Assembly (NCBI RefSeq): GCF_028416635.1
Contig: NZ_CP114013.1
Location: 2,046,001-2,110,000, forward strand
Origin: Baekduia alba
Lineage (GTDB): Bacteria > Actinomycetota > Thermoleophilia > Solirubrobacterales > Solirubrobacteraceae
DNA: 64,000 bases
Reading direction: 5' to 3'
Made by a program: the position numbers and the translations under genes. Of the stretch, positions 1-64,000 are shown one piece after another. The notes beneath the pieces were generated by a model. That model ran no database searches. It saw nothing but the letters and a program-made list of their open reading frames with translations, and was not told where the DNA came from. Position 1 is the stretch's first letter, and the number at the start of each line of letters is the position of its first letter.

Positions 1-420
1 ATCGTGCTCGGGCCGCTGGGTCAGTCGATCACGGCCGCCAACCTCCTTGGACCTCGTGCCGCCGCCGTGGTGCCCGGTCCGGCGGGCGATGCGCTCGGCG
101 CGTTCGGGTTGGTGTACGGGTTGCCGGTGCTGGGCTTCGCGCTGCTCTGGGGCGTGCTCGTCGCCGTGTTCACGACCCAGGGCCTGCGCGCCGGCATGAG
201 CTTCAACATGACGTGGTGGAGCTACACGTTCCCGATCGGCACGGTCGTGACCGGCACGAGCCAGCTCGCCATCCACCTGGGCTCCGACGCGCTGTCGTGG
301 TTGGCGGTGGCGCTCATGGCGCTTCTGGTCGCCGGTTGGGCCATCGCGCTGGCCGGCACGGCGCGCGGTGCCATCCTCGGCGACCTCCTCGTGCCGCGAG
401 GGCGGCCGCGCTCGCGATGA
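1..420 (+). CDS. TDT-family (SLAC1/TehA/Mae1-like) transporter, C-terminal part
   Basis: The gene enters from the left edge, so only about the last 139 residues are visible. They contain three to four hydrophobic segments and the stretch MSFNMTWWSYTFPIGT, which matches the late transmembrane region of the tellurite-resistance/dicarboxylate transporter (TDT) family, whose members move C4-dicarboxylates, sulfite or anions across the cytoplasmic membrane. The reading frame is open to base 1, so the start lies upstream. Its stop overlaps the ATG of the next small gene (ATGA), suggesting cotranscription. The family call is fairly secure; the substrate cannot be told from this end. Confidence 0.8.
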   Translation: MVLGPLGQSITAANLLGPRAAAVVPGPAGDALGAFGLVYGLPVLGFALLWGVLVAVFTTQGLRAGMSFNMTWWSYTFPIGTVVTGTSQLAIHLGSDALSWLAVALMALLVAGWAIALAGTARGAILGDLLVPRGRPRSR

Positions 421-662
421 TCGGGCAGATGCTCGCGCACGTCGGCGGACTCCCGATCGAGGAGTGCCTGCCTTACGTCGCGCCGGCCGCGGCGGTGTGG
501 GCGGGCGCATTGAGCGCGGTCGCGGGACGCGTGGTGCGAGGTTGGCGCCGACCCGAGGCTCAGGGTCCTAGACCCGGCTCCGACGCGACCGTGCTCGTGA
601 TCCGTCGACAGGAGACCGCCGGCAGCGAGTCGGTCCGCGGAACGCCTCGCGGAACCCCTTGA
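417..662 (+). CDS. small hypothetical membrane-associated protein
   Basis: An 81-residue protein starts at an ATG that overlaps the transporter stop by four bases (ATGA), the best argument that it is real and translationally coupled. The N-terminal 40 residues hold one hydrophobic stretch (residues about 18-40, LPYVAPAAAVWAGALSAVAG); the rest is Arg/Pro-rich and disordered-looking. I do not recognise a characterised family. It may be a short accessory protein of the transporter. The 3' half has weaker coding character, so the true stop could be affected by sequence error. Confidence 0.5.
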   Translation: MIGQMLAHVGGLPIEECLPYVAPAAAVWAGALSAVAGRVVRGWRRPEAQGPRPGSDATVLVIRRQETAGSESVRGTPRGTP

Positions 663-941
663 GCACAACACGCGACAGGCGGTTGGCGTGCGGGTGGGCG
701 ACACATCGTCCTCGTCCACGGCTCAGTGCGGAGGATTCCACCCGGGACATGTTCGTCGCCGCATCGGACTGGCGGATGGGCGCGCGCGTTTCAGACTCGA
801 TGATGTGAGGCCCCAGCTCGGTCGCCGTGGTCCGCTCCGTGGTGGCTGTCCCGTCTACAGTGGTCGATGCCGTGACGTCGATGTCCCCGCTCCTGCTTGT
901 CGCCGGACTCTCGAGCTCGTAATGGTGACCGGCCTCGTACG

Positions 942-1850
942 ATGAGCTACTCAGCTGCAAATCCGCTGCCTGGATCGGATCTCGCCGCGTTCGTCGCTGC
1001 GGTCGAGGCGGGAAGCCTTCATGGCGCTGCGGACGCGCTTGACCTCACCCAGTCGGCGGTCACGAAGCGCATCAAGGCGCTCGAGAAGCGCGTCGGTGTC
1101 CGGCTGCTCGAGCGAGGGCGTTTCGGCGCGCGCCCGACCAAGGCGGGGGAGCTCCTGTACCCCGATGCCAAGCGCGCACTGCATGCCCTGGCGATCGCAG
1201 AGACCACGCTCACCGCGCATCGCGACGACCTTGCGGGTGGGCTGCGGCTGAGCGCCAGCTACACGATCGGGGAGGTGCTGCTGCCCGACTGGCTCGCTGC
1301 CTTTCGCTCGAGCCATCCGGAGATCCGCGCCCAGCTCGAGGTGGTCAACTCGATGGGGGTGTTGCGAGCCGTGCGCGAGGGGCGGTCCGACATCGGCTTC
1401 GTCGAAGGCTGCGACGACCTCCACGGCCTCGACACGATGGTCGTCGCGAAGGACGAGATCGCGGTCATCGTCGCGAGCGACCACCGGTGGGTGCGCCGGG
1501 CGCAGCTCGAGCCAGCGGTGCTCGCCCGCGAGCCGTACATCGCGAGGGAGAGCGGATCGGGCACACGCGCCGTCGCGGCCGCCGCGCTTTCGCCCGTCGG
1601 TCTCGAACTCCGCGCAGACCTCGAGCTCGCGAGTACCCAGAGTGTGAAGCGGGCCCTGACTCGGGGCGGGTTCTCGCTGATGTCGCGGCTGACGGTCGAG
1701 GCCGAGGAGCGCGCCGGCACGCTGCATTCCCTGCCCATCCGCGGGATCGATCTGTCCCGGGAGCTCCGCGCGGTACGCAACGAGGACACGGTCCGCTCGC
1801 CGGCGACCACCGCGTTCTGGCGATGGCTCGCCGACCGCGCGCACGACTGA
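942..1850 (+). CDS. LysR-family transcriptional regulator
   Basis: A 302-residue LysR-type regulator. The N-terminal winged helix-turn-helix (residues about 13-72) shows the family pattern LAAFVAAVEAGSLHGAAD followed by LTQSAVTKRIKALEKRVG, and residues 90-300 form the periplasmic-binding-protein-like effector domain. The ATG at 942 is preferred over upstream starts because it puts the HTH at the usual distance from the N-terminus. It follows the TDT transporter gene on the same strand after a 280-base gap (663-941) in which I see nothing recognisable, and it could regulate that transporter. It ends convergently with the small minus-strand gene at 1911, with a hairpin between. Confidence 0.88.
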   Translation: MSYSAANPLPGSDLAAFVAAVEAGSLHGAADALDLTQSAVTKRIKALEKRVGVRLLERGRFGARPTKAGELLYPDAKRALHALAIAETTLTAHRDDLAGGLRLSASYTIGEVLLPDWLAAFRSSHPEIRAQLEVVNSMGVLRAVREGRSDIGFVEGCDDLHGLDTMVVAKDEIAVIVASDHRWVRRAQLEPAVLAREPYIARESGSGTRAVAAAALSPVGLELRADLELASTQSVKRALTRGGFSLMSRLTVEAEERAGTLHSLPIRGIDLSRELRAVRNEDTVRSPATTAFWRWLADRAHD

Positions 1851-1886
1851 CGCTCTTGCCCGGGGGATCCCGCTTCGGCGAGCCTC

Positions 1887-1908
1887 GGCGGCGGCGGGGG
1901 CCGCCGCC
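1887..1908. terminator. GC-rich hairpin between convergent genes
   Basis: A perfect 9-bp stem (GGCGGCGGC / GCCGCCGCC) with a four-G loop lies in the 60-base gap between the LysR stop and the stop of the minus-strand gene. There is no T-run, but such hairpins at convergent ends are usual terminators in high-GC actinobacteria. Confidence 0.5.
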
Positions 1909-1910
1909 CG

Positions 1911-2141
1911 TCAGCTCGCCACGATGGCGTCCTGGCCGGCCGGCCACGTGCCGCAGCACGTGTGGGCCGGATCGCGTAGCGAACGCAGCCGCACGCGCCA
2001 GAAGACCACGAACTCGTCGAACACCGACGCGCCCGACCGGCCAAGGAAGGGCCGGCCGAGCACCTCGTAGATCTCGCCTTCGAACTCCACCAGGTCGCCG
2101 GGCGACAACGCCGCCGGCGGCTTCTGATCCGTCTGCTTCAT
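1911..2141 (-). CDS. small conserved-looking hypothetical protein
   Basis: A 76-residue protein whose ATG overlaps the stop of the flavin reductase gene by four bases (ATGA), so it is probably the last gene of the minus-strand unit aldolase, flavin reductase, this gene. The N-terminal half, SPGDLVEFEGEIYEVLGRP, reads like a small SH3-like beta barrel that could bind a partner or cofactor; the C-terminal half has a CC pair. I do not recognise a family with a known role. By position it may be an accessory protein for the flavin reductase/monooxygenase chemistry. Confidence 0.55.
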   Translation of the reverse strand: MKQTDQKPPAALSPGDLVEFEGEIYEVLGRPFLGRSGASVFDEFVVFWRVRLRSLRDPAHTCCGTWPAGQDAIVAS

Positions 2142-2638
2142 GCCAGCTCCACCCCGGAGAAGGACCCGTAGGCGCCGCGGAAGAAGACGAGGGGCGAGGC
2201 CGCCTGGGCGGAGGCTTCCATCGTCACGGCCCGCGCGACCACGATCGTGTGGTCGCCCGCGTCGTGCTCGTTCTGGATCTCACACTCGATCCAGGCCAAC
2301 GCCTCGTCGAGGGCGAAGCCCGTCGGCTTCTCCACCCGGCCCACGCCGGCGAAGCGGTCGCCCACGCGCGCCGCGAACGCGCGCGTGACGGCCTCGTGGT
2401 GGCTGGCCATGATGTTGATGCAGAACGCGTTGCTCTCGCGGATCAACGGCCAGGTCGTAGAGCTCTTCGCGGGGCAGACCAGGACGAGCGGCGGGTCGAG
2501 CGACACGCTGGTGACCGAGTTCGCCGCCATGCCGACGGGGCCGTCGGCGCCGTGGGCGGTCAGGACCGAGACGCCGGTGGCGAGGTGGGCGAAGATCCGG
2601 CGGAACTCGGCCGGGTCGATCGTCGTCTCGTCGCTCAT
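2138..2638 (-). CDS. flavin reductase (HpaC-like) of a two-component monooxygenase
   Basis: A 166-residue flavin-reductase-like split-barrel protein: it should use NAD(P)H to reduce free FMN/FAD and hand it to a partner oxygenase. Family features are the FRRIFAHLATGVSVLTA start, the GMAANSVTSVSLDPPLVLVC segment (residues about 35-55), FCINIMASHHE and a GDHTIVVARAV segment near residues 128-138. The ATG at 2638 gives the normal HpaC length; an in-frame extension is not homologous. It is clustered with an HpcH/HpaI aldolase and lies opposite two flavin-dependent monooxygenase genes (3760 and 13758), either of which could be its partner. Confidence 0.88.
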   Translation of the reverse strand: MSDETTIDPAEFRRIFAHLATGVSVLTAHGADGPVGMAANSVTSVSLDPPLVLVCPAKSSTTWPLIRESNAFCINIMASHHEAVTRAFAARVGDRFAGVGRVEKPTGFALDEALAWIECEIQNEHDAGDHTIVVARAVTMEASAQAASPLVFFRGAYGSFSGVELA

Positions 2639-2672
2639 GCGAGGGCGCTTCCAGTGATCAGGGGAATGTCCA

Positions 2673-3458
2673 TCACCCCTGAGTCGCACCGTTCGCCGGC
2701 GCTTGCCGCACGTCTCCGAGCGCGATGGCGGCCGCCCGGGTGAGCCACATCATGTCCGAGCCGAGGAAGACCAGGTTCACGCCGCTCGCGTGCCAGCGCA
2801 CGGCGTCCTCCGGCGTGGCCGCGAACATGCCGGTGAGCCGGCCGGCCTCGCGCGCGCGGGCCAGCACGTCGACGATGGCGTCCCGCAGCTCGGGGCTGCG
2901 GGGATCCTCGATGCCGAGCGAGCTGGCGAGGTCACCGGGCCCCACGAAGACGAGGTCCACGCCGTCGACCGCGACAAGCTCGTCCAGCTCCTCGAGCGCC
3001 TGACGCGTCTCGACCATGATCGCGAGGAGCAACTCGTCGTTGGCTCGGCGCTGGTAGCCCGGGATGTCCGTGCCGTGAGCCGCGGCCCGCGACGGGCCCA
3101 GGCCGCGCAGCCCGACCGGGGGGAGGCGGGCGGCCTGCACCGCCGCCATCGCCTCGGCCGCGCTGCTCACGCGCGGCACGACAACGCCCTGTGCGCCCGC
3201 GTCCAGCGCACAGGCGATCGCCGACGGGTCGTTGCCCGCCACGCGCACGAGCGCCGCGGCCGGCGTGTGCTCGACCGCGGAGACGAGCCGCTCGATCGTC
3301 TCCGGGCCCATCGCCGTGTGCTCGCCCTCCACACACAGCGTGTCGAACCCGAGTCGACCGAGGCTCTCGCACACGGCGGGATCTCGCAAGTGCACGAACA
3401 TGCCCGTCAACTTCTCACCGGCACGCATCCGCGCCCGAATGCCACCAACAATGTCCAT
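2673..3458 (-). CDS. HpcH/HpaI-family aldolase/citrate lyase-type enzyme
   Basis: A 261-residue TIM-barrel class II pyruvate aldolase. These metal-dependent enzymes split 4-hydroxy-2-oxo acids into pyruvate and an aldehyde at the end of meta-cleavage and homoprotocatechuate-type routes. Visible motifs are LGFDTLCVEGEHTAMGPE, the metal-ligand region LLAIMVET (Glu), and GVDLVFVGPGDLASSLG near residue 175 (Asp). The ATG at 3458 fits the family start, with MRAGEKLTGMFV following. It heads the minus-strand unit and is divergent from the monooxygenase gene at 3760, across the 85-bp repeated promoter element. The exact substrate is not determinable. Confidence 0.87.
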   Translation of the reverse strand: MDIVGGIRARMRAGEKLTGMFVHLRDPAVCESLGRLGFDTLCVEGEHTAMGPETIERLVSAVEHTPAAALVRVAGNDPSAIACALDAGAQGVVVPRVSSAAEAMAAVQAARLPPVGLRGLGPSRAAAHGTDIPGYQRRANDELLLAIMVETRQALEELDELVAVDGVDLVFVGPGDLASSLGIEDPRSPELRDAIVDVLARAREAGRLTGMFAATPEDAVRWHASGVNLVFLGSDMMWLTRAAAIALGDVRQAPANGATQG

Positions 3459-3560
3459 GCGACGGACGCTACACCTATTGTCAACGGTACACCCCACTGG
3501 CATGTCGATGATGACTTTGCGAGGTTCTTCCATTGGTGCAGCACGGCGTGCCGCCCTCGT

Positions 3561-3645
3561 CGAGCCATCAACAGAACGGATGGCCCGCGCGAAACTTCGA
3601 TTGGACGGGGTACCGGCGCGAACCTACGCTACGGCCACTACGCGA
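3561..3645 (+). promoter_or_regulatory. 85-bp repeated promoter element, copy 1
   Basis: This 85-bp stretch recurs at 12073-12157 with only five substitutions and no gaps. It contains TTGGAC (3601-3606) and TACGCT (3625-3630) separated by 18 bases, a plausible sigma-70 promoter reading toward the monooxygenase gene at 3760, and a direct repeat CTACGC spaced 14 bases around the putative -10. The last 30 bases are identical in both copies. A 25-codon open frame starting at 3580 runs through it but would begin upstream of the predicted transcript start, so I treat it as non-coding. The rest of the 300-base gap 3459-3759 shows nothing else clear. Confidence 0.7.
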
Positions 3646-3759
3646 GCTGTTCGCTGAGGTGCACGATCGAGTGGCCTGAGAACGCCCATGAGCCCTTCAG
3701 TGCGCGGCTGTCCGGCACGCGGCGACGCCACGCCGCGCCATTCGACGCACGAGGTGACG

Positions 3760-4944
3760 ATGACTTCAGACCAGACACTGGCCGACCGAGAGCCGGTAAG
3801 CAGCGACCAGATCCTCGCCAACGCGATCGCTCTCGGGCCGTTCGTCCGGAAGAACGTCGAGGAGATCGAAGGCGCCCGCACGCTCACCGCACCGATGGTG
3901 AAGGCGATGCACGACGCCGGCATCTTCCGCATGTCGATGCCGAGCGCGTGGGGTGGCCCCGAGCTCGATCCGCTGCGCCAGTTCGAGGTGATCGAAGCGC
4001 TCTCCGTGGCGGATGGATCGGTCGGCTGGTGCGCGTACATCAACTCGACGGGTGGGTACTTCACGTCGTTCCTGGAGGCCGACGTCGCGCGGGCGATGTA
4101 CCCGAGCCTCGACATCCCGACCGGCGGCCAGCACACGCCGGTGGGTCGTGCCGAGGTCGTGGACGGCGGCTACCGAATCAACGGCCGCTGGACGTTCGGC
4201 AGCGGGGTGAAGCACAGCGGGTGGATGGCCTGCGGCTGCATCGCGACGCGGGACGGCGAGCCGGTTCTCATGGAGGACGGCAAGCCACAGCGCCTGTCGG
4301 CGTTCGCCTCGGCTGACCAGCTGGACGTGATCGAGACGTGGAACTCGATGGGGCTGCGCGGCACCGGCAGCCATGACTACACGGTCACCGACCTGTTCGT
4401 GCCGACGGAGCGGACCTTCGACCTGTACAGCTCGCCCGTTCTGCGAACGACTCCGCTGTTTCAGCTGCGCACGATGTTCCTCTTCAACCATGCGGCGGTA
4501 GCCCTCGGCATCGCTCGCAACGCGGTGGACTCGTTCGCCGAGCTCACGCTCTCCAAGCGCACGAACTGGGGGCCGATGCACGAGCAGGACTACGCGCGCT
4601 CCGCGCTGGCGCGGGCGGACGGTGTGGTGCGCTCAGCTCGCGCGTACTGCATGGAGACGCTCGAGGACATCTACGGCACCCTCACCTTCGGCGGTGAGCT
4701 GAGCGTGGATCAGCGCGCGGGGTTCAGGCTGGCGATCACGCACGCCCACCGCGCCGCGGTGGAGGCGGTCGACGGAGTCTTCGCCGCCGCTGGCACGACT
4801 GCGGCGGTGAGGCTCCCGAGCGTGCTCGAGCGCTGCTTCCGCGACGTGCACGTGGCCAACCAGCACCTGATCGCGTCACCGAAGAGCTACAGCGAGATCG
4901 GCGGGATGCTGTTGGGTGCGGTTCCCGACGATCCCAACTACTGA
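3760..4944 (+). CDS. flavin-dependent monooxygenase of acyl-CoA dehydrogenase fold (HsaA/IacA-like)
   Basis: A 394-residue group D flavin monooxygenase. These share the acyl-CoA dehydrogenase fold but hydroxylate phenols or indoles with reduced flavin from a separate reductase. The N-terminal helical domain (FRMSMPSAWGGPELDPL, about residues 50-66), the beta domain (YRINGRWTFGSGVKHSGW, about 135-152; GLRGTGSHDYTV, about 200-211) and a C-terminal helical domain (VHVANQHL) are visible; the catalytic Glu of true acyl-CoA dehydrogenases is not seen. GAGGTG precedes the chosen ATG. It is the first gene after repeat copy 1 and probably opens the unit reaching MoeA. The flavin reductase at 2138 is a likely partner. 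Confidence 0.85.
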   Translation: MTSDQTLADREPVSSDQILANAIALGPFVRKNVEEIEGARTLTAPMVKAMHDAGIFRMSMPSAWGGPELDPLRQFEVIEALSVADGSVGWCAYINSTGGYFTSFLEADVARAMYPSLDIPTGGQHTPVGRAEVVDGGYRINGRWTFGSGVKHSGWMACGCIATRDGEPVLMEDGKPQRLSAFASADQLDVIETWNSMGLRGTGSHDYTVTDLFVPTERTFDLYSSPVLRTTPLFQLRTMFLFNHAAVALGIARNAVDSFAELTLSKRTNWGPMHEQDYARSALARADGVVRSARAYCMETLEDIYGTLTFGGELSVDQRAGFRLAITHAHRAAVEAVDGVFAAAGTTAAVRLPSVLERCFRDVHVANQHLIASPKSYSEIGGMLLGAVPDDPNY

Positions 4945-5060
4945 GTCGATCGGCGCTCTCAATGATGAAGATACGAGATCATGCCCTGAGCTCCGGAGTG
5001 GCGGCCGTGAAGCCGCGCCGGCAGCGACTCGTCGTCGTGAAGAGGGCCTGAGGGCTCACC

Positions 5061-5543
5061 GTGGCCAAGTCGATCGGTCCCGAGGTCCCCGCGGCGCTGG
5101 CCGAGCTCCTGGCGGACGACGAGCGTGCGCTCGGGATCATCCTCGCGCTGATCAGCGTCGACCGGCGCGGGTTCCCACACGTGGCCCTCGTGAGTCCCGG
5201 CGAGATCGCGCAGGTGGATGAGCGACGACTGCGCGTGGCGCTGCGCGTCGACGGGCGCGCCGTGGAGAACCTGCGCGCGCGCCCGGCGGCGACGCTCGTC
5301 ATGGTCGAGCCTGCGGGCTGCGCCTACCTGCTTCTGCGCGCGCGCGACCTGGAGCGCCGCCTTGCGCCCGCGCCGACCCTTCCCTTCTCCACGACCGTCG
5401 TCGAGCTGGAGCTGGAGGAGACGCGGATCGACGCGGAGGCGGGCGCCACGGTCGTCACGGGTGCCCGGTACGCCAGGGCGCTCGGCCGCGATGCGGAGCT
5501 GGCGGCGTGGCGAGCCACTCGGGAGGCGCTGTGCCGCGACTGA
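5061..5543 (+). CDS. pyridoxamine 5'-phosphate oxidase-like FMN-binding split-barrel protein
   Basis: A 160-residue split-barrel flavoprotein-like protein starting at GTG. The pattern GFPHVALVSPGEI followed by RLRVALRVDGRAVENLRARPAATLVMV is typical of the PNPOx-like family, where the barrel binds FMN, F420 or haem. True PNPOx residues for pyridoxal phosphate binding are not apparent, so it is not expected to make PLP. It lies 117 bases after the monooxygenase and its end overlaps the IPP isomerase gene. Possible roles are flavin reduction or flavin handling for the neighbouring flavoenzymes; this is inference from context. Confidence 0.72.
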   Translation: MAKSIGPEVPAALAELLADDERALGIILALISVDRRGFPHVALVSPGEIAQVDERRLRVALRVDGRAVENLRARPAATLVMVEPAGCAYLLLRARDLERRLAPAPTLPFSTTVVELELEETRIDAEAGATVVTGARYARALGRDAELAAWRATREALCRD

Positions 5544-6640
5544 CACCGGCTGTCGACGCACCATCGCCGACCTCCGCGCGCAAGTTGCAGCACCTCGAGT
5601 TCGCGCTCGCGGATGCACAGACGCAGCGGCCGTCGCCCTGGAGCGACATCGAGCTCGTGCATTGCGCGCTGCCCGAGCTGGCGCTGGACGACGTCCACCT
5701 CGGCGTCACCGCCCTGGGCGCTCAGCTTGCGGCGCCGGTGGTCATCGCCGGCATGACCGGAGGCCATCCGCGCGCCGAGGAGCTCAACCGGCGCTTGGCT
5801 CGCGCCGCCCAGCGCCACGGCGTGGCCATGGGGGTCGGGAGCCAGCGCGCGGCGCTCGAGCGGCCGGAGCTCGCCGCGACCTACTCCGTCGCGCGAGAGG
5901 CGGCGCCCGACACCGTGCTGATCGCGAACCTCGGCATCGGCCAGGTGCTCCAGGCAGGCCCGGACGCGGAGCGCATGCTGCGGGCCTGCGTGGAGATGAT
6001 CGATGCCGACGCGATCGCGGTGCACCTCAACGCCACCGAGGAGGTCGTGCAACCTGAAGGCGACCACGACTTCGCCGGCGCGACGGCCGCTCTGGCGGCT
6101 GCCGCGCGCGCGCTGCACCCGCTGCCGGTGATCGCCAAGGAGACCGGCAGCGGATTGGCCCCGGGCGTCGTCGACCGGCTCGTCGAGGCTGGGATGAGCG
6201 CGCTCGACGTCGGCGGGCGGGGCGGCACGAGCTTCGCCGCCATCGAGGGCGCCCGCGCCGCGCAGATCGGCGACGACGTGCGCGCGCGCCTGGGCGATCT
6301 ACTGGCCGACTGGGGCATTCCGACGCCGGTCACCACGGCGACGGCAGCCCGCGGGGGCGTTCCCGTGATCGCCGCCGGCGGGGTGCGCACCGGCGTGGAT
6401 GCCGCCAAGGCGCTCGCCCTCGGAGCCACCATGGTGGGGGTCGGACAGCCGGTGCTGCAGGCCGCGGTTGAGGACCCGCACGGAGCGGAGCGCTGGTTGG
6501 AGGGGTTCCTCTTCGAGCTGCGCGCCACGATGTTCCTCACCGGCTCCTGCGATGTCGCGGCGCTGCGCCGTGCGCCCCGCGTCGTGCTCGGAGCCACGCG
6601 CCAGTGGCTCGATCAGCTCGAGGCGGCGGAAGGACGATGA
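5531..6640 (+). CDS. fni: type 2 isopentenyl-diphosphate delta-isomerase
   Basis: A 369-residue FMN-dependent TIM-barrel enzyme of the IDI-2 family, which interconverts IPP and DMAPP. Family blocks present are RKLQHLEFAL, VIAGMTGGHPRAEE, MGVGSQRA, VHLNATEEVVQPEGDHDF (about residues 164-181), and a KETGSGLAP stretch followed by DVGGRGGTSFA. In most IDI-2 enzymes the HLN block reads HLNxxQE; here the Gln is Glu (residue 170), an unusual change near the active site. GTG at 5531 is chosen because GGGAGG lies just upstream; a GTG at 5507 is the alternative. It overlaps the previous gene by 13 bases and the next (UbiX) by four. Its likely job here is to supply the dimethylallyl group for prenyl-FMN. 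Confidence 0.85.
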   Translation: MPRLTPAVDAPSPTSARKLQHLEFALADAQTQRPSPWSDIELVHCALPELALDDVHLGVTALGAQLAAPVVIAGMTGGHPRAEELNRRLARAAQRHGVAMGVGSQRAALERPELAATYSVAREAAPDTVLIANLGIGQVLQAGPDAERMLRACVEMIDADAIAVHLNATEEVVQPEGDHDFAGATAALAAAARALHPLPVIAKETGSGLAPGVVDRLVEAGMSALDVGGRGGTSFAAIEGARAAQIGDDVRARLGDLLADWGIPTPVTTATAARGGVPVIAAGGVRTGVDAAKALALGATMVGVGQPVLQAAVEDPHGAERWLEGFLFELRATMFLTGSCDVAALRRAPRVVLGATRQWLDQLEAAEGR

Positions 6641-7227
6641 TGGACACTCCCGAACGGTTCATCGTCGGGATCTCGGGCTCGACCGGCGCGGTCTACGGCG
6701 TGCGGCTGCTGGAGATCCTGAGCGAGCGCTTCCCCGAGATCGAAACGCATGCGATCGTGAGTCACGGCGCACGAGCGACGATCGAATACGAGCTCGGGCG
6801 GTCGGCCGAAGACGTGCTGGCGATGGCCTCCGTGGTGCATGACGACAACAACCTGGGCGCTGCGATCGCCAGCGGCACGTTCATCACCCGCGGCATGGTG
6901 GTCGCACCCTGTTCGATCAAGACGCTGGGCGCGTTGGCCACGTGCCGCAACGACAACCTCATCACGCGAGCGGGGGACGTGTGCCTCAAGGAGCGCCGGC
7001 GTCTGGTGCTCGTCGTGCGCGAGACGCCGCTGCACCTCGGTCATCTTCGGCTCATGACGACCGTGACGGAGTCCGGGGCGGTCGTGCTGCCGCCTTCGCC
7101 CGCGTTCTACCACCGGCCGCACACGATCGCCGATCTGGTCGATCACACCGTCGTGAAGATCCTCGACGTCTTCGGCCTGCACGTCTCCGATCTCATCGAT
7201 CGCTGGGAGGGGCTCGACCATGACTGA
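6637..7227 (+). CDS. ubiX: UbiX/Pad1-type flavin prenyltransferase
   Basis: A 196-residue flavin prenyltransferase. UbiX joins a dimethylallyl group to FMN N5 and C6 to make prenyl-FMN, the cofactor of UbiD decarboxylases. The N-terminus FIVGISGSTGAVYGVRLLEI is the family signature, followed by VAPCSIKTLGALATCRNDNL and LKERRRLVLVVRETPLH, which contain the phosphate- and flavin-binding residues. Start at the first of two adjacent ATGs, which overlaps the isomerase stop (ATGA). The pairing with an IPP isomerase directly upstream and a UbiD gene at 12174 is the strongest functional context in the island. Confidence 0.95.
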   Translation: MMDTPERFIVGISGSTGAVYGVRLLEILSERFPEIETHAIVSHGARATIEYELGRSAEDVLAMASVVHDDNNLGAAIASGTFITRGMVVAPCSIKTLGALATCRNDNLITRAGDVCLKERRRLVLVVRETPLHLGHLRLMTTVTESGAVVLPPSPAFYHRPHTIADLVDHTVVKILDVFGLHVSDLIDRWEGLDHD

Positions 7228-8875
7228 TGAAGCTGGAACAGGCGCGCAGCACAGGAGCAGCGCCATGAACTGTTGCGAGCAGGGCACGGAGACCAACGCC
7301 GCGCCGGGTGGCCTGCTCACCTGGCCCGTCACCACGTCGTCACCCGAGGCCCAGAGCGCCTTCGATCGGGGCATGGCGCTGGTGTACTCCTTCAACCACC
7401 CCGCCGCGGACCGCGAGTTCCGCGCCGCAGCGGAGCACGATGCCGGATGTGCGATGGCTTGGTGGGGGATCGCACACGTCAAGGGCCCCCACATCAACAT
7501 CCCGTCGGTGCCGCCGGCGCACGCACGTATCGCGTGTGAGGCGCTTGCCCGTGCACGAGCCCTTGCCGTCGACGCGACCCCGCTGGAAGCGGCGATGATC
7601 GAAGCGGAGAGCAGCCGCTTCGACGAGTCGGACTTCGCGGCGCCCAGACCTCCGCTGGAGGAGGCATACGCGCAGGCGATGCGCGCGTTGTGGCGCCGGT
7701 ACCCAAGCCATCCGGACATCGGCGCGATGTTCGCCGAGTCGCTGCTCAACCTGCATCCTTGGGATCGTTGGACCATCGACGGCGAGCCGATGTACGACAC
7801 ACCGGAGTCGATGGCGACGCTCGAGCGGGTGTTGGAGATGGAGCCCTCACACCCTGGGGCCAATCACTACTACGTCCACACCATGGAGTCCTCGCCCTAC
7901 CCCGAGAGGGCGCTCGCGGCGGCAGATCGACTGCGTGCCGGTCTCCCTTGCACCGCTCTGCGGACGGAGTCCGCACATCTGATGCACATGGCATCGCACA
8001 TCGACAACCGCCTCGGGCGCTGGGCGGACGGCATGCGGCAGAACCAGGCGGCGATCGCCGCCGACAAGACGTTCTTGAGCACCGCTGGTGACGTCGGGAC
8101 CTACGGTCTCTACGTCGTGCACTGCCATCACGTCCTGGCCTATGGCGCGATGATGCGCGGCCAGCGCGAGGCCGCGCTGGCGGCGAGTCGGGCGATGATC
8201 GCCGACCTCCCGGAGGGCCTGCTCGAGCAGGTCGCCCCGTTCGTCGACGGGTTCGTGACCTTGCCGATGAAGGTCATGATGCGCTTCGGCATGTGGGAGC
8301 AGATGCTCGAGGAGCCGGAGGCACTGGAGATCCTCCCTGTCTCCCGCGTCTTCCGGCTCGCGATGCGTGCCACGGCGCTCACCGTGCTCGACCGCCTACC
8401 CGAAGCACAACTCGAGCGCGCGGCCTTCCGGCGCGCCGCCGCCGCGTTGCCCGAGCGCACGCTCGTCGGGCGCAACCCGGCCGCGCTCGTCTTCGGCATC
8501 GCCGACAAGGTGCTGAAGGGTGAGATCGCGGCTCAGGAAGAGCGATTCGACGTGGCGATCACCTCCCTGGAGGAGGCTGTCGATCTTGAGTCACGACTCC
8601 GCTGGGCGGAGCCGCCCGACTGGATCCAACCGGTCAGGCACACGCTCGGTGCGGTGTTGATGCGGGCCGGAGAGCACGCCCGGGCCGAGCAGGCGTATCG
8701 GGAGGATCTGCAGCGTTACCCGGAGAACGTGTGGTCGCTGGTCGGGTTGTCGCGCGCCCTGCAGCTGCTGGGCCGTGGTGATGAAGCTGACCGCTGCGCG
8801 ACGCGGTCGAAGGCCGCCCAGGAGGCAGCAGACGTGACGATCGAGACCACATGCTTCTGTCAGCCGCCTGTGTGA
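7220..8875 (+). CDS. tetratricopeptide-repeat protein with Cys motifs at both ends
   Basis: A 551-residue soluble protein overlapping the UbiX stop by eight bases. It is helical, with several TPR-like units (for example AFDRGMALVYSFNHPAADRE, residues about 47-66, and the AEQAYREDLQRYPENVWSLV region near 490-510). The conserved block HPGANHYYVHTMESSPYPER is followed by HLMHMASHIDNRLG, so His residues are concentrated in the middle. The N-terminus carries MNCCEQ and the C-terminus TTCFCQPPV, which could bind a metal. No signal peptide or enzyme domain is seen. Homologous TPR proteins are known but I know of no assigned function; the operon position suggests a role tied to the UbiD or flavoenzyme system. 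Confidence 0.75.
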   Translation: MTDEAGTGAQHRSSAMNCCEQGTETNAAPGGLLTWPVTTSSPEAQSAFDRGMALVYSFNHPAADREFRAAAEHDAGCAMAWWGIAHVKGPHINIPSVPPAHARIACEALARARALAVDATPLEAAMIEAESSRFDESDFAAPRPPLEEAYAQAMRALWRRYPSHPDIGAMFAESLLNLHPWDRWTIDGEPMYDTPESMATLERVLEMEPSHPGANHYYVHTMESSPYPERALAAADRLRAGLPCTALRTESAHLMHMASHIDNRLGRWADGMRQNQAAIAADKTFLSTAGDVGTYGLYVVHCHHVLAYGAMMRGQREAALAASRAMIADLPEGLLEQVAPFVDGFVTLPMKVMMRFGMWEQMLEEPEALEILPVSRVFRLAMRATALTVLDRLPEAQLERAAFRRAAAALPERTLVGRNPAALVFGIADKVLKGEIAAQEERFDVAITSLEEAVDLESRLRWAEPPDWIQPVRHTLGAVLMRAGEHARAEQAYREDLQRYPENVWSLVGLSRALQLLGRGDEADRCATRSKAAQEAADVTIETTCFCQPPV

Positions 8876-8887
8876 CGGACGCATAAG

Positions 8888-9883
8888 ATGAGAGACCCTG
8901 AGCAGTCTGTCTCGTTGTACACGGAGCGCGCGAGCGATCAGCCAGAGGTGCACGAGGTTCGAGTCGAGGACGTGACGGAGGCGGCAGAGGGCGTGCTGTC
9001 GATCACGCTCCGCGCCGAAGAGCGCCGAACGCTCCCGGCGTGGACTCCGGGAGCACACATCGACGTCTTCTTGGCCAACGGTCTCGAGCGCCAGTACTCG
9101 CTGTGCGGTGATCCGGACGACAGGGAGCGTTGGCGGATCGGCGTCCTTCGCGAGCCCGAGAGCCGCGGCGGGTCGGAGTTCATCCATGCGTCGGTGGGTG
9201 CCGGGGACCGTCTGCGCGTCCGCGGTCCGCGCAACAACTTCCCTCTCGTCGCCGCGCATCGGTATGTCCTCGTCGCCGGAGGAATCGGGGTCACCCCGCT
9301 GCTGGCCATGGTCAAGGAGCTCGAGAAGCAGCAGGCGGAATGGCGTCTGCTGTACGGAGGACGCCGGCGCGACTCGATGGCGTTCTTGGGCGAGCTGCAG
9401 GAGTACGGCGAGCGAGTGGCGGTGCGGCCTGAGGAGGAACATGGGCTCCTCGATCTCGACGCGTGGCTGCTCCCACCCCAGACCGATACCGCGGTGTACT
9501 GCTGCGGCCCCGAGCCGTTGGTGCAGGCGGTCGAGTCGCGATGCGAGCGATGGGACCCGGGAAGCCTGCACGTCGAGCGTTTCCGTCCGCGTCCGGGTGC
9601 GCTGGACGGAGCCATGGAGACGTTCGAGGTGGTACTCGAGAAGTCTGGGTTGACGATCTGCGTCGGCGCCGACCAGACGATCGTCGAGGCCGCGGAGCTG
9701 GCTGGGGTGGAGGTCGACACGTCGTGCCGAGAGGGCACGTGCGGCACCTGCGAGACCGTGGTGCTCGACGGGATCCCGGACCATCGTGACTCCTGCCTCA
9801 TGGACGAGGAGAAGGCGACCAACACCATTATGATGGTGTGCTGCTCACGCTCGCGCAGCCCCCGGCTGGTGCTCGACCTCTGA
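8888..9883 (+). CDS. phthalate-dioxygenase-reductase-type flavin/[2Fe-2S] oxidoreductase
   Basis: A 331-residue NAD(P)H-dependent electron-transfer protein of the PDR/VanB type: an FMN-binding ferredoxin-reductase barrel (RQYSLCGD, about residues 68-75), an NAD-binding domain (GGIGVTPLLAM near 131-141; CCGPEPLVQAV near 205-215) and a C-terminal plant-type ferredoxin. Cluster cysteines are C280, C285, C288 and C318 (C-x4-C-x2-C-x29-C). Such reductases normally feed a Rieske oxygenase or an O-demethylase, but no Rieske oxygenase large subunit is in the window. It may instead reduce the Rieske ferredoxin at 21813, a monooxygenase, or the molybdoenzymes. It lies 12 bases after the TPR gene and four before moeA. 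Confidence 0.9.
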   Translation: MRDPEQSVSLYTERASDQPEVHEVRVEDVTEAAEGVLSITLRAEERRTLPAWTPGAHIDVFLANGLERQYSLCGDPDDRERWRIGVLREPESRGGSEFIHASVGAGDRLRVRGPRNNFPLVAAHRYVLVAGGIGVTPLLAMVKELEKQQAEWRLLYGGRRRDSMAFLGELQEYGERVAVRPEEEHGLLDLDAWLLPPQTDTAVYCCGPEPLVQAVESRCERWDPGSLHVERFRPRPGALDGAMETFEVVLEKSGLTICVGADQTIVEAAELAGVEVDTSCREGTCGTCETVVLDGIPDHRDSCLMDEEKATNTIMMVCCSRSRSPRLVLDL

Positions 9884-9887
9884 GCAA

Positions 9888-11072
9888 GTGATCTCCTACG
9901 ACGAAGCGACGTCGGCGATGCTCGCGCTGGCACGGCCCCTCGGGACGGAGCGCATCGACATCGACCGTGCGATCGGGCGCCGCCTCGCCGGCCCGCTGCG
10001 TGCGGCGGTGGACGCACCGCGCTGCCCGATCGCGGCGGTCGACGGGTACGCGATCGCCTCGGGGGCGAGAGGAGAGGGCCCGATGGTGCTGCGCGTCGTC
10101 GGCAGCTCGGCTCCGGGCTCGAAGCCGAGCGCGGACGTCACGGACGGGGAAGCGATCCGCATCCTCACCGGCGCGCCGGTGCCGGAAGGCGCCGAGTGGG
10201 TGGTCATGCAGGAGGACGTGTGCCGCCACCGGGACTCGATCGTCATCTCGCGGACTCCTGAGCGACGGCACATCCGGGAGCAAGCGTCTGACTTCCGGCA
10301 GGGCGATGAGCTCCTGCAGACGGGACGCCTTCTCGACGCCCGTGCCCTCGTCGTCGCGGCAGCGGCCGATCAAGCCGCCGTCGAGGTGTTCCGGCGCCCA
10401 CGCGTCAGCATCGTGGCCACCGGCAGCGAGCTCGTGAGTCCGGGGACGGCCGCCCGTTCGCGTCTGGCCGTGCCTGACAGCGTGTCGCTCGGCGTGGCCG
10501 CGCTGGCGGGGTGTTGGGATGGCGATGTCGTCGACCGGCGCAGGCTCCCGGACGATCTTGCCCGTCTGACCGCGGCCGCCGGCGATGCCCTGGGCGGGGC
10601 CGAGGTGGTGGTCGTGACCGGCGGCGCGTCCGTCGGCGACGTCGACCTCGCGAAGCCGATGTTCGTACCGCACGGATTGCGGCTCGTGTTCGCGAAGATC
10701 GCCAGCAAGCCCGGCAAGCCGGTTTGGATGGGACGAGCGCGGCGACGCATCGTGGTCGGACTTCCCGGCAACCCCAGCTCGGCGCTCGTGATGGCCCGGC
10801 TCTTCCTGGCGCCCTTGCTTCACGGGCTGGCCGGAGGCGATCCCTTCGCGGCGTTGCGCTGGAGACCGGCCCTGCTCCACTCGCCGCTGCCGGCTCCCGG
10901 ACCGTGGGACAGGTTCCATCGTGGCCGCATGGTCGGCGATTCGGTGTGTGCGCTGCCCAACCAGAGCTCGGGCAGCCAGCAGGCGCTGGCCGCGGCGGAC
11001 GTGCTGATCCGCCTTCGCGCGCACGCCCCTGCCGTTCCCGCGGGCGGACAGGTCGAGGTACTGGACTTCTGA
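9888..11072 (+). CDS. moeA: molybdopterin molybdenumtransferase MoeA
   Basis: A 394-residue MoeA protein, which inserts molybdate into adenylated molybdopterin in the last general step of Mo-cofactor synthesis. Family blocks: PIAAVDGYAI (about residues 47-56), ILTGAPVPEGAEWVVMQED, VSIVATGSELV, VVVTGGASVGDVDL (the MoCF-like loop), SKPGKPVWMG and GLPGNPSSALV. Start GTG at 9888. It closes unit A, immediately after the reductase gene, and most simply supports the two molybdopterin enzymes in unit B. The rest of the Mo-cofactor pathway is not in the window, so this is probably a dedicated extra copy. Confidence 0.93.
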   Translation: MISYDEATSAMLALARPLGTERIDIDRAIGRRLAGPLRAAVDAPRCPIAAVDGYAIASGARGEGPMVLRVVGSSAPGSKPSADVTDGEAIRILTGAPVPEGAEWVVMQEDVCRHRDSIVISRTPERRHIREQASDFRQGDELLQTGRLLDARALVVAAAADQAAVEVFRRPRVSIVATGSELVSPGTAARSRLAVPDSVSLGVAALAGCWDGDVVDRRRLPDDLARLTAAAGDALGGAEVVVVTGGASVGDVDLAKPMFVPHGLRLVFAKIASKPGKPVWMGRARRRIVVGLPGNPSSALVMARLFLAPLLHGLAGGDPFAALRWRPALLHSPLPAPGPWDRFHRGRMVGDSVCALPNQSSGSQQALAAADVLIRLRAHAPAVPAGGQVEVLDF

Positions 11073-11096
11073 GCCTGGCCGGCAGGCGACGCCGCC

Positions 11097-12047
11097 CTAG
11101 TCGAGTGCGTGCTGTTCTGAGTTCTCGGAGGTGAACAGCGGCACCTCGTCACCTGCTGCAGGCTTTCGCTCGTCGCCGTACACGATGGTCGGGTCGAGGA
11201 ACCAGGCGCATGGGCCGGTTGGCTCTCCGGTGTCGTCACGCCGTAGCGCGACAACATGCCGGGAAATGGAGTCGACCGTCTCGATGTCGCGACGCACGAG
11301 GCGTCCGGCCTGAAGCTCGGCATCGACAGCGGTCAGGGGCAGGAGCGCGAGGCCGAGCATGTGCACCACCATGCTCTTGGCCGCGTCGATGCTGTCCAGC
11401 TCGGTGATGGCGTCCGGCTCGACGCCGGCTCGCGCGAGGATCCGGCCGATCTCGTCCTCGAAGTTGGGAAGCATGATGATCGGCTCCGTGGCGAGGTCGT
11501 GGAGCTGGAGGACCGATCGTTGGGCGGCCGGATGGTCGGGGGCGAGCACGAGCACGAGCTCGTCGCGGTAGAGCGGCACGCTCGCGAGCTGTGGGTGGGT
11601 CGTGTCGCAGCCGAGCCCGAGCTGTGCGTCCCCGTTGAGCACGAGGCGGATGACGTCGGCGGGATCGCAGGTGCGCAGCGTGATCCGGACCGAGGGCCAG
11701 CGCCGCCTGAACCTCCACAGCATTGGTGGCAGCACGTACGTCGAGAGTGCCGGTGGGGTCGCGAGGGTGAGGTGCTCGGTCGTGCCGTCGTGGAGTCGAG
11801 CCACGTGTTGACGACCCGCCGCAAGCGTGTCCAGCGCTTGCTGGGCGTAGGGCAGGAACACCTCACCCGCGTCTGTCAGCCGGACGCCGCGAGCGGTGCG
11901 CACGAGGAGCTGCGTGCCGAGTTCAGTCTCAAGGCTCTTTATCCGCGCGGTCAAGGCGGGCTGAGAGATGTACAGCGCCTGAGCTGCGCGCGACACACTG
12001 CCGATGCGTGCCGCCTCGACAAAGCCCTCGATTCGATCGAAGACCAT
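11097..12047 (-). CDS. LysR-family transcriptional regulator of the island
   Basis: A 316-residue LysR-type regulator: HTH at residues 3-62 (FVEAARIGSVSRAAQALYIS, then QPALTARIKSLETELG) and a co-inducer-binding domain starting with HLTLATPPALSTYVLPPML. The ATG at 12047 is chosen because it gives the standard LysR N-terminus; an upstream GTG would add 17 unrelated residues. It is divergent from the UbiD gene with 126 bases between, holding the second copy of the repeated promoter element and a TAGC-N4-GCTA dyad (12061-12072). By the usual LysR arrangement it should control itself and the UbiD unit, and through the shared element probably also the unit starting at 3760. Confidence 0.9.
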   Translation of the reverse strand: MVFDRIEGFVEAARIGSVSRAAQALYISQPALTARIKSLETELGTQLLVRTARGVRLTDAGEVFLPYAQQALDTLAAGRQHVARLHDGTTEHLTLATPPALSTYVLPPMLWRFRRRWPSVRITLRTCDPADVIRLVLNGDAQLGLGCDTTHPQLASVPLYRDELVLVLAPDHPAAQRSVLQLHDLATEPIIMLPNFEDEIGRILARAGVEPDAITELDSIDAAKSMVVHMLGLALLPLTAVDAELQAGRLVRRDIETVDSISRHVVALRRDDTGEPTGPCAWFLDPTIVYGDERKPAAGDEVPLFTSENSEQHALD

Positions 12048-12072
12048 CTTGCGCGATTTATAGCACGCGCTA

Positions 12073-12157
12073 CGAGCCATCAAAAGAACGGATGGCACGC
12101 GTGAAAGTTCGATTGGACGGGTTACCGGCGCGAACCTACGCTACGGCCACTACGCGA
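12073..12157 (+). promoter_or_regulatory. 85-bp repeated promoter element, copy 2
   Basis: Second copy of the element at 3561-3645, 80 of 85 bases identical without gaps. The same hexamers TTGGAC (12113-12118) and TACGCT (12137-12142) are kept with an 18-base spacer, pointing at the UbiD gene that starts 17 bases after the element ends, with an AGGAGA ribosome-binding site at 12163-12168. A TAGC/GCTA dyad just upstream (12061-12072) is a possible LysR-binding site but is not in copy 1. Conservation of the spacer and flanks, not just the hexamers, suggests that a regulator reads this sequence. Confidence 0.7.
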
Positions 12158-12173
12158 ATCCAAGGAGAGATGG

Positions 12174-13694
12174 ATGGATGCGGAAGCGGCGGTAGCCACG
12201 CCGGAGAGGGGTCGGCTCGCAGGCTTTGACCTGCGGATGTGGATCGAGGAGCTGCGGAGGCTCGGCGAGCTCAGCGTCGTTCAAGGAGCGGACGCGGACC
12301 TCGAGGTCGGTGCGATCACCGACCTCAATGCCAAGATCCACGGGCCTGCTCTCCTGTTCGTCGACATCGGTGGGCACGAGGGACAGGGCCAGCTGCTGAC
12401 GTGCACGCTGTCGCGGGCTGCGCGCCTTGCGTCCGCCCTCGGCTTCGACCCGGGCATCGACGATCAGGCGCTGGTGGAGGAGCTTCGCGGCCGCCCTCGG
12501 CAGTGGCGCGAGGCCGCTCCGCGGTTTGAGCCCGTCGTCGTGACCGATGCGCCGATGTTCCAGAATCGGCTGTCGGGGACGGAGATCGACATGCGTCGTT
12601 TTCCCGCTCCGTTGTGGCATGAGGGCGATGGAGGGCGCTATCTCGGAACGGGCGGATCCATGATCACGCGCGATCCCGAGACCGGCATCGTCAACTGTGG
12701 CACTTATCGCATCTGCGTCCACGACGAGCGCCGTCTGGGCGTGTGTATCGAACCGTATAACCATGGTGCGATTCACCTGCAGAAATATCGTGAGCGGGGC
12801 GAGCCGTGCCCGGTCGCCATCACCTTCGGACACGGACCGCTCGTCTACATCGCGTCCTCGATGCCGCTCCCGTACGGCGTCTGCGAGCTCAACGTGATGG
12901 GCGCCATGGCAGAGGCGCCCATCGATGTCATCGAAGGGGAGCTGACCGGCCTGCCGATCCCGGCGTCGTCTGAGCTGGTGATCGAGGGTTGGATCAACCC
13001 TGGCGACGTCGACTTCGAGGGCCCGTTTGGTGAGTTCACCGGGTACTTCGCCGGCGGACGCGAGAAGAACCCTGTGATCCAGGTCGAGCGCGTCTACTTC
13101 CGTGACGACCCGATCGTCTACGGGTCGCTCACCGGCAAGCCGCCGTTCGACCACTCCTACTGGCGCTGTGCGATCGAGTCCTCGATGCTCGTCGACGAGC
13201 TCGCCGACGCCGGGATCCCCGACGTCAAGGGCGCCTGGAAGCACGAGGCGGGCTCCGCGAACTTCTTCACCGTCGTGGCGATCAAGCAGCGGTACGCCGG
13301 CCACGCGCAACAGGTCGGCGTGGCTTCGGCGCTCGTCGCCGGAGGCGCCTCGATGGGGCGCTACGTCGTCGTCGTCGACGAGGACGTCGACGTCATGGAT
13401 CTCGACGAGGTCGTCTGGTGCCTGTCGACGCGGACCGATCCCGCGCGGAGCATCCAGGTGCTCCGCGACACCCCGACGAACCCCATCGACCCGATGCTCG
13501 AGGACGCCGAGGCGTCGTGGACGGGATCGCGCGCCGTGATCAACGCCTGTCGTCCCTTCCACCGGCTCGACACGTTCAGCAAGGTCGTGAGCGTGAGCCC
13601 GGAGCTCGCCCAGCGCGTCCGTGCTCAGTGGGGCCGGCAGCTCGGGTGGCCGATGACGACGGCCGACATGTCGCGCAGCGACGAGCCGTCATGA
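12174..13694 (+). CDS. UbiD-family prenyl-FMN-dependent (de)carboxylase
   Basis: A 506-residue UbiD-family enzyme, which reversibly removes carboxyl groups from aromatic, heteroaromatic or alpha,beta-unsaturated acids using prenyl-FMN. The catalytic triad equivalent to Fdc1 Arg173/Glu277/Glu282 is visible: Arg179 in the GTYRICV block, and Glu282 and Glu287 in DFEGPFGEFTGY. Other family blocks are SSMPLPYGVCELN and VVDEDVDVMDLDEVVWCL. ATG at 12174 follows AGGAGA. It is first in unit B, directly after repeat copy 2. The substrate is unknown; neighbours argue for an aromatic acid. The cofactor would come from UbiX at 6637. Confidence 0.95.
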   Translation: MDAEAAVATPERGRLAGFDLRMWIEELRRLGELSVVQGADADLEVGAITDLNAKIHGPALLFVDIGGHEGQGQLLTCTLSRAARLASALGFDPGIDDQALVEELRGRPRQWREAAPRFEPVVVTDAPMFQNRLSGTEIDMRRFPAPLWHEGDGGRYLGTGGSMITRDPETGIVNCGTYRICVHDERRLGVCIEPYNHGAIHLQKYRERGEPCPVAITFGHGPLVYIASSMPLPYGVCELNVMGAMAEAPIDVIEGELTGLPIPASSELVIEGWINPGDVDFEGPFGEFTGYFAGGREKNPVIQVERVYFRDDPIVYGSLTGKPPFDHSYWRCAIESSMLVDELADAGIPDVKGAWKHEAGSANFFTVVAIKQRYAGHAQQVGVASALVAGGASMGRYVVVVDEDVDVMDLDEVVWCLSTRTDPARSIQVLRDTPTNPIDPMLEDAEASWTGSRAVINACRPFHRLDTFSKVVSVSPELAQRVRAQWGRQLGWPMTTADMSRSDEPS

Positions 13695-13757
13695 CCCGCG
13701 ACGGCATCGCTGTCCTGCGACGCGCACCCCGGCTCAGGCGGCTTGAGGGTCACACCC

Positions 13758-15296
13758 ATGATCATCGACGAATGGAGCATCGTGGCTGAGTCACGAACGG
13801 AGCTTCCGTACGCGGAACGTGTCGCGACGGTGCTCGCCGGACAGAGCGAGCCGCATCTGCTGACCGGTGAGCAATACCTCGAGACGCTTGCCGACGGTCG
13901 TCGTCTCATCGCACCGGACGGGACGGAGATCGAGAACGTCGCCGCCCATCCGGTGACGAGTGCCGCGGCGAGCACCTTCGCCGCGATCATGGACCAGCAG
14001 TTCGATCCACGGCTGCGCGAGGTCGTGACCTACGTCGATCCCGAGACCAACCGGCGCAAGAGCCGGGGTTGGCAGGTGCCGACGACTCGGCAGCACCTGT
14101 TCGCACGGCGCGAGCAGATCGGCGTCACGACGCGTCAGACGCTCGGGTTCTTCGGTCGCCCGCCCGACTACGGCCCCGCGCTGGCGCTGGGCTTCCTCGC
14201 GATCATCGACCGGGTGGAGAGCGAGAGCCCGGAGTTCGCGGAGAACATCCGCCGGTTCGTGCAGACCGCGGGCGAGCGCAACCTGCTGAGCACGGACCTC
14301 ATCGGTGACAACCAGAGCGATCATCGCGTGCCGCGCAACGACCGGCCGTCGACGCTTCGGGTGGTGGAGGAGCGATCCGACGGGATCGTGCTGCGCGGAA
14401 GCAAGAGCGCGGGCAGCTCCGGACCGTTGGCGCACATGTTCACGCTCACCACGAAGCTGGGTGAAGGACTCGGTCCCGAGGGAGCCATCTGGGCGGTCGT
14501 CCCCGTCAACAGCGACGGACTGTCGCTCGTCATGCGGGAACCGACGGTTTCGAGTGGTGCGTCGCGCGAAGACCATCCACTGAACGTCAACGGCGAGGAG
14601 ATGGATCAGATCGTCATCTTCGACGATGTCTTCCTGCCGCGGGAGTGCGTGTTCAACGTCGGGAACCTCGACCTCCTCCAGTTGCATCTCGACATCTGCG
14701 TGTTCGCCATGTGGCACATCCTCACGCGGCTGTCATACCGAGCGCAGATCTTCGCGGGGACCGCACAGGTGATCACCGAGATCCTGGGCCGAGAGAACGT
14801 TCCTGGTGTTCGCCGCGCCGTTGCCGACATCCAGTTGTACGCCGAGACGCTGAAGGCCTTCTCGATCGCGGCGATCACCGAGAGCCAGTCGTGGAACGGT
14901 GTCGAAGTCCCGAACCCCGGCATCGTCTCGGCCGGCCGCTTGCACTCGATCACGAACTACGAACGAGTCGTCTATCTGCTTCAGGACCTGTGTGGTCAGG
15001 GACTGATCTCCAGGTGGCCGGAGAAGGTCTGGGACCATCCGGAGTTCGGCCCAAGACTCGAAGCGTTCCTCCCGGGGGTTGGCGTCACGGCACGGGAGAA
15101 GAACAGGTTCTTCAACTTCGTCTATGACCTGACCGCGAGCGCCAACGCCCAACGCGTGGCGTTGTTCGAGAACGTCAACGCAGCGCCACCGGCCGCGGTC
15201 GCCGAGCTCGTGTACCGCAACCCGGAACGCGCGAAGTGGGCGCGCGTCGTTCGGGAGTTCGCCGGCATCCCTGCGGAGTCAGGAGCGAGAACGTGA
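13758..15296 (+). CDS. HpaB-type FADH2-dependent monooxygenase (4-hydroxyphenylacetate 3-monooxygenase family)
   Basis: A 512-residue protein of the HpaB/PvcC/TftD family, two-component flavin monooxygenases that ortho-hydroxylate phenols using FADH2 from a separate reductase. Family features are TGEQYLETLADGRRLI (N-terminus), the THP-like region RQHLFARREQIGVTTRQT, LIGDNQSDHR, and the C-terminal helical domain with RVVYLLQDLCGQGLISRWPE. ATG at 13758 has GAGGG eight bases upstream; a GTG at 13782 is an alternative start. It follows UbiD by 63 bases. The HpaC-like reductase encoded at 2138 on the other strand is the obvious electron source. Confidence 0.9.
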   Translation: MIIDEWSIVAESRTELPYAERVATVLAGQSEPHLLTGEQYLETLADGRRLIAPDGTEIENVAAHPVTSAAASTFAAIMDQQFDPRLREVVTYVDPETNRRKSRGWQVPTTRQHLFARREQIGVTTRQTLGFFGRPPDYGPALALGFLAIIDRVESESPEFAENIRRFVQTAGERNLLSTDLIGDNQSDHRVPRNDRPSTLRVVEERSDGIVLRGSKSAGSSGPLAHMFTLTTKLGEGLGPEGAIWAVVPVNSDGLSLVMREPTVSSGASREDHPLNVNGEEMDQIVIFDDVFLPRECVFNVGNLDLLQLHLDICVFAMWHILTRLSYRAQIFAGTAQVITEILGRENVPGVRRAVADIQLYAETLKAFSIAAITESQSWNGVEVPNPGIVSAGRLHSITNYERVVYLLQDLCGQGLISRWPEKVWDHPEFGPRLEAFLPGVGVTAREKNRFFNFVYDLTASANAQRVALFENVNAAPPAAVAELVYRNPERAKWARVVREFAGIPAESGART

Positions 15297-15535
15297 TGGA
15301 CCGCGATCAGTCGTGACGTGAGAACCATGCGGCGATGCATGGACGCGGGGCATCAGATGGTTCCGGCGGCTCGTCCGCTGGGAAGACTGATCAGACCAAC
15401 CCGCGATGCAACGTGACCCGTGCGGCTGGCCAAGGATGGTCAGCGGCGGCTCCTAGGGCCGGGACTCGGCCGTGATTTGAGCAAGCGTTGCGGCGCTCGA
15501 TGCCGCGCGCGATCAAGACCGTAGCGGAGGAAGAG

Positions 15536-16567
15536 ATGAACTTGTCAAGTGGGTTGAGGCGTTGGGCGGCGCCGGTCATGGGCGTGGTCGCTGCCGGATG
15601 TCTGTGCGGGTCGATGGCTGCCTGCGGCAGCAGCGGAACCGACGACAGCGCGGCATCGACGCAGAACAGCAGCGGCGGCAATCCCAAGTCGGCTCGGATC
15701 AGCGTGATCAAGGCGGCCGACGTGCCGATCTTCGACACCTACGTGAAGGCGTTCAAGGTGGGCTTCGCGCGAGAGGCGGGCCTGGCGCCGGACCAGCTCC
15801 ACATGGACGTCAAGAGCGCGCAGGGCGATGTCAACCTCCTCCAGAACCTGGCGCGAAACGCCGCACGCGACAGCAGCTACAACGCGTTCGAGGTGATCGG
15901 CACCTCGGGGGTGATCGGGTTGGCGAAGCTCGAGAAGACACGTCCGATCATCGGGATCGGGATGACCGATCCCGTCGGGGCCGGTGTGGCCAAGACGCTC
16001 GAGCGCCCGGGCGCGAACGTGACCGGGACGACATCGAGCATCCCCACGCCGTTCGTCGTGAAGTTCCTGGAAGGCATGAACCCCAAGCCGAAGACCATCG
16101 GAACCATCGGCGACCCGTCCTATGAGTCGTTCGCCGCCTTCGCGGACCGGTTCCGCGCAGCGCTCCCGCCGACCGGCATGAAGCTGGTCGAGGCCGGCGC
16201 CGCCGGCCCGGGCGACGTGGCCACGGCAGCGCGGTCGCTCGTCGATCGGGTCGACGTCATCGTGCTCGGCACCGACATCCTCACGACCGGCACGGGCCTG
16301 CCCGCGATCGCCGCGCAGGCGAAGGCACACAACGTGCCGCTCATCATCGCCGCGCCCGTCGATCCGCACACGCAGGGCGCGACCGCGGTCCTGGCGCCGT
16401 CCAACGAGCAGCTCGGAGAGATCGGGGGCAAGCAGGCGGCACGGATCTTCCTCGGCAAGGCCAAGGCCGCGACGACGCCGTTCTACGCCATCCCGCCGCA
16501 CGCCACGGTGGACCAGGCGGCAGCGAAGACGCTCGGCGTGAGCTTCAGCCCCGCGACGTTCGGCTGA
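15536..16567 (+). CDS. ABC transporter substrate-binding lipoprotein (PF04392/TrpX type)
   Basis: A 343-residue secreted lipoprotein: positive start, hydrophobic segment and a lipobox ending at Cys30 (GSMAAC), then a Ser/Gly/Asn linker. The mature part resembles the ABC_sub_bind family, two-lobed binding proteins that include the TrpX tryptophan/tyrosine importers (IKAADVPIFDTYVKAFKVGF; IGIGMTDPVGAGVAKTLERP; PLIIAAPVDPHTQGATAVLA). ATG at 15536 follows GGAGGAAGAG. A 240-base gap separates it from the HpaB-type gene, with no clear promoter seen. With the next two genes it forms a complete importer, presumably for the island's substrate. Confidence 0.88.
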   Translation: MNLSSGLRRWAAPVMGVVAAGCLCGSMAACGSSGTDDSAASTQNSSGGNPKSARISVIKAADVPIFDTYVKAFKVGFAREAGLAPDQLHMDVKSAQGDVNLLQNLARNAARDSSYNAFEVIGTSGVIGLAKLEKTRPIIGIGMTDPVGAGVAKTLERPGANVTGTTSSIPTPFVVKFLEGMNPKPKTIGTIGDPSYESFAAFADRFRAALPPTGMKLVEAGAAGPGDVATAARSLVDRVDVIVLGTDILTTGTGLPAIAAQAKAHNVPLIIAAPVDPHTQGATAVLAPSNEQLGEIGGKQAARIFLGKAKAATTPFYAIPPHATVDQAAAKTLGVSFSPATFG

Positions 16568-16582
16568 TTGGGGGCGTGGCAC

Positions 16583-17542
16583 ATGAACACGAGTAGTCTG
16601 CTGACCGACACGCTTGTCACCGGTCTGCCGTTCGTGCCGCTGGTGATGGGCGTGTACCTGGTCTTCCGCATCCGCAACGACTTCGACCTCACCGTCGATG
16701 GGTCGTTCGCGATGGGTGGCGCGGTGACGGGGACGGCGCTGCTCGCCGGCGACGGCGTCGGTGGGTCGATGCTGCTCGCCGTGCTCGCCGCCGGCGCGGC
16801 CGGTCTGTTCACCGCCGGTCTGCACATCCTGCTGCGCGTGCCGGTCATCCTGGCGGGCCTGGTCACGTCGATCGGGCTGTACAGCGTCAACCTGCACATC
16901 ATGCACGACCAGCCGGCGCTGTCGTTGACCTCGGTCAACACGCTGTTCAGCGGGTTCGCCGGCCTGTCGAGCGCGGCCGCAGACCGCGCGACCGTGCTCG
17001 TGACCCTGGCGTTCGCGCTCGCCGTGCTGGTGGCCATGGGGGTGTTCCTGCGTACCGAGATCGGACTCGCCCTTCGCATCTCGGGGGTCAACGCGCCCTT
17101 GGCGCGCAGCCAGGGCGTGAACGACCGCGCACTGCTGGCCCTGAGCCTGTTCATCGCCAACGCGCTGGCTGGGCTCAGTGGGGCGATCCTGGTGCAGGAG
17201 CAGGGCTTCGCGGACGTGAACATGGGTGTTGGATCGATGCTCCTGGGCGTCGGTGCGTTCCTCCTCGGCGAGCTGGTGACGCGGCCGGGCGGCTCGCAGC
17301 TCGTGCGGGCGATGGCAGCGGTCTTCATCGGGGCGCTCCTGTACCGGTTCATCCTGGTCTTCGCGCTGGAGGCGGGTCTCGCGGCGACCGACCTGAAGCT
17401 CGCCACCGCCCTCACGCTGATCATGGCGTTCGTGCTTCAGCGCGGGGTGCAGGCGGGGCTCGATTGGCGCGTCAGGCAGCGAGGTCGCGAGCTTCGCATG
17501 GCCCGAAGTGAGGCGCGAACCGAAGGACGCGCCCATGCTTGA
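16583..17542 (+). CDS. ABC transporter permease (BPD_transp_2 type)
   Basis: A 319-residue membrane protein with about eight hydrophobic segments, of the branched-chain-amino-acid/TrpY permease type. The stretch RNDFDLTVDGSFAMGGAVTG matches the N-terminal signature of permeases paired with PF04392 binding proteins, and LRISGVNAPLARSQGVNDRA is the cytoplasmic coupling loop. ATG at 16583 lies 15 bases after the binding-protein stop; a TTG at 16568 is possible but less likely. It overlaps the ATPase gene by eight bases. Confidence 0.88.
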   Translation: MNTSSLLTDTLVTGLPFVPLVMGVYLVFRIRNDFDLTVDGSFAMGGAVTGTALLAGDGVGGSMLLAVLAAGAAGLFTAGLHILLRVPVILAGLVTSIGLYSVNLHIMHDQPALSLTSVNTLFSGFAGLSSAAADRATVLVTLAFALAVLVAMGVFLRTEIGLALRISGVNAPLARSQGVNDRALLALSLFIANALAGLSGAILVQEQGFADVNMGVGSMLLGVGAFLLGELVTRPGGSQLVRAMAAVFIGALLYRFILVFALEAGLAATDLKLATALTLIMAFVLQRGVQAGLDWRVRQRGRELRMARSEARTEGRAHA

Positions 17543-18344
17543 GCTTCGCGACATCCACCTCGTGTACAACGCGGGGACGAGCAGTGAGGTCGAGGCGCTC
17601 AAGGGTCTTTCGCTCAGCATCCCTGCGGAAGAGTTCGTGACGGTGGTCGGATCCAACGGCGCGGGCAAGAGCTCGCTCGTGCAGATCATCTCCGGCGCGG
17701 CCTCGCCCTCAGCTGGGCGCGTCCTGATCAACGGCACCGACGTCACCGGCCAGCGGGAGTTCCGCCGAGCGCGGTCGATCGCGCGTGTGTTCGACAATCC
17801 GCACGCGGGAACGGCGACCGACCTCAGCATCGAGGACAACATGGCGCTCGCGTTGGCGCGCGGCCGTCGCCGCAACCTGGGCTTTGCGGTCAACAGCCGG
17901 CGACGGAAGCTGATGTCCGAGCGGCTGGCGATGCTGGGTCTGGGACTCGACTCGCGGCTGGCCACACGAGTCGCCCTGCTGTCGGCTGGCCAACGCCAGA
18001 GCCTGACGATGGTCATGGCAGGTTTGACTCAGCCCGAGGTGCTCCTGCTCGACGAGCACCTCGCAGCGCTCGACCCGAGGACTCAGGCCAAGGTGCTCGA
18101 CCTGACCGTGGCCGTGGCGCGCGAGCTGCGCTGCACGACGATCATGATCACGCACAACATGGAGCACGCGATCGCGGTCGGCGACCGTCTCATCGTGATG
18201 AGCCACGGTCAGGTGCAGGCCGAGTTCGCGGGGGAGGAGAAGCGCAGCTTGACGCCCCGTACGTTGATCCAGCACATCATCGAGGCAGGCGACGTCGTGA
18301 CCGACCGCATGGCGCTCGCGGGCATCGAGGGTGTTGGCGGGTGA
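17535..18344 (+). CDS. ABC transporter ATP-binding protein
   Basis: A 269-residue ATPase with Walker A GSNGAGKSSL (about residues 38-47), the signature LSAGQRQSLTMVMAGL and Walker B VLLLDEHLAALD, followed by the switch His in MIITHNMEHA. The start ATG overlaps the permease stop by eight bases. It powers the importer formed with the two preceding genes. Its stop is 33 bases before the first molybdoenzyme, so the whole set is likely one transcript. Confidence 0.93.
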   Translation: MLELRDIHLVYNAGTSSEVEALKGLSLSIPAEEFVTVVGSNGAGKSSLVQIISGAASPSAGRVLINGTDVTGQREFRRARSIARVFDNPHAGTATDLSIEDNMALALARGRRRNLGFAVNSRRRKLMSERLAMLGLGLDSRLATRVALLSAGQRQSLTMVMAGLTQPEVLLLDEHLAALDPRTQAKVLDLTVAVARELRCTTIMITHNMEHAIAVGDRLIVMSHGQVQAEFAGEEKRSLTPRTLIQHIIEAGDVVTDRMALAGIEGVGG

Positions 18345-18377
18345 TGTGTGCTGCTGACATGAAGCGAGCTCGGCGTC

Positions 18378-20699
18378 GTGCTGTCGCATAGCTCACACTG
18401 GGGCGTGTTCGCTGCCGAGGACGGTCCGGATGGTCTCGTCCTGGAGTCGGCACCCTCCGATCCGGACCCGTCGCCGATCCTCGGGAACTTCCCGGGGGCG
18501 ATCCGGCACCCAGCTCGTATCGCCCGGCCAGCCGTACGCGAAGGTGTGCTGGTCGACGGGCCGGGCGCCACTCGCAGGCGTGGCCTGGAGCGGTTCGTCG
18601 AGGTCTCCTGGGACCAGGCGCTCGAGATCGTCGCTGCCGCACTCCGTGAGCGGTACGGCAGCAGCGACGGAGGCAACTCGGTCTTCGGCGGATCCTACGG
18701 ATGGGCATCGGCGGGGCGTTTTCATCACGCACAGAGCCAGATCCATCGGTTTCTCAACGTGCTGGGCGGCTATGTGCGTTCGGTCAACACGTACAGCTCG
18801 GCCGCCGCCGACGTCATCCTGCCGCACGTCGTCGACCAGAAGGACCGAGTCATCGACAGCGTTCTGTGGGCGGATGTGGTCGAAGAGTGCGAGCTGGTCG
18901 TGGCTTTCGGGGGCATGGCGCTCAAGAACACCGCCGTGGGTCCTGGCGGAATCAGCCGGCACCTCGTGAAGGACCACATGTTGGCCGCGCGCGAGCGGGG
19001 CTGTGAGTTCATCAGCGTCAGCCCGCTCGAGGACGACATGCCCGAGGCGCTCGGCGCCGATTGGATCAGCATCCGACCGGGGACCGACGTGGCGCTCATG
19101 CTGGGTCTCGCGCACACCCTGATCACTCATGACCTGGTCGACGAGACGTTCGTCGCTCGGTGCACGGTCGGCTATGAGCGGCTCAGGGACTACGTGCTCG
19201 GGCACAGCGACGGCGTGCCGAAGACGCCGGGCTGGGCCGCGGAGCTGACGGGCATCTCCGGCGAGGCCATCGAGCGTCTGGCGATGCTCATGGCGAGTCG
19301 GCGAACGCTGGTGACGGTGAGCCATTCGCTCCAGCGGGCCGAGCACGGCGAGCAACCGGTCTGGATGGGCGTGGCGCTGTCGGCGCTGCTCGGTGACTTC
19401 GGGCGGCGCGGATGCGGGTTCGCGTACGCGCTGGGGGCGATGGGGCACATCGGTGGCCCGCGACTCGAGGTGGAGCTTCCGAGCTTGCCCCAGGGCACCA
19501 ACGGCGTCGACGCGTACATCCCGGTCGCACGTATCGCGGACATGCTGCTGAAGCCCGGTGAGCAGTTCGACTACAACGGCCACCGGTTGCGCTACCCCGA
19601 CGTGCGCCTGGTGTACTGGGCCGGGGGCAATCCCTTTCACCACCATCAGGACCTCAACCGGTTGCGGGAGGCCCTCGCCCGCCCTGACCTGATCGTGGTC
19701 CACGAGTCGTTCTGGACGGCGACGGCGCGACACGCGGACGTCGTGCTTCCGGTGACGACGACGCTCGAGCGAGAGGATCTCGGCGGCTCTTCCAGCGACG
19801 AGCAGGTCATCGCGATGCACCGGGTGGTCCAACCGGTGGGAGAGGCTCGCGACGACTACGAGATCTTCGGCGATCTGGCCCGTCGGCTGGACGTCGAGGA
19901 GGCGTTCACCGAGGGCCGCGATGCGCGGGAGTGGGTCGCGCATCTGTACGAGGAGCTGCGGAGCCGGGCGCGGTCCCACGACCTGGCGCTCCCCGCCTTC
20001 GACCGGTTCTGGGAGACGGGTGCGGTGTCGCTGCCGGTCAGCGCGCAAGCACCTGATCGGTACGCCCGCTTCAGAGCGGACCCCGCCGGGTTCCCCCTCT
20101 CGACGCCCAGCGGGCGTATCGAGCTCTACAGCGAGGCGATCGCCGGGTTCGGCTATGAGGACTGTCCGCCGCACCCGGCGTGGCGAGAGCCGCTGGAAGG
20201 CGCGCGCTCGCCCCTGGCGGACCGGTTTCCCCTTCAGCTGGTCTCCAACCAGCCGGCTTCGCGGCTGCACAGCCAGCTCGATGTGGGCGAGACGAGCATG
20301 GCGACGAAGATCGCCGGACGCGAGCCGGTGCGGATGCATCCGACGGACGCGGCGGCGCGCGGGGTCGGTGACGGCGATGTCGTGCGCATCTACAACGACC
20401 GCGGCGCCTGCCTGGCTGGGGCGATCCTCGATCTGCGGGTACGGCCCGGGGTCGTTCAACTGGCGACTGGTGCTTGGCACAGTCCGGATGTCTTGGACAA
20501 CACGCTGTGCGTGCACGGCAATCCAAATGTCTTGACGCGAGACGCGGGGACCTCGAGGCTCGCGCAGGGATGTACCGGGCAGCTCACGCTGGTCGAGCTC
20601 GAACCCCACCAGGGTCCGCTACCGGTGGTCACGGCGCACGTGCCGCCGGAGCTCGTCCACTGCGCTGACGGCATGGCTACAGGAAGGGATGTTGTATGA
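18378..20699 (+). CDS. molybdopterin oxidoreductase, DMSO-reductase family (BisC/TorA-like), paralogue 1
   Basis: A 773-residue bis-MGD molybdoenzyme with no N-terminal Fe-S motif and no Tat signal, so it should be cytoplasmic like biotin sulfoxide reductase. The block GGSYGWASAGRFHHAQSQ (residues 104-121) and the following NTYSSAAADV place a serine (Ser140) at the position of the Mo ligand in DMSO reductase. A conserved YWAGGNPFHHHQDLNRL segment and a C-terminal cofactor domain (SNQPASRLHSQLD; HGNPNVLTRDAGTS) follow. Start GTG at 18378. The substrate is unknown: S- or N-oxide reduction, or transhydroxylation as in pyrogallol transhydroxylase, are possible. It overlaps the amidohydrolase gene by four bases. 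Confidence 0.88.
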   Translation: MLSHSSHWGVFAAEDGPDGLVLESAPSDPDPSPILGNFPGAIRHPARIARPAVREGVLVDGPGATRRRGLERFVEVSWDQALEIVAAALRERYGSSDGGNSVFGGSYGWASAGRFHHAQSQIHRFLNVLGGYVRSVNTYSSAAADVILPHVVDQKDRVIDSVLWADVVEECELVVAFGGMALKNTAVGPGGISRHLVKDHMLAARERGCEFISVSPLEDDMPEALGADWISIRPGTDVALMLGLAHTLITHDLVDETFVARCTVGYERLRDYVLGHSDGVPKTPGWAAELTGISGEAIERLAMLMASRRTLVTVSHSLQRAEHGEQPVWMGVALSALLGDFGRRGCGFAYALGAMGHIGGPRLEVELPSLPQGTNGVDAYIPVARIADMLLKPGEQFDYNGHRLRYPDVRLVYWAGGNPFHHHQDLNRLREALARPDLIVVHESFWTATARHADVVLPVTTTLEREDLGGSSSDEQVIAMHRVVQPVGEARDDYEIFGDLARRLDVEEAFTEGRDAREWVAHLYEELRSRARSHDLALPAFDRFWETGAVSLPVSAQAPDRYARFRADPAGFPLSTPSGRIELYSEAIAGFGYEDCPPHPAWREPLEGARSPLADRFPLQLVSNQPASRLHSQLDVGETSMATKIAGREPVRMHPTDAAARGVGDGDVVRIYNDRGACLAGAILDLRVRPGVVQLATGAWHSPDVLDNTLCVHGNPNVLTRDAGTSRLAQGCTGQLTLVELEPHQGPLPVVTAHVPPELVHCADGMATGRDVV

Positions 20700-21799
20700 G
20701 TACGGTTGAGAACCCGGGCAGCGCGGCTGGGGCTGGCCCAGAAGCGACGAGCACGCGCGTCGTCGACGTCGACGTGCACGAGGGCTACACGTCGGTGCGG
20801 GACCTCGTGCCCTACCTTCCCGACAAGTGGAAGAAGTTCATCACGGAGTACCGGTGGAACGGTCCTCCGAACCCCCTTCCCTATGGAGTCCCGTCGCCCG
20901 GCGGCGGGACGCGCATGGACTGGGTGCCGCCGGAGGGGACGCCCATGGGCTCGGACATCGACGCGCTGCGCCGACAGCTCTTCGACGGCGAAGGGGTCTC
21001 CGTCGCCATCCTGAACGGTGACTTCCGCATCTCGACGCTCCAGGGGTGGTATGAGTTCGCGGTCGCCGCCGCGTCCGCGTACAACGACTGGCAGATCGCG
21101 CACTGGCTCGAGCCTGAGCCTCGGCTTCGGGGGTCCATCCACGTCGTCGCGCATGATCCGGCGAGCGCCGCCCGTGAGATCGATCGCCTCGGAGGCCACC
21201 CGCAGATCGCGCAGGTGTTCCTGCCGGCGGTGAACGATCGTGAGTATGGGGATCCGAGGTATCGCCCCATCTTCGAGGCCGCGGTGCGCAACAACCTTCC
21301 GGTCACGCTTCACCATTCGGGATTCACCCGCACCGCCATCGGCTACCCGCGCTATTTCATGGAATGGCATGTCGCGGCGATCCCGCAGACCATGATGTGT
21401 CAGATGGCGAGCCTGATCTGCAATGGTGTGTTCGACGCCCTCCCGACGCTCAAGGTCGTCATGCTGGAGACCGGCATCACCTGGATCCCGCACTTCATGT
21501 GGCGTATGGACCTGCACTATCGCGAGCTGCGCAGCGAGATCCCGTGGGTGAAGCGTCTGCCCAGCGAGATCCTGCGCGAGAGCCTTGCGGTGGGCACGCA
21601 GCCGATCGAGGACCTGACCAAGGCCGAGTTCATGCAGCTCTTGGATCAGATGGGAACCGATCGCATGCTGATGTTCGCGACGGACTATCCCCACTGGGAC
21701 GCTGACTCGCCGACCAGGGGCCTGCCTCCAGGAGTGCCTGATGAGATCAGGCACAACATCCTGTCGGGCAATGCCGACCGCGTTTTCTCCCTTACCTAG
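20696..21799 (+). CDS. amidohydrolase-2 (ACMSD/gamma-resorcylate decarboxylase-like) family protein
   Basis: A 367-residue TIM-barrel metal-dependent protein of the amidohydrolase_2 family, whose members hydrolyse C-N/C-C bonds or decarboxylate aromatic acids. The usual HxH near the N-terminus appears as DVDVHEG (residues about 24-30), later metal/active-site residues are in VTLHHSGF and MFATDYPHWD. MWRMDLHYRELRSEIPWVK is typical of the subgroup. The ATG overlaps the molybdoenzyme stop (ATGA). Lying between two molybdoenzymes, it likely acts on their substrate or product; decarboxylation or ring hydrolysis are both possible. Confidence 0.85.
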   Translation: MSTVENPGSAAGAGPEATSTRVVDVDVHEGYTSVRDLVPYLPDKWKKFITEYRWNGPPNPLPYGVPSPGGGTRMDWVPPEGTPMGSDIDALRRQLFDGEGVSVAILNGDFRISTLQGWYEFAVAAASAYNDWQIAHWLEPEPRLRGSIHVVAHDPASAAREIDRLGGHPQIAQVFLPAVNDREYGDPRYRPIFEAAVRNNLPVTLHHSGFTRTAIGYPRYFMEWHVAAIPQTMMCQMASLICNGVFDALPTLKVVMLETGITWIPHFMWRMDLHYRELRSEIPWVKRLPSEILRESLAVGTQPIEDLTKAEFMQLLDQMGTDRMLMFATDYPHWDADSPTRGLPPGVPDEIRHNILSGNADRVFSLT

Positions 21800-21812
21800 A
21801 CCGGAACTGCGC

Positions 21813-22157
21813 ATGAGATACGTTGTCTGTCAGAAAGACGATGTCGCCCCCGGCGAGATGCGGTCGGTGATGTTGGGCGGCCAGATCCGCGTGGTCTTGA
21901 TCAGGGATCGACGGGGCAACTACCGCGCGCTCCGCGACGCCTGCTCCCATCAGGGTGCGCTGCTGTCGGCGGGCCGCCTGGAGGCCATGGTGACCGACGG
22001 CTATGAGCCGGCGGTCGAGCAGGACGTGGTTCGTTGCCCTTGGCATGGCTTCGAGTTCGATGTCGAGAGCGGCCGCTGTCCGGCCGACCCCAACAAGGCT
22101 CGGGTGAAGTCGTATGCCGTCGAGGTCGACGGAGACGACGTGGTGATCGTGCGATGA
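21813..22157 (+). CDS. Rieske [2Fe-2S] ferredoxin
   Basis: A 114-residue single-domain Rieske protein. Cluster ligands are visible as C44-x-H46 (ACSHQGALL) and C75-x2-H78 (VRCPWHGFEF), with the longer than usual insertion (residues 50-73) between the two motifs. The ATG at 21813 gives the normal NirD/ferredoxin-type start. It lies 13 bases after the amidohydrolase gene and 36 before the second molybdoenzyme, so it may pass electrons from the reductase at 8888 to one of these enzymes. It is too small to be an oxygenase subunit. Confidence 0.9.
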   Translation: MRYVVCQKDDVAPGEMRSVMLGGQIRVVLIRDRRGNYRALRDACSHQGALLSAGRLEAMVTDGYEPAVEQDVVRCPWHGFEFDVESGRCPADPNKARVKSYAVEVDGDDVVIVR

Positions 22158-22193
22158 CTGGAGTGACCCGCCGGCGGCGCTGGTCAGATAGGC

Positions 22194-24545
22194 ATGCCGG
22201 ATAGAGAGCGGTTTCCCAGCGCTACGCATTGGGGCTCGTACAACGCGGTCGTCGCGGACGGCCGCGTCACCCGGCTCGAGCCGGTAGACGACGACCCACA
22301 TCCGTCACCGATCGCGGATGGCATGGTGTCCGCGCTGTCGGACCGTGCGCGCATCACCGAGCCGATGATCCGCGCGGGATGGCTGGAGCACGGCCCGCGC
22401 AAGGGCTTCGACGGCCGCGGCACCGAGCCCTTCGTCGCCGTCTCGTGGGACCGTGCCCTCGACCTCGCTGCCGCCGAGGTCGACCGGGTGCATCGAGCTC
22501 ACGGTCCCACGGCGATCTACGGCGGTTCGTGCGGCTGGGCCAGCGCCGGGCGGTTCCACCATGCCCAGAGCCAGGTGCATCGCTTCCTTGCGCAGGCCGG
22601 CGGCTACACGACCTCGTACGGGTCCTACAGCGTCGGGGCGATGGAGATCATCATGCCCCGCGTGATCGGGGGTGACAAGTGGAGCATCTTCGACCGCGGT
22701 GTGATGTGGCCCGAGCTCGCCGACCACGGCGAGCTCGTGGTGAGCTTCGGGGGCCTGGCAGCGAAGAACGCGCAGGTCAACCCGGGCGGCATCGGCCGGC
22801 ACCACGTCCCTGACCTGCAGCGGCGCTGTTGCGATGCGGGCGTGCAGTTCGTGAACGTGTCACCGGTGCGTGACGACGTCGCCGACTGGCTGGGCGCACA
22901 GTGGGTCGCCCTGCGTCCCAACACCGACGTGGCGCTCATGCTGGGCCTCGCTCACGTCATCGTGACCGAGGACCGCCACGATCGGGACTTCCTTGACCGC
23001 TGCTGCACGGGCTATGACGTGTTCGAGCGCTACCTCCTCGGCCGCGACGACGGGGTGCCGAAGGATCCCCGCTGGGCCGCGGCGATCACTGAGCTCCCCG
23101 AGGCGGTCATCCTCGATCTCGCGCGGCGGATCGCGGAGCGACGCACGGTGATCAACGTGAGCTGGTCCGTCCAGCGCCAGGAGCACGGCGAGCAGACGTA
23201 CTGGATGGCCACGACGCTTGCGGCCCTGTCCGGCTCCATGGGCCTCCCCGGGGGCGGGCTCGCCGCCGGCCTGGGAACCACCTCGATCGGCGTTCGACCC
23301 GGCCGCTACAACGTCGCGGCCTTCCCGCAAGGACGGAATCCGGTCGACGCGGTCATCCCGGTCGCGCGCGTCGCCGACATGCTCCTGGGAGCCGGCGCCT
23401 CGTATGACTTCAACGGCCAGCGGCGAACGTACCCCGACATCAGGTTGGTGTACTGGGCGGGCGGGAACCCCTTCCATCATCACCAGGACCTGAACCGCCT
23501 GGTGCGGGCGTGGCGTGAGCCGGAGACCGTCATCGTCCACGACTCGTGGTGGAATCCGGTCGTCCGCTTCGCCGACATCGTCTTCCCGGTGGCCACCTCC
23601 CTCGAGCGCAACGACTTCGCCGTCGGGATGAACGACCTCACCGTGACGGCGATGCACAAGGCCGTGGACCCTCCCGGCGAGGTCCGCTCCGACTACGAGG
23701 TGTTTGCCGCCTTGGCCGAGCGCCTCGGCCGGGGCGATCAGTTCACGGAGGGGCGCACCGCCGAGGAATGGGTACGCGAGCTCTACGAGCGCACGTGCGC
23801 GGAACTCGCCGCGGAGGGCGTCGACCTGCCGACGTTCGAGACGTTCTGGGAGCGAGGACGCACCGAGCTGCCCGAGTCCCCGGCGCCGTCGTCCGGTGTC
23901 CTCGCCGACCTGCGTGCCGATCCCGACGAGCATCCGCTCGACACGCCGTCGGGACGCATCGAGATCTTCTCCGAGACGATCGCCGGCTTCGAGTACGACG
24001 ACTGCCCTGGGCATCCGGCGTGGATGGCACCGCGGGAATGGCTCGGCGCGACCGGCACGGATCGGTTCCCGCTGCACCTGATCTCGAACCAGCCTCGAAC
24101 CCGGCTGCACAGTCAGTACGACAACGGCTCACACAGTCGAGCGAGCAAGGTGGCGGGCCGCGAGCCCGTCGTCATGCACCCCGAGGACGCCCGCGAGCGC
24201 GGGATCGCCGAAGGCGACGTCGTGCGGCTGTTCAACGATCGCGGAGCATGTCTTACCGGCGCCGCTCTGTCCGACGGCGTGCGTCGAGGGGTCGTCGTGT
24301 TGGCCACCGGGGCGTGGTACGACCCCGAAGAGCCCGGCGTTCCCGGGAGCTTGGACCGGCACGGCAACCCCAACGTCCTGACGCGAGACGCAGGCACGTC
24401 CAAGCTCGCTCAGGCCTGCTCTGCGCAGAGCACGCTCGTGCAAGCTGAACGTGTCGACGGTCCTGTGCCCCCCGTGAGGGCGTTCGAGCCCCCCGAGATC
24501 GTGCGGGACACGGCGGCTCCCGACCTCGGCCCGGCCGGCGCCTGA
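22194..24545 (+). CDS. molybdopterin oxidoreductase, DMSO-reductase family (BisC/TorA-like), paralogue 2
   Basis: A 783-residue molybdoenzyme clearly paralogous to the one at 18378: shared blocks include WASAGRFHHAQSQ, YWAGGNPFHHHQDLNRL, AGREPV and HGNPNVLTRDAGTS. The Mo-ligand position is again serine (Ser146 in GSYSVGAMEI). There is no Fe-S motif and no export signal. Differences are concentrated in the substrate-facing segments, so the two may act on different compounds or form a heterodimer. It is the last gene of unit B and ends convergently, 9 bases from the stop of the minus-strand monooxygenase-reductase, with a hairpin spanning the junction. Confidence 0.88.
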   Translation: MPDRERFPSATHWGSYNAVVADGRVTRLEPVDDDPHPSPIADGMVSALSDRARITEPMIRAGWLEHGPRKGFDGRGTEPFVAVSWDRALDLAAAEVDRVHRAHGPTAIYGGSCGWASAGRFHHAQSQVHRFLAQAGGYTTSYGSYSVGAMEIIMPRVIGGDKWSIFDRGVMWPELADHGELVVSFGGLAAKNAQVNPGGIGRHHVPDLQRRCCDAGVQFVNVSPVRDDVADWLGAQWVALRPNTDVALMLGLAHVIVTEDRHDRDFLDRCCTGYDVFERYLLGRDDGVPKDPRWAAAITELPEAVILDLARRIAERRTVINVSWSVQRQEHGEQTYWMATTLAALSGSMGLPGGGLAAGLGTTSIGVRPGRYNVAAFPQGRNPVDAVIPVARVADMLLGAGASYDFNGQRRTYPDIRLVYWAGGNPFHHHQDLNRLVRAWREPETVIVHDSWWNPVVRFADIVFPVATSLERNDFAVGMNDLTVTAMHKAVDPPGEVRSDYEVFAALAERLGRGDQFTEGRTAEEWVRELYERTCAELAAEGVDLPTFETFWERGRTELPESPAPSSGVLADLRADPDEHPLDTPSGRIEIFSETIAGFEYDDCPGHPAWMAPREWLGATGTDRFPLHLISNQPRTRLHSQYDNGSHSRASKVAGREPVVMHPEDARERGIAEGDVVRLFNDRGACLTGAALSDGVRRGVVVLATGAWYDPEEPGVPGSLDRHGNPNVLTRDAGTSKLAQACSAQSTLVQAERVDGPVPPVRAFEPPEIVRDTAAPDLGPAGA

Positions 24546-24569
24546 CCAGCCCGTTCAGGCTGGCGCCGG
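24535..24569. terminator. bidirectional hairpin between convergent operons
   Basis: CCGGCGCC (24535-24542) and GGCGCCGG (24562-24569) form a perfect 8-bp stem around a 19-base loop that includes both stop codons. It can terminate transcripts arriving from both sides. Confidence 0.5.
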
Positions 24570-26993
24570 CGACGACTCGGAGTGCTCCGAGCCGTGGCCG
24601 TTCTCTTCGGCGTGCCGCGCCGCGGTGTCCGCGTCCGCGCGCCAGCGGCTGGGCGTCGCGGCGACCGGCGGGTCGAACGAGCGCGTGGGCGCCTTGCGGA
24701 CGTCGACGCTGCCGTCGTTCGGACGCCGCTTGCCACCCTGGTACTGGACGATCCACGGCTCCACGGAGAAGCCGTTCTCCACCGTGTAGCCCTGGTCCGC
24801 CGCGGCGTGCAGCGTCCAGTATGGGTCATAGAGATGTGGGCGTCCGACGGCGCACAGGTCAGCGCGGCCGGACAGGATGATGGTGTTGACGTCGTCGTAG
24901 CTCGTGATCGCGCCGACGGCGATGGTCGGGATCCCGGCCTCGTTGCGGATGCGGTCCGCGAACGGCGTCTGGAACGTGCGTCCGTACTCCGGCTTCTGGT
25001 CGGCGACGACCTGGCCGCTGGAGACGTCCACGATGTCGGCGCCGTGCGCGCGCAGGAGCTTGGCCAGTGCCACGGCGTCGTCGCCGTCGAAGCCGCCCTC
25101 CTTCCAGTCGGTCGCCGAGACGCGCACGGATAGCGGCTTGTCGGCGGGCCACGCCGCGCGGCACGCGTCGAGCACCTCGAGCGGGAACCGCGCGCGGCTC
25201 GCGAGGTCGCCTCCGTACTCGTCGCTGCGCACGTTGGTCAGCGGCGAGAGGAACGACGACAGCAGGTAGCCGTGCGCCATGTGGATCTCGAGCAGGTCGA
25301 AGCCGGCGGCCACCGCGCGGCGCGTCGCCGCGACGAACTGGTCGCGGACGACGTCCATGTCCTCGCGGGACAGCTCGCGCGGGACCTGGCTGTCGGGGAA
25401 GTACGGGAGCGGCGAGGCCGAGACGATCGGCCAAGCGCCGGTCGCCAGCGGGCGGTCGATGCCGTCCCACATCAGGTTCGTTGCGCCCTTGCGGCCGCTG
25501 TGGCCGATCTGGGCGCCGATCTTCGCGCGGCCGTTGGCATGGACGAAGTCGGTGATCCGCTTCCAGCCCGCGACGTGGTCGTCGCGGTACAGGCCGCCGC
25601 AGCCCGGCGTGATCCGGCCTTCGGCCGAGATGCAGATCATCTCGGTCATCACCAGGCCGGCGCCGCCGATGGCGCGGCTGCCGAGGTGGACGAGGTGGAA
25701 GTCCCCGACCGAGCCGTCCTGCGCCGAGTACATGTCCATGGGGGAGACGACGACGCGGTTGGCCAGCTCGAGCCCGCCCAGGCGCAGGGGCCGGAACATC
25801 GGCGGCGTGTTCGCCTGCACGCCGTCGCTGACGCGGTCGTGGTACTCGCGGTCGACGGCGGCGACGAACCCCGCGTCGCGGAGCCGCAGGTTGTCGTATG
25901 TGATGCGTCGGCTGCGGGTGAGCAGGTTGAAGGCGAACTGGTGATGGTCCTGGCCGGCGTAGCGCGCGATGTCCTCGAACCACTCGAGGCTCGCCTGCGC
26001 CGCGCGTTGCGTGCTCGCGACGACCGGGCGGCGCTCGTGCTCGTAGCGTTCGAGCACGGCGTCCACGTCCTCGTCGGGCCCGCTCTCCTTGATCGTCCAC
26101 GCGAGCGCGATCGCGTCCTCCATCGCGAGCTTGGTGCCCGACCCGATGGAGAAGTGCGCGGTGTGTGCCGAGTCGCCGAGCAGGACGACGTTCCCGTCAT
26201 GCCAGTGCTCGTTGCGCACGGTGTGGAAGTTCAACCACTTGGAGTTGTTGCCGAAGACCTGGTGCTCGCCGAGGGCCGCGGCGAAATGCTGCCGGCAGAA
26301 GTCGATGCTGACCTCGTCGTTCTCGCCCGGGGCAAGCCGCAGCTCGGTGCTGTCCTCGAGCCCGGCGCGGCGCCACGTCTCCTCGTCGGTCTCCACGATG
26401 AACGTGCTCATCGTGTCGCTGTACGGGTAGCCGTGGATCTGGAAGATCCCGAACTCGGTCTGGACGATGGAGAAGGTGAAGGCCTCGAAGACGAGGTCGG
26501 TTCCCAACCACATGTACTTGGACTTGCGGCGCTCCAGGCTCGGGCCGAAGGCCTCGGCGTGAGCGTCGCGCAGGACGCTGTTGACGCCGTCGGCGGCGAC
26601 GACCAGGTCGTAGTCGCGGCGCAGCTCGGCGGCCGGCGGTGCCTCGGTCATGTACTTGATGTCGGCCCCGAGGAAGGCGGCGCGGCGCTGGAGGATGTCG
26701 AGCAGGCGGTGCCGGCTCAGCGCCGAGAACCCGTGTCCGCCGGAGGTCATGCTCTCACCGCGGTAGTGGATGTCGATGTCGGCCCAGCGCGCGAAGCTGC
26801 TCGTGATCTCGCGGTAGGTGACCGGGTCGGCGGACTCGAACGCGCCGAGGGTCTCGTCGGAGAACACGACACCGAAGCCGAAGGTGTCGTCGGGCGCGTT
26901 GCGCTCCCAGACGCACACGTCGTGGCCGAGGCGGCGGAACAGGATCGCGGCGTAGAGCCCGCCCGGCCCGCCTCCCGCGATGGCGATCTTCAT
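24555..26993 (-). CDS. bifunctional flavin monooxygenase/old-yellow-enzyme reductase (salicylyl-CoA 5-hydroxylase or 2-aminobenzoyl-CoA monooxygenase/reductase)
   Basis: An 812-residue two-domain flavoprotein. Residues 1-390 are a class A FAD monooxygenase (IAIAGGGPGGLYAAILFRRL at the N-terminus; VVLLGDSAHTAHFSIGSG about residues 271-288). Residues about 400-770 are an old-yellow-enzyme barrel (FRPLRLGGLELANRVVVSPM; GAQIGHSGRKGA). This fusion is known for salicylyl-CoA 5-hydroxylase and 2-aminobenzoyl-CoA monooxygenase/reductase, which hydroxylate and then reduce the ring of an aryl-CoA. Downstream beta-oxidation genes in the same operon support such a role. It is the last gene of the minus-strand unit, three bases after the acyl-CoA dehydrogenase. 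Confidence 0.88.
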   Translation of the reverse strand: MKIAIAGGGPGGLYAAILFRRLGHDVCVWERNAPDDTFGFGVVFSDETLGAFESADPVTYREITSSFARWADIDIHYRGESMTSGGHGFSALSRHRLLDILQRRAAFLGADIKYMTEAPPAAELRRDYDLVVAADGVNSVLRDAHAEAFGPSLERRKSKYMWLGTDLVFEAFTFSIVQTEFGIFQIHGYPYSDTMSTFIVETDEETWRRAGLEDSTELRLAPGENDEVSIDFCRQHFAAALGEHQVFGNNSKWLNFHTVRNEHWHDGNVVLLGDSAHTAHFSIGSGTKLAMEDAIALAWTIKESGPDEDVDAVLERYEHERRPVVASTQRAAQASLEWFEDIARYAGQDHHQFAFNLLTRSRRITYDNLRLRDAGFVAAVDREYHDRVSDGVQANTPPMFRPLRLGGLELANRVVVSPMDMYSAQDGSVGDFHLVHLGSRAIGGAGLVMTEMICISAEGRITPGCGGLYRDDHVAGWKRITDFVHANGRAKIGAQIGHSGRKGATNLMWDGIDRPLATGAWPIVSASPLPYFPDSQVPRELSREDMDVVRDQFVAATRRAVAAGFDLLEIHMAHGYLLSSFLSPLTNVRSDEYGGDLASRARFPLEVLDACRAAWPADKPLSVRVSATDWKEGGFDGDDAVALAKLLRAHGADIVDVSSGQVVADQKPEYGRTFQTPFADRIRNEAGIPTIAVGAITSYDDVNTIILSGRADLCAVGRPHLYDPYWTLHAAADQGYTVENGFSVEPWIVQYQGGKRRPNDGSVDVRKAPTRSFDPPVAATPSRWRADADTAARHAEENGHGSEHSESSPAPA

Positions 26994-26996
26994 CGG

Positions 26997-28175
26997 CTAG
27001 CTCTCCTTCTTGGCGTCGAACAGCGCGCGGGCGATGATCTCCCGCTGGATCTCGGATGCGCCCTCGTAGATGCGCGGGGCGCGAACCTCGCGGTAGAGGT
27101 GCTCGAGGAGGTGGCCCTCGCGCAGGGCGAGCGCGCCGTGGAACTGGATGGCGGCGTCAACCGCCTCCTGGGCGATCTCCGTGGCCATCAGCTTCGCCAT
27201 GGCAGCGGCCTGCGTCGTCGGGCGCAGGCCCGCGTCGTATGCGGCGGCGGCGTGGTGGACGAGCAGCCGTGCGGCCTGGACGCGCGTGGCGATGTCGGCC
27301 ATGCGGTGCGAGACGGCCTGGAAGTCGCGCAGCGGGCGGCCGAAGGCGTGGCGGACGTTGGCGTGCGCCACGGTCGCGTCGATCGCCGCCTGCGCCATGC
27401 CGATGCCGAACGCGCCGACGCTGGGGCGGAACATGTCGAGCGTGCGCATGGCGACGGCCATGCCGCGGTCGCGCTCGCCGAGCACGTGCCGGGCCGGGAC
27501 GAAGACGTCTTCGAAGACGAGGTGGCCGATCGGGTGCGGCGACACCATGGCCAGCCGTTCGCCGGTCAGCCCCTCGCTGTCGCGTGGGACGAGGAACGCG
27601 GTCAGCCCGCGCGCGCCCGCGCCCTCGGTCGTGCGCGCGAACACCGAGTAGACGTCGGCGTCGGGCGCATTGGAGATCCAGATCTTCTCGCCGTTGAGCC
27701 GGTAGCCGTCGCCGTCCGGCGCAGCGGCCAGAGCGAGGGCCGAGACGTCGGTGCCCGCCTGCGGCTCGCTCAGCGCGAAGGCGGCGACCGCCTCCCCGGA
27801 GGCGATGCGCGGGATCCATGCCTCCACGGCCTCGCTGCCGCCGGACTGCAGGATCGGGAAGCTGCCGAGGCCCTGGACGGCGAACGCGGTCTCGGCGGCC
27901 GTGCTGCACCGCGCGAGGCCCTCGCGGATCAGGCACAGGTCCAGCGCCGAGACGTCCGGGCGCCAGGTGCCGTCCTCCTGGGTGAACAGGCGCCCGAGCA
28001 GCCCGTGCTCGGCCAGCGCAGCCATCAGTGGGCGATTGACGTGGCCGTCCCTGCCCGCCTCGGCGATCGGCGCCAGCGTCGTCGCGGCCAGTTCGGTCGT
28101 GCGGGTCAGCAGCGCGCGGTGGCCCTCGGAGAGGTGCGCGTCGAGCACCGGGACGGCGGTGTCCGTGGTGGTCAC
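26997..28175 (-). CDS. acyl-CoA dehydrogenase
   Basis: A 392-residue FAD acyl-CoA dehydrogenase: N-terminal helical domain, AFALSEPQAGTDVSAL (about residues 132-147) and KIWISNAPDADVY in the beta domain, and a C-terminal helical domain with RHAFGRPLRDFQAV and the catalytic-Glu block PRIYEGASEIQREI. GTG start at 28175 overlaps the Rid gene stop by four bases. It probably introduces a double bond into a ring-derived or ring-opened acyl-CoA made by the neighbouring monooxygenase-reductase. Confidence 0.92.
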   Translation of the reverse strand: MTTTDTAVPVLDAHLSEGHRALLTRTTELAATTLAPIAEAGRDGHVNRPLMAALAEHGLLGRLFTQEDGTWRPDVSALDLCLIREGLARCSTAAETAFAVQGLGSFPILQSGGSEAVEAWIPRIASGEAVAAFALSEPQAGTDVSALALAAAPDGDGYRLNGEKIWISNAPDADVYSVFARTTEGAGARGLTAFLVPRDSEGLTGERLAMVSPHPIGHLVFEDVFVPARHVLGERDRGMAVAMRTLDMFRPSVGAFGIGMAQAAIDATVAHANVRHAFGRPLRDFQAVSHRMADIATRVQAARLLVHHAAAAYDAGLRPTTQAAAMAKLMATEIAQEAVDAAIQFHGALALREGHLLEHLYREVRAPRIYEGASEIQREIIARALFDAKKES

Positions 28176-28570
28176 GCGATCACCGCCACGGCCATCAGCT
28201 CGATGAGGGCTTCGTCATCGAACAGACGCGTCACGCCGAACAGCCCGGCGGCGGGATAACGCCGGCCGAAGTGGCGCTGCCACACCGGCCCGAGGTCGCG
28301 CAAACGGTTCTTGTAGTCCTCGACGTCGGTGACGAAGATCTGCATCGACACGATGTCGTCGGGCCCGCCGCCGGCGGCGGCAAGCGCGGCCACGACGTTG
28401 CCCGCCGCGACGTCGAACTGCGCGACGACGTCGTCGCCGTGGATCCGGTCGTCGGGCCCGAGCGCGGTCTGGCCACCGAGATGGACGATGCGCCCCGGCA
28501 GGCTCACGACCGCGTGCGAGAACCCCACGGCGGGTGGGAGCTCTGGTGCGTTGACGATGGTGTTGGTCAT
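28172..28570 (-). CDS. Rid/YjgF family protein lacking the deaminase arginine
   Basis: A 132-residue Rid-family protein. RidA enzymes hydrolyse enamines/imines, and the trimeric fold is recognisable from VHLGGQTALGPDDRI and DIVSMQIFVTDVEDYKN. In true RidA the C-terminal block contains an Arg after Pro-Ala that holds the substrate carboxylate; here the same block reads RYPAAGLFGVTRLF, so that Arg is missing. It therefore belongs to a non-RidA subgroup whose activity is less clear. ATG at 28570. It sits between the hydratase and dehydrogenase genes with 4-base and 2-base junctions, so it is part of the pathway rather than housekeeping. Confidence 0.85.
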   Translation of the reverse strand: MTNTIVNAPELPPAVGFSHAVVSLPGRIVHLGGQTALGPDDRIHGDDVVAQFDVAAGNVVAALAAAGGGPDDIVSMQIFVTDVEDYKNRLRDLGPVWQRHFGRRYPAAGLFGVTRLFDDEALIELMAVAVIA

Positions 28571-28572
28571 GG

Positions 28573-29400
28573 TCAGTGGCCCTCCCAGGCCGGCGGGCGC
28601 TTCTCCGACCACGCCTTGTAGAACTCGCGGTGGTCGTGGGTGAGCATCAGCAGCGCCTGGTTGGCGGCCTCCAGCTCGATCGCACTGGCCAGGTCCATGT
28701 CCAACTCGCGGCTGAGCAGCGTCTTGGTCGTCGCGTAGGCCAGCGCCGGCCCGTCGGCGAGGCGGCGCGCGAGCGCGCGGCCGGCGTCCAGCAACTCGTC
28801 GTCGTCGTGCAGCTCGGTCGCCAGCCCGATCTCGTAGGCGCGCTCGGCGCTGATCTTGTCGCCCAACGTCAACAGGTTCATCGCGTGGCCGAGCCCCACG
28901 ATGCGCGGCAGCAGGTACGCCGAGCCCATGTCGGCGCCGGACAGGCCCACGCGCGCGAACAGGAAGGCGAACGACGCCGACCGGGCCACGATCCGGAAGT
29001 CGCTGGCCAGCGCCACGACGGTGCCGGCACCCGCGGTCACGCCGTTGATCGCGGCGACGATCGGCAGCGGGCAGTCGCGCATCGCCTTGATCGTCAGCCC
29101 CGTCATGCGCGTGAACCGCAGCAGGGCGGAGGGCTCCATCTTCTGCAGCTCGCCGATGATCTCCTCGACGTCGCCGCCCGAGCAGAACCCGCGGCCCTCG
29201 CCCGTGATCAGGACCGACCTCACGTCCTCGCGCAGCGGCAACTCGCCGAACAGGTCACGGAGGTCGGCATACGCCTCGAACGTCAAGGCGTTGAGCTTGT
29301 CGGGGCGGTTGAGCGTGATCGTCGCCACGCCGTCGGCGATGGCGAGGTCGAAGTTCGCCCACTCCTGCGTGAACGCCGCCGAGGCCCGGAATCGGGTCAT
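28573..29400 (-). CDS. enoyl-CoA hydratase/isomerase family protein
   Basis: A 275-residue crotonase-fold enzyme. The oxyanion-hole blocks are GEGRGFCSGGDVEEI (about residues 69-83) and INGVTAGAGTVVALASDFRI (about 120-139). In the active-site helix the segment GLSGADMGSAYLLPR has Asp rather than the hydratase Glu, a pattern seen in isomerase or ring-opening members. ATG at 29400 overlaps the SDR stop (ATGA). It probably hydrates or opens a cyclic or unsaturated CoA ester in the same pathway. Confidence 0.9.
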   Translation of the reverse strand: MTRFRASAAFTQEWANFDLAIADGVATITLNRPDKLNALTFEAYADLRDLFGELPLREDVRSVLITGEGRGFCSGGDVEEIIGELQKMEPSALLRFTRMTGLTIKAMRDCPLPIVAAINGVTAGAGTVVALASDFRIVARSASFAFLFARVGLSGADMGSAYLLPRIVGLGHAMNLLTLGDKISAERAYEIGLATELHDDDELLDAGRALARRLADGPALAYATTKTLLSRELDMDLASAIELEAANQALLMLTHDHREFYKAWSEKRPPAWEGH

Positions 29401-30176
29401 GCCTGAAGTCCTCCGCCGTCGAGTACGAGTGCTTGGCCGTTGATCGCCGCTGCCGCCTCGGAGGCGAGCCAGATGACCGCCTCGGCGACCTCGTCGGCCG
29501 CCAGCAGGCGTCCGAGCGGCGAGGCGGAGGCCAGGGCCGCCTCGCTGTCCTGCGCCGAGCGACCCGTCCGCTCGGCGATGCGCGCGACGGACCTCTGCGT
29601 CATCGGCGTGTCGACGAACGTGGGGCACACGGCGTTCGAGGTCGCACCGGTGCCGGCGAGCTCCGCGGCGGCGACGCGCATCAGACCGAGCGCGGCGTGC
29701 TTCGACGCTGTGTACGCGGCGGTGTAGGGCACGCCGACCTTGCCCGCGGTCGAGGCGACCGTCACGATCCGGCCGGCGCCGCGCTCGCGCATCGGCCGGA
29801 TGACCGCGCGCGTGGCGAGGAAGGGACCGAGGGCGTTGACCGCCATCTGCGCGTTCCAGCTGTCGAGCGTGGTGCGGTGCAGCGGCGCGCTCTCCGAGAC
29901 GCCGGCGTTGTTGACGAGCACGTCGACGCGCTCCAAGCCGTCGACCAGCGCGGCGACCTGCGCCTCGTCGGTGACGTCGCAGCGGCGCGCCAGGACGTTC
30001 TCGGGCCCCAGCTCGGCGGCGAGCCCGTCGAGCGCCGCCTGGTCGCGGCCCACCGCGACGACGGCGTCGCCGCATGCGACGAACCGCTGGGAGAGGCGAA
30101 GACCGATGCCGCGCGTCGCCCCGGTGAGCAGTACAACGCGCCGCTCGGCTGAGAAGGAAGCTGGCGGGGAGGGCAT
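29397..30176 (-). CDS. short-chain dehydrogenase/reductase
   Basis: A 259-residue classical SDR. The cofactor loop is LLTGATRGIGLRLS (about residues 16-29), followed by NNAG, the catalytic Ser in VASTAG, and YTASK (Tyr-x3-Lys). ATG at 30176 follows GGGGAGGG and is the first gene of the minus-strand operon. It could oxidise the 3-hydroxyacyl-CoA or the ring alcohol made by the monooxygenase-reductase branch. Confidence 0.92.
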   Translation of the reverse strand: MPSPPASFSAERRVVLLTGATRGIGLRLSQRFVACGDAVVAVGRDQAALDGLAAELGPENVLARRCDVTDEAQVAALVDGLERVDVLVNNAGVSESAPLHRTTLDSWNAQMAVNALGPFLATRAVIRPMRERGAGRIVTVASTAGKVGVPYTAAYTASKHAALGLMRVAAAELAGTGATSNAVCPTFVDTPMTQRSVARIAERTGRSAQDSEAALASASPLGRLLAADEVAEAVIWLASEAAAAINGQALVLDGGGLQA

Positions 30177-30188
30177 CCGAAGCAAGTT

Positions 30189-30276
30189 TACATACGAGCG
30201 GGGTGTTGTGTGGGCTTTTTCGGGCGCCTGTCCATGGACAGCACGAACGATATGCATAAAAGCCCGGCGGTATGTA
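30189..30276. promoter_or_regulatory. divergent promoter region with nested inverted repeats
   Basis: Between the SDR (minus) and the luciferase-like gene (plus) three inverted repeats lie inside one another: TACATAC (30189-30195)/GTATGTA (30270-30276), GGGCTTTT (30212-30219)/AAAAGCCC (30258-30265), and the perfect 14-bp palindrome CTGTCCATGGACAG (30228-30241). The outer arms begin -10-like sequences on both strands (TATGTAGAAT on plus, TATGTAAACT on minus), so both operons could start here under one regulator. The local sequence is notably AT-richer than its surroundings. Confidence 0.55.
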
Positions 30277-30350
30277 GAATGTTGGTGGCGGGCGCCCTGG
30301 TCCGCCGCCGCGGCCCTGCGCTCGGCGTGAGCGACGGACAAGGTGGCACT

Positions 30351-31295
30351 GTGGACTTCGGCGTCTTCCTCCCCGTTTCCGGCCGCGCGGCGAGCCGCGG
30401 CGGCCTTGTCCACGCGGCGCGGTCCGCAGAGGACATGGGCTTCACCGCGGTCTGGGCTGCCGACCGGGTCGTGATCCCGTGGAGGATCGACACGCCCTAC
30501 AACTACAACTGGTCGGGCTCGTTCTTCGTGCCTCCCGAGGCGTCGTTCCTCGAGCCGCTCACCGTGTTGTCGTTCCTCGCCGGTGCGACGGAGACGATCC
30601 GCCTGGGCGTCAGCGTGTTGGTGATGCCCTATCGCGACCCGGTGTACTGGGCGAAGATCGTCTCGACGCTCGACGAGCTCTCCGAGGGCCGGTTCATCCT
30701 CGGGGTCGGCGTGGGGTGGATGCGGGAGGAGTTCGCCGCGCTCGGCCGCGAGGATCTCTTCGAGGCCCGCGGCAGGGTCGCCGACGAGCACCTCGACATC
30801 TTCCGGACGCTCCTGTCCGAGGAGCACGCGTCGCATCAGGGCGAGTTCTACGAGTTCTCGGACATCGCGTTCTCGCCCAAGGGGCACATGGGCGCGGGTG
30901 ACATGAAGGTCTGGGTCGGCGGTGAGGCGGCGCCGTCACGGCGTCGCGCCGGCCGCTACGGCGACAGCTGGTTCCCGTACTTCCCCCGGGTGACGCCCGA
31001 GGAGATGGCGCGGCGCTACGACCACGTGCGGCAGGTCGCCGACGAGGCGGGGCGCGATCCCGACGCCGTGCAGCTGAACTGCTGCCTGTCGATCGAGGTG
31101 ACCGACGAGGACGTGGAGCAGGAGCCCGACCTCCTCCGCGGCAGCCCGTCACAGGTGGCCGAGCGGCTCGCGGCCTTCCACGAGATCGGCGTCCGGCACT
31201 GTGGTCTGCAGTTCCTCGTCGGCCGGTATCCGGAGCGGATCGAGCAGATGCGCCGCTTCTCGGAGGAGGTCATCCGGCCGGCCCTGTTCGCGTGA
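30351..31295 (+). CDS. luciferase-like (LLM class) flavin/F420-dependent oxidoreductase
   Basis: A 314-residue TIM-barrel protein of the bacterial luciferase-like family, of the subgroup annotated as F420-dependent in actinobacteria. Typical segments are VDFGVFLPVSG at the N-terminus, GFTAVWAADRV, ETIRLGVSVLVMPYRDPVYW and GRFILGVGVGWMREEF. GTG at 30351 is chosen because it starts exactly at the conserved first strand and has AAGGTGG upstream; longer in-frame starts add unrelated residues. It is divergent from the CoA operon and ends six bases from the thiolase stop. The substrate is unknown. Confidence 0.87.
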   Translation: MDFGVFLPVSGRAASRGGLVHAARSAEDMGFTAVWAADRVVIPWRIDTPYNYNWSGSFFVPPEASFLEPLTVLSFLAGATETIRLGVSVLVMPYRDPVYWAKIVSTLDELSEGRFILGVGVGWMREEFAALGREDLFEARGRVADEHLDIFRTLLSEEHASHQGEFYEFSDIAFSPKGHMGAGDMKVWVGGEAAPSRRRAGRYGDSWFPYFPRVTPEEMARRYDHVRQVADEAGRDPDAVQLNCCLSIEVTDEDVEQEPDLLRGSPSQVAERLAAFHEIGVRHCGLQFLVGRYPERIEQMRRFSEEVIRPALFA

Positions 31296-31301
31296 CCGCG
31301 T

Positions 31302-32504
31302 TCAGACGGCGGGGTTCTCGAGCACGACGGCGATGCCCTGGCCCACGCCGATGCACATGGTGGCGAGGCCGTAGCGCACCTCGCGCCGGCGCATCTCGTG
31401 CGCGAGGGTGCCGACGATGCGTGCCCCGGACATCCCGAGCGGATGGCCGAGGGCGATCGCCCCGCCGTTGACGTTGACGAGCTCGGGGTCGAGGCCGAGC
31501 TGGCGCACGCAGGCGATGGCCTGTGAGGCGAACGCCTCGTTGAGCTCGACGAGCCCGATGTCTGCGATCGTCAGGCCCGCCCGCTCCAGCGCCAGGAGGG
31601 AGGCGGGCACCGGGCCCATGCCCATGAGCTCGGGTGCGACACCGGCGGTCGCCGCGGCGACCACGCGGGCCAGCGGGGTGCGGTCCAGGGCTCCGGCGGC
31701 GTCGTCGTCGGCGATCAGGAGCGCCGCCGCGCCGTCATTGATCGATGAGGAGTTCCCGGCAGTGACGCTTCCGCCCTCGCGGAACGCGGGCCGCAGCCGC
31801 GCCAGCGACTCGGGCGTGGAGTCCGGACGCGGCGACTCGTCGGAGTCCACGGTGGCCACCTCGTGGCGGCCGCGACGGACCTCGACGCCCACCATCTCGC
31901 CACGTAACCGGCCGGCGCGCTCCGCGGCGACGGCGCGTTCGTGGGACCGCAGCGCGAACGCGTCCTGGTCGACGCGCGACACACCGTGCCGCTCCGCAAC
32001 GTTCTCGGCGGTCTCGCCCATCGAGACGGTGGCGCGATCGGGCATCCGCGCGTTGACGAACCGCCAGCCGATCGTGGTGTCGGCGAGCTCGGCGTCGCCC
32101 CAGGGCAGGGCGCGGTCGGGCTTGCGGAGCGCCCATGGCGCTCGGCTCATCGACTCGACGCCGCCGGCGATGAGCAGACGGCCTTCGCCGCAGCGAACGG
32201 CGCGGGACGCCGCGACGACGGCCTCCATGCCCGATCCGCAGAGGCGGTTGACGGTGGCGCCCGGGACGGAGTCCGGGAGGCCGGCGAGGAGCACGGCCAT
32301 GCGCGCGACGTTGCGGCTGTCCTCTCCTACGCCGTTGGTGCAGCCGAGGTAGACGTCGTCGACGGCGTTCGGATCGGCTCCGGTACGGGCGACGATCGCT
32401 CCGACCACCTGAGCTGCGAGGTCGTCGGGGCGGACGCCGGCGAGCGCGCCGCGATGGCGCCCCACGGGGGTGCGCAGGGCATCGACGATCCACGGGCTGG
32501 TCAC
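31302..32504 (-). CDS. acetyl-CoA acyltransferase (thiolase, PcaF/FadA type)
   Basis: A 400-residue thiolase: it cleaves a 3-oxoacyl-CoA with CoA to give acetyl-CoA. The nucleophile is Cys89 in NRLCGSGMEAV, the second active-site block is GGAIALGHPLGMSGAR (His), and the C-terminal Cys is in MCIGVGQG. GTG at 32504 begins the canonical start with VDALRTPVG; longer starts are not homologous. It stands alone on the minus strand but fits the beta-oxidation set on either side. A CACT-GAT-AGTG dyad overlaps the start codon. Confidence 0.93.
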   Translation of the reverse strand: MTSPWIVDALRTPVGRHRGALAGVRPDDLAAQVVGAIVARTGADPNAVDDVYLGCTNGVGEDSRNVARMAVLLAGLPDSVPGATVNRLCGSGMEAVVAASRAVRCGEGRLLIAGGVESMSRAPWALRKPDRALPWGDAELADTTIGWRFVNARMPDRATVSMGETAENVAERHGVSRVDQDAFALRSHERAVAAERAGRLRGEMVGVEVRRGRHEVATVDSDESPRPDSTPESLARLRPAFREGGSVTAGNSSSINDGAAALLIADDDAAGALDRTPLARVVAAATAGVAPELMGMGPVPASLLALERAGLTIADIGLVELNEAFASQAIACVRQLGLDPELVNVNGGAIALGHPLGMSGARIVGTLAHEMRRREVRYGLATMCIGVGQGIAVVLENPAV

Positions 32505-33125
32505 TGATAGTGAACATAGCACTCCCGTATGATGCCGACTCTTGGTGGCGGTTCGCGCTGGGACAGTCCGCATGCACGCCGTCGACGGCTACCTTCGTGC
32601 GATCAGTCGCGTGGCGGAGCCCTGCGCTCCGCACCACTAAGAACAATATCCTGCGTAGATCCGAGGCAAGCTGTCGACAAATGGGCGGCCACTCGGTAAG
32701 GTGCCGGAAGTTCCACTACCGACCCGTGGAGGCGCCGACCGTTCAAGCGGCGGCGACATGACCGTGCAGCACCGCTTCATGTACCCGAAGGTCACCGAGC
32801 TCCGCAAGGCCCGCCCCGAACCCCGAGACCAGGCACACGCGGTCTCGAAGCGCGCGCTCGTCGCCGATCCGCTGGTGCGTCGCCCCAGCCCGTCGAGCGC
32901 GAGCACGAGCTCATGAACCTCGACCACGGCGGCAAGCTGCGGACCGCGCATTTCCCTTTGCTCGCCCGCGCCTTGGAGCGGCACATGTGTTGGGCGTTCG
33001 ATCACGCGGTGGTCGGGGAAGATGACCTCGCGGCAGTGGCGCTCCTCGACGTGTGCGCGGTCGCGGCGGAGATCGCCGAGGATGCTGGCGGCGACACCTG
33101 CTGGGCTCTGTGACGTGACGCTTTC
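32505..33125. other. 620-base intergenic region
   Basis: The region between the divergent thiolase and 3-hydroxyacyl-CoA dehydrogenase genes. The left third (about 32505-32750) has lower GC and no coding signal; it should hold the thiolase promoter. The right part contains a coding-like but frame-broken stretch described separately. No tRNA or mobile element is visible. Confidence 0.5.
32758..33113 (+). pseudogene. probable frameshifted gene of unknown family
   Basis: Two overlapping plus-strand frames have the strong third-position GC expected of real genes here: one from ATG 32758 (about 45 codons, MTVQHRFMYPKVTELRKA) and one running to the stop at 33113 (HFPLLARALERHMCWAFDH, then LAAVALLDVCAVAAEIAE). 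They would join into a protein of about 118 residues with one indel near 32885-32900. No family is recognised. The end is 13 bases before the dehydrogenase start, consistent with a former cotranscribed gene. An antisense frame over the same bases looks like a shadow. Confidence 0.35.
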
Positions 33126-34319
33126 GTGAGTCATCCTCAGCGTATCGGGGTGGTCGGTGCCGGCACGATGGGGGCCGGCGTCGCCGCGCTCGCCTGCCGC
33201 AGCGGCTACGGCACGGTCCTACGCGACGTCGATCCGGACGCGCTGGAGCGTGCCCGTCAACGCCACGCCGCGTCACTGCGACGCGCCGTCGAGCGAGGCG
33301 AGATGACGCCTGACCGCGAGCGTGACGCGCTGCAGCGGCTCGAGCTCACGACCGATGTCGACCGGCTGTCCTGCTGCGCGCTGATCGTCGAGGCCGCGCC
33401 GGAGCGCGAGGGGCTCAAGGCGCGGATCCTGGCGGAGCTGGCGACGACTGCCCCGCGTGCCGTGCTTGCGTCGAACACCTCGTCGATCTCGATCGCGGCG
33501 CTCGCGGCCGACGCCGATCCGGAGCGCGTCCTGGGTCTGCACTTCTTCAACCCGCCCGCGGCGATGCCGCTCGTCGAGCTCGTGCGCACCGCACGGACGA
33601 CGGACATCGCCGTGCGGCACGCCAGGCGGTTCGCCGAGGCACTGGGCAAGACCGTCGTCGAGGTGCCCGATGGCCCAGGGTTCCTCGTGAACCGGTGTGC
33701 CCGGCCCTTCTACCTCGAGGCGCTGCGGATCGTCGAGGACGGGCAGGCCGACCCCGCGACCGTCGACCGTGCGTGCTGTGAGCTCGGCGGGTTCCCGATG
33801 GGGCCGTTCGAGTTGATGGACGTGGTCGGCCTCGACGTCGGTCTCGCCGCGACCGAGTCGATGTGGCGCCAGGGTCACGGCGAGCCGCGCTGGCGGCCGA
33901 GTCCGTTGCACATCCGGATGGTGGCGGACGGTCGGCTCGGCGCGAAGTGCGACGCCGGCGGCTTCTATCGACCGGGCGAGGGGTGGCGGGACGCGGGTCG
34001 GGGCACGGAGCCGGTCGATGGGGCGGCCATCGTGATCCGCATCGTCGCCCAGCTCGTGAACGAGGCGCACTTCGCGGTCGCCGAAGGCGTCGCGGCCGTG
34101 GAGGACGTCGATCGCGCCCTCGAGCTCGGCTTGCGTCATCCGCGCGGGCCGTTCGCCTGGCAGGCGCGCTACGGCGCCGCGACGATCGTGGACACGCTCG
34201 ATCAGCTGTGGAGCATCGAGCACGATCAGCGCTACCGCGTGGCGCCCAGCCTGCGCCGGGGTGAGCGGTCGGCCGCGCGCCCGCCTGCGCGCACCCCGGC
34301 CGACCGGCAGAGGCGGTAG
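33126..34319 (+). CDS. 3-hydroxyacyl-CoA dehydrogenase (PaaH/FadB2-like)
   Basis: A 397-residue NAD-dependent 3-hydroxyacyl-CoA dehydrogenase. The N-terminal Rossmann domain starts RIGVVGAGTMGAGVAAL; catalytic blocks are SNTSSISIAAL (Ser), LHFFNPPAAMPLVELV (His) and DGPGFLVNRCARPFYLEAL. A duplicated C-terminal helical domain follows (NEAHFAVAEGVAAVEDVDRA), and the last 25 residues are a disordered Arg/Pro tail. GTG start at 33126. It precedes the PaaX-type regulator by 79 bases and should provide the 3-oxoacyl-CoA substrate for the thiolase. Confidence 0.92.
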   Translation: MSHPQRIGVVGAGTMGAGVAALACRSGYGTVLRDVDPDALERARQRHAASLRRAVERGEMTPDRERDALQRLELTTDVDRLSCCALIVEAAPEREGLKARILAELATTAPRAVLASNTSSISIAALAADADPERVLGLHFFNPPAAMPLVELVRTARTTDIAVRHARRFAEALGKTVVEVPDGPGFLVNRCARPFYLEALRIVEDGQADPATVDRACCELGGFPMGPFELMDVVGLDVGLAATESMWRQGHGEPRWRPSPLHIRMVADGRLGAKCDAGGFYRPGEGWRDAGRGTEPVDGAAIVIRIVAQLVNEAHFAVAEGVAAVEDVDRALELGLRHPRGPFAWQARYGAATIVDTLDQLWSIEHDQRYRVAPSLRRGERSAARPPARTPADRQRR

Positions 34320-34398
34320 CGTGCGAGGGGCTGCCATGTCCCGCATTCGCCTCGAAGCACGCGCACCGCTCACCCGCGACCTGGCGTCTCGGCGGTAG

Positions 34399-35256
34399 AT
34401 GCCGCCCGTCCAGCGCAACGGCGGGCTGCAGCCGCAGAACCTTGCGCTGACGATCGCCGGTACGCACATCCGGGAGCCTGGCGAGCGCGTCTGGTCCGGG
34501 GGCTTCGTGAAGCTCTTGCAGGAGTTCGGGTTCTCCACCGAGGCGTCGCGCGCGGCGCTGGCGCGATTGGTCCAGCGCGATCTGCTGGCGCGCGAGATGG
34601 ACGGGCGCCGGGCGCTGTACACCCTCACCGACCACGCCGTCGAGCTGCTCACGCGGGGAGACGAGCGCATCTTCAAGTTCGGGCGCCCGGAGCCGTCGCG
34701 TGAGGTCTGGACCGTGCTGTGGCACGCCATCCCCGAAGGCCGCCGCGCCGAGCGGACGCGCTTCGCCACGGGCCTGAGATTCCTCGGGTTCGGGTCGGTC
34801 CAAGACGCGACCTGGTTCGCGGCCCACGATCGCGAGGCCGCCGTCGTGCGACTGGCGACCAGCCTGGAGATCGCCGAGTACGTCTCGGTCTTCATCGGAA
34901 GGATGTCCGACCGCCTGCCGCCCGGCATCCTGGTGGGGCAGGCGTGGGACCTCGCCGCCGTCGGCGAGGGATACCGACGCTTCCTCGACGACTACGGCCA
35001 CCTCCGCCGCGCCGGCGATCGCCGCGTCCTCTCGCGCAGGGACGCGTTCGTGACGCGGACGCTCATGCTGCACCAGTTCCGCGGCTTCCCGTTCATCGAT
35101 CCCGAGATCCCGGCATCGGTGGGCGGGCACCCGCAACTCCGCAAGCGCGTGGTGTCGCTGTTCGACGTGGTCTACGCCGGCCTCGCCGCCGCGGCGATCA
35201 AGCACTTCGAGGACGTCGCCCAGCCGGAGTTCACGCGCCGGCCTTCGGCGGCCTGA
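34399..35256 (+). CDS. PaaX-family transcriptional repressor
   Basis: A 285-residue PaaX-type regulator. In known cases PaaX represses phenylacetate genes and is released by phenylacetyl-CoA. The N-terminal winged helix (AGTHIREPGERVWSGGFVKL; FGFSTEASRAALARLVQRDL, about residues 20-66) is followed by the PaaX core (WTVLWHAIPEGRRAERTRF) and a C-terminal domain with RDAFVTRTLMLHQFRGFPFI. ATG at 34399. A CoA-thioester is the likely ligand, fitting the surrounding aryl-CoA genes. The IorB gene converges on it. Confidence 0.92.
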   Translation: MPPVQRNGGLQPQNLALTIAGTHIREPGERVWSGGFVKLLQEFGFSTEASRAALARLVQRDLLAREMDGRRALYTLTDHAVELLTRGDERIFKFGRPEPSREVWTVLWHAIPEGRRAERTRFATGLRFLGFGSVQDATWFAAHDREAAVVRLATSLEIAEYVSVFIGRMSDRLPPGILVGQAWDLAAVGEGYRRFLDDYGHLRRAGDRRVLSRRDAFVTRTLMLHQFRGFPFIDPEIPASVGGHPQLRKRVVSLFDVVYAGLAAAAIKHFEDVAQPEFTRRPSAA

Positions 35257-35279
35257 GCGTCGCGGACGCGCGCTCAGGC
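35251..35279. terminator. bidirectional hairpin between PaaX and IorB genes
   Basis: GCCTGAGCG (35251-35259) pairs perfectly with CGCTCAGGC (35271-35279) around an 11-base loop. It spans both stop codons of the convergent genes, so it can end both transcripts. Confidence 0.6.
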
Positions 35280-36905
35280 GCCGAGGCCGACCAGCTTGGC
35301 GTCGAGCGCGGCGCCACCCTCGTCGGCGAGCGCCGCCGCGCGGAGGTCGGCAAGCCGCGACGCCGCGTCCTTCGCGCCATCGAGGCGGCCGGCGGCCTGC
35401 ATGAGCTTCGCGAAGCTCTCGCTCCCGTGCTCGTAGGTCGCTCCATAGCCCTTGAGCACGCGCTGGCATTCGACGATCTCGCGGGCGAGGTCGGCATCGG
35501 TCCGCGCGGTCACGAGCGCCCGGCCCATCCACTGGTCGATCGCCGCCTGCTCACGGGCGAACCGGAACGAGCGCGGGCGGAGCGGTCGGACGCGGGCCAT
35601 GACGGTCAGGAGCGTGTAGCCGGCCACCGAGGTCGTGTTCAAGATCATGCCCTTGTGGGTCGCCTTGCGCACGACGTTGTTCACCGTCTTGGAATGCTTC
35701 ATCCACTTGCCGATCCAAACCGGCATCGTGTCGGTGATCTCGTCGATCTGCGGATGCAGGAACTCGCGGACCTCGATGAGCTGGTCGGGCCTGGCCTTGG
35801 CCTCCTGACGGATGCGGTCCATCCGTGCCCGGCGGGTCTTCTGCGCGGCGACCTGGATGGTGTCCTGGTAGCACATCCACAACGCCACGTGGCGCGCGGC
35901 CTCCTTGGTCAGCCGCGCCTCGCCGCAGGCGTCCGGGTCGGCGGCGGCGAACTGCGTGACGCGCCCGAGGTAGCGCTCGGCGTAGGGGACGTCCTGGTAG
36001 AGCGCGGTGCGCACCAGCCCGTCGAGCACCATCGACCGCGCCGCGGCAGGCAGCTCGCGCACGCGCTCGGCCAGCGGCCGCAGCGCGGGCCCCACCAGGA
36101 CGCTCGGATCCGTCGCGGCCTGCTCGTTGCGGCGGGTCTCGCGGTGCGCCTTGCGCCCCTCGGCGGCCTGCGAGCCCCCGCCCTGGGCCGGCGCCCCGCC
36201 CGACCACGTGGTCAGCGGCAGCTCGATGCCCTCGACGTCCGACGGCGCGGTCGCGGCTTCGTACCCGGCGGCGAACGCCGCCAGCGAGGACTCGACGCCC
36301 TTGCCGAACGCGCGGATCGGCGCCTCGAACTGCTCGCGCGTGAACGGCAGCGCGCCCGATCCGGCGACCGCTCCGAACAGCGACGCGCTGATGACGCTGC
36401 CGGCCTTCTCGGCCATGTCGGCGAAGTCCGCGGCGACGAGCGTCCTGGAGGCGGTACGCGCCGAGGCCAGCAGCGACGCCTCGTCGATGCGCCCGTCGTC
36501 GAGCGCCATCTTCTCGTCGATCGAGTACACGCGGCTGGTCGACGTGATGAGCGTCGTGCGGTCCGCCGTCGCGAAGCCACGCTGGATCGCGCGACCGCAC
36601 TCCATCAGCTCGGACGCGATCACGACGTCGACCTCGCCCGGTGTGGGGAAGATGCTCATGACCGGCTCGCGGCGGACCGACGACGCGCCGTTGCGGCTCT
36701 CGGCCGCGAGGGGCGGGAAGATCTCGACGTAGTACACGGTGGCTCCGGTGCGCTGGGCGACGCCGGCGACCGAGGTGTTCTGCGCGAAGCAGCCATGCTC
36801 CTCGGCGACCGTGACGATCCAGTCGGCCAGGACGCCGCCGCCCTCACCGCCGAGGGCGAGGATCGCCAACGTGATCGGGCGCTGCCCCTCGGACCAGCTC
36901 GACAT
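35274..36905 (-). CDS. iorB: indolepyruvate ferredoxin oxidoreductase beta-type subunit (with DUF6537-like C-terminal region)
   Basis: A 543-residue protein. Residues about 10-200 are the gamma/beta-type 2-oxoacid oxidoreductase domain (LAILALGGEGGGVLADWIV; AGVAQRTGATVYYVEIFP), and the longer C-terminal half matches the extension found in the fused/large actinobacterial IorB proteins. Its ATG overlaps the last base of the IorA stop (TGATG), so the two are a translationally coupled pair. Together they should oxidise a 2-oxoacid such as indolepyruvate to the acyl-CoA, passing electrons to ferredoxin. Confidence 0.88.
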   Translation of the reverse strand: MSSWSEGQRPITLAILALGGEGGGVLADWIVTVAEEHGCFAQNTSVAGVAQRTGATVYYVEIFPPLAAESRNGASSVRREPVMSIFPTPGEVDVVIASELMECGRAIQRGFATADRTTLITSTSRVYSIDEKMALDDGRIDEASLLASARTASRTLVAADFADMAEKAGSVISASLFGAVAGSGALPFTREQFEAPIRAFGKGVESSLAAFAAGYEAATAPSDVEGIELPLTTWSGGAPAQGGGSQAAEGRKAHRETRRNEQAATDPSVLVGPALRPLAERVRELPAAARSMVLDGLVRTALYQDVPYAERYLGRVTQFAAADPDACGEARLTKEAARHVALWMCYQDTIQVAAQKTRRARMDRIRQEAKARPDQLIEVREFLHPQIDEITDTMPVWIGKWMKHSKTVNNVVRKATHKGMILNTTSVAGYTLLTVMARVRPLRPRSFRFAREQAAIDQWMGRALVTARTDADLAREIVECQRVLKGYGATYEHGSESFAKLMQAAGRLDGAKDAASRLADLRAAALADEGGAALDAKLVGLGA

Positions 36906-39070
36906 CAGGCGGCGGCCTCGATCTGCACGGCGCGGCGTTCCGCGCCCGCCGACAGGCGCTTCATCCACCAACGGCGGAGCTTCACCAACACCTTGTCCTT
37001 CGTGGTCGGGTTGTGGATCACGTCGGTCCGGTAGAACGACGGGCAGAGCACCGCGGCGTGGGCGTTGGCACCGCATACGCCGCAGCCGACGCAGCTGTCG
37101 AGCACGGTGGCGACGGGGTCGGTGCGCATCGGGTCCGGGTTGGAGGTGATCGTCAGCGACGGGCACCCCGAGATCCGGATGCACGCGTGGTCGCCGGTGC
37201 ACGTCTCGGCGTCGACGCCGAAGCGCTCGCGCACGACGCGCTTGCCCTCCTTCAGGGCCTTGCGCATCTCGGGCTTGACCCGGCGCTGGCGGTTGAGCTG
37301 GCACTCGCTCTGCATCACGAGCACCTTCGGTCCCGGCTCGTCCGAGGTGAACGCCTCGAGGAACGTGTCGCGCACCTTGCCGACGTCGTATGTGTCGTCG
37401 ATCGTCTTGGCGTACTCCACGCCGACGCCGCGGACGGCCTTCTCGATCGGATGTTGCGTGGACCGCAGCGGCGTGTCGGCGTGGCTGGACAGCACGTCCT
37501 GGCCGCCGGTCGCCGCGCTGTAGTCGTTGTCGACGACGACGACCACCTGGTCGTTCTTGTTGAACACGGCGTTGCCGATGCCGCTCGTCAGGCCGTTGTG
37601 CCAGAAGCCGCCGTCGCCCATGATCGCCACGGTCTTGCGGTCGGCGTCCTTGCTGTTGAGCGCCGCGGCGGCCGCCGATCCCAGCCCGTAGCCCATCGTG
37701 GTCGCGCCGAGGTCGAACGGCGCGTTGATGGCGAACAGGTGGCAGCCGATGTCGGCGCTGACGTGGTGCTGGCCGGTTTCCCGCTCGGCGAGCTTGAGGC
37801 CGCTGAAGATCGGCCGCTCCGGGCAACCGGTGCACAGCCCGGGCGGGCGCGGCAGGACCTGGTCGGGCTCGACGTGCTGGGCGAACGGGCTGGCCGGGTC
37901 GTCCTTGTCGAGCAGCAGCGAGGGCCGGTGCTCGATGACGTCCGGGAGGTAGCGGTCCAGGAACGCCTCGAGCCCGCGCGTGATCGCGGCGGTGGTGTAC
38001 TCGCCGGCGACCGGCAGCAGGTCCTTGCCGTGCAGCGCTGTGGCCACGTCGTTGCGGCGCAGGATCGCGTTGAGGTTCTGCTCGAGGTAGTCGGGCTGGC
38101 CCTCCTCGAGCAGGAGCGCCGCGCGCTTGCCGGCGCAGAACGCGACGATCTCGTCGTCGACGACGGGGTAGGTCACGTTCATGACGTAGAGCGGGACCTT
38201 GGTGTTGCCGTAGGCGTCGGAGCAGCCGAGCAGCTCCATCGCGCGGTTCAAGGTGTTGTACAACCCGCCCTGGGAGATGATCCCGACGTCGGCGAGGTCG
38301 TCGTTGATGACCTCGTTGAGGCCACGCTCCTTGATGAAGCGCACGGCGGCGGGCCACCGGTCGGCGACCTTCTCCTGCTCGTGCAGGAAGCTCGCCGGCG
38401 GCAGGACGACGCGACTCACGTCCCGCACGGGGTTCTCGATGGCGTCCGTGACCGTCACCGGAGGGCGCTTGTTGTCCTTGGCGACGAACCCACCGTGCAG
38501 GTGGCAGGAGCGCAGGCGCAGGTCGAGCATCACCGGCGTCCTGCTGGCCTCCGACAGCTCGAAGCCGCTCTCGACGGCGTCGACGATCGCCTCGACGTTC
38601 GGCCGCGGGTCGAGCAGCCACATCTGCGACTTCATCGCGAACGCGTGCGAGCGCTCCTGCATGATGCTCGAGCCCTCGCCGTAGTCCTCTCCGAGGATGA
38701 CGAGCGCGCCGCCCGTCACGCCACCGCTGGAGAGGTTGGCCAGCGCGTCAGAGGCGACGTTGAGGCCCACCGTGGACTTGAAGGTGACGGCCCCCCGCAA
38801 GGGGTAGTGGACCGACGCAGCCAGCATGGCCGCCGCGGTGGCCTCCGACGCGCTGTTCTCGAAGTAGACACCGAGCTCGTCGAGGATCTCGCGGGCGTCG
38901 CCGAGGACGTCCATGAGGTGCGAGATCGGTGCACCCTGGTACCCGCCGACGTAGGCGACGCCGGACTGCAGCAGGGCCTTCGTGACGGCCAGGATGCCTT
39001 CGACATGCAATGTGGTTCCGGCGCCGTGACGAAGCAGTTGGACTTCGTTGGCGAACGACCGCTCGGCCAT
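36905..39070 (-). CDS. iorA: indolepyruvate ferredoxin oxidoreductase alpha subunit
   Basis: A 721-residue thiamine-diphosphate enzyme subunit. The N-terminal pyrimidine-binding region (VGGYQGAPISHLMDVLGDA), the TPP pyrophosphate-binding block (VAIMGDGGFWHNGL, then a NKNDQVVVVVDND stretch) and a C-terminal ferredoxin region are present, with CTGDHACIRISGCPSL and CVGCGVCGANAHAAVLCPSF as cluster motifs. The ATG at 39070 has a GAGGAGGGTGAG site upstream. It makes reduced ferredoxin and an acyl-CoA from an aryl pyruvate; the acyl-CoA could enter the adjacent CoA pathways. Confidence 0.92.
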   Translation of the reverse strand: MAERSFANEVQLLRHGAGTTLHVEGILAVTKALLQSGVAYVGGYQGAPISHLMDVLGDAREILDELGVYFENSASEATAAAMLAASVHYPLRGAVTFKSTVGLNVASDALANLSSGGVTGGALVILGEDYGEGSSIMQERSHAFAMKSQMWLLDPRPNVEAIVDAVESGFELSEASRTPVMLDLRLRSCHLHGGFVAKDNKRPPVTVTDAIENPVRDVSRVVLPPASFLHEQEKVADRWPAAVRFIKERGLNEVINDDLADVGIISQGGLYNTLNRAMELLGCSDAYGNTKVPLYVMNVTYPVVDDEIVAFCAGKRAALLLEEGQPDYLEQNLNAILRRNDVATALHGKDLLPVAGEYTTAAITRGLEAFLDRYLPDVIEHRPSLLLDKDDPASPFAQHVEPDQVLPRPPGLCTGCPERPIFSGLKLAERETGQHHVSADIGCHLFAINAPFDLGATTMGYGLGSAAAAALNSKDADRKTVAIMGDGGFWHNGLTSGIGNAVFNKNDQVVVVVDNDYSAATGGQDVLSSHADTPLRSTQHPIEKAVRGVGVEYAKTIDDTYDVGKVRDTFLEAFTSDEPGPKVLVMQSECQLNRQRRVKPEMRKALKEGKRVVRERFGVDAETCTGDHACIRISGCPSLTITSNPDPMRTDPVATVLDSCVGCGVCGANAHAAVLCPSFYRTDVIHNPTTKDKVLVKLRRWWMKRLSAGAERRAVQIEAAA

Positions 39071-39106
39071 GCGCTCACCCTCCTCGAGAAGCTGGACTAC
39101 GTCCTT

Positions 39107-39135
39107 AGGGTACGACCCTCATCCAAATCTGTCTA
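39107..39135 (-). promoter_or_regulatory. candidate promoter/operator of iorAB
   Basis: Read on the minus strand, TAGACA (39135-39130) and TACCCT (near 39112-39117) are 17 bases apart, a weak sigma-70-like promoter. The inverted repeat AGGGT-ACG-ACCCT (39107-39119) covers the -10 hexamer and could be an operator. The remaining intergenic stretch to the cyclase gene shows no stronger signal. Confidence 0.35.
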
Positions 39136-39286
39136 CACAAGAGCGAGGTGATGTGTGTACGGACGTCCCCGCTGGATGGCCCCGGCACCGTCCCGTTGAC
39201 GACCGGGGTATGCTTCACGATGGTCGGCAGATGGCCCCGGTGATCTGCACAATGAACGAACCATTCCGAGATCTGAGGGATTGTTG

Positions 39287-40069
39287 ATGTCACAGGCAAC
39301 GCAGCTCGCCGACCTCACCGCGGCGCTGGCGGACGGAACCGTGGAGGTCGTCGACCTCACGCAGCCGCTGAGCGAGCAGACGCCGGTCCTCCGGCTGCCC
39401 GAGCCGTTCGCCAACACGCCGCACCTCTCGCGGCGGACGCTGAGCAGGTTCGACGACGCCGGGCCGGCCTGGGCCTGGGACGTCCTGGAGCTGGGCGAGC
39501 ACACTGGCACGCACATCGATGCCCCGGTCCACTGGATCACCGGCCGCGACGGCGAGGACGTCGCCTCGATCCCGCCGCAGCGGCTCGTGGGCCCCGTCAA
39601 GGTCATCGATCGGACGGCCGAGGTCGCCGCAGACCCCGGCTACGTCCTGACGGCCGCGGACCTCGACGCCTTCGAGCGCGACTTCGGGCCGATCGAGCCC
39701 GGCACCTGGCTGATCTTCCGCACGGGCTGGGGCGCGCGGGCGTCGAACGAGGAGGCGTTCCTGAACGCCGGGCCCAGCGGCCCCGCGACCCCCGGCCCGG
39801 ACGTCGAGGCGGCCAGGTGGCTGAGCGAGCATCCCGGCGTGGTGGGATGGGGCGTGGAGACGGTCGGCATCGACGCAGGCGCCGCCGGTGGCTTCGATCC
39901 GCCGTTCCCCGTCCACAACTTCCTGCTCGGGGCCGGGCGCTACGGCCTGACGCAACTCGCCAACGTCGACGCACTGCCCGAGACGGGCGCGGTCATCGTC
40001 GTCGCGCCGTTGAAGCTCGTCGGCGGCACCGGGAGCCCGTCCCGGGTCTTCGCGTTCGTGCCGCGCTGA
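39287..40069 (+). CDS. cyclase family protein (kynurenine-formamidase-like)
   Basis: A 260-residue metal-dependent hydrolase of the cyclase/KynB family. The metal motif His72-x3-His76-x-Asp78 lies in GEHTGTHIDAPVHW, and the conserved WLIFRTGW and VGWGVETVGIDAG blocks follow. KynB hydrolyses N-formylkynurenine in tryptophan breakdown; other members hydrolyse related amides or lactones. ATG at 39287 is preceded by two TTG codons that could also serve. It is divergent from iorAB and probably cotranscribed with the glutaryl-CoA dehydrogenase 40 bases downstream. Confidence 0.87.
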   Translation: MSQATQLADLTAALADGTVEVVDLTQPLSEQTPVLRLPEPFANTPHLSRRTLSRFDDAGPAWAWDVLELGEHTGTHIDAPVHWITGRDGEDVASIPPQRLVGPVKVIDRTAEVAADPGYVLTAADLDAFERDFGPIEPGTWLIFRTGWGARASNEEAFLNAGPSGPATPGPDVEAARWLSEHPGVVGWGVETVGIDAGAAGGFDPPFPVHNFLLGAGRYGLTQLANVDALPETGAVIVVAPLKLVGGTGSPSRVFAFVPR

Positions 40070-40109
40070 CCCCGTCTCCTCTCCATCCAACCGCACCAAG
40101 GACTGCCGC

Positions 40110-41297
40110 ATGACCGTCTCCGCTGCTCCGCCCGCGATCCGCCCCAAGGACTTCCTGGGGATCGATCAGCTGCTCTCCGATGAGGAGCGGGACATGCGTG
40201 ACAGCGTGCGCGCGTTCGTGGCGGGCGAGATCCTGCCGGGTGTGGGGGATTGGTTTGAGGCGGGTGAGGTGCCGGTGGCTGAGTTGGCGCCGGCGTTGGG
40301 CAGGTTGGGGGTGTTGGGCATGCACTTGACCGGTTATGGCTGTGCGGGTGCGTCGGCGACGGCCTACGGTCTGGCGTGCTTGGAGTTGGAGGCCGGTGAC
40401 AGCGGTGTGCGTTCGTTGGTCTCGGTGCAGGGGTCGTTGGCGATGTATGCGATCTGGCGTTGGGGCAGTGAGGAGCACAAGCAGCAGTGGCTGCCGCGGA
40501 TGGCGGCCGGGGAGGCGATCGGCTGCTTCGGGTTGACCGAGCCCGACGCCGGCTCCGATCCCGGCGCGATGCGCACCCGCGCCCGCCGCGACGGGGAGGA
40601 CTGGGTGCTGCATGGTCAGAAGATGTGGATCACCAACGGCAGCGTCTCCGATGTGGCGGTGGTGTGGGCGGCGACCGACGAGGGCATCCGTGGCTTTGTG
40701 GTGCCGAGGGGCACGCCGGGATTCTCGACGCAGGACATCCATAAGAAGCTGTCGCTGCGTGCGAGCGTGACGAGCGAGCTGTTGCTTGACGACGTGCGGC
40801 TGCCCGCCAGCGCGATGCTGCCCGAGGCGACGTCGCTGCGCGGGCCGCTGAGCTGTCTGAACGAGGCGCGCTTCGGGATCGTGTTCGGCGCGGTCGGTGC
40901 CGCGCGCGCCTGCTTCGAGGCCGCGCTGGCCTACGCCGGGGACCGGATGGCGTTCGGCAAGCCGATCGCCGGCACGCAGCTCCAGCAGGCCAAGCTGGCC
41001 AAGATGGCGCTGCAGGTCAACCAGGCCACGCTGCTGGCGCTGCACCTGGGCCGGATGAAGGACCAGGGGTTGCTGCGGCCCGAGCACGTCAGCATGGGCA
41101 AGCTCGCCAACGTCGACGCCGCCCTGGAGGTCTGCCGCGAAGCGCGGCAGGTGCTCGGCGCCAACGGCATCACGCTCGAGTACCCCGTCATCCGCCACAT
41201 GAACAACCTCGAGTCGGTCGTGACCTACGAGGGCACCGCCGACGTCCACGCCCTCGTCGTCGGCGGCGCACTGACCGGCATCCAAGCCTTCCGATGA
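40110..41297 (+). CDS. gcdH: glutaryl-CoA dehydrogenase
   Basis: A 395-residue acyl-CoA dehydrogenase of the glutaryl-CoA type, which oxidatively decarboxylates glutaryl-CoA to crotonyl-CoA. Diagnostic segments are FGLTEPDAGSDPGAM, KMWITNGSVSDVAVVW, the NEARFGIVFGAVGAAR block, and GANGITLEYPVIRHMNNLES followed by TYEGTADVHALVVG with the catalytic Glu. The N-terminal two thirds use TTG leucine codons heavily while the last third uses CTG/CTC, an odd internal shift. Glutaryl-CoA is the classical end of aryl-CoA ring-reduction and lysine/tryptophan routes, which fits the region. Confidence 0.92.
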   Translation: MTVSAAPPAIRPKDFLGIDQLLSDEERDMRDSVRAFVAGEILPGVGDWFEAGEVPVAELAPALGRLGVLGMHLTGYGCAGASATAYGLACLELEAGDSGVRSLVSVQGSLAMYAIWRWGSEEHKQQWLPRMAAGEAIGCFGLTEPDAGSDPGAMRTRARRDGEDWVLHGQKMWITNGSVSDVAVVWAATDEGIRGFVVPRGTPGFSTQDIHKKLSLRASVTSELLLDDVRLPASAMLPEATSLRGPLSCLNEARFGIVFGAVGAARACFEAALAYAGDRMAFGKPIAGTQLQQAKLAKMALQVNQATLLALHLGRMKDQGLLRPEHVSMGKLANVDAALEVCREARQVLGANGITLEYPVIRHMNNLESVVTYEGTADVHALVVGGALTGIQAFR

Positions 41298-41540
41298 GCA
41301 TCGCCCCATCGCGCCCGCCGCACCAAGCCGCCGCCGGTCGCCGCCACACCGGCCGCGGCCTAGGACTCTCGCGGCGCGGGCTCGTCGGCACGGCCTTCGA
41401 CGCGCCGTGTCGCATCGGCGTCGGCTCGACGCACGCCGCGGTACACATCGAGCGCGACTCAGGGCGATTGAGCCAGGCGGAACCGTCGTAGACCCCACGG
41501 GATGCGCCTGGGCGCCGCCGCATCGCGGCTGGGAGCTGCG

Positions 41541-41570
41541 CGGTCGCAGGTTCGAATCCTGTCTCCATTA
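41541..41570 (+). pseudogene. 3' fragment of a tRNA gene (T-arm and acceptor 3' strand)
   Basis: GCAGG-TTCGAAT-CCTGT (41546-41562) is a complete T-arm with five base pairs (one G-U) and the invariant TTCGAAT loop; CTCCATT after it would be the 3' acceptor strand. No complementary 5' acceptor (AATGGAG) or anticodon arm lies in the preceding 80 bases, so the gene is incomplete. A terminator-like hairpin follows directly, as after intact tRNA genes. The simplest reading is the leftover 3' half of a tRNA, the usual att site of integrases. No integrase gene is in the window. Confidence 0.55.
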
Positions 41571-41578
41571 TGACATCG

Positions 41579-41602
41579 AAAGGCCCGTGTTTGCTGGCCT
41601 TT
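41579..41602 (+). terminator. hairpin after the tRNA remnant
   Basis: AAAGGCC (41579-41585) pairs with GGCCTTT (41596-41602) around a 10-base loop and is followed by CTT. The form, A-rich before and T-rich after, is the one commonly found after actinobacterial tRNA genes. Confidence 0.6.
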
Positions 41603-41687
41603 CTTGCTCGGGCGTCACTGTCTCGGTAGGCTCGCGGAGCACATTGCGGAGCAAATCGCACACCATGCGGCGTGACGGCATGAAGTC

Positions 41688-42251
41688 ATGCTGATCTACT
41701 CGATGGGCGTCTCGGTGGACGGCTTCATCGCGGACCGCCACGGCGCGTTTGCGTGGACGGTCCCTAGCGACGAGCTGTTTGGCTTTCACCTCGCGCAGGT
41801 CCGCGAGCTCGGCGGGTACCTCCTCGGCCGCCGGCTCTACGAGACGATGCTGGTGTGGGAGACGGATCCGTCGCTGCGCGACAACGAGGCCAGGACCGCG
41901 TTTGCCGACGTCTGGTGCGCGCTCCCGAAGATCGTGTTCAGCCGCACACTCGCCAGCGTCGAAGGACACGCCCGACTCGCCGAGGCATCGGTGGCCGAGG
42001 AGGTCGCTGCGGCGTTGAAGGCGACCGACAAGGACGTCGCGATCGGCGGCGCCGGTCTAGCCGGATCGGCCATCCATCTCGGCCTCGTCGACGAACTGCG
42101 CGTGTTCCGCCATCCGGTCGTCACCGGTGGCGGCACGCCGTTCCTGCCGCCGGTCACCGAAGACGTCTCGCTCGACCTGATCGAAACCAGGACCTTCGGC
42201 TCGCGCGTCGCCTATGAACGCTACCGGCGCGTTCGCAAGAACACGGATTGA
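41688..42251 (+). CDS. dihydrofolate reductase-like/RibD C-terminal family protein
   Basis: A 187-residue protein of the DHFR-like RibD_C family. The N-terminus MLIYSMGVSVDGFIADRHGA is the family signature, followed by GGYLLGRRLYETM and the nucleotide-binding DVAIGGAGLAGSAIHLGLVD. Members are NADPH-dependent reductases of unknown substrate and are not essential folate enzymes. ATG at 41688 follows the gene-free tRNA-remnant region; a perfect hairpin follows the stop, so it is probably monocistronic. Confidence 0.9.
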   Translation: MLIYSMGVSVDGFIADRHGAFAWTVPSDELFGFHLAQVRELGGYLLGRRLYETMLVWETDPSLRDNEARTAFADVWCALPKIVFSRTLASVEGHARLAEASVAEEVAAALKATDKDVAIGGAGLAGSAIHLGLVDELRVFRHPVVTGGGTPFLPPVTEDVSLDLIETRTFGSRVAYERYRRVRKNTD

Positions 42252-42565
42252 TCGACACCTCTGACGGGGGCGAACCCCCGTCCGTCGACTGCCACGTGCC
42301 GGACCGCACCGCGGTGCACGAGGCGCTCGTGCAACGCCACCGTGCCGAGCGGTGCGGCGGACGCGGCGCTCGGCGAGCGGGTCGATGACCATCGTGCCGT
42401 CGCCTGGCGGAGGTGGGTGCGGTGCGCGACGCGCGGTCCAATTCCTGCAGCGCGCCGCTCAGCCCCGCGGGGCGCCGCGCCGAGCGTCGCTCCGCGGTGC
42501 GTCAAGCTGCGCGGAAATGACGACCGCGCGACAACGAGCATCGTCGCGGCGTGGGCGGTGCGGCG
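42252..42565. other. gene-free region
   Basis: Between the reductase-like gene and the DUF456 gene. It begins with the hairpin at 42263-42282; beyond that I see no recognisable gene, repeat or regulatory site in 280 bases. Confidence 0.5.
42263..42282 (+). terminator. GC-rich hairpin terminator
   Basis: GACGGGGG (42263-42270) and CCCCCGTC (42275-42282) form a perfect 8-bp stem closed by a CGAA tetraloop, 12 bases after the stop of the reductase-like gene. There is no T-run, as is common in high-GC actinobacteria. Confidence 0.7.
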
Positions 42566-43045
42566 ATGAGTGACGCCGGTCTCGTCCTCGTCGGCCTGGC
42601 GATCGCCGTGGGCATCGTCGGCGTCGTCCTCCCGGTTCTTCCCGGCGCGCTGCTGGCGTGGGCGGCGATCGCGGTCTGGGCGCTGTCGGTCGGCTCGGCG
42701 ACCGCATGGGTGGTGCTGGCCATCGCGACGCTGTCGATCGGCATCGCGCAGGTCGTGAAGGTGCTCGTGCCCGGACGGCGCCTCCGCGACGCCGGCGTCC
42801 CACGCGCGTCGATCCTGGCCGGCGTGCTGCTCGCCGTCGTCGTCTTCTTCCTCGTCCCGATCGTCGGGTTGTTCATCGGGTTCCCGCTGGGCGTGTACCT
42901 CCAGGAGCGCCGGCGGCTGGGCCAGCACGAGCCAGCCTGGCGATCCACCCAAGAGGCGCTGCGCGCGATCGGCCTCTCGATCGCGATCGAGCTGGCGGCC
43001 ACGCTGGTGGCGACGGGCGCGTGGTTGGTGGCGGTGCTGACCTGA
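42566..43045 (+). CDS. DUF456 family membrane protein
   Basis: A 159-residue integral membrane protein with three to four hydrophobic segments. The first, with the pattern IVGVVLPVLPGALLAW, is the DUF456 signature; VGLFIGFPLGVYLQERRR and a final helix follow. The family has no known activity. ATG at 42566 is chosen so that the protein starts just before the first membrane segment. Confidence 0.85.
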   Translation: MSDAGLVLVGLAIAVGIVGVVLPVLPGALLAWAAIAVWALSVGSATAWVVLAIATLSIGIAQVVKVLVPGRRLRDAGVPRASILAGVLLAVVVFFLVPIVGLFIGFPLGVYLQERRRLGQHEPAWRSTQEALRAIGLSIAIELAATLVATGAWLVAVLT

Positions 43046-43277
43046 GGACGCACCTCGGGATCACCGAACCGGCCTGTCGGCATGCGTCGAGGAGCATGTT
43101 GAGGAGTCCTTGGACGTGTTGTCGCAGAACAGCCGGCCCAGCCACACGGGAAGGCTGCGGGACGCGAGATGGCCCGCGCGGCTGCGGCTGGCGCAGTCAT
43201 GTCGAGAAGCGCTGACCGGCTCCGCTCATGAGATGAAAGGCTGCGAGGGGCGCGGCCGACGACACCAGGAGACCACG

Positions 43278-43340
43278 ATGCCGAAGTACCTGCTGCACGA
43301 CGAGCACACCCCGCAGGAGGGGAGCGGACGCCGTTCATGA
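43278..43340 (+). CDS. 20-residue upstream ORF coupled to the VOC gene
   Basis: A very short frame, MPKYLLHDEHTPQEGSGRRS, has a good ribosome-binding site (AGGAG at 43269-43273) and its TGA overlaps the VOC ATG (ATGA). It may be the surviving 5' end of a small domain gene, because MPKYLL starts are common in such proteins, or a leader that feeds ribosomes into the VOC gene. The 230 bases before it show no recognisable gene. Confidence 0.4.
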   Translation: MPKYLLHDEHTPQEGSGRRS

Positions 43341-43774
43341 CCGTCCTGCGCTTGGAGCACATCGGCATCGTCGTCGACGACCTCGCGGCGGCGACCGCGT
43401 TCTTCGTCGCGCTCGGGCTCGAGGTGGACGGCGAGACGTCCGTCGAGGGCGGCTTGGTGGACCGCATCAACGGGCTCGAAGGCGTGCGGGCGGACGTCGT
43501 GATGCTGCGGACCGCGGATGGAGGGCCCCAGCTCGAGCTGGCCAAGTACCGCTCGCCGTCGTACGAGGGCGACGACGCGCCGGCGCCGGCCAACGCACCG
43601 GGCATCCGCCACATCCTGTTCGTCGTCGACGACATCGAGGCGTCCCTGGCCAGCCTGCGAGCCCATGGCGGCGAGCTGGTCGGCGAGCTGGTGAGCTACG
43701 AGAACAGCTACCGGCTCTGCTACGTGCGCGGCCCGGCCGGGATCATCGTCGAGCTGGCGGAGAAGATCAGCTGA
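43337..43774 (+). CDS. VOC (glyoxalase/bleomycin-resistance/dioxygenase fold) protein
   Basis: A 145-residue vicinal-oxygen-chelate protein: two beta-alpha-beta modules starting RLEHIGIVVDDLAAATAFFV and IRHILFVVDDIEASLASLRA, with metal-ligand-type His near residue 6 and Glu in QLELAKY, and the final YVRGPAGIIVELAEKI. Substrates of this fold range from methylglyoxal-glutathione to antibiotics and catechols, so none is assigned. It is followed without a gap by the remains of an F420-type nitroreductase gene, with which it may once have been cotranscribed. Confidence 0.88.
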   Translation: MTVLRLEHIGIVVDDLAAATAFFVALGLEVDGETSVEGGLVDRINGLEGVRADVVMLRTADGGPQLELAKYRSPSYEGDDAPAPANAPGIRHILFVVDDIEASLASLRAHGGELVGELVSYENSYRLCYVRGPAGIIVELAEKIS

Positions 43775-44041
43775 TGGACGTCCCGCTGTTCACGGAGACC
43801 ACGACCTGGTGGTGGCCTCCAACGGCGGGGGCGATCCACCCGGCTGGTTGCTCAACCTCCAAGACGATCCGATCGTGGCCGTGCAGGTCGAGGCCGACCA
43901 CCTCACGGCTCGGGCGCGGTCGCCACGGCCGAGGAGAAGCCCGAGCTGTGGCGCGTCATGACCGCGACCGGGACGCCCTAGCACGAGTTCTAGGCCAAGG
44001 CCGACCGGGAGATCCCGGGTGGTGGTCGTCGCGCGTGTCTA
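43774..44041 (+). pseudogene. degraded Ddn-like (F420-dependent nitroreductase family) gene
   Basis: Shifting between two frames gives recognisable Ddn/DUF385-type sequence: DHDLVVASNGGGDPPGWLLN, then DDPIVAVQVEADHLTARA, then (after a frame change) TAEEKPELWRVM and AKADREIP. The last part is interrupted by TAG codons at about 43979 and 43991. With at least one indel near 43915 and two stops it cannot make the normal protein. Its ATG is placed directly at the VOC stop, so the pair was probably an operon. Confidence 0.65.
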
Positions 44042-44494
44042 AGCCGGGTCCTCCAGCCGGCGCAGGAGCTGGAGGAGCCGCGTCCGCTCGGAGGTCGTCA
44101 GCGGTGCCATGACGCGTTCTTGGGCTTCGTCGACGACGCGGTCGAGGGCCTTGAGCTGCTGCTCGCCGGCGCCGGTCAGGGTCACGATGTTGCGCCGGCG
44201 GTGGGCCGGGTCCACCGTGCGTCGGATCAGGCCCGCCCGCTCGAGGTCGCCGAGCACGCCGACGACGTCGCTGCGGTCCACTCCCGTGCCGCGCGAGAGC
44301 TCCGCCTGGCTGGAGGGACCCGCTTCGTCGAGCGCGGCGAGCAGGCGGTAGTGGTAGCTGCGCAGCCCGGTCTCCGACTGGGCGAACGCCTCGTTGAGGA
44401 TCCGGTGCGAACGCGCGTAGGTGCGGCTGATCAGCCACGTCGGCCGGTCGCGGAGGCGGGCCGGGCCAGAGCCGACGTGTGGCTCGTTCTGCAT
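44039..44494 (-). CDS. MarR-family transcriptional regulator
   Basis: A 151-residue MarR regulator. The winged HTH is at about residues 50-105 (YHYRLLAALDEAGPSSQAEL, then GVDRSDVVGVLGDLERAG and the wing RRRNIVTLT), flanked by dimerisation helices. ATG at 44494. A palindrome-like site 18 bases upstream (44512-44528) resembles two sites in front of the next gene on the same strand, so it probably represses itself and that gene. MarR ligands are usually phenolic compounds. Confidence 0.9.
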   Translation of the reverse strand: MQNEPHVGSGPARLRDRPTWLISRTYARSHRILNEAFAQSETGLRSYHYRLLAALDEAGPSSQAELSRGTGVDRSDVVGVLGDLERAGLIRRTVDPAHRRRNIVTLTGAGEQQLKALDRVVDEAQERVMAPLTTSERTRLLQLLRRLEDPA

Positions 44495-44511
44495 CGGCGC
44501 GACCCTACCAG

Positions 44512-44528
44512 TGATGGTGCGGCCAACA
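44512..44528. promoter_or_regulatory. operator-like palindrome upstream of MarR gene
   Basis: TGATGGT-GCG-GCCAACA has the same 7-3-7 architecture as the sites at 45157-45200, differing from their best form TGTTGGT-CGC-ACCAACA at one base in each arm. It lies 18 bases before the MarR start codon, a usual autoregulation position. Confidence 0.5.
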
Positions 44529-44545
44529 TCGCTGACGCGCGCCGC

Positions 44546-45130
44546 TCAGCCGGCGGGCGGGGTCAGCCGGAACGACCAGGACGCGGCGCCGGCCACGACC
44601 GTGGCGAAGGCGGCGTCGAGCGCGACGGCGTCGGGGACGCGCACGCGGTGCTCGCCTGCCCGCAGGGCGCCCTGCACCAGGATCGCCGACGCGCTCTTGG
44701 GGTTCGGCGGCACCAGCTCCGTGATCCAGTACACCGTGACCTCGACCTCGAGCGGTGCGAACAGCACCAGCTCGATCGCGCGCTGCTCCGCGTCGTAGAC
44801 GGGCGCCTGTCCCGGGACCGCCGTCTCGCCGGCCACGGTGGCCTCGACCTGGTCGACGAGCAGCCCGGGGATGCCGGCGAGCCCCTGGACGACCGCGAGG
44901 CGCGGGTTCACGGCCCGGAGCGCCTCACGCATCTCGGCCTTCCGGTCCGGCGGGACCTGCCCGCCGAGCACCACGACGTCCAGCTCGGCGGCGTCGAACT
45001 GGCCGGTGATGTCGCCGAAGTCGCTGGTCGCGTGCGCGTCGTACCCGCGCTCGGAGAGGAGCGCGAGCGTGGTTTCGAGGACCAATGGGCTGCGTCCCAC
45101 GATCAGGACGCCTGGTGTCGCGGTGGTCAT
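44546..45130 (-). CDS. response-regulator-receiver-like protein of unknown function
   Basis: A 194-residue protein. The first 110 residues read like a receiver domain (GVLIVGRSPLVLETTLALLS; AAELDVVVLGGQVPPDRK), but the phosphoacceptor Asp is not at its usual strand end (VVVLGG instead of VVVLD) and the acidic pocket near residue 10 is replaced, so phosphorylation is doubtful. The remaining 85 residues are beta-rich (VEVTVYWITELVPPNPK) and not recognised. Two MarR-type operator sequences lie upstream and the MarR gene follows, so it is likely induced with it. Function unknown. Confidence 0.7.
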   Translation of the reverse strand: MTTATPGVLIVGRSPLVLETTLALLSERGYDAHATSDFGDITGQFDAAELDVVVLGGQVPPDRKAEMREALRAVNPRLAVVQGLAGIPGLLVDQVEATVAGETAVPGQAPVYDAEQRAIELVLFAPLEVEVTVYWITELVPPNPKSASAILVQGALRAGEHRVRVPDAVALDAAFATVVAGAASWSFRLTPPAG

Positions 45131-45156
45131 CGTTCTCCTAGGTCTTGCGTCGGGAG

Positions 45157-45200
45157 TGTTGGTCGCACCAACATAGCAGGAACTGTAGGTGACACCAACA
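45157..45200. promoter_or_regulatory. two tandem operator-like palindromes
   Basis: TGTTGGT-CGC-ACCAACA (45157-45173) is a perfect 7-3-7 inverted repeat; TGTAGGT-GAC-ACCAACA (45184-45200) repeats it with one mismatch, 27 bases further. They lie just upstream of the receiver-like gene at 45130 and overlap the start of the broken LuxR-like frame. The neighbouring MarR protein is the natural candidate to bind them. Confidence 0.6.
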
Positions 45201-45500
45201 TTCGCCCCGGCGACTCGGCGCTACGCGACGGAGGCCGCGGCCGACGCCGCGTCGCTGTTCGCGCAGGACGGCCGGCAGGACTCCGCGCGCCGCGCCGCGG
45301 CCCGGGCGCGCGAGCTGCACGACGCCGAGCAGGGCGGGACGCCGCCGCGGCTCGAGGGCCTCGGGCCCGAGGCGGCGATCGCGCTGACCGCTCGCGAGGA
45401 GCAGCTCGTCGAGCTCGCCCGCCGCGGGCTCGGCAACGCGGGTCGTGGTCGCCGTTGGGGACGGCCGGCTCGTAGGCGCCGGCCAGGAGCGCGGCTCTGA
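45189..45500 (+). pseudogene. fragment of a LuxR-family regulator
   Basis: The frame encodes a helical linker (RRYATEAAADAASLFAQDG, then ARRAAARARELHDAEQG) followed by LTAREEQLVELARRGLGNA, the first helices of a LuxR-type HTH. The recognition helix expected next is missing: after 45440 the sequence becomes Arg-rich and unrelated. The N-terminal ATPase part of such large regulators is also absent. It is therefore a truncated remnant. No functional gene is seen between 45440 and 45597. Confidence 0.55.
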
Positions 45501-45596
45501 GGACGGTGAGGGCGGTGCGGTGCATGGAGGACTCCGAGGTCGCGGTGGGGAGCGGAAGCCTCCCGCCGCAGCGGCGCCCCACCGCGTCGCGGCCGG

Positions 45597-46689
45597 CTAC
45601 TGGGGACGCGGCGCCGGGAGCTGCACCGTGACGCAGAGGCCGCCACCGGGCCTGGGCGTGAGCGTCAGGGTGCCCTCGTGGGCCTGGGTGATGCTCTTGA
45701 CGATCGCCAGGCCGAGGCCGACGCCTGCGTGGTCGGTGCGGATGCGTTCGGAGCCGCGGCGAAACGGCTCGCCCAGCGTGGCGACCAGCTGCGGGGTGAG
45801 CTTCTCGCCGGTGTTCTCGACGGTGAGCACCACGCTCGCCGGGTGCGCGCGGGTCGTGACCCACACGGTGCCCTGGTCGGGCAGGTTGTGGACGACCGCG
45901 TTGTGCACGAGGTTCGTCGCCATCTGCAGCAGGAGCGCGGGTGAGCCGCTGGTCGGGGTCGCGTCGCCGGAGGTCTCGATGGTGGTGCCGCGTCGCTCCG
46001 CGAAGGGGAGGAGCGTCTCGGTGGCCTCTTCGGCGATGAGCGACAGGTCGACGTGCTCGGGGACGAACGACCGCTGGTCGGCGCGGCTGAGCAGGAGCAG
46101 TGCCTCGGTGAGGTCGATCGCTCGGGTGTTGACGGCATGGAGGCGGTCGACCAGCTCGTCGTCGTCGCCGCGGCGTCGATCGTTGCGGGCCACGTCGAGC
46201 AGGGTCTGCGTGATCGCCAGCGGGGTCCGCAGCTCGTGGGAGGCGTTGGCGGCGAATCGCTGCTGTTCGGCGACCTGCGCCTCGAGCCGGGCGAGCATGG
46301 TGTCGAAGGCGTCGGCGAGCTCGCGGAACTCGTCCTTGCGGCCTTCCAGCCGGATTCGGTGGGAGAGCGATCCGGTCGCGGCGATGCGCGTGGCGTCCGT
46401 GATGCGGGTCAGGGGGGCGAGCATGCGGCCGGCGAGCAGCCATCCGCCCACGAGGCCGAACACGAGGAGGAACGCCAACGCCGCGGCCGCACGCGGAGCG
46501 AAGACGTGCAGGAGGTTGGACCGGACGGGGAAGACCCCGGTGATGGACTGATCGGTGACGAGCATCGCGCGGTCTGGGACGTACCGCAGGAGGAACACCC
46601 ACACGACGGCGAGCAGCAGGGCGCCCGCGAGCATCAGGAACGCGGCGTAGCTGAGCGTGAGCTTGAGGCGGACGCTCAATCCGGGCGCT

Positions 46690-46697
<8 letters not shown>
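45597..46697 (-). CDS. OmpR-type sensor histidine kinase
   Basis: A 366-residue kinase with two membrane segments (about residues 13-37 and 68-92), a HAMP linker (RMLAPLTRITDATRIAATGS), the HisKA helix with the phospho-His in ASHELRTPLAIT, and ATPase boxes NLVHNAVVHN, GVGLGLAIVKSI. The periplasmic loop is only about 30 residues, so it may sense the membrane itself. GTG at 46697 overlaps the response regulator stop by eight bases; longer starts add unrelated Ser/Pro-rich sequence. It is the partner of the regulator at 46690. Confidence 0.92.
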
Positions 46698-47373
<676 letters not shown>

Positions 47374-47459
47374 GCGCCGATGCTACGAGCTGGCGCATGT
47401 CGTCGGCGTATCGGAAACCGCATACGGGCCGGCAACGCCGCGCTGCCTTGACTGGCGGC

Positions 47460-48113
47460 GTGACCTACGGCGAACCAGCGCGAACGACGACCGGCCGGAT
47501 CCGGATCCGCAAGCTCCGCGTCGCCGGCCTGCTGGTCGCCATCGCGGCGATCGCCGCGGCCCTCGGCGACCAGTGGCCGGCGTCCTCGTCCTCGACGGGG
47601 TCCTCGTCCTCGGCAGCCGCATCGCCCATCGGCGCCGCTCCCGGTGAGCTCCGTGGTGCGCTCGGCGAGGCCGACGGCGCCGTCCCCGACGGCGTGATGG
47701 TCGTCGATGACGCGATCCCCGGCGTGGCCAAGCTGGATCCCGCGCTTCTCGGCGCCCTGCGCCGAGCGGCCACCGATGCCAAGGACGACGGCGTCGAGCT
47801 CGCCGTCGACAGCGGCTGGCGTTCCCCCGCGTACCAGGAACGCCTGCTCCAGGAGGCGATCTCGGAGTACGGCTCAGCAGCGGAGGCGGCCCGCTGGGTG
47901 GCCAGCCCCAACACGTCGGCGCACGTGTCGGGGGACGCGGTCGACCTCGGGCGCGATGCCGCGGCGTGGCTGTCCGAGCACGGCGCGGCCTACGGGCTGT
48001 GCCAGACCTACGGCAACGAGTCCTGGCACTACGAGCTGCGGCCCGAGGCCGTCGATCACGGTTGCCCGCCCACGTACGCCGACCCGACCCAAGACCCGAG
48101 GATGCGACGTTGA
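47460..48113 (+). CDS. VanY-type D-alanyl-D-alanine carboxypeptidase family protein
   Basis: A 217-residue exported zinc peptidase. The N-terminus has an Arg/Lys-rich start, a hydrophobic signal-anchor (LLVAIAAIAAALG) and a Ser-rich linker. The catalytic domain shows SGWRSPAYQERLL, the zinc motif SAHVSGDAVDLG and ESWHYELR. Family members trim D-Ala from peptidoglycan stem peptides. GTG at 47460 leaves room for a divergent promoter; an ATG at 47397 is the alternative. It opens the operon ending with the MacB-type permease. Confidence 0.87.
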   Translation: MTYGEPARTTTGRIRIRKLRVAGLLVAIAAIAAALGDQWPASSSSTGSSSSAAASPIGAAPGELRGALGEADGAVPDGVMVVDDAIPGVAKLDPALLGALRRAATDAKDDGVELAVDSGWRSPAYQERLLQEAISEYGSAAEAARWVASPNTSAHVSGDAVDLGRDAAAWLSEHGAAYGLCQTYGNESWHYELRPEAVDHGCPPTYADPTQDPRMRR

Positions 48114-48643
48114 CCAAGAGAAGACTCCGACCGTTGACCGCCCTCGCGCTGGTCGCTCTGACCAGCCTGACCAGCGCGGGCTGCGGTTCCAACGCGCCTT
48201 CCACGACCGGCACCGCCGGCAGCACCGGCACCGGCGGGAGCACCAGCGCCACCGATCAGGACAAGGCGGTGAAGTTCGCCGAGTGCATCCGCAACCACGG
48301 CGTCGGCGACTTCCCGGACCCCGACGCGAAGGGCGAGTTCCGATACGGGGTCAGCGTGAGCCCCGCGGTGTGGCGGAAGGCCGTCGACGCGTGCAAGGAC
48401 CTGCAGCCACCGGGCGCCCTGAGCTCGAAGCGCAGCCCCAAGGAGCAGACGGCGAGCCTCAGGTTCGCCGAGTGCATCCGCGAGAACGGCGTGGAGGACT
48501 TCCCGGACCCCGCCAACGGCGACCCGCTCGTCGACACGACCAAGATCCCGTCCTCCAACCGGCCCGGTGGCATGACCGTCCTCAACGCCGCGATGAAGAA
48601 GTGCGGCTCGCAGTTGGGACTGACGACGGGGGGCCAGGGGTGA
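48110..48643 (+). CDS. secreted lipoprotein with a duplicated Cys motif
   Basis: A 177-residue lipoprotein: TTG start overlapping the VanY stop (TTGA), signal segment and lipobox Cys25 (LTSAGCGS), then a Thr/Gly/Ser linker. The mature part contains the same unit twice: KFAECIRNHGVGDFPDPDA and RFAECIRENGVEDFPDPAN, each followed by a second Cys. The repeat is common in actinobacterial lipoproteins located beside ABC efflux operons, but its role is unknown; it may help the adaptor encoded next. Confidence 0.8.
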   Translation: MTKRRLRPLTALALVALTSLTSAGCGSNAPSTTGTAGSTGTGGSTSATDQDKAVKFAECIRNHGVGDFPDPDAKGEFRYGVSVSPAVWRKAVDACKDLQPPGALSSKRSPKEQTASLRFAECIRENGVEDFPDPANGDPLVDTTKIPSSNRPGGMTVLNAAMKKCGSQLGLTTGGQG

Positions 48644-49707
48644 GGCGGAAAGGCCGGGTGCTGACCGGCGCGGCCGTCGTCGTTGTCGTCGCCGTGATCG
48701 CCGGAGTGGTCGTGCTGTCCGGCGCTGACCACACGACCGGGGACGCCCAGGCGGCGCCGGCGAGCACCGCGACGGTGCAGAAGGGCGACCTGTCGGCCGT
48801 CGTCTCCCAGAGCGGGACCCTGACCTATCGCGCGCGACCGGACGGCTCGCCGTACTCGGTCGTCAACCAGGCCCGCGGCGTCTACACCACGCTGCCCGAG
48901 ACCGGGGACGAGGTCGGCTGCGGCGGCGTGATCTACCGCGTCGACGAGCACCCGGTGCTGCTGCTGTGCGGCGCGGTGCCGGCCTACCGCGCGCTCCGCG
49001 TCGGCGATGTGGGTCAGGACGTCCGACAGCTCAACCGCAACCTGCACCTGCGCGGCGCCGGCGACGCGTTCACCACGAAGACGGAGCAGGCGCTCGAGGG
49101 GCTCCAGCGCCGCAAGGGCGTGCACGTGGACGGCTCCCTTGCGCTGGGAGACGCGGTGTTCCTGCCCGAGGCGGTGCGGATCGCCAAGGTCACCGGCGAG
49201 CTCGGCGAGGGCGCTCGGCCGGGGGCTCGGGCGCTGGACGCCACCTCCGACACCCTGCACGTGCTGGTGAACCTCGAGCCGTCCGATCAGGGGCAGGTCA
49301 AGCGGGGCGACCGCGCGCAGATCACGCTGCCGGGCAACACGACGGTCACGGGCAGGGTCGCCGGCTTCGGACGGATCGCCCAAGCCCCCGCCGGGCAGGA
49401 CGGCAGCGCCGCCGACGCGACCATCCCCACCTCCATCAGCCTCGACGACCCACGCAAGGCGCGCGGGCTGGATCGCGCGCCGGTCCAGGTGGACATCACG
49501 ACCGCGGGCGTGGAGAACGCCCTGAGCGTCCCGGTCACCGCGCTGGTCGGCAAGGCCGGCGGCGGGTTCGCGGTCGAGGTGGTGCGCGCCGGCGCGCGAC
49601 GCGACCTGGTCGCCGTGCGGGTCGGCCTGTTCGACACGGCCGACGGCCGCGTCCAGGTCGACGGCGACCTTCGCGCGGGCGACCGCGTGGTGGTGCCGTC
49701 GCTGTGA
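48640..49707 (+). CDS. periplasmic adaptor-like protein with peptidoglycan-binding domain
   Basis: A 355-residue protein anchored by one N-terminal helix (residues about 9-27). A barrel-sandwich segment ([20 protein letters not shown]), a peptidoglycan-binding-1 domain ([20 protein letters not shown]) and HlyD-like beta-barrel parts ([33 protein letters not shown]) follow. It is the extracytoplasmic adaptor of the MacB-type transporter. GTG start overlaps the lipoprotein stop by four bases, and its stop overlaps the ATPase start likewise. Confidence 0.88.
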
Positions 49708-50411
49708 CCGCCGTTCTGGAGCTCGACGCGGTGACCAAGGTCTACGGCGAGCCGCGGGTGGGTGGGGTTGGCGTCCTCGCGCTGCGCGGAGTGTCCTTCG
49801 CCGTGCAGCGTGGCGAGCTGGTGGCGATCGTCGGGCCCTCCGGGTCGGGCAAGTCCACGCTGCTGCACGTCATGGGGACGCTGGAACGGCCCACCGGTGG
49901 CGTGGTCCGCATCGACGGGATCGACGCGGCGCAGCTGGACGACGGCGCGGTGTCGCGGCTGCGGGCCCGGCAGATCGGGTTCGTCTTCCAGCAGTTCTTC
50001 CTCGCCGAGCATGCCACGGTGCGCGAGAACGTCGCCGACGGGCTGCTCTACGCCGGCGGGGCGGGTGGGTCGTCTTCCGAGCGCTACCGGCGCGCCGACG
50101 AGGCGCTCGAACGGGTCGGCCTCGCCCACCGCGCGACGTTCAAGCCCACCAAGCTCTCCGGCGGGGAGCGGCAGCGCGTGGCGATCGCCCGGGCCCTCGT
50201 CGGACGTCCCGCGATCGTGCTCGCCGACGAGCCGACCGGGAACCTCGACAGCGCCACCGGCGCGTCGATCATGGCGCTCATCCGCGAGCTCAACGCGGCC
50301 GGCGCCACCATCGTGATGATCACCCACGACGGCGGCCTCGCCGATCAGCTCCCGCGCCAGATCCGGATGCTGGACGGCCAAGTGGTCGCCGACGTCGGAG
50401 GCGCGGCATGA
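49704..50411 (+). CDS. MacB/LolD-type ABC transporter ATP-binding protein
   Basis: A 235-residue ATPase: Walker [15 protein letters not shown] (about residues 43-56), Q-loop VFQQFFL, signature [16 protein letters not shown], Walker [14 protein letters not shown] and switch MITHDGGLA. It pairs with the FtsX-type permease encoded next (start/stop overlap of four bases). With the adaptor it forms a mechanotransmission-type exporter, probably for antimicrobial peptides, lipids or drugs. Confidence 0.94.
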
Positions 50412-51631
50412 GCGCGACGGCCGGGCGGCTGTCGCCGCGGGACGGCCTGCGGGTGGCGAGCGTCGGGCTGCGCGCGCGGCCGCTGCGCGCCGCGCTGTCC
50501 GCGCTGGGGATCGCGATCGGCACGGCGGCGATCGTGGCGATCCTCGGGCTGTCCGCCTCGTCGCAGGCCGGGCTGCTCGCGGAGATCGACCGGCTCGGCA
50601 CGAACCTGCTCACCGTCGAGGCCGGGCAGAGCGTCACCGGGCAGGACGCCCCGCTTCCGGTCCAGGCGCCTGGGCGGATCACGCTTCTGGACGACGTCCA
50701 GGCGCTGGCGCACACCGGCCTGATGAAGCACGAGAAGGCCTACCGCAGCTCGCTGATCCCGGTGGGCAACACCGGTGGCCTGCAGGTGCGGGCCACCAGC
50801 CTGAACCTGCTGCCGGTGCTCAACACCGGCGTCGCCCGCGGCCGTTGGCTCAACGCGGGCACCGTCCGCCAGCCGGTCGTAGTGCTCGGGGCGGTCGCCG
50901 CCGCGCGCCTGGGCATCGACCGCGTCCACGCCGATCAGCGGATCTGGCTGGGCGGCCAGTGGTTCACCGTCGCGGGCATCCTGGAGCCCTCACCGCTGGC
51001 CACCGACATCGACACCAGCGCCCTCGTCGGCTACCCCGCCGCCCAGAAGTACCTCGGCTACGTGAGCATCGCCCGCGGCGAGCAGCAGGCGGGCCCACCG
51101 AGCACGATCTACGTGCGCGCCGCCACCGGCCACGAGGCCGCGACGCAGGCCCTGCTCGCGCCCACCGCCAACCCCGAGGCACCCAACGAGGTCAACGTCA
51201 GCCAGCCCTCCGACGTGCTCACCGCACGCGCCGCGGCGGCCGGAGCCTTCGACAGCCTGTTCCTCGGGCTCGGGGTCGTGGCGCTGATCGTGGGTGCCGT
51301 AGGGGTCGCCAACATCATGATCATCTCGGTGCTGGAACGTCGCTCCGAGATCGGCCTCCGTCGCGCCCTCGGCGCGACGAAGCGCCAGATCCGGACGCAG
51401 TTCCTCGCCGAGTCGATCCTGCTCGCCGTCCTCGGCGGCATCGTCGGCGTGCTCGCCGGGATCGTCGCCACGGCCATCTACGCCAGCACGAGGCACTGGA
51501 CCGTGGTCATCCCCGTCGAAGCCTGGTCGGGCGGCATCGCCTCGGCCATCCTGATCGGCGCGTTCGCCGGGCTGATGCCGGCCGTCCGAGCGTCGCGGCT
51601 GCCGCCGACCGTGGCCTTGCGAACGGTGTGA
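50408..51631 (+). CDS. MacB/FtsX-type ABC transporter permease
   Basis: A 407-residue permease: one N-terminal membrane helix ([20 protein letters not shown]), a large extracytoplasmic MacB-like domain (residues about 60-260) and three C-terminal helices. [20 protein letters not shown] is the coupling-helix signature of the family, and ends in [23 protein letters not shown] at 50408. Last gene of the operon that begins with VanY; the TrkA-type gene converges on it. Confidence 0.93.
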
Positions 51632-51666
51632 GCGGGATGCGCAGTCCGAGGCGGGCGCGGCGCCGA

Positions 51667-52845
51667 TCAGCACGGCGTCGGACCCAGCGCGATCTCCGCG
51701 AAGCGCGCCGCCGCCAGCCGGTTGACGTCGCGGACGACGCCGATCGGGAAGAGCGCGCGAGTCTCGGTGACCGCGTCGTCGTCGCCGGCGCGGAGGACGA
51801 CGCGCAGGTCGGGCCGCGTCGCGAGCGCCGCGACGCTCACGGCGATGTTGACGTGGTCGTCGGAGGTGACGGAGGCCAGCGCGAGCGCCCGCTGCGCGCG
51901 CAGCCGCGTCAGCAGCCCGCGCTCGCTGCCGTCCCCGATCATCACCGGGATGCCCAGGCGTTTGGCGAGGTGGACGTTGGCCATGGCGGCGTCGCGCTCG
52001 ATGGCGATGACGCGCACGCCGCGCTGGCGCAGCATGAGGCAGAGGCGCAGGCCGACCTGGCCGAGGCCGACGACGATGACATGGTCGCGGCGCGGCAGCG
52101 TCCGGCGCCCGACGAGCGCGACGAGCCGGCGCGTGGTCAGGCGGTTGATGAGGCCGGCGGTGGCCGCGGCGGTCAGCGCGGTGCTGATGAGCATCAGCGC
52201 GCCGATCGCGGTGGCGTAGCCGGCCGGGCCCTCGTCGGCGATCGTGTCCGGCCCGACGGTCGCGGTGGCCTTGGCCGCGTCGTAGAAGGACGCGGTGAGC
52301 GGATGGCCGAAGGCGAGGGCGTTGGTGAACGTCTCGGCGCCGAGGATCGCGGCGAGGCCGGCGACGCCGTAGACCAGCAGGCGCGACGACGCGTCGTAGG
52401 GGCGCAGCTGCGACGTCGCGACGGACCACAGTCGCTGGTGGGCGCGCGTGGTCGGCAACGACGCGGTGCAGTCGGCGGTGAGGACCGGGGCGGCCGCGTC
52501 GGCGAGCGAGACGACGTGGCAGTTGGGGACGGTCCGGACGACCTGCGCGGCGACGGTGGCATCGAAGATCGTCACGAGCAGCGGCACGCCGGGCTGCGCG
52601 TGCTCGGCGACGAGCGCGAGCCGCAGCGCGTAGATGTCGTCGTGGCTGATGATCGCCACGAACCGCGGCACGTCGCGCAGCGTCCGCGCGAGCTCGCGAT
52701 CGGTCGGCCGGCGCAGCCGCAGGCAGGGCGCGCCACGCCGGCGCAACTGCTCGACGAGCTCGCTGGCGAGGTCGCCGTCGCCCACGACGACGACGCGCGC
52801 TCGCGCACGCGCGTCCAGCCTGTCTGTCGGATCGCGCGGCGGCAT
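51667..52845 (-). CDS. RCK-pore-RCK ion-channel-like protein with degenerate selectivity filter
   Basis: A 392-residue protein with two NAD-binding TrkA-N folds (ARVVVVGDGDLASELVEQL, residue 16 onward; HVIVVGLGQVGLRLCL, residue 255 onward) separated by a two-helix membrane region (about 155-235). In potassium channels the pore loop reads TVGYG; here it is TATVGPDTIADEG (about residues 194-206), so Tyr-Gly is lost. The layout resembles CASTOR/POLLUX-type channels. It may conduct other ions or serve only as a nucleotide sensor. ATG at 52845. The 265 bases upstream show no clear gene. Confidence 0.8.
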   Translation of the reverse strand: MPPRDPTDRLDARARARVVVVGDGDLASELVEQLRRRGAPCLRLRRPTDRELARTLRDVPRFVAIISHDDIYALRLALVAEHAQPGVPLLVTIFDATVAAQVVRTVPNCHVVSLADAAAPVLTADCTASLPTTRAHQRLWSVATSQLRPYDASSRLLVYGVAGLAAILGAETFTNALAFGHPLTASFYDAAKATATVGPDTIADEGPAGYATAIGALMLISTALTAAATAGLINRLTTRRLVALVGRRTLPRRDHVIVVGLGQVGLRLCLMLRQRGVRVIAIERDAAMANVHLAKRLGIPVMIGDGSERGLLTRLRAQRALALASVTSDDHVNIAVSVAALATRPDLRVVLRAGDDDAVTETRALFPIGVVRDVNRLAAARFAEIALGPTPC

Positions 52846-53111
52846 CGGCGGAGGCGCGGAGTCTGCTGCCGGCCTCCGTCTCGGGACAAGGGGCGGGACG
52901 TCTGAACTTGCCGACGTCGAGGCGACAGATCGTCGGGATCCATGGTCAGCCTCCGGCCTGCGACGACGTCCCTGGCGAAGGAGGGCAAGGGATGAACGAG
53001 CTCAGGACTCCCGCGGCTGCTCGTCGATGACGGGCGGCTCCTCGCGGTCGGTCAGGCCGTCCTGCGTGGGGGAGGGCGCCGACAGGCCAGGTCAGATCAT
53101 GGTGCTCCAGC

Positions 53112-53585
53112 TCAACCTGGGGTGTTCCGCGCCGCGCAGCTGTCGCACAGCCCGATGATCGGGAAGTGCGTGAAGCGGGCCTCGTAGCCGGTCAGGTCGC
53201 GGATCAGCGTGCGGACGGGATCGAGCTCCGCGGCGTCGAGCGTGGTCACGCGTCCGCAGCGCTCGCAGGTGAGGTACTCGCGCTCGCTGCGGCCGGTGAG
53301 CGCATAGAGGCCGGGGCCGTGGCCGATGTGGACGTGGCGGACGGCGCCGAGCTGCTCGAGGGCTTCGAGCGATCGGTAGATGGAGGACAGCTCGATCTCG
53401 GTGCCGCGATGGGCCAGGGCGCGCGCGATGCTCTCGGCCGACATCGGGCCCTCGGCGGCGAACAGGACCTCCAGCAGCTGCCTGCGGGCGGCGGTGATGC
53501 GGCCGCCCTGGCGGCGGGTGGCGGCGACGATCTCCTCGATGTCGTCGAAGGGCAGGCGCGGGCTGCGCGGGGCGTCGGGCATCAC
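53112..53585 (-). CDS. Fur-family metalloregulator (Nur/Zur-like)
   Basis: A 157-residue Fur-type repressor: winged HTH (GGRITAARRQLLEVLFAAEG; ELSSIYRSLEALEQLG), hinge HVHIGHGPGLYAL, and a C-terminal zinc-site with CERCG and CDSCAA pairs. GTG at 53585 is directly followed by ATG at 53582; either may be used. It overlaps the nickel transporter stop by a few bases, and this pairing suggests nickel as the sensed metal, though zinc cannot be excluded. Confidence 0.88.
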   Translation of the reverse strand: MMPDAPRSPRLPFDDIEEIVAATRRQGGRITAARRQLLEVLFAAEGPMSAESIARALAHRGTEIELSSIYRSLEALEQLGAVRHVHIGHGPGLYALTGRSEREYLTCERCGRVTTLDAAELDPVRTLIRDLTGYEARFTHFPIIGLCDSCAARNTPG

Positions 53586-54715
53586 GCGACCTCGGTGTCG
53601 GTCAGGTGCGCCGACCAGCGCTCCTCGATGCGGCCGAAGCGCCAGACGGCGAGCGCGACCGCCCAGGTGACGACGAACAGCGCGACGATGACGTAGCCGA
53701 TCAGGTTGAAGTCGAGGCCGTTGATCGAGTCGAAGAACGGCCCGGTGAGGCTGAGCTTGTCGGAGAGCACCTGGATCAGCTCGATCGTGCCGATGAGCAG
53801 GGCCACCATCACCGACAACCCGGTGATGGTGATGTTGTAGTACACCTTGCGCACGGGCCGGGCGAACGCCCAGCCGTAGGCGAAGTTCATGAACGCGCCG
53901 TCGATCGTGTCCAGCAGCGACATGCCCGCGGCGAAGAGGATCGGCAGGCAGAGGATCGCGTAGAACGGCAACCCGCCGGTCGCCGCCGCGCCCGCGGTCG
54001 CGAGCAGCGCGATCTCGGTGGCGGTGTCGAAGCCCAGGCCGAACAGGACGCCGACCGGGTACATCTGCCAGGGCCGCTTGACCGCCCGGGTCGCGCGGCC
54101 CAGGAAGCGGTTCATGAACCCGCGCGAGTTGAGCTGGTGCTCGAGCTGCTGCTCGTCGTAGTCGCCGTGGCGCATGCGCTCAAACACGCGGACGATGCTG
54201 TAGAGCACGGCGAGGTTGATCAGGCCGACGATGAACAGGAACGACCCCGAGACCGTCGGGCCGATCAACCCGGTGGCCTCGTGCAGCGTCGAGCCGTCGT
54301 TGGAGACGTCACCGCTCAGGCCGCGCACGCCGACGGCGAAGAGCGCCGCCAGCGCGAAGACGATCGTCGAGTGCCCGAGCGAGAAGAAGAACCCGACGCT
54401 CAGCGGCCGCTGGCCCTCGGCCATCAGCTTGCGCGTGGTGTTGTCGATCGCGCCGATGTGGTCGGCGTCGAAGGCGTGGCGCAGCCCCAAGGTGTAGGCG
54501 GTGATCCCGACGCCGATGCCGAACACGCCGGTGCCGGAGCCGAGGTCGAAGTGGTGGGGGACGACGCAGGCGAACAGCAGGCCGAAGCCGACGACGTGCA
54601 GGCCGACGATGGCAGCGGCCAGGGCGGCGGCGCGGCGCCATTCCGCGGGCGTCAAGGCGCTGGCGATCCGGTGCAGGCGCGAGGTTCCCGACGGCGGGAC
54701 GCTGGCAGAGCTCAT
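53582..54715 (-). CDS. nickel/cobalt transporter, NiCoT (NixA/HoxN) family
   Basis: A 377-residue membrane protein with about eight helices. The metal-binding signature HAFDADHIGAIDNTTRK (about residues 79-95) is the diagnostic HxxxxDH motif of nickel-cobalt permeases, and LFGLGFDTATEIALL is the second conserved block. ATG at 54715. It is transcribed with the Fur-family gene downstream, which probably represses it when metal is plentiful. No nickel enzyme is encoded nearby. Confidence 0.94.
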   Translation of the reverse strand: MSSASVPPSGTSRLHRIASALTPAEWRRAAALAAAIVGLHVVGFGLLFACVVPHHFDLGSGTGVFGIGVGITAYTLGLRHAFDADHIGAIDNTTRKLMAEGQRPLSVGFFFSLGHSTIVFALAALFAVGVRGLSGDVSNDGSTLHEATGLIGPTVSGSFLFIVGLINLAVLYSIVRVFERMRHGDYDEQQLEHQLNSRGFMNRFLGRATRAVKRPWQMYPVGVLFGLGFDTATEIALLATAGAAATGGLPFYAILCLPILFAAGMSLLDTIDGAFMNFAYGWAFARPVRKVYYNITITGLSVMVALLIGTIELIQVLSDKLSLTGPFFDSINGLDFNLIGYVIVALFVVTWAVALAVWRFGRIEERWSAHLTDTEVA

Positions 54716-54898
54716 TGCTCGGCTCCCTGGCTCGGTCCGACCCCGGCCTCACGCCGGGCACCGACGACCGTACGCCCGTCGATCGGCTTAATGCAAACCG
54801 TTCGCGCTGATCGGGCGCGCCGGCGTCCGCGCGGTTACGGCGCGAGGACCGCCGACGCCGTGCGGAGCAGCCCCGCAAGAGGACTACCTTGATGCGTG

Positions 54899-55543
54899 AT
54901 GGACGCACCCGACACGCCCGCGATCGGCATCGTCCTCGCCGACGACCATCCGGTCGTGCGTCGCGGGCTGCGCCTGCTGCTCGACGAGGAGCAGGACTTC
55001 GAGGTGCTCGCCGAGGCGGGCGACGTCGAGGAGGCGCGCCGGTACGTGCTCGGCCATCATCCGCGGGTCCTCGTGCTCGACCTCAACATGCCGGGCCAGG
55101 CCAGCCGCGACGCGATCCCGGGCCTGCGCGTCGACTTCCCCGAGACCTACATCGTGGTGTTGACCATGCAGCAGGATCCGGCCTACGCGCGCGACGCGCT
55201 GGCGGCGGGCGCGACGGGCTACGTCCTCAAGCAGGCTGCCGACAGCGAGCTGGTCGAGGCCGTGCGTCGTGCCGCCGCCGGTGAGCGCTACCTCAACCCG
55301 CGCCTGGGGGCCAGGATCGCGGCCGAGTCGCCGCGCGGGCACCCCGGCAACCTGTCGGACCGCGAGATCGACGTGCTGCGGTTGATCGCGCTCGGGCACA
55401 CGACGGCGGAGATCGCCCAGCAGCTGTTCATCTCCGGCCGCACGGTGGAGTCCCATCGCGCGAGCATCCATCAGAAGTTGATGGTCACGTCCCGCGCCGA
55501 CCTGGTGCGCTACGCGCTGGACCACCACCTCGTCGACCGCTGA
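54899..55543 (+). CDS. NarL-family response regulator
   Basis: A 214-residue regulator: receiver (IVLADDHPVVRRGLRLLLDE; phospho-Asp in VLVLDLNMPG; Lys in YVLKQA) and LuxR-type HTH (LSDREIDVLRLIALGHTTAE, then ISGRTVESHRASIHQKL). ATG at 54899; an overlapping GTG lies three bases upstream. It is divergent from the NiCoT gene. The GAF kinase at 56065, of the HisKA_3 type that pairs with NarL regulators, is its likely partner. Confidence 0.93.
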   Translation: MDAPDTPAIGIVLADDHPVVRRGLRLLLDEEQDFEVLAEAGDVEEARRYVLGHHPRVLVLDLNMPGQASRDAIPGLRVDFPETYIVVLTMQQDPAYARDALAAGATGYVLKQAADSELVEAVRRAAAGERYLNPRLGARIAAESPRGHPGNLSDREIDVLRLIALGHTTAEIAQQLFISGRTVESHRASIHQKLMVTSRADLVRYALDHHLVDR

Positions 55544-55624
55544 CGTCGCGGTGGGTGTTTTGCCGCGGCCGATCCGCGTCTTTTCCCGCTGACCGCCGAG
55601 CGGGGCGCGGACTAGCGTGAAGGG

Positions 55625-56068
55625 GTGTCCATCGAAGACCCGGTCCGGGTCGTCCTCGCCGACGACCACGCGCTGACGCGACGGGGCCTGCGGCGCCTGC
55701 TCGACGGCGACGACCGCATCGCCGTCGTGGCCGAGGCCAACGACCTCGCGGCGGTCGCGCGCGACGTCGAGGACCTCGCGCCGCGGGTGCTGGTGATCGA
55801 CCTGGGGATGTCGAACGGCACGAGCATCGAGGCGATCCGCCGCCTGCGCCGGCGGGTGCCGGGCACCGAGATCGTGGTGCTCACGATGGAGGACAGCACG
55901 GCCTTCGCCCAGGCGACGCTCGCCTCCGGCGCGCGCGGCTTCGTCGTCAAGCACGACGCCGACGGCGAGCTGACGCCCGCCGTGCTCAGCGCCGCGCGCG
56001 GCGAGGAGTACGTCAGCGTGCGCGTCGCCGACCGCCTCGCGGCGCTGCGGCGCACGCCGGCGGCCTAG
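55625..56068 (+). CDS. receiver-only response regulator (NarL-type without HTH)
   Basis: A 147-residue protein that is a complete receiver domain (VVLADDHALTRRGLRRLLDG; phospho-Asp in VLVIDLGMSNG; Thr/Lys in VVLTMED and FVVKHD) but stops where the LuxR-type HTH should begin. The C-terminal 25 residues have a helix and no DNA-binding motif. GTG start at 55625. Its stop shares a CTAG with the stop of the convergent kinase gene. It may act as a phosphate sink or compete with the full-length regulator. Confidence 0.88.
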   Translation: MSIEDPVRVVLADDHALTRRGLRRLLDGDDRIAVVAEANDLAAVARDVEDLAPRVLVIDLGMSNGTSIEAIRRLRRRVPGTEIVVLTMEDSTAFAQATLASGARGFVVKHDADGELTPAVLSAARGEEYVSVRVADRLAALRRTPAA

Positions 56069-57435
56069 CCGCGCGCGCGTGCCGGCACGTCGGCGCGCAC
56101 GACGGTCCCGCCCGCGTCGGACGCGATCGTCAGCGTCCCGCCGGCCAGCGTGACCCGCTCGCGCATGTTGGTCAGGCCGTAGCCCCCTGTCGCGGGCGTG
56201 TCGGTGGCGAACCCGACGCCGTCGTCGCGGACCTCGATCCTCACCACGCCGTCGGCCGCGACGATCGTCACCTGCGCATGGCGAGCGTCGGCGTGCTTGA
56301 TCACGTTGGTGAGCGCCTCCTGGACGAGGCGGTAGATGGTGGACTCGACCTCGGGCGCGAGCCGCTCGTCGCCGTCGGCCGGGCCGGGAAGGGTGAGCGC
56401 GGCGGCGATCGTCGGCGGGCCGTGGGCGCCGCGGCTCTCGACGAGCGCCTCGAGCGCGGGGCGCAGTCCGAGCTGGTCGAGCGCCGCCGGGCGCAGGTCG
56501 GTGATGATTGCGTGGAGGTTCTCGATCTCCTGCTGGATGTGCGCGATGGCCTCGTCGACGGCCAGCTCGGTCTGCCGGGCGTCGCCGCGCCGGCGCGCCG
56601 CGGCGAGCAGGAGGTGGAGCGCGCCGAGGCCCTGGAGCGTCTCGTCGTGCAGCTCGCGCGCCCAGCGGCTGCGCTCGGCGTCGGCGGCGGCCATCAGGCT
56701 GCGCAACCGATCGGACTCGACGCTCTGGGCCAGCGCGACCGCGGTCGCGGCACTCGCGGCGAAGTCGCGCAACCGCTGCTCGTCGTCCTTGGTCAGGGCG
56801 TCCGCCGGTCCACGACCGCTGGTGTCGATCAGCGCGCGACCCCGCTGGACGATCAGCTCGAGCACGCGCTCCAGCCCGCTGTCGCCGCTCGGGACCACCG
56901 GCGCGTCGGCGACCCGGCGACCTTCGCTGCGCCGGGTCCGGCGCGCTTCCTCGATGGCCGTCGCGGCCCAGTCGGCGAGGATGACGGCGGCTTCCTCGTC
57001 GGCCTCGGTGAACGGGCCGCCGAGCTTCTCGGTCAGGTACAGGCCGCCCCAGGGCGCGTCGTGGTGGCGGATAGGCACGCCGAGGAAGCTGCGCATCGGA
57101 GGGTGGCCGGGCGGGACTCCGGCGCTGCGCGGATGGTCGCCGACGTCGGCCAGCCGCAACGGGCGTGACTGCTCCCAGAAGAGACCGAGGACACCGCGGC
57201 CGCGCGGCAGGTCGCCGATGGCGGCGCGCGTCGCCTCGTCGATGCCGATGGTGATGAGGTGGTCCACCTCGTTGTGCTCGTCGAGCACGGCGAGCGCCGC
57301 GTAGCGCGCGCCGGTGACTTCGCGCGCGGCGGCGAGGATCCGCTCGAGGACCGCCTGGGGATCCAGCTCGCCGACGAGCGCCCGGCCCGCATCGAGCAGG
57401 CGACCCATGCGGAGCGGGTCCGAGGCGGTGTCCAT
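56065..57435 (-). CDS. GAF-domain sensor histidine kinase (HisKA_3 type)
   Basis: A 456-residue soluble kinase. Residues about 10-170 are a GAF sensor domain (DPQAVLERILAAAREVTGAR; SFLGVPIRHHDAPWGGLYLT), as in DevS/NreB-like kinases. The dimerisation helix carries the phospho-His in WARELHDETLQGLGALHLLL, and ATPase boxes are VQEALTNVIKHADA and GGYGLTNMRERV. No metal or haem ligand is obvious in the GAF domain. ATG at 57435. It probably phosphorylates the two NarL-type proteins encoded convergently. Confidence 0.92.
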   Translation of the reverse strand: MDTASDPLRMGRLLDAGRALVGELDPQAVLERILAAAREVTGARYAALAVLDEHNEVDHLITIGIDEATRAAIGDLPRGRGVLGLFWEQSRPLRLADVGDHPRSAGVPPGHPPMRSFLGVPIRHHDAPWGGLYLTEKLGGPFTEADEEAAVILADWAATAIEEARRTRRSEGRRVADAPVVPSGDSGLERVLELIVQRGRALIDTSGRGPADALTKDDEQRLRDFAASAATAVALAQSVESDRLRSLMAAADAERSRWARELHDETLQGLGALHLLLAAARRRGDARQTELAVDEAIAHIQQEIENLHAIITDLRPAALDQLGLRPALEALVESRGAHGPPTIAAALTLPGPADGDERLAPEVESTIYRLVQEALTNVIKHADARHAQVTIVAADGVVRIEVRDDGVGFATDTPATGGYGLTNMRERVTLAGGTLTIASDAGGTVVRADVPARARG

Positions 57436-57486
57436 CGATGCGGCCAGCGTAGCCCCGCGACGAGGCACGCGCCGCGATCGACGTCA

Positions 57487-58701
57487 TCAGGTCGCGGCGG
57501 CCTCCGGGGAGGGGTGGAGCTCGACCTCGATCTCGACGTCGCCGGCGTGGTCCTCGGCCGGCGCGGCCGCGGCGCCGGGCTCCAGCGCCGCGAGCCAGGG
57601 TGAGAGGTACTTGCCGTCGATCTTGTGGGCGACCGACCACAGGCGCATCTCGCGCGGCGGCGTGTCGCCGGCGCCGCCGTGCAGGGCGTGCTCGAGGTAG
57701 GCGGCGCCGCGGCCGGTCATCAGCCGGCCGCGCAGGACGGGGTGGAACGGGGTCGGCTGGAGGTCGACGCCCGCGGCGGCGGCCAGGATCTCGGCGACCG
57801 CGTCGGCCTGCTGGCAGGCGAGGCCGCCCTGCTTGACCGGGAACGTGGTCCCGTCGCCGGCGGCGTAGACGTCGGTGAGCCCGGTGACGCGGCCGTGCTC
57901 GTCGACCGGGACGAATCCGTGGTCGTCGGCCGGCACGCCGGCGATCGCGGGGCCTTCGATGGTCGGCAGCGCGACGACCCGCTGGCTGTCCAGCGGCGTG
58001 CCGTCGGGCAGCAGCTCGAGGCGGCCGTCGTCGCCCGCGCGGGCGTAGCAGCTGCCGTGGAAGGCGATCTTCGCCTGCTCGAGGAGCTTGGCGACGGCCG
58101 CGCTGCCCAGCGGCCCGAAGAGCGCGAGCGGGGACTCCTCCGGCGTGACGAGCTGCAGCTTGATGTCGTCGGCCCCCATCGACCAGGCCTCCTGGGCGGT
58201 CATGAGCGCGAGCTCGTAGAGCGGCAGCGGCCAGGTCGTGCCGGGCGGCACGACGAAGGTGATGGTGTGGGCGTAGCCCTCGTCGACGTCGGCGAGCAGG
58301 CCGTTGAAGGGCAGCGTCGAGCGGTCGCCGGTGAACGTCAGCGCGCGCTCGAACGCCGTGCGGCGCTGGGCGCCGACGGCCAGGACGAGCGCGTCGTAGG
58401 CCACCGTCCGGTCGCCGGCGCGCAGCAGCGTGTGGCGGTCGGCGTCGACCCGGACGATGGTGTCGGCGATGAGCTCGGCGCCGACGTGCGCGGCGAGGTC
58501 CTTCAGGGCGTGGCGTCGGACGTGGCTGCGCGCGAACGGCTCGGCGGTGCGCATCGGGCGCAGCTCGAAGTCGGGGTCGGGCGCGACGATCGTGAGGCGC
58601 ACGCGGTCGCCCGCCAGGTCGCGCAGGGCGAGCGCGCACTCGACGGCGGCGACGCCGCCGCCGGCGATGACGACGTGGGGCGGACGGGAGGAGACGTGCA
58701 T
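57487..58701 (-). CDS. FAD-dependent pyridine nucleotide-disulfide-type oxidoreductase (NDH-2/SQR-like)
   Basis: A 404-residue FAD/NAD(P) enzyme: N-terminal FAD loop VVIAGGGVAAVECALALRDL, a second Rossmann segment and the FAD-binding block DVYAAGDGTTFPVKQGGLA (about residues 282-300). The sulfide:quinone reductase active-site Cys pair is not evident, so substrate is uncertain. C-terminal amphipathic region could attach to membrane. It starts 175 bases from the HemG-like gene on the opposite strand. Confidence 0.85.
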   Translation of the reverse strand: MHVSSRPPHVVIAGGGVAAVECALALRDLAGDRVRLTIVAPDPDFELRPMRTAEPFARSHVRRHALKDLAAHVGAELIADTIVRVDADRHTLLRAGDRTVAYDALVLAVGAQRRTAFERALTFTGDRSTLPFNGLLADVDEGYAHTITFVVPPGTTWPLPLYELALMTAQEAWSMGADDIKLQLVTPEESPLALFGPLGSAAVAKLLEQAKIAFHGSCYARAGDDGRLELLPDGTPLDSQRVVALPTIEGPAIAGVPADDHGFVPVDEHGRVTGLTDVYAAGDGTTFPVKQGGLACQQADAVAEILAAAAGVDLQPTPFHPVLRGRLMTGRGAAYLEHALHGGAGDTPPREMRLWSVAHKIDGKYLSPWLAALEPGAAAAPAEDHAGDVEIEVELHPSPEAAAT

Positions 58702-58841
58702 GGACTCGAAGCTACGCCGAGCACTCCGCGTTGCCCTCCGTGGTTTCCCGCAACGCGGCTGTGGGGTTCTGCCCGATGGCAGACGGCCGGGTCGCTGCGA
58801 CCGTCATGGGAGAACCGGGAACGCCAACGAGGAGCACTTCC

Positions 58842-58880
58842 ATGATCTCGATGTCCTACGACGCGTCGGTGGCGGCATGA
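58842..58880 (+). CDS. 12-residue leader ORF before the HemG-like gene
   Basis: ATG at 58842 has a good ribosome-binding site (GAGGAG at 58829-58834) and encodes MISMSYDASVAA, whose TGA overlaps the ATG of the flavodoxin gene (ATGA). The flavodoxin gene itself has no good site of its own, so translation of this leader probably carries ribosomes into it. Confidence 0.45.
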   Translation: MISMSYDASVAA

Positions 58881-59455
58881 CCGCGCGCGTGCTCGTGCTC
58901 TACGCCAGCACCCACGGGCACACGGAGAAGATCGCGCAGCGCATCGGCGCGGTGCTGCGCGAGAGCGACGTGAGCACCACGGTGTGCGAGGTCGGGACGT
59001 CCGGCGCGTCGCTCGATCCCGCGGACTTCGACGGCGCGATCGTCGGGGCGTCGATCCACAGGGGACGCCATCAACCGGCGATCCTCGACTGGATCGCGGA
59101 GCGGCGCATGACGCTCAACGGGGTCCCGTCGGCGTTCTTCTCGGTCTCGCTCACCGCGGCCGACGACACCGACGAGGCCCGCGCGTCCACCGGCCAGCTC
59201 ATCGATCAGGTGGTCGAGGAGACCGGCTGGACACCGACCACCACCGCGGCGTTCGCCGGCGCCTTCCAGTTCGTGGAGTACAACCTGCCAACGCGCGTGT
59301 TGATGCACTTGATCGCCATGCGCCACGAGGACCACGTCGACGTGCACGAGGACATCGACTACACCGATTGGGCGGCCGTGGAGCGGTTCGCCACCGGCTT
59401 CGCGGCGGTCATTCTGCGGGATGTCCGCAGAAGCGGTGCGGGGCTCTCCCGATGA
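58877..59455 (+). CDS. flavodoxin-fold protein, HemG-like (protoporphyrinogen oxidase family)
   Basis: A 192-residue FMN protein of the flavodoxin_5/HemG type. The phosphate-binding loop is LYASTHGHTEKIAQRIG (residues about 8-24), followed by FDGAIVGASIHRGRHQPAIL and the C-terminal AFAGAFQFVEYNLPTRVLM and TDWAAVERFA. HemG uses quinones to oxidise protoporphyrinogen IX in haem synthesis, but no other haem genes are near. ATG at 58877. A more general role in redox or stress cannot be excluded. Confidence 0.85.
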   Translation: MTARVLVLYASTHGHTEKIAQRIGAVLRESDVSTTVCEVGTSGASLDPADFDGAIVGASIHRGRHQPAILDWIAERRMTLNGVPSAFFSVSLTAADDTDEARASTGQLIDQVVEETGWTPTTTAAFAGAFQFVEYNLPTRVLMHLIAMRHEDHVDVHEDIDYTDWAAVERFATGFAAVILRDVRRSGAGLSR

Positions 59456-59516
59456 CCGGTGCTCGATGGCGAGGGAGGCTGAGGACTCGCAGGTCCCGAC
59501 CAAGGAGCTCATCGTC

Positions 59517-60146
59517 ATGCCACGTCCATTCCGCCTCGCCGGCATCATCGCCGGCCTCGTCCTCGTCGCCTTCGGCATCGGAGCGATCGTCATCGGCGTC
59601 TCCGGCCGTCATGAGGTCAGCACCGACGTCAAGCGCGAGCAGATCGTCGGCACGCCCGACATGAAGCCCTCGCTCATCGCCGTCGAGGCCAGGAAGGCCG
59701 GCGTGGAGGGCGCGCTGCCGACCTGCGACGTCGCCGGCAAGGCCATCACCAACGGCAGCGACGCCAAGTGCTTCGCCGACTACATGCGCATCCACGCGCT
59801 GGTCGCGACGGGCGGCAAGACCTACGCGCAGATGCCGCAGTACGCGACCGCCGACGGCAAGGGCACCGACGTCGCGGCCCAGGCGGTCAAGGATCCCAAG
59901 ACGGGTCTGCCGCAGAGCAACGCCGCCCGGCAGGTCTGGATCAGCGAGACCGCGTTGAGCACCGCGCTCAACACGTCGTTCTTCGCCGCGAGCGTCGGCA
60001 CGTTCGCCATCGTCATGGGCATCGCCCTGCTGCTCAGCGGCATCGGCTTCATCGTCCTGGCCGCCGGCCTCCTCGGCCCCGACGGCGTCCGCCGCCGCCG
60101 CACCGAGACGCCGCCGCCGGCCGCCGCCACGCCGGCCGCCGTCTAG
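59517..60146 (+). CDS. hypothetical membrane protein with two helices
   Basis: A 209-residue protein with a membrane helix at each end (about residues 8-29 and 153-183) and a soluble extracytoplasmic domain of about 120 residues between them, containing CDVAGKAI and DAKCFADYMRIHALVATGG; the two Cys may form a disulfide. The C-terminal tail is Pro/Ala-rich. ATG at 59517 has AAGGAG nine bases upstream; an ATG at 59466 is the alternative. I do not recognise a characterised family. The neighbours give no functional hint. Confidence 0.7.
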   Translation: MPRPFRLAGIIAGLVLVAFGIGAIVIGVSGRHEVSTDVKREQIVGTPDMKPSLIAVEARKAGVEGALPTCDVAGKAITNGSDAKCFADYMRIHALVATGGKTYAQMPQYATADGKGTDVAAQAVKDPKTGLPQSNAARQVWISETALSTALNTSFFAASVGTFAIVMGIALLLSGIGFIVLAAGLLGPDGVRRRRTETPPPAAATPAAV

Positions 60147-60252
60147 CAGCCACGCGAGCGTCGGCGGCTACCGCGCTGATCGGCGGTCAGGAGGACATGC
60201 TGGCCGACTTCGCGCTCGACATGGTCCGCGGCTGAGCGAAGGCCCGGACGGT

Positions 60253-61515
60253 TCAGCCCGTGGCGTCGCGCAGCGCGCGGTCGAGGTTGAGGCGGCCGCC
60301 GCTATCGGTCTTGCCGGTGAGGCTGCTCGTGCGGTCGACCGAGCGCAGCAGCGCGTCGCGCAGCGCGGCGAGGGAGGGGTGATCGACCTCGCGCAGCATC
60401 GCGGCCGCGGCGGTGACGAACGGCGCGGCCATCGAGGTGCCCGAGGCCTCGCGGTAGTCGTGGTCCATCCAGGTCGAGGCGATGTCGGTGCCCGGCGCGG
60501 CGAGGTCGACGCTGGTCTTGCCGTGGTTGGAGAAGCCGGCGAGGTGGTCGTGCTCGTCGGTGGCGGCGACCGAGATGATGTTGTCGTCGGGGTAGTCGGC
60601 CGGGTAGCTGGCCTTGACGTCGGTGTCGCGGCCGCCGTTGCCGGCAGCGGCGACGATCAGCACGCCGTGGTCGCGCGCGTAGGCGACGGCGCGGCGCTCG
60701 ATGTCGCTCGGCTGGTCGGTGCCGTAGCTGGCGTTGATGATCTTGGCGCCGGCGTTGACGGCGTAGACGATGCCCTCCGAGCTGGTCGCCGAGCTGCCCT
60801 GGCCGTTGGCGTCCAGGAACCGGATCGAGACGATGTCGGCCTGCCAGCAGACGCCGGACACGCCGCGCTCGTTGTCGCCGCGCGCGCCGATGATCCCGGC
60901 GACGTGGCTGCCGTGCCCGGTGTGGTCGACGCCGGACCCGTGCCCGCGGACGAGGTCGACGCCGACGACGTCGTCGACGTAGCCGTTGTGGTCGTCGTCG
61001 AGCCCGTTGTCCGGCACCTCGCCGGGGTTGCGCCACAGGTTGGACTTCAGGTCGGGGTGGTTGGTGTCGACGCCGCTGTCGATCACGGCGACCTTCGCGC
61101 AACGCGTGTGACGGCCCCAGGCGTTGGTCGCGTCGATGTCGTGGTCGTGGTCCTGGCGCAGGCCGTGCTGGTAGGTGAAGCCCTTGTCGTCCGGGGTCCG
61201 GGCGATGCCCGCGATCGGCGGCCCGAGCCGCGGCCACGGGTCGGTGCGGATCCGGGCGTCGACGGTCGCGAACGCGACATTCGGGTCGGCGCGCAGGCGC
61301 GCGAGCGCCGCGTCGCGCCGGTCGTGCGGCACGTGCAGCCGGGCGGCGCGCAGCGGGGCGATGCGATGCACCAGCCGCGCACCCGCCGCTGCCGCGAGCT
61401 CGCGCCCGGCCGCCGGGCCGGCCGCGTGCCGGAAGCCGACGAGGTCATCCGCCCGTGCTGCCGTCGGCGAGGCCATCAGGAAAGCGAGCAGCCCCGCCAC
61501 ATGCACCCGGCGCAT
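60253..61515 (-). CDS. secreted subtilisin-family (S8) serine protease
   Basis: A 420-residue exported protease: signal peptide MRRVHVAGLLAFLMASPTAA, an inhibitor-like propeptide (residues about 25-90) and an S8 catalytic domain with Asp in VIDSGVDTNHPDL, His in GHGSHVAGIIG, oxyanion Asn in IVAAAGNGG and Ser in ASGTSMAAPFVTA. A DDDHNGYVDDVVG stretch is a likely calcium site. No C-terminal extension is present. ATG at 61515. It is a stand-alone gene. Confidence 0.95.
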   Translation of the reverse strand: MRRVHVAGLLAFLMASPTAARADDLVGFRHAAGPAAGRELAAAAGARLVHRIAPLRAARLHVPHDRRDAALARLRADPNVAFATVDARIRTDPWPRLGPPIAGIARTPDDKGFTYQHGLRQDHDHDIDATNAWGRHTRCAKVAVIDSGVDTNHPDLKSNLWRNPGEVPDNGLDDDHNGYVDDVVGVDLVRGHGSGVDHTGHGSHVAGIIGARGDNERGVSGVCWQADIVSIRFLDANGQGSSATSSEGIVYAVNAGAKIINASYGTDQPSDIERRAVAYARDHGVLIVAAAGNGGRDTDVKASYPADYPDDNIISVAATDEHDHLAGFSNHGKTSVDLAAPGTDIASTWMDHDYREASGTSMAAPFVTAAAAMLREVDHPSLAALRDALLRSVDRTSSLTGKTDSGGRLNLDRALRDATG

Positions 61516-61737
61516 GCGTGCGTAGTGTCGGGACCGGGGGATGGCCGCGCCTCACCCGCGCAGGATGAGTGGAGTTGGCGGAGATCGACCGCAGGGCTCC
61601 AACGCGCCGCACCGGCCAAGGTCAGGACCTTTCCCGGCGCGTGGTCCGGGCGTCTTCCGCGGCGGTGAGGAGCGACCTGTAGGGGTAGGTCGAAGGGGCG
61701 GCGCGCTCGTCGCATCACCTACTTCTGGAGGTCCCTC

Positions 61738-61956
61738 GTGGGCATCGGCACGTCCCTTCTCCTGATCGCCGTCGGCGCGATCCTGCGCTTCGCGGTCACG
61801 GCGCACGCCAGTGTGTTCAGCATCCACACGGTCGGCGTGATCCTCATGGTCGTCGGCGTCGTCGGCCTGCTCCTCAGCCTGTTGTCGATGACGTTGCTGG
61901 CCGACCGCGCGCGGCGCGACGACGTCGTCGTGGCGCGTCGCCGCGACGGGTACTGA
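61738..61956 (+). CDS. DUF6458-type small membrane protein
   Basis: A 72-residue protein with two membrane helices (about residues 5-22 and 30-52) and a basic cytoplasmic tail, MGIGTSLLLIAVGAILRFAV at the start as in DUF6458 proteins of actinobacteria. GTG at 61738 has GGAGG upstream. The family has no known function. It lies eight bases before the STAS gene. Confidence 0.85.
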   Translation: MGIGTSLLLIAVGAILRFAVTAHASVFSIHTVGVILMVVGVVGLLLSLLSMTLLADRARRDDVVVARRRDGY

Positions 61957-61963
61957 GCCGCGC

Positions 61964-62290
61964 GTGGACGCCGTCGGCAACTTCACGATGCTCGTCGCCG
62001 ACGACGAGCCGTCGCACCCGCGGCTGCACGTCGCCGGCGAGCTGGACCTCGCCAACCTCTCGCGGTTCCGGCGGTTGCTGGGCGCGCTGCTGGCGCGGCG
62101 GCCCGCGACGATCGCGCTCGACCTCTCGCGGGTCGAGCTCGTCGAGACGATCACGGCGGCCGCGCTCCTGCGGGCGCAGCGCGACGCCGGCGCCCAGGGG
62201 ACCGAGGTGCGGATCGAAGGCGCGTCGACCTCGGTCGCGGCGATCCTCGAGCTGGCGGCCGCGCGGCTGGCGGAGCGGCCGGGCGCCTAG
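61964..62290 (+). CDS. STAS-domain protein (anti-sigma-factor-antagonist-like)
   Basis: A 108-residue single STAS domain. In known SpoIIAA-type antagonists a Ser in a D-S-S/T-G motif is phosphorylated; here the equivalent loop reads LDLSRVELVETITAAALL, with Glu-Thr-Ile-Thr in place of the Asp-Ser-Ser-Gly, so regulation by phosphorylation is uncertain. GTG start at 61964. Its stop shares a CTAG with the predicted stop of the sigma factor gene on the opposite strand. Confidence 0.82.
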   Translation: MDAVGNFTMLVADDEPSHPRLHVAGELDLANLSRFRRLLGALLARRPATIALDLSRVELVETITAAALLRAQRDAGAQGTEVRIEGASTSVAAILELAAARLAERPGA

Positions 62291-63548
62291 GGCTTGTGCG
62301 CGTTGGCGTCGGCCTTGCCGCTGGCGCCGCGCTCGTCCGAGGGTGCGGGATCGGCGGGCGCCGGGGCGGCGGGCCGGCGGGCGGGTCGGCCTTGGGGGTC
62401 GCGTGAGCCTTGCCGGGGGGAACGGGCTTGGGCTTCGGGTCGGGCTTGCCGTGCGTGTTGCCCTTGGGCGTCGCGTTGGCGTTCTTCGGCGCGTGCTTCT
62501 GTGCCTTGGGCGCGCGCGCGGGCTTGGGCGGCTTCGGCACGTCGACGGTCGCGGGCGTCGCGACGACCGTCGCCGGCGGCGCGGCCACGGCGGGCGCCGA
62601 CGTCGTCGGGCGGCTCGCGGGATCGTGCGGGGCGACGGCGGCGGCACCGCCGGTCGCCGTCGCCGCGACCGCGAGCACGACGAGCCCCTTGCCGCCGACG
62701 AGCGCCGCCAGCCCGCCCGACGACGAGGATGCGACGGCCCCGGCGCCGGCCGCCGTGCCGCTCGCCGCTCCCGCCGCCGCGTGCCCGGCGCCCAGCCCGT
62801 GGGCGATCAGCCCCGCGCCGCCGGCGAGCGGCAGCGCCGGCGCGAGCGCCGCCAGCTCGCGCGGGCGGGCCGTCAGCGCGGCGGCGAACGTCTGGCAGCG
62901 ACCGCACGTGCGCACGTGGGCGCGCACGCGCCGGCCGCGGAGCACGCGGCCGTCGCCGTCCGACAGCGCGCGCAGGACCGGAGCGCAGGCCATGTCGCGG
63001 GCGTGGCGGATCTCGTGCAGGGCGCTGCGCGCCTCGAAGATCAGCTGCTTGGTCGCGCGCGGCGTCGTGTCCAGGGCCGCGCCGATCTCGGCGTGGCTCA
63101 GCCCGCTCAGCTCGCGGAGCACGAGCGCGCTGCGCTGGCGGGCGGTCAGCGCCGCGAGGTCCTCGCGCAGCTCGGCGAGCGCCCGGCGGCGGTCCACGTC
63201 GGCTTCCAGCTCCGCGCCGGCGAGCTCGGGGAGCTGGTCGAGGCTCGTCGTCCGTCGCTGACGCAGCAGCGAGATCGACTCGTTGTGGGCGATGCGGAAG
63301 AGCCAGGGGCGCAGCTCGAAGTCGCGCTCCTCGTCGCGGAGCGCGGCGTAGGCGTTGGCCATCGTGCTCTGCAGCGCGTCGCGCGCGTCGTCGTGGTGGT
63401 GCAGGAGCGAGCGGCAGTAGCGGTAGAGCTCCTGCTGGTGGTGCTCGTAGAGGGACGCGAACGCCGCCGGGTCGTCGCGTGCCTGGGGCGTCCGCCGGGG
63501 CACGGCGGTCCTCGGTGGCGGCGGAGCGGTCGGGGTGGAGTTCGGCAC
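62287..63548 (-). CDS. ECF sigma factor fused to a ZAS-type zinc motif, membrane helix and Pro/Lys-rich tail (probable frameshift near the 3' end)
   Basis: About 420 residues: sigma region 2 (LYEHHQQELYRYCRSLL, near residues 33-49; LRPWLFRIAHNESISLLRQR), sigma region 4 (LTARQRSALVLRELSGLSHA), then His211-x3-Cys215-x2-Cys218 (HVRTCGRC), the zinc anti-sigma signature, a hydrophobic helix at about 279-306 and a Pro/Ala/Lys-rich tail. The uninterrupted frame runs on to 62151 through the whole STAS gene on the other strand with poor codon pattern; a one-base shift in the GC run near 62360-62390 gives a tail with normal codon usage ending at 62287. GTG start at 63548. Confidence 0.8.
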
Positions 63549-63624
63549 GTGCCCGCGCCATACCCGCCACCGCGCCCGTCCAGCCTCAGCGCTGGACGGG
63601 GCGGTCGACGCGACCGCGCCCCGG

Positions 63625-63780
63625 TCACCAGTAGTGCCGGCGACCCCCGACCGCGCGATCCATCGAGCCCAGCAGCCACAGGATCGCGCCGATGACGATC
63701 AGGATGATCCCGATCGTCCACAGGATCCCGATGCCGAGCGCGAACCCGAGCAGGAGGAGGATCAAACCAAGAACAATCAC
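63625..63780 (-). CDS. DUF6131-type 51-residue membrane protein
   Basis: A very small protein with one or two hydrophobic stretches (VLGLILLLLGFALGIG, then LWTIGIILIVIGAILWLLGS) and a basic end GRRHYW, like the DUF6131 proteins widespread in actinobacteria. GTG at 63780 is the only start that fits the hydrophobic beginning. Function unknown. Confidence 0.75.
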   Translation of the reverse strand: MIVLGLILLLLGFALGIGILWTIGIILIVIGAILWLLGSMDRAVGGRRHYW

Positions 63781-63865
63781 ATGAACGCTTTCGTGCGGTC
63801 GGACCCGGGCGCACGTGGCGCGCCAGGTCCGCTTGAACCGGCACAACGCGGCTCGGGGGCGAAGG

Positions 63866-64000
63866 TCAGGGGCTATCCGGGTCGGTCGGCGAGAGCTCGG
63901 CGAGCAACGCGGCGACGCGCCGCCCGATCTCGTCGCGCGTGGCACGGGCCGCTGCGACCGGGCCCTTGGGATCGGGCAGGTCCCAGTCCACGTAGCGCTT
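63866..64000 (-). CDS. ArsC/low-molecular-weight phosphatase-like protein, C-terminal part
   Basis: The last 44 residues of a gene that continues beyond the right edge: KRYVDWDLPDPKGPVAAARA and RDEIGRRVAALLAELSP match the C-terminus of thioredoxin-type arsenate reductases of the LMW-phosphatase fold (DP-x-G block followed by RDEI helix). The catalytic Cys loop lies outside the window, so arsenate reductase versus tyrosine phosphatase cannot be settled. Confidence 0.65.
   Translation of the reverse strand, partial: KRYVDWDLPDPKGPVAAARATRDEIGRRVAALLAELSPTDPDSP

Follow-up and report, generated by a model that had tools for sequence, protein, structure and literature searches.

A putative LysR-type operator-promoter in two near-identical copies ahead of cofactor-supply and client-enzyme genes in Baekduia alba

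The T-N11-A box of LysR-type regulators (LTTR) is usually an imperfect dyad with a nine-base spacer, and nah/sal is a two-operon arrangement. The box lies near -65 and a weaker activation site, which has no fixed motif, near -35 (PMC5603801); the consensus is CTATA-n9-TATAG, and in the divergent arrangement the site usually falls in the intergenic gap (PMC5002191). NahR, NagR and DntR of aromatic degradation act at a divergent dual promoter, where they repress their own gene and activate catabolic genes, and the related promoters are identical from the binding site through the -10 (PMC3180648). In Pseudomonas sp. WBC-3, the para-nitrophenol regulator PnpR is one cluster-encoded LTTR that governs several operons of its cluster; mutation of the RBS abolished three promoters, and a fourth promoter was independent of its RBS (PMC5603801). 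With regard to gene content, the hmf cluster for furandicarboxylate in Pseudomonas umsongensis GO16 unites a UbiD-type decarboxylase with UbiX, a molybdoenzyme with a cofactor-insertion protein, and a LysR gene (PMC12064950). In the annotation of plasmid 2 of Aromatoleum aromaticum EbN1, the neighbourhood of idi includes ubiX as well as genes for UbiD-family decarboxylases and for an ABC transporter.

The window analysed here is a 64-kb stretch of the Baekduia alba genome, in which two copies of an 85-bp element lie 8.5 kb apart. Each is followed by a run of plus-strand genes, as the initial annotation had described; we treat these runs as putative operons 1 and 2 (Table 1). The element would be a new example of a familiar type of LTTR switch. 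It differs from the PnpR regulon, as far as that is laid out in PMC5603801, in that the operons there have shared sites whereas a near-identical 85-bp block is present here, and substrate and genes differ as well. The near-identical promoters of the NahR/NagR/DntR group come from different strains (PMC3180648), but those described here reside in the same genome. The hmf cluster has HmfA (PMC12064950), whereas our locus has BisC-type molybdoenzymes and an added type 2 isomerase. The EbN1 cluster differs in its IclR regulator and its CoA transferases, none of its 16 features shown is a molybdoenzyme, and its UbiD is about 42% identical to the one studied here.

Table 1. Features of the locus and their coordinates in the 64-kb window
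Feature	Position	Strand	Operon	Remarks
Element copy 1	3561..3645	+		putative operator-promoter preceding operon 1; matches copy 2 at 80/85 positions
Dyad GCCATC-N9-GATGGC (T-N11-A LTTR box), copy 1	3564..3584	+		candidate primary LysR site
TTGGAC-N18-TACGCT hexamers, copy 1	3601..3630 (3601-3606, 3625-3630)	+		expected start ~3637
Acyl-CoA-dehydrogenase-fold (HsaA-like) flavin monooxygenase	3760..4944	+	1	NF045629 4e-49, below cut-off
Small protein, weakly PNPOx-like	5061..5543	+	1	PF01243 3e-4, below cut-off; GC by codon position
idi2, type 2 isopentenyl-diphosphate isomerase	5507..6640	+	1	TIGR02151 2e-102, over cut-off
ubiX, flavin prenyltransferase	6604..7227	+	1	TIGR00421 7e-63, over cut-off
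TPR-repeat protein	7220..8875	+	1	
Ferredoxin-NAD reductase	8888..9883	+	1	PF00111, PF00175
moeA, molybdenum cofactor insertion	9888..11072	+	1	
lysR, LTTR, 316 aa	11097..12047	-		divergent from copy 2; presumed to regulate both copies
TATAAA, putative -10-like hexamer for lysR	12057..12062	-		9 bases before lysR ATG; missing at copy 1
Element copy 2	12073..12157	+		putative operator-promoter between lysR and ubiD
Dyad GCCATC-N9-GATGGC, copy 2	12076..12096	+		candidate primary LysR site
TTGGAC-N18-TACGCT hexamers, copy 2	12113..12142 (12113-12118, 12137-12142)	+		expected start ~12149
ubiD-family decarboxylase	12174..13694	+	2	PF01977 5e-65; only one in genome
HpaB-like flavin monooxygenase	13743..15296	+	2	PF11794 4e-54
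ABC transporter (binding protein, permease, ATPase)	15488..18344	+	2	TrpX-like, below cut-off
BisC-family molybdoenzyme 1	18378..20699	+	2	TIGR00509 2e-275, below cut-off
Amidohydrolase-2 family protein	20696..21799	+	2	PF04909 5e-35
Rieske ferredoxin	21741..22157	+	2	PF00355 6e-21
BisC-family molybdoenzyme 2	22194..24545	+	2	TIGR00509 4e-291, below cut-off

The genome has one gene each for a type 2 isomerase, UbiX and UbiD, and the three are divided between the two operons. With UbiX and Idi2 encoded in operon 1 and the only UbiD in operon 2, the operons are mutually dependent. Idi2 is the sole match over the TIGR02151 cut-off in the genome, and the other gene with PF02441 carries a DFP domain (CoaBC type). 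A second MoeA is encoded elsewhere in the genome. Sequence-based structure searches returned general family relatives only and indicated no substrate. The HsaA-like monooxygenase gene could alternatively begin at 3688, where there is an in-frame ATG.

The LysR protein has an N-terminal HTH_1 domain (PF00126, 3e-21) and a LysR_substrate domain (PF03466, 2e-42), both above the curated cut-offs in a scan from the longer ORF start. This longest ORF begins at 12098 and overlaps the element. Since the plausible start is the ATG at 12047, copy 2 lies entirely within the 126-bp gap that separates lysR from the divergent ubiD gene. The putative -10-like hexamer of lysR emerged from a comparison of the minus strands of the two copies.

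The ungapped match between the copies held in its coordinates and orientation. Mismatches occur at element positions 12, 25, 30, 35 and 50, positions 51-85 are identical, and identity drops to background from the first base beyond either edge. Within the window, the next best 85-base match on either strand reached 42/85. With copy 2 as the query, a search of the 5.86-Mb genome recovered the query at E 2e-38 and copy 1 at E 9e-32; the five further matches were only 14-22 bases long (E 0.12 or worse). The genome-wide check suggested in the initial annotation hence yielded two copies and not hundreds of unrelated ones, and no copy was present in the 60 related genomes searched. Short partial matches of 19-29 bases (E 0.007-0.1) did occur in 24 of these 60 genomes, the own genome excluded, and were rejected as copies of the element: judged by eye, 18 of the 28 fetched loci belong to one conserved reading frame with the peptide TYDYGHYG, presumably glycyl-tRNA synthetase, and others to pentapeptide-like repeats and further open frames. 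One 24-base match (L008) could be placed in none of these groups.

Two direct repeats flanking 8.4 kb might suggest a mobile or generic repeat, be it a MITE, an attachment site or a repeat bordering the segment. We regard this as extremely improbable given the presence of just two copies in the genome and none in the 60 relatives, ends that do not form inverted repeats (5 and 4 of the first 20 bases), flanking tens of bases without a target duplication, and the lack of any Rfam match at gathering score within 3300-12400. In copy number, ends and flanks alike, the element is unlike a MITE-type repeat.

Both copies contain a perfect 6+6 dyad with a nine-base spacer and the same arms, which conforms to the T-N11-A pattern of LTTR-controlled promoters. 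The exact dyad occurs at two places genome-wide, both within the element; with up to one mismatch allowed there are 37 places (2 exact, 35 inexact), against 6 for a reversed-pattern control. When copy 1 was shuffled, such a dyad appeared anywhere in 88 of 5000 sequences and within 3 bases of the real place in 9; the corresponding figures for copy 2 were 78 and 10 of 5000. The dyad is centred 27 bp upstream of the first base of TTGGAC, that is at -63 if transcription starts 7 bases past TACGCT, a start predicted from the hexamers. No second clear dyad with a nine-base spacer was found within the element.

The hexamers claimed in the initial annotation are indeed present in both copies, and the two copies are the only occurrences of TTGGAY-N18-TAnnnT on both strands of the 64 kb. 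Either hexamer agrees with the sigma-70 consensus at only 3 of 6 letters, and a consensus scan detected no promoter in the region of either copy; what weight the hexamers have comes only from the promoters of LysR homologues. We collected 29 homologue loci (38-45% identity, from other families, 27 of them from one family). TTGGAY, an anchor chosen after it had been seen in the element, was found within 250 bp upstream of lysR and reading away from it in 27 of the 29 loci. At 24 of these 27 it was followed by TAnnnT at spacing 18, and at 24 of 27 it was preceded by an ATA-N9-TAT dyad centred exactly 29 bases before it, compared with ATC-N9-GAT at 27 bases in our element. A second family contributes two loci, L046 and L059, in which TTGGAC and TACGCT are those of the element but stand 19 bases apart. 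A weight matrix of 90 columns was built from 18 non-redundant homologue promoters. Around the hexamers it ranked copy 1 at 52 and copy 2 at 11 of 127,930 positions. It did not single out the copies over its whole length (1817 and 1320 of 127,822), nor with the downstream part alone (30,127 and 13,934) or the upstream part alone (41,864 and 54,928).

These homologue promoters also bear on whether a common promoter might answer to something other than the adjacent LysR, such as the second LysR encoded in the window (897-1850) or an unlinked regulator, or whether the copies are two constitutive promoters. The dyad letters of the homologues differ from those of the element, and LysR proteins are not the only ones with dyads of nine-base spacing. 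However, copy 2 sits between lysR and ubiD, where an LTTR site is usually located (PMC5002191), the predicted position of the dyad agrees with the LTTR rule (PMC5603801), and nothing else in the window resembles the element. For constitutive promoters, an identical dyad at the predicted -63 would be needless, and the hexamers are far off the sigma-70 consensus. We therefore hold this alternative to be unlikely.

A different reading is that a recent segmental duplication left a second copy with little or no regulatory effect, the identity being a mark of youth and not of function. Identity of 94%, spacer bases included, exceeds what an LTTR promoter needs, and the five mismatches follow no significant pattern (0.18 for all lying outside the motifs, 0.065 for all lying within the first 50 bases). 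Yet the edges of the element hug the functional unit, one lying 3 bases before the dyad and the other about 9 bases on from the expected start; dyad arms and hexamers are intact in both copies, and both are correctly oriented before the two mutually dependent gene sets. In our judgement such an inert duplicate is very improbable. The initial annotation had taken the 85 bp to go beyond a promoter. Its length does correspond to an operator plus a promoter; the high identity may also stem from recent duplication and not from constraint on every base.

Taken from the sequence, it appears likely that the two copies are a duplicated LTTR operator-promoter by which the divergent LysR coregulates a cofactor-supply and a client-enzyme operon. 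The shared LysR site proposed in the initial annotation is the best-supported reading in view of the dyad, the copy number, the homologue promoters and the mutual dependence of the operons. Each copy would comprise a full LTTR operator and promoter. The primary T-N11-A site near -63 would be followed by a weaker activation site, which presumably overlaps TTGGAC, and by TACGCT together with the first few bases of the transcript. LysR would bind both copies and jointly activate both operons with the help of an inducer, probably a substrate or intermediate of aromatic or heteroaromatic nature. Operon 1 would then provide prenylated FMN (Idi2, UbiX), molybdenum cofactor (MoeA) and a monooxygenase with reductase, and operon 2 uptake and the client enzymes, namely UbiD, the two molybdoenzymes and the HpaB-like oxygenase. 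Autorepression by LysR is also probable at copy 2, where the likely lysR promoter is close to the dyad. Copy 1 is most likely a duplicate of copy 2.

In the genomes and plasmids searched, no further lysR/ubiD pair came to light. UbiD had no match in a first scan of the genome collection; across the order, none of 231 other genomes had one at E 1e-100, and HpaB had one match (33%) besides its own at E 1e-60 in 396 genomes. At 83 BisC loci (the best 80 of 370 relatives plus L083, L164 and L165), the fetched flanks contained ubiD in 3, lysR in 3 and both in none at E 1e-15. The best plasmid match to UbiD was 48% identical, and plasmid relatives of LysR reached at most 34% identity among the ten matches listed of at least 5000 records. 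A literature search, judged mostly from titles and the beginnings of abstracts, brought up no paper recognised as describing such an arrangement.

There is about an even chance that a catabolic pathway needing two costly cofactors, prenylated FMN and molybdenum cofactor, recruited its cofactor-supply operon by copying an 85-bp LysR operator-promoter cassette, whereby a single signal would raise cofactor and apoenzyme jointly. In such a scheme the cofactor-supply operon has its own prenyl-donor isomerase. If true, the locus would offer a clean and testable example of a regulon that grew through a copied whole operator-promoter as opposed to a newly evolved site, and of a cofactor supply that is induced to match the client enzymes. 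Judged by the shared element, the pathway may extend over the two operons and LysR, a delimitation that may aid the search for its substrate, and the two copies offer a ready reporter pair for that search.

The initial annotation read an 85-bp repeat ahead of two plus-strand gene sets as a shared regulator site, most likely for the LysR protein encoded divergently from copy 2. Base-by-base comparison bore out the repeat itself: the two copies are identical at 80 of 85 positions, ungapped and on the same strand, and the edges are sharp, with identity at background from the first base beyond either edge. No third copy was found in the window, where no other place exceeded 42 of 85. When the organism's own genome (a single contig of 5,863,246 bases, rated 95.94% complete) was searched with copy 2, the query itself and copy 1 (E 9e-32) were recovered; the remaining five matches were 14-22 bases long, with E 0.12 or worse. 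None of 60 related genomes held a copy. In 24 of them solely matches of 19-29 bases were observed, and these were rejected as copies of the element, 18 of the 28 fetched loci falling in one conserved protein. With two copies genome-wide and none in the 60 relatives, rather than the hundreds of a generic repeat, we therefore conclude that the repeat is real, far beyond chance, and no generic one.

As first described, copy 1 precedes a set running from a monooxygenase gene to moeA and copy 2 a set running from ubiD to a molybdoenzyme gene. From strand and spacing we infer that each set is one operon. The genome encodes one UbiD, two MoeA proteins and two proteins with a Flavoprotein domain, of which the non-UbiX one bears the DFP domain of CoaBC. 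The sole UbiX gene therefore lies in gene set 1 and that of its sole UbiD client in gene set 2, a split that provides a functional reason for common control. One isopentenyl-diphosphate isomerase scored over the cut-off genome-wide, the count covering type 2 alone; its gene neighbors that of UbiX, an adjacency suggesting that prenylated FMN synthesis has its own source of prenyl donor. On EbN1 plasmid 2, idi is annotated close to ubiX and ubiD genes, and the hmf cluster (PMC12064950) combines a UbiD decarboxylase and its UbiX, beside a LysR gene, with a molybdoenzyme and its cofactor-insertion protein. Our guess from the enzyme families is that the pathway substrate is an aromatic or heteroaromatic acid. 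The gene set 2 UbiD had no match at E 1e-100 within its own order, and G+C is 0.654-0.695 per 2 kb at 12001-24000, as against up to 0.766 later in the window; from both observations, a foreign origin of gene set 2 is possible.

Features of the Baekduia alba window
Feature	Position	Strand	Remarks
Second LysR gene	897-1850		same neighborhood; no element copy near it
HpaI-type aldolase gene	2673-3533	-	divergent from copy 1
Copy 1	3561-3645
Gene set 1	3760-11072	+	HsaA-like monooxygenase, small weakly PNPOx-like protein, type 2 isopentenyl-diphosphate isomerase, UbiX, TPR protein, ferredoxin reductase, MoeA; tail to tail with lysR at end
Isomerase and UbiX genes	5507-7227		neighbors
lysR	11097-12047	-
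Copy 2	12073-12157
Gene set 2	12174-24545	+	UbiD, HpaB-like monooxygenase, ABC transporter, two BisC-family molybdoenzymes, amidohydrolase-2 protein, Rieske ferredoxin
First BisC-family molybdoenzyme	18378-20699		below family cut-off; best relative 62% identical, Rhizobium MAG
Second BisC-family molybdoenzyme	22194-24545		below family cut-off
812-aa protein	24555-26993	-	FAD_binding_3 fused with Oxidored_FMN domain; neighbors: acyl-CoA dehydrogenase, enoyl-CoA hydratase and thiolase genes
377-aa open frame	42502-43635	-	no Pfam match at 1e-5

Both copies contain a perfect dyad, GCCATC-N9-GATGGC, at element positions 4-24, within which they differ solely at a spacer base and which contains the T-N11-A box of LysR-type transcriptional regulators (LTTRs). 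Dinucleotide shuffling produced such a dyad anywhere in 88 (copy 1) and 78 (copy 2) of 5000 sequences, and within 3 bases of its actual place in 9 and 10 of 5000. The exact dyad occurs in the genome at the two copies only; tolerating a single mismatch raises the count to 37 places, versus 6 for a reversed control pattern. The TTGGAC (41-46) and TACGCT (65-70) hexamers are spaced by 18 bases, as originally proposed, and across both strands of the 64-kb window TTGGAY-N18-TAnnnT is found at the two copies only. Each hexamer matches the sigma-70 consensus at 3 of 6 letters and a consensus scan listed neither pair, a weak likeness that would suit an activator-dependent candidate promoter. If transcription started 7 bases past TACGCT, the predicted dyad center would be at -63. 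The usual center of the LTTR primary T-N11-A site is about -65, with a second site at about -35 (PMC5603801); an extended consensus, CTATA-n9-TATAG, with regulator and target divergent, is given in PMC5002191.

Among 396 genomes sampled across the phylum, 36 besides the organism's own encoded homologs of the LysR protein (E ≤1e-40); the best identity was about 45%, and none of these genomes belonged to the same order. TTGGAY was found within 250 bases upstream of lysR, pointing away from it, at 27 of 29 fetched loci, which were anchored on this hexamer after its sighting in the Baekduia alba copies and of which 27 form one family and are hence non-independent. TAnnnT at spacing 18 accompanies TTGGAY at 24 of the 27 loci having it, and ATA-N9-TAT is centered exactly 29 bases ahead at 24 of 27; the Baekduia alba counterpart is ATC-N9-GAT, 27 bases ahead. 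The two loci of a second family (L046 and L059) have TTGGAC and TACGCT, as in our copies, but at spacing 19, with ATA-N9-AAT or ATA-N9-GAT at 29. Given this recurrence, the order dyad, TTGGAY, TAnnnT is, as judged from sequence, a mark of this LysR group. A homolog weight matrix did not single out copies 1 and 2 over all 90 columns (ranks 1817 and 1320 of 127,822), and neither the section ahead of the hexamer nor the one behind it did so by itself; a block running from 5 bases ahead of the hexamer to 30 past its first base ranked them 52 and 11 of 127,930. The homolog loci (L038-L066) thus show a strongly conserved divergent promoter of their own, and at L053 a malate synthase gene (PF01274, 2e-96) lies on the promoter side.

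Because the plausible lysR start is the ATG at 12047, the gap separating lysR from ubiD measures 126 bases, of which copy 2 takes up 85. A minus-strand TATAAA lies 9 bases ahead of this ATG at copy 2 and is missing at copy 1, suggesting that copy 2 is the parent of copy 1 and may be where LysR curbs its own expression.

The five differences between the copies showed no significant pattern, either in all lying outside the dyad arms and hexamers (0.18) or in all lying within the first 50 bases (0.065). Since spacer bases are more alike than such promoters need, the copies are probably also young; an orthologous cluster pair, which could tell youth from constraint, was not found in the other genomes searched. 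A young duplication with no regulatory effect is the less favored reading, as are a mobile repeat and the action of another regulator, or of none, at the copies. Against all three, the dyad position speaks for shared LysR control, the element edges fit closely round operator and promoter, and the copies precede two gene sets that need each other; for these reasons, shared control of both copies by LysR is the favored prediction. Control of several operons of its own cluster by a single LTTR is well known (PMC5603801). Reuse of an 85-bp unit to join cofactor and client gene sets was not recognized in the literature searched, and a near-identical unit that occurs twice in one cluster and links such sets seems less usual.
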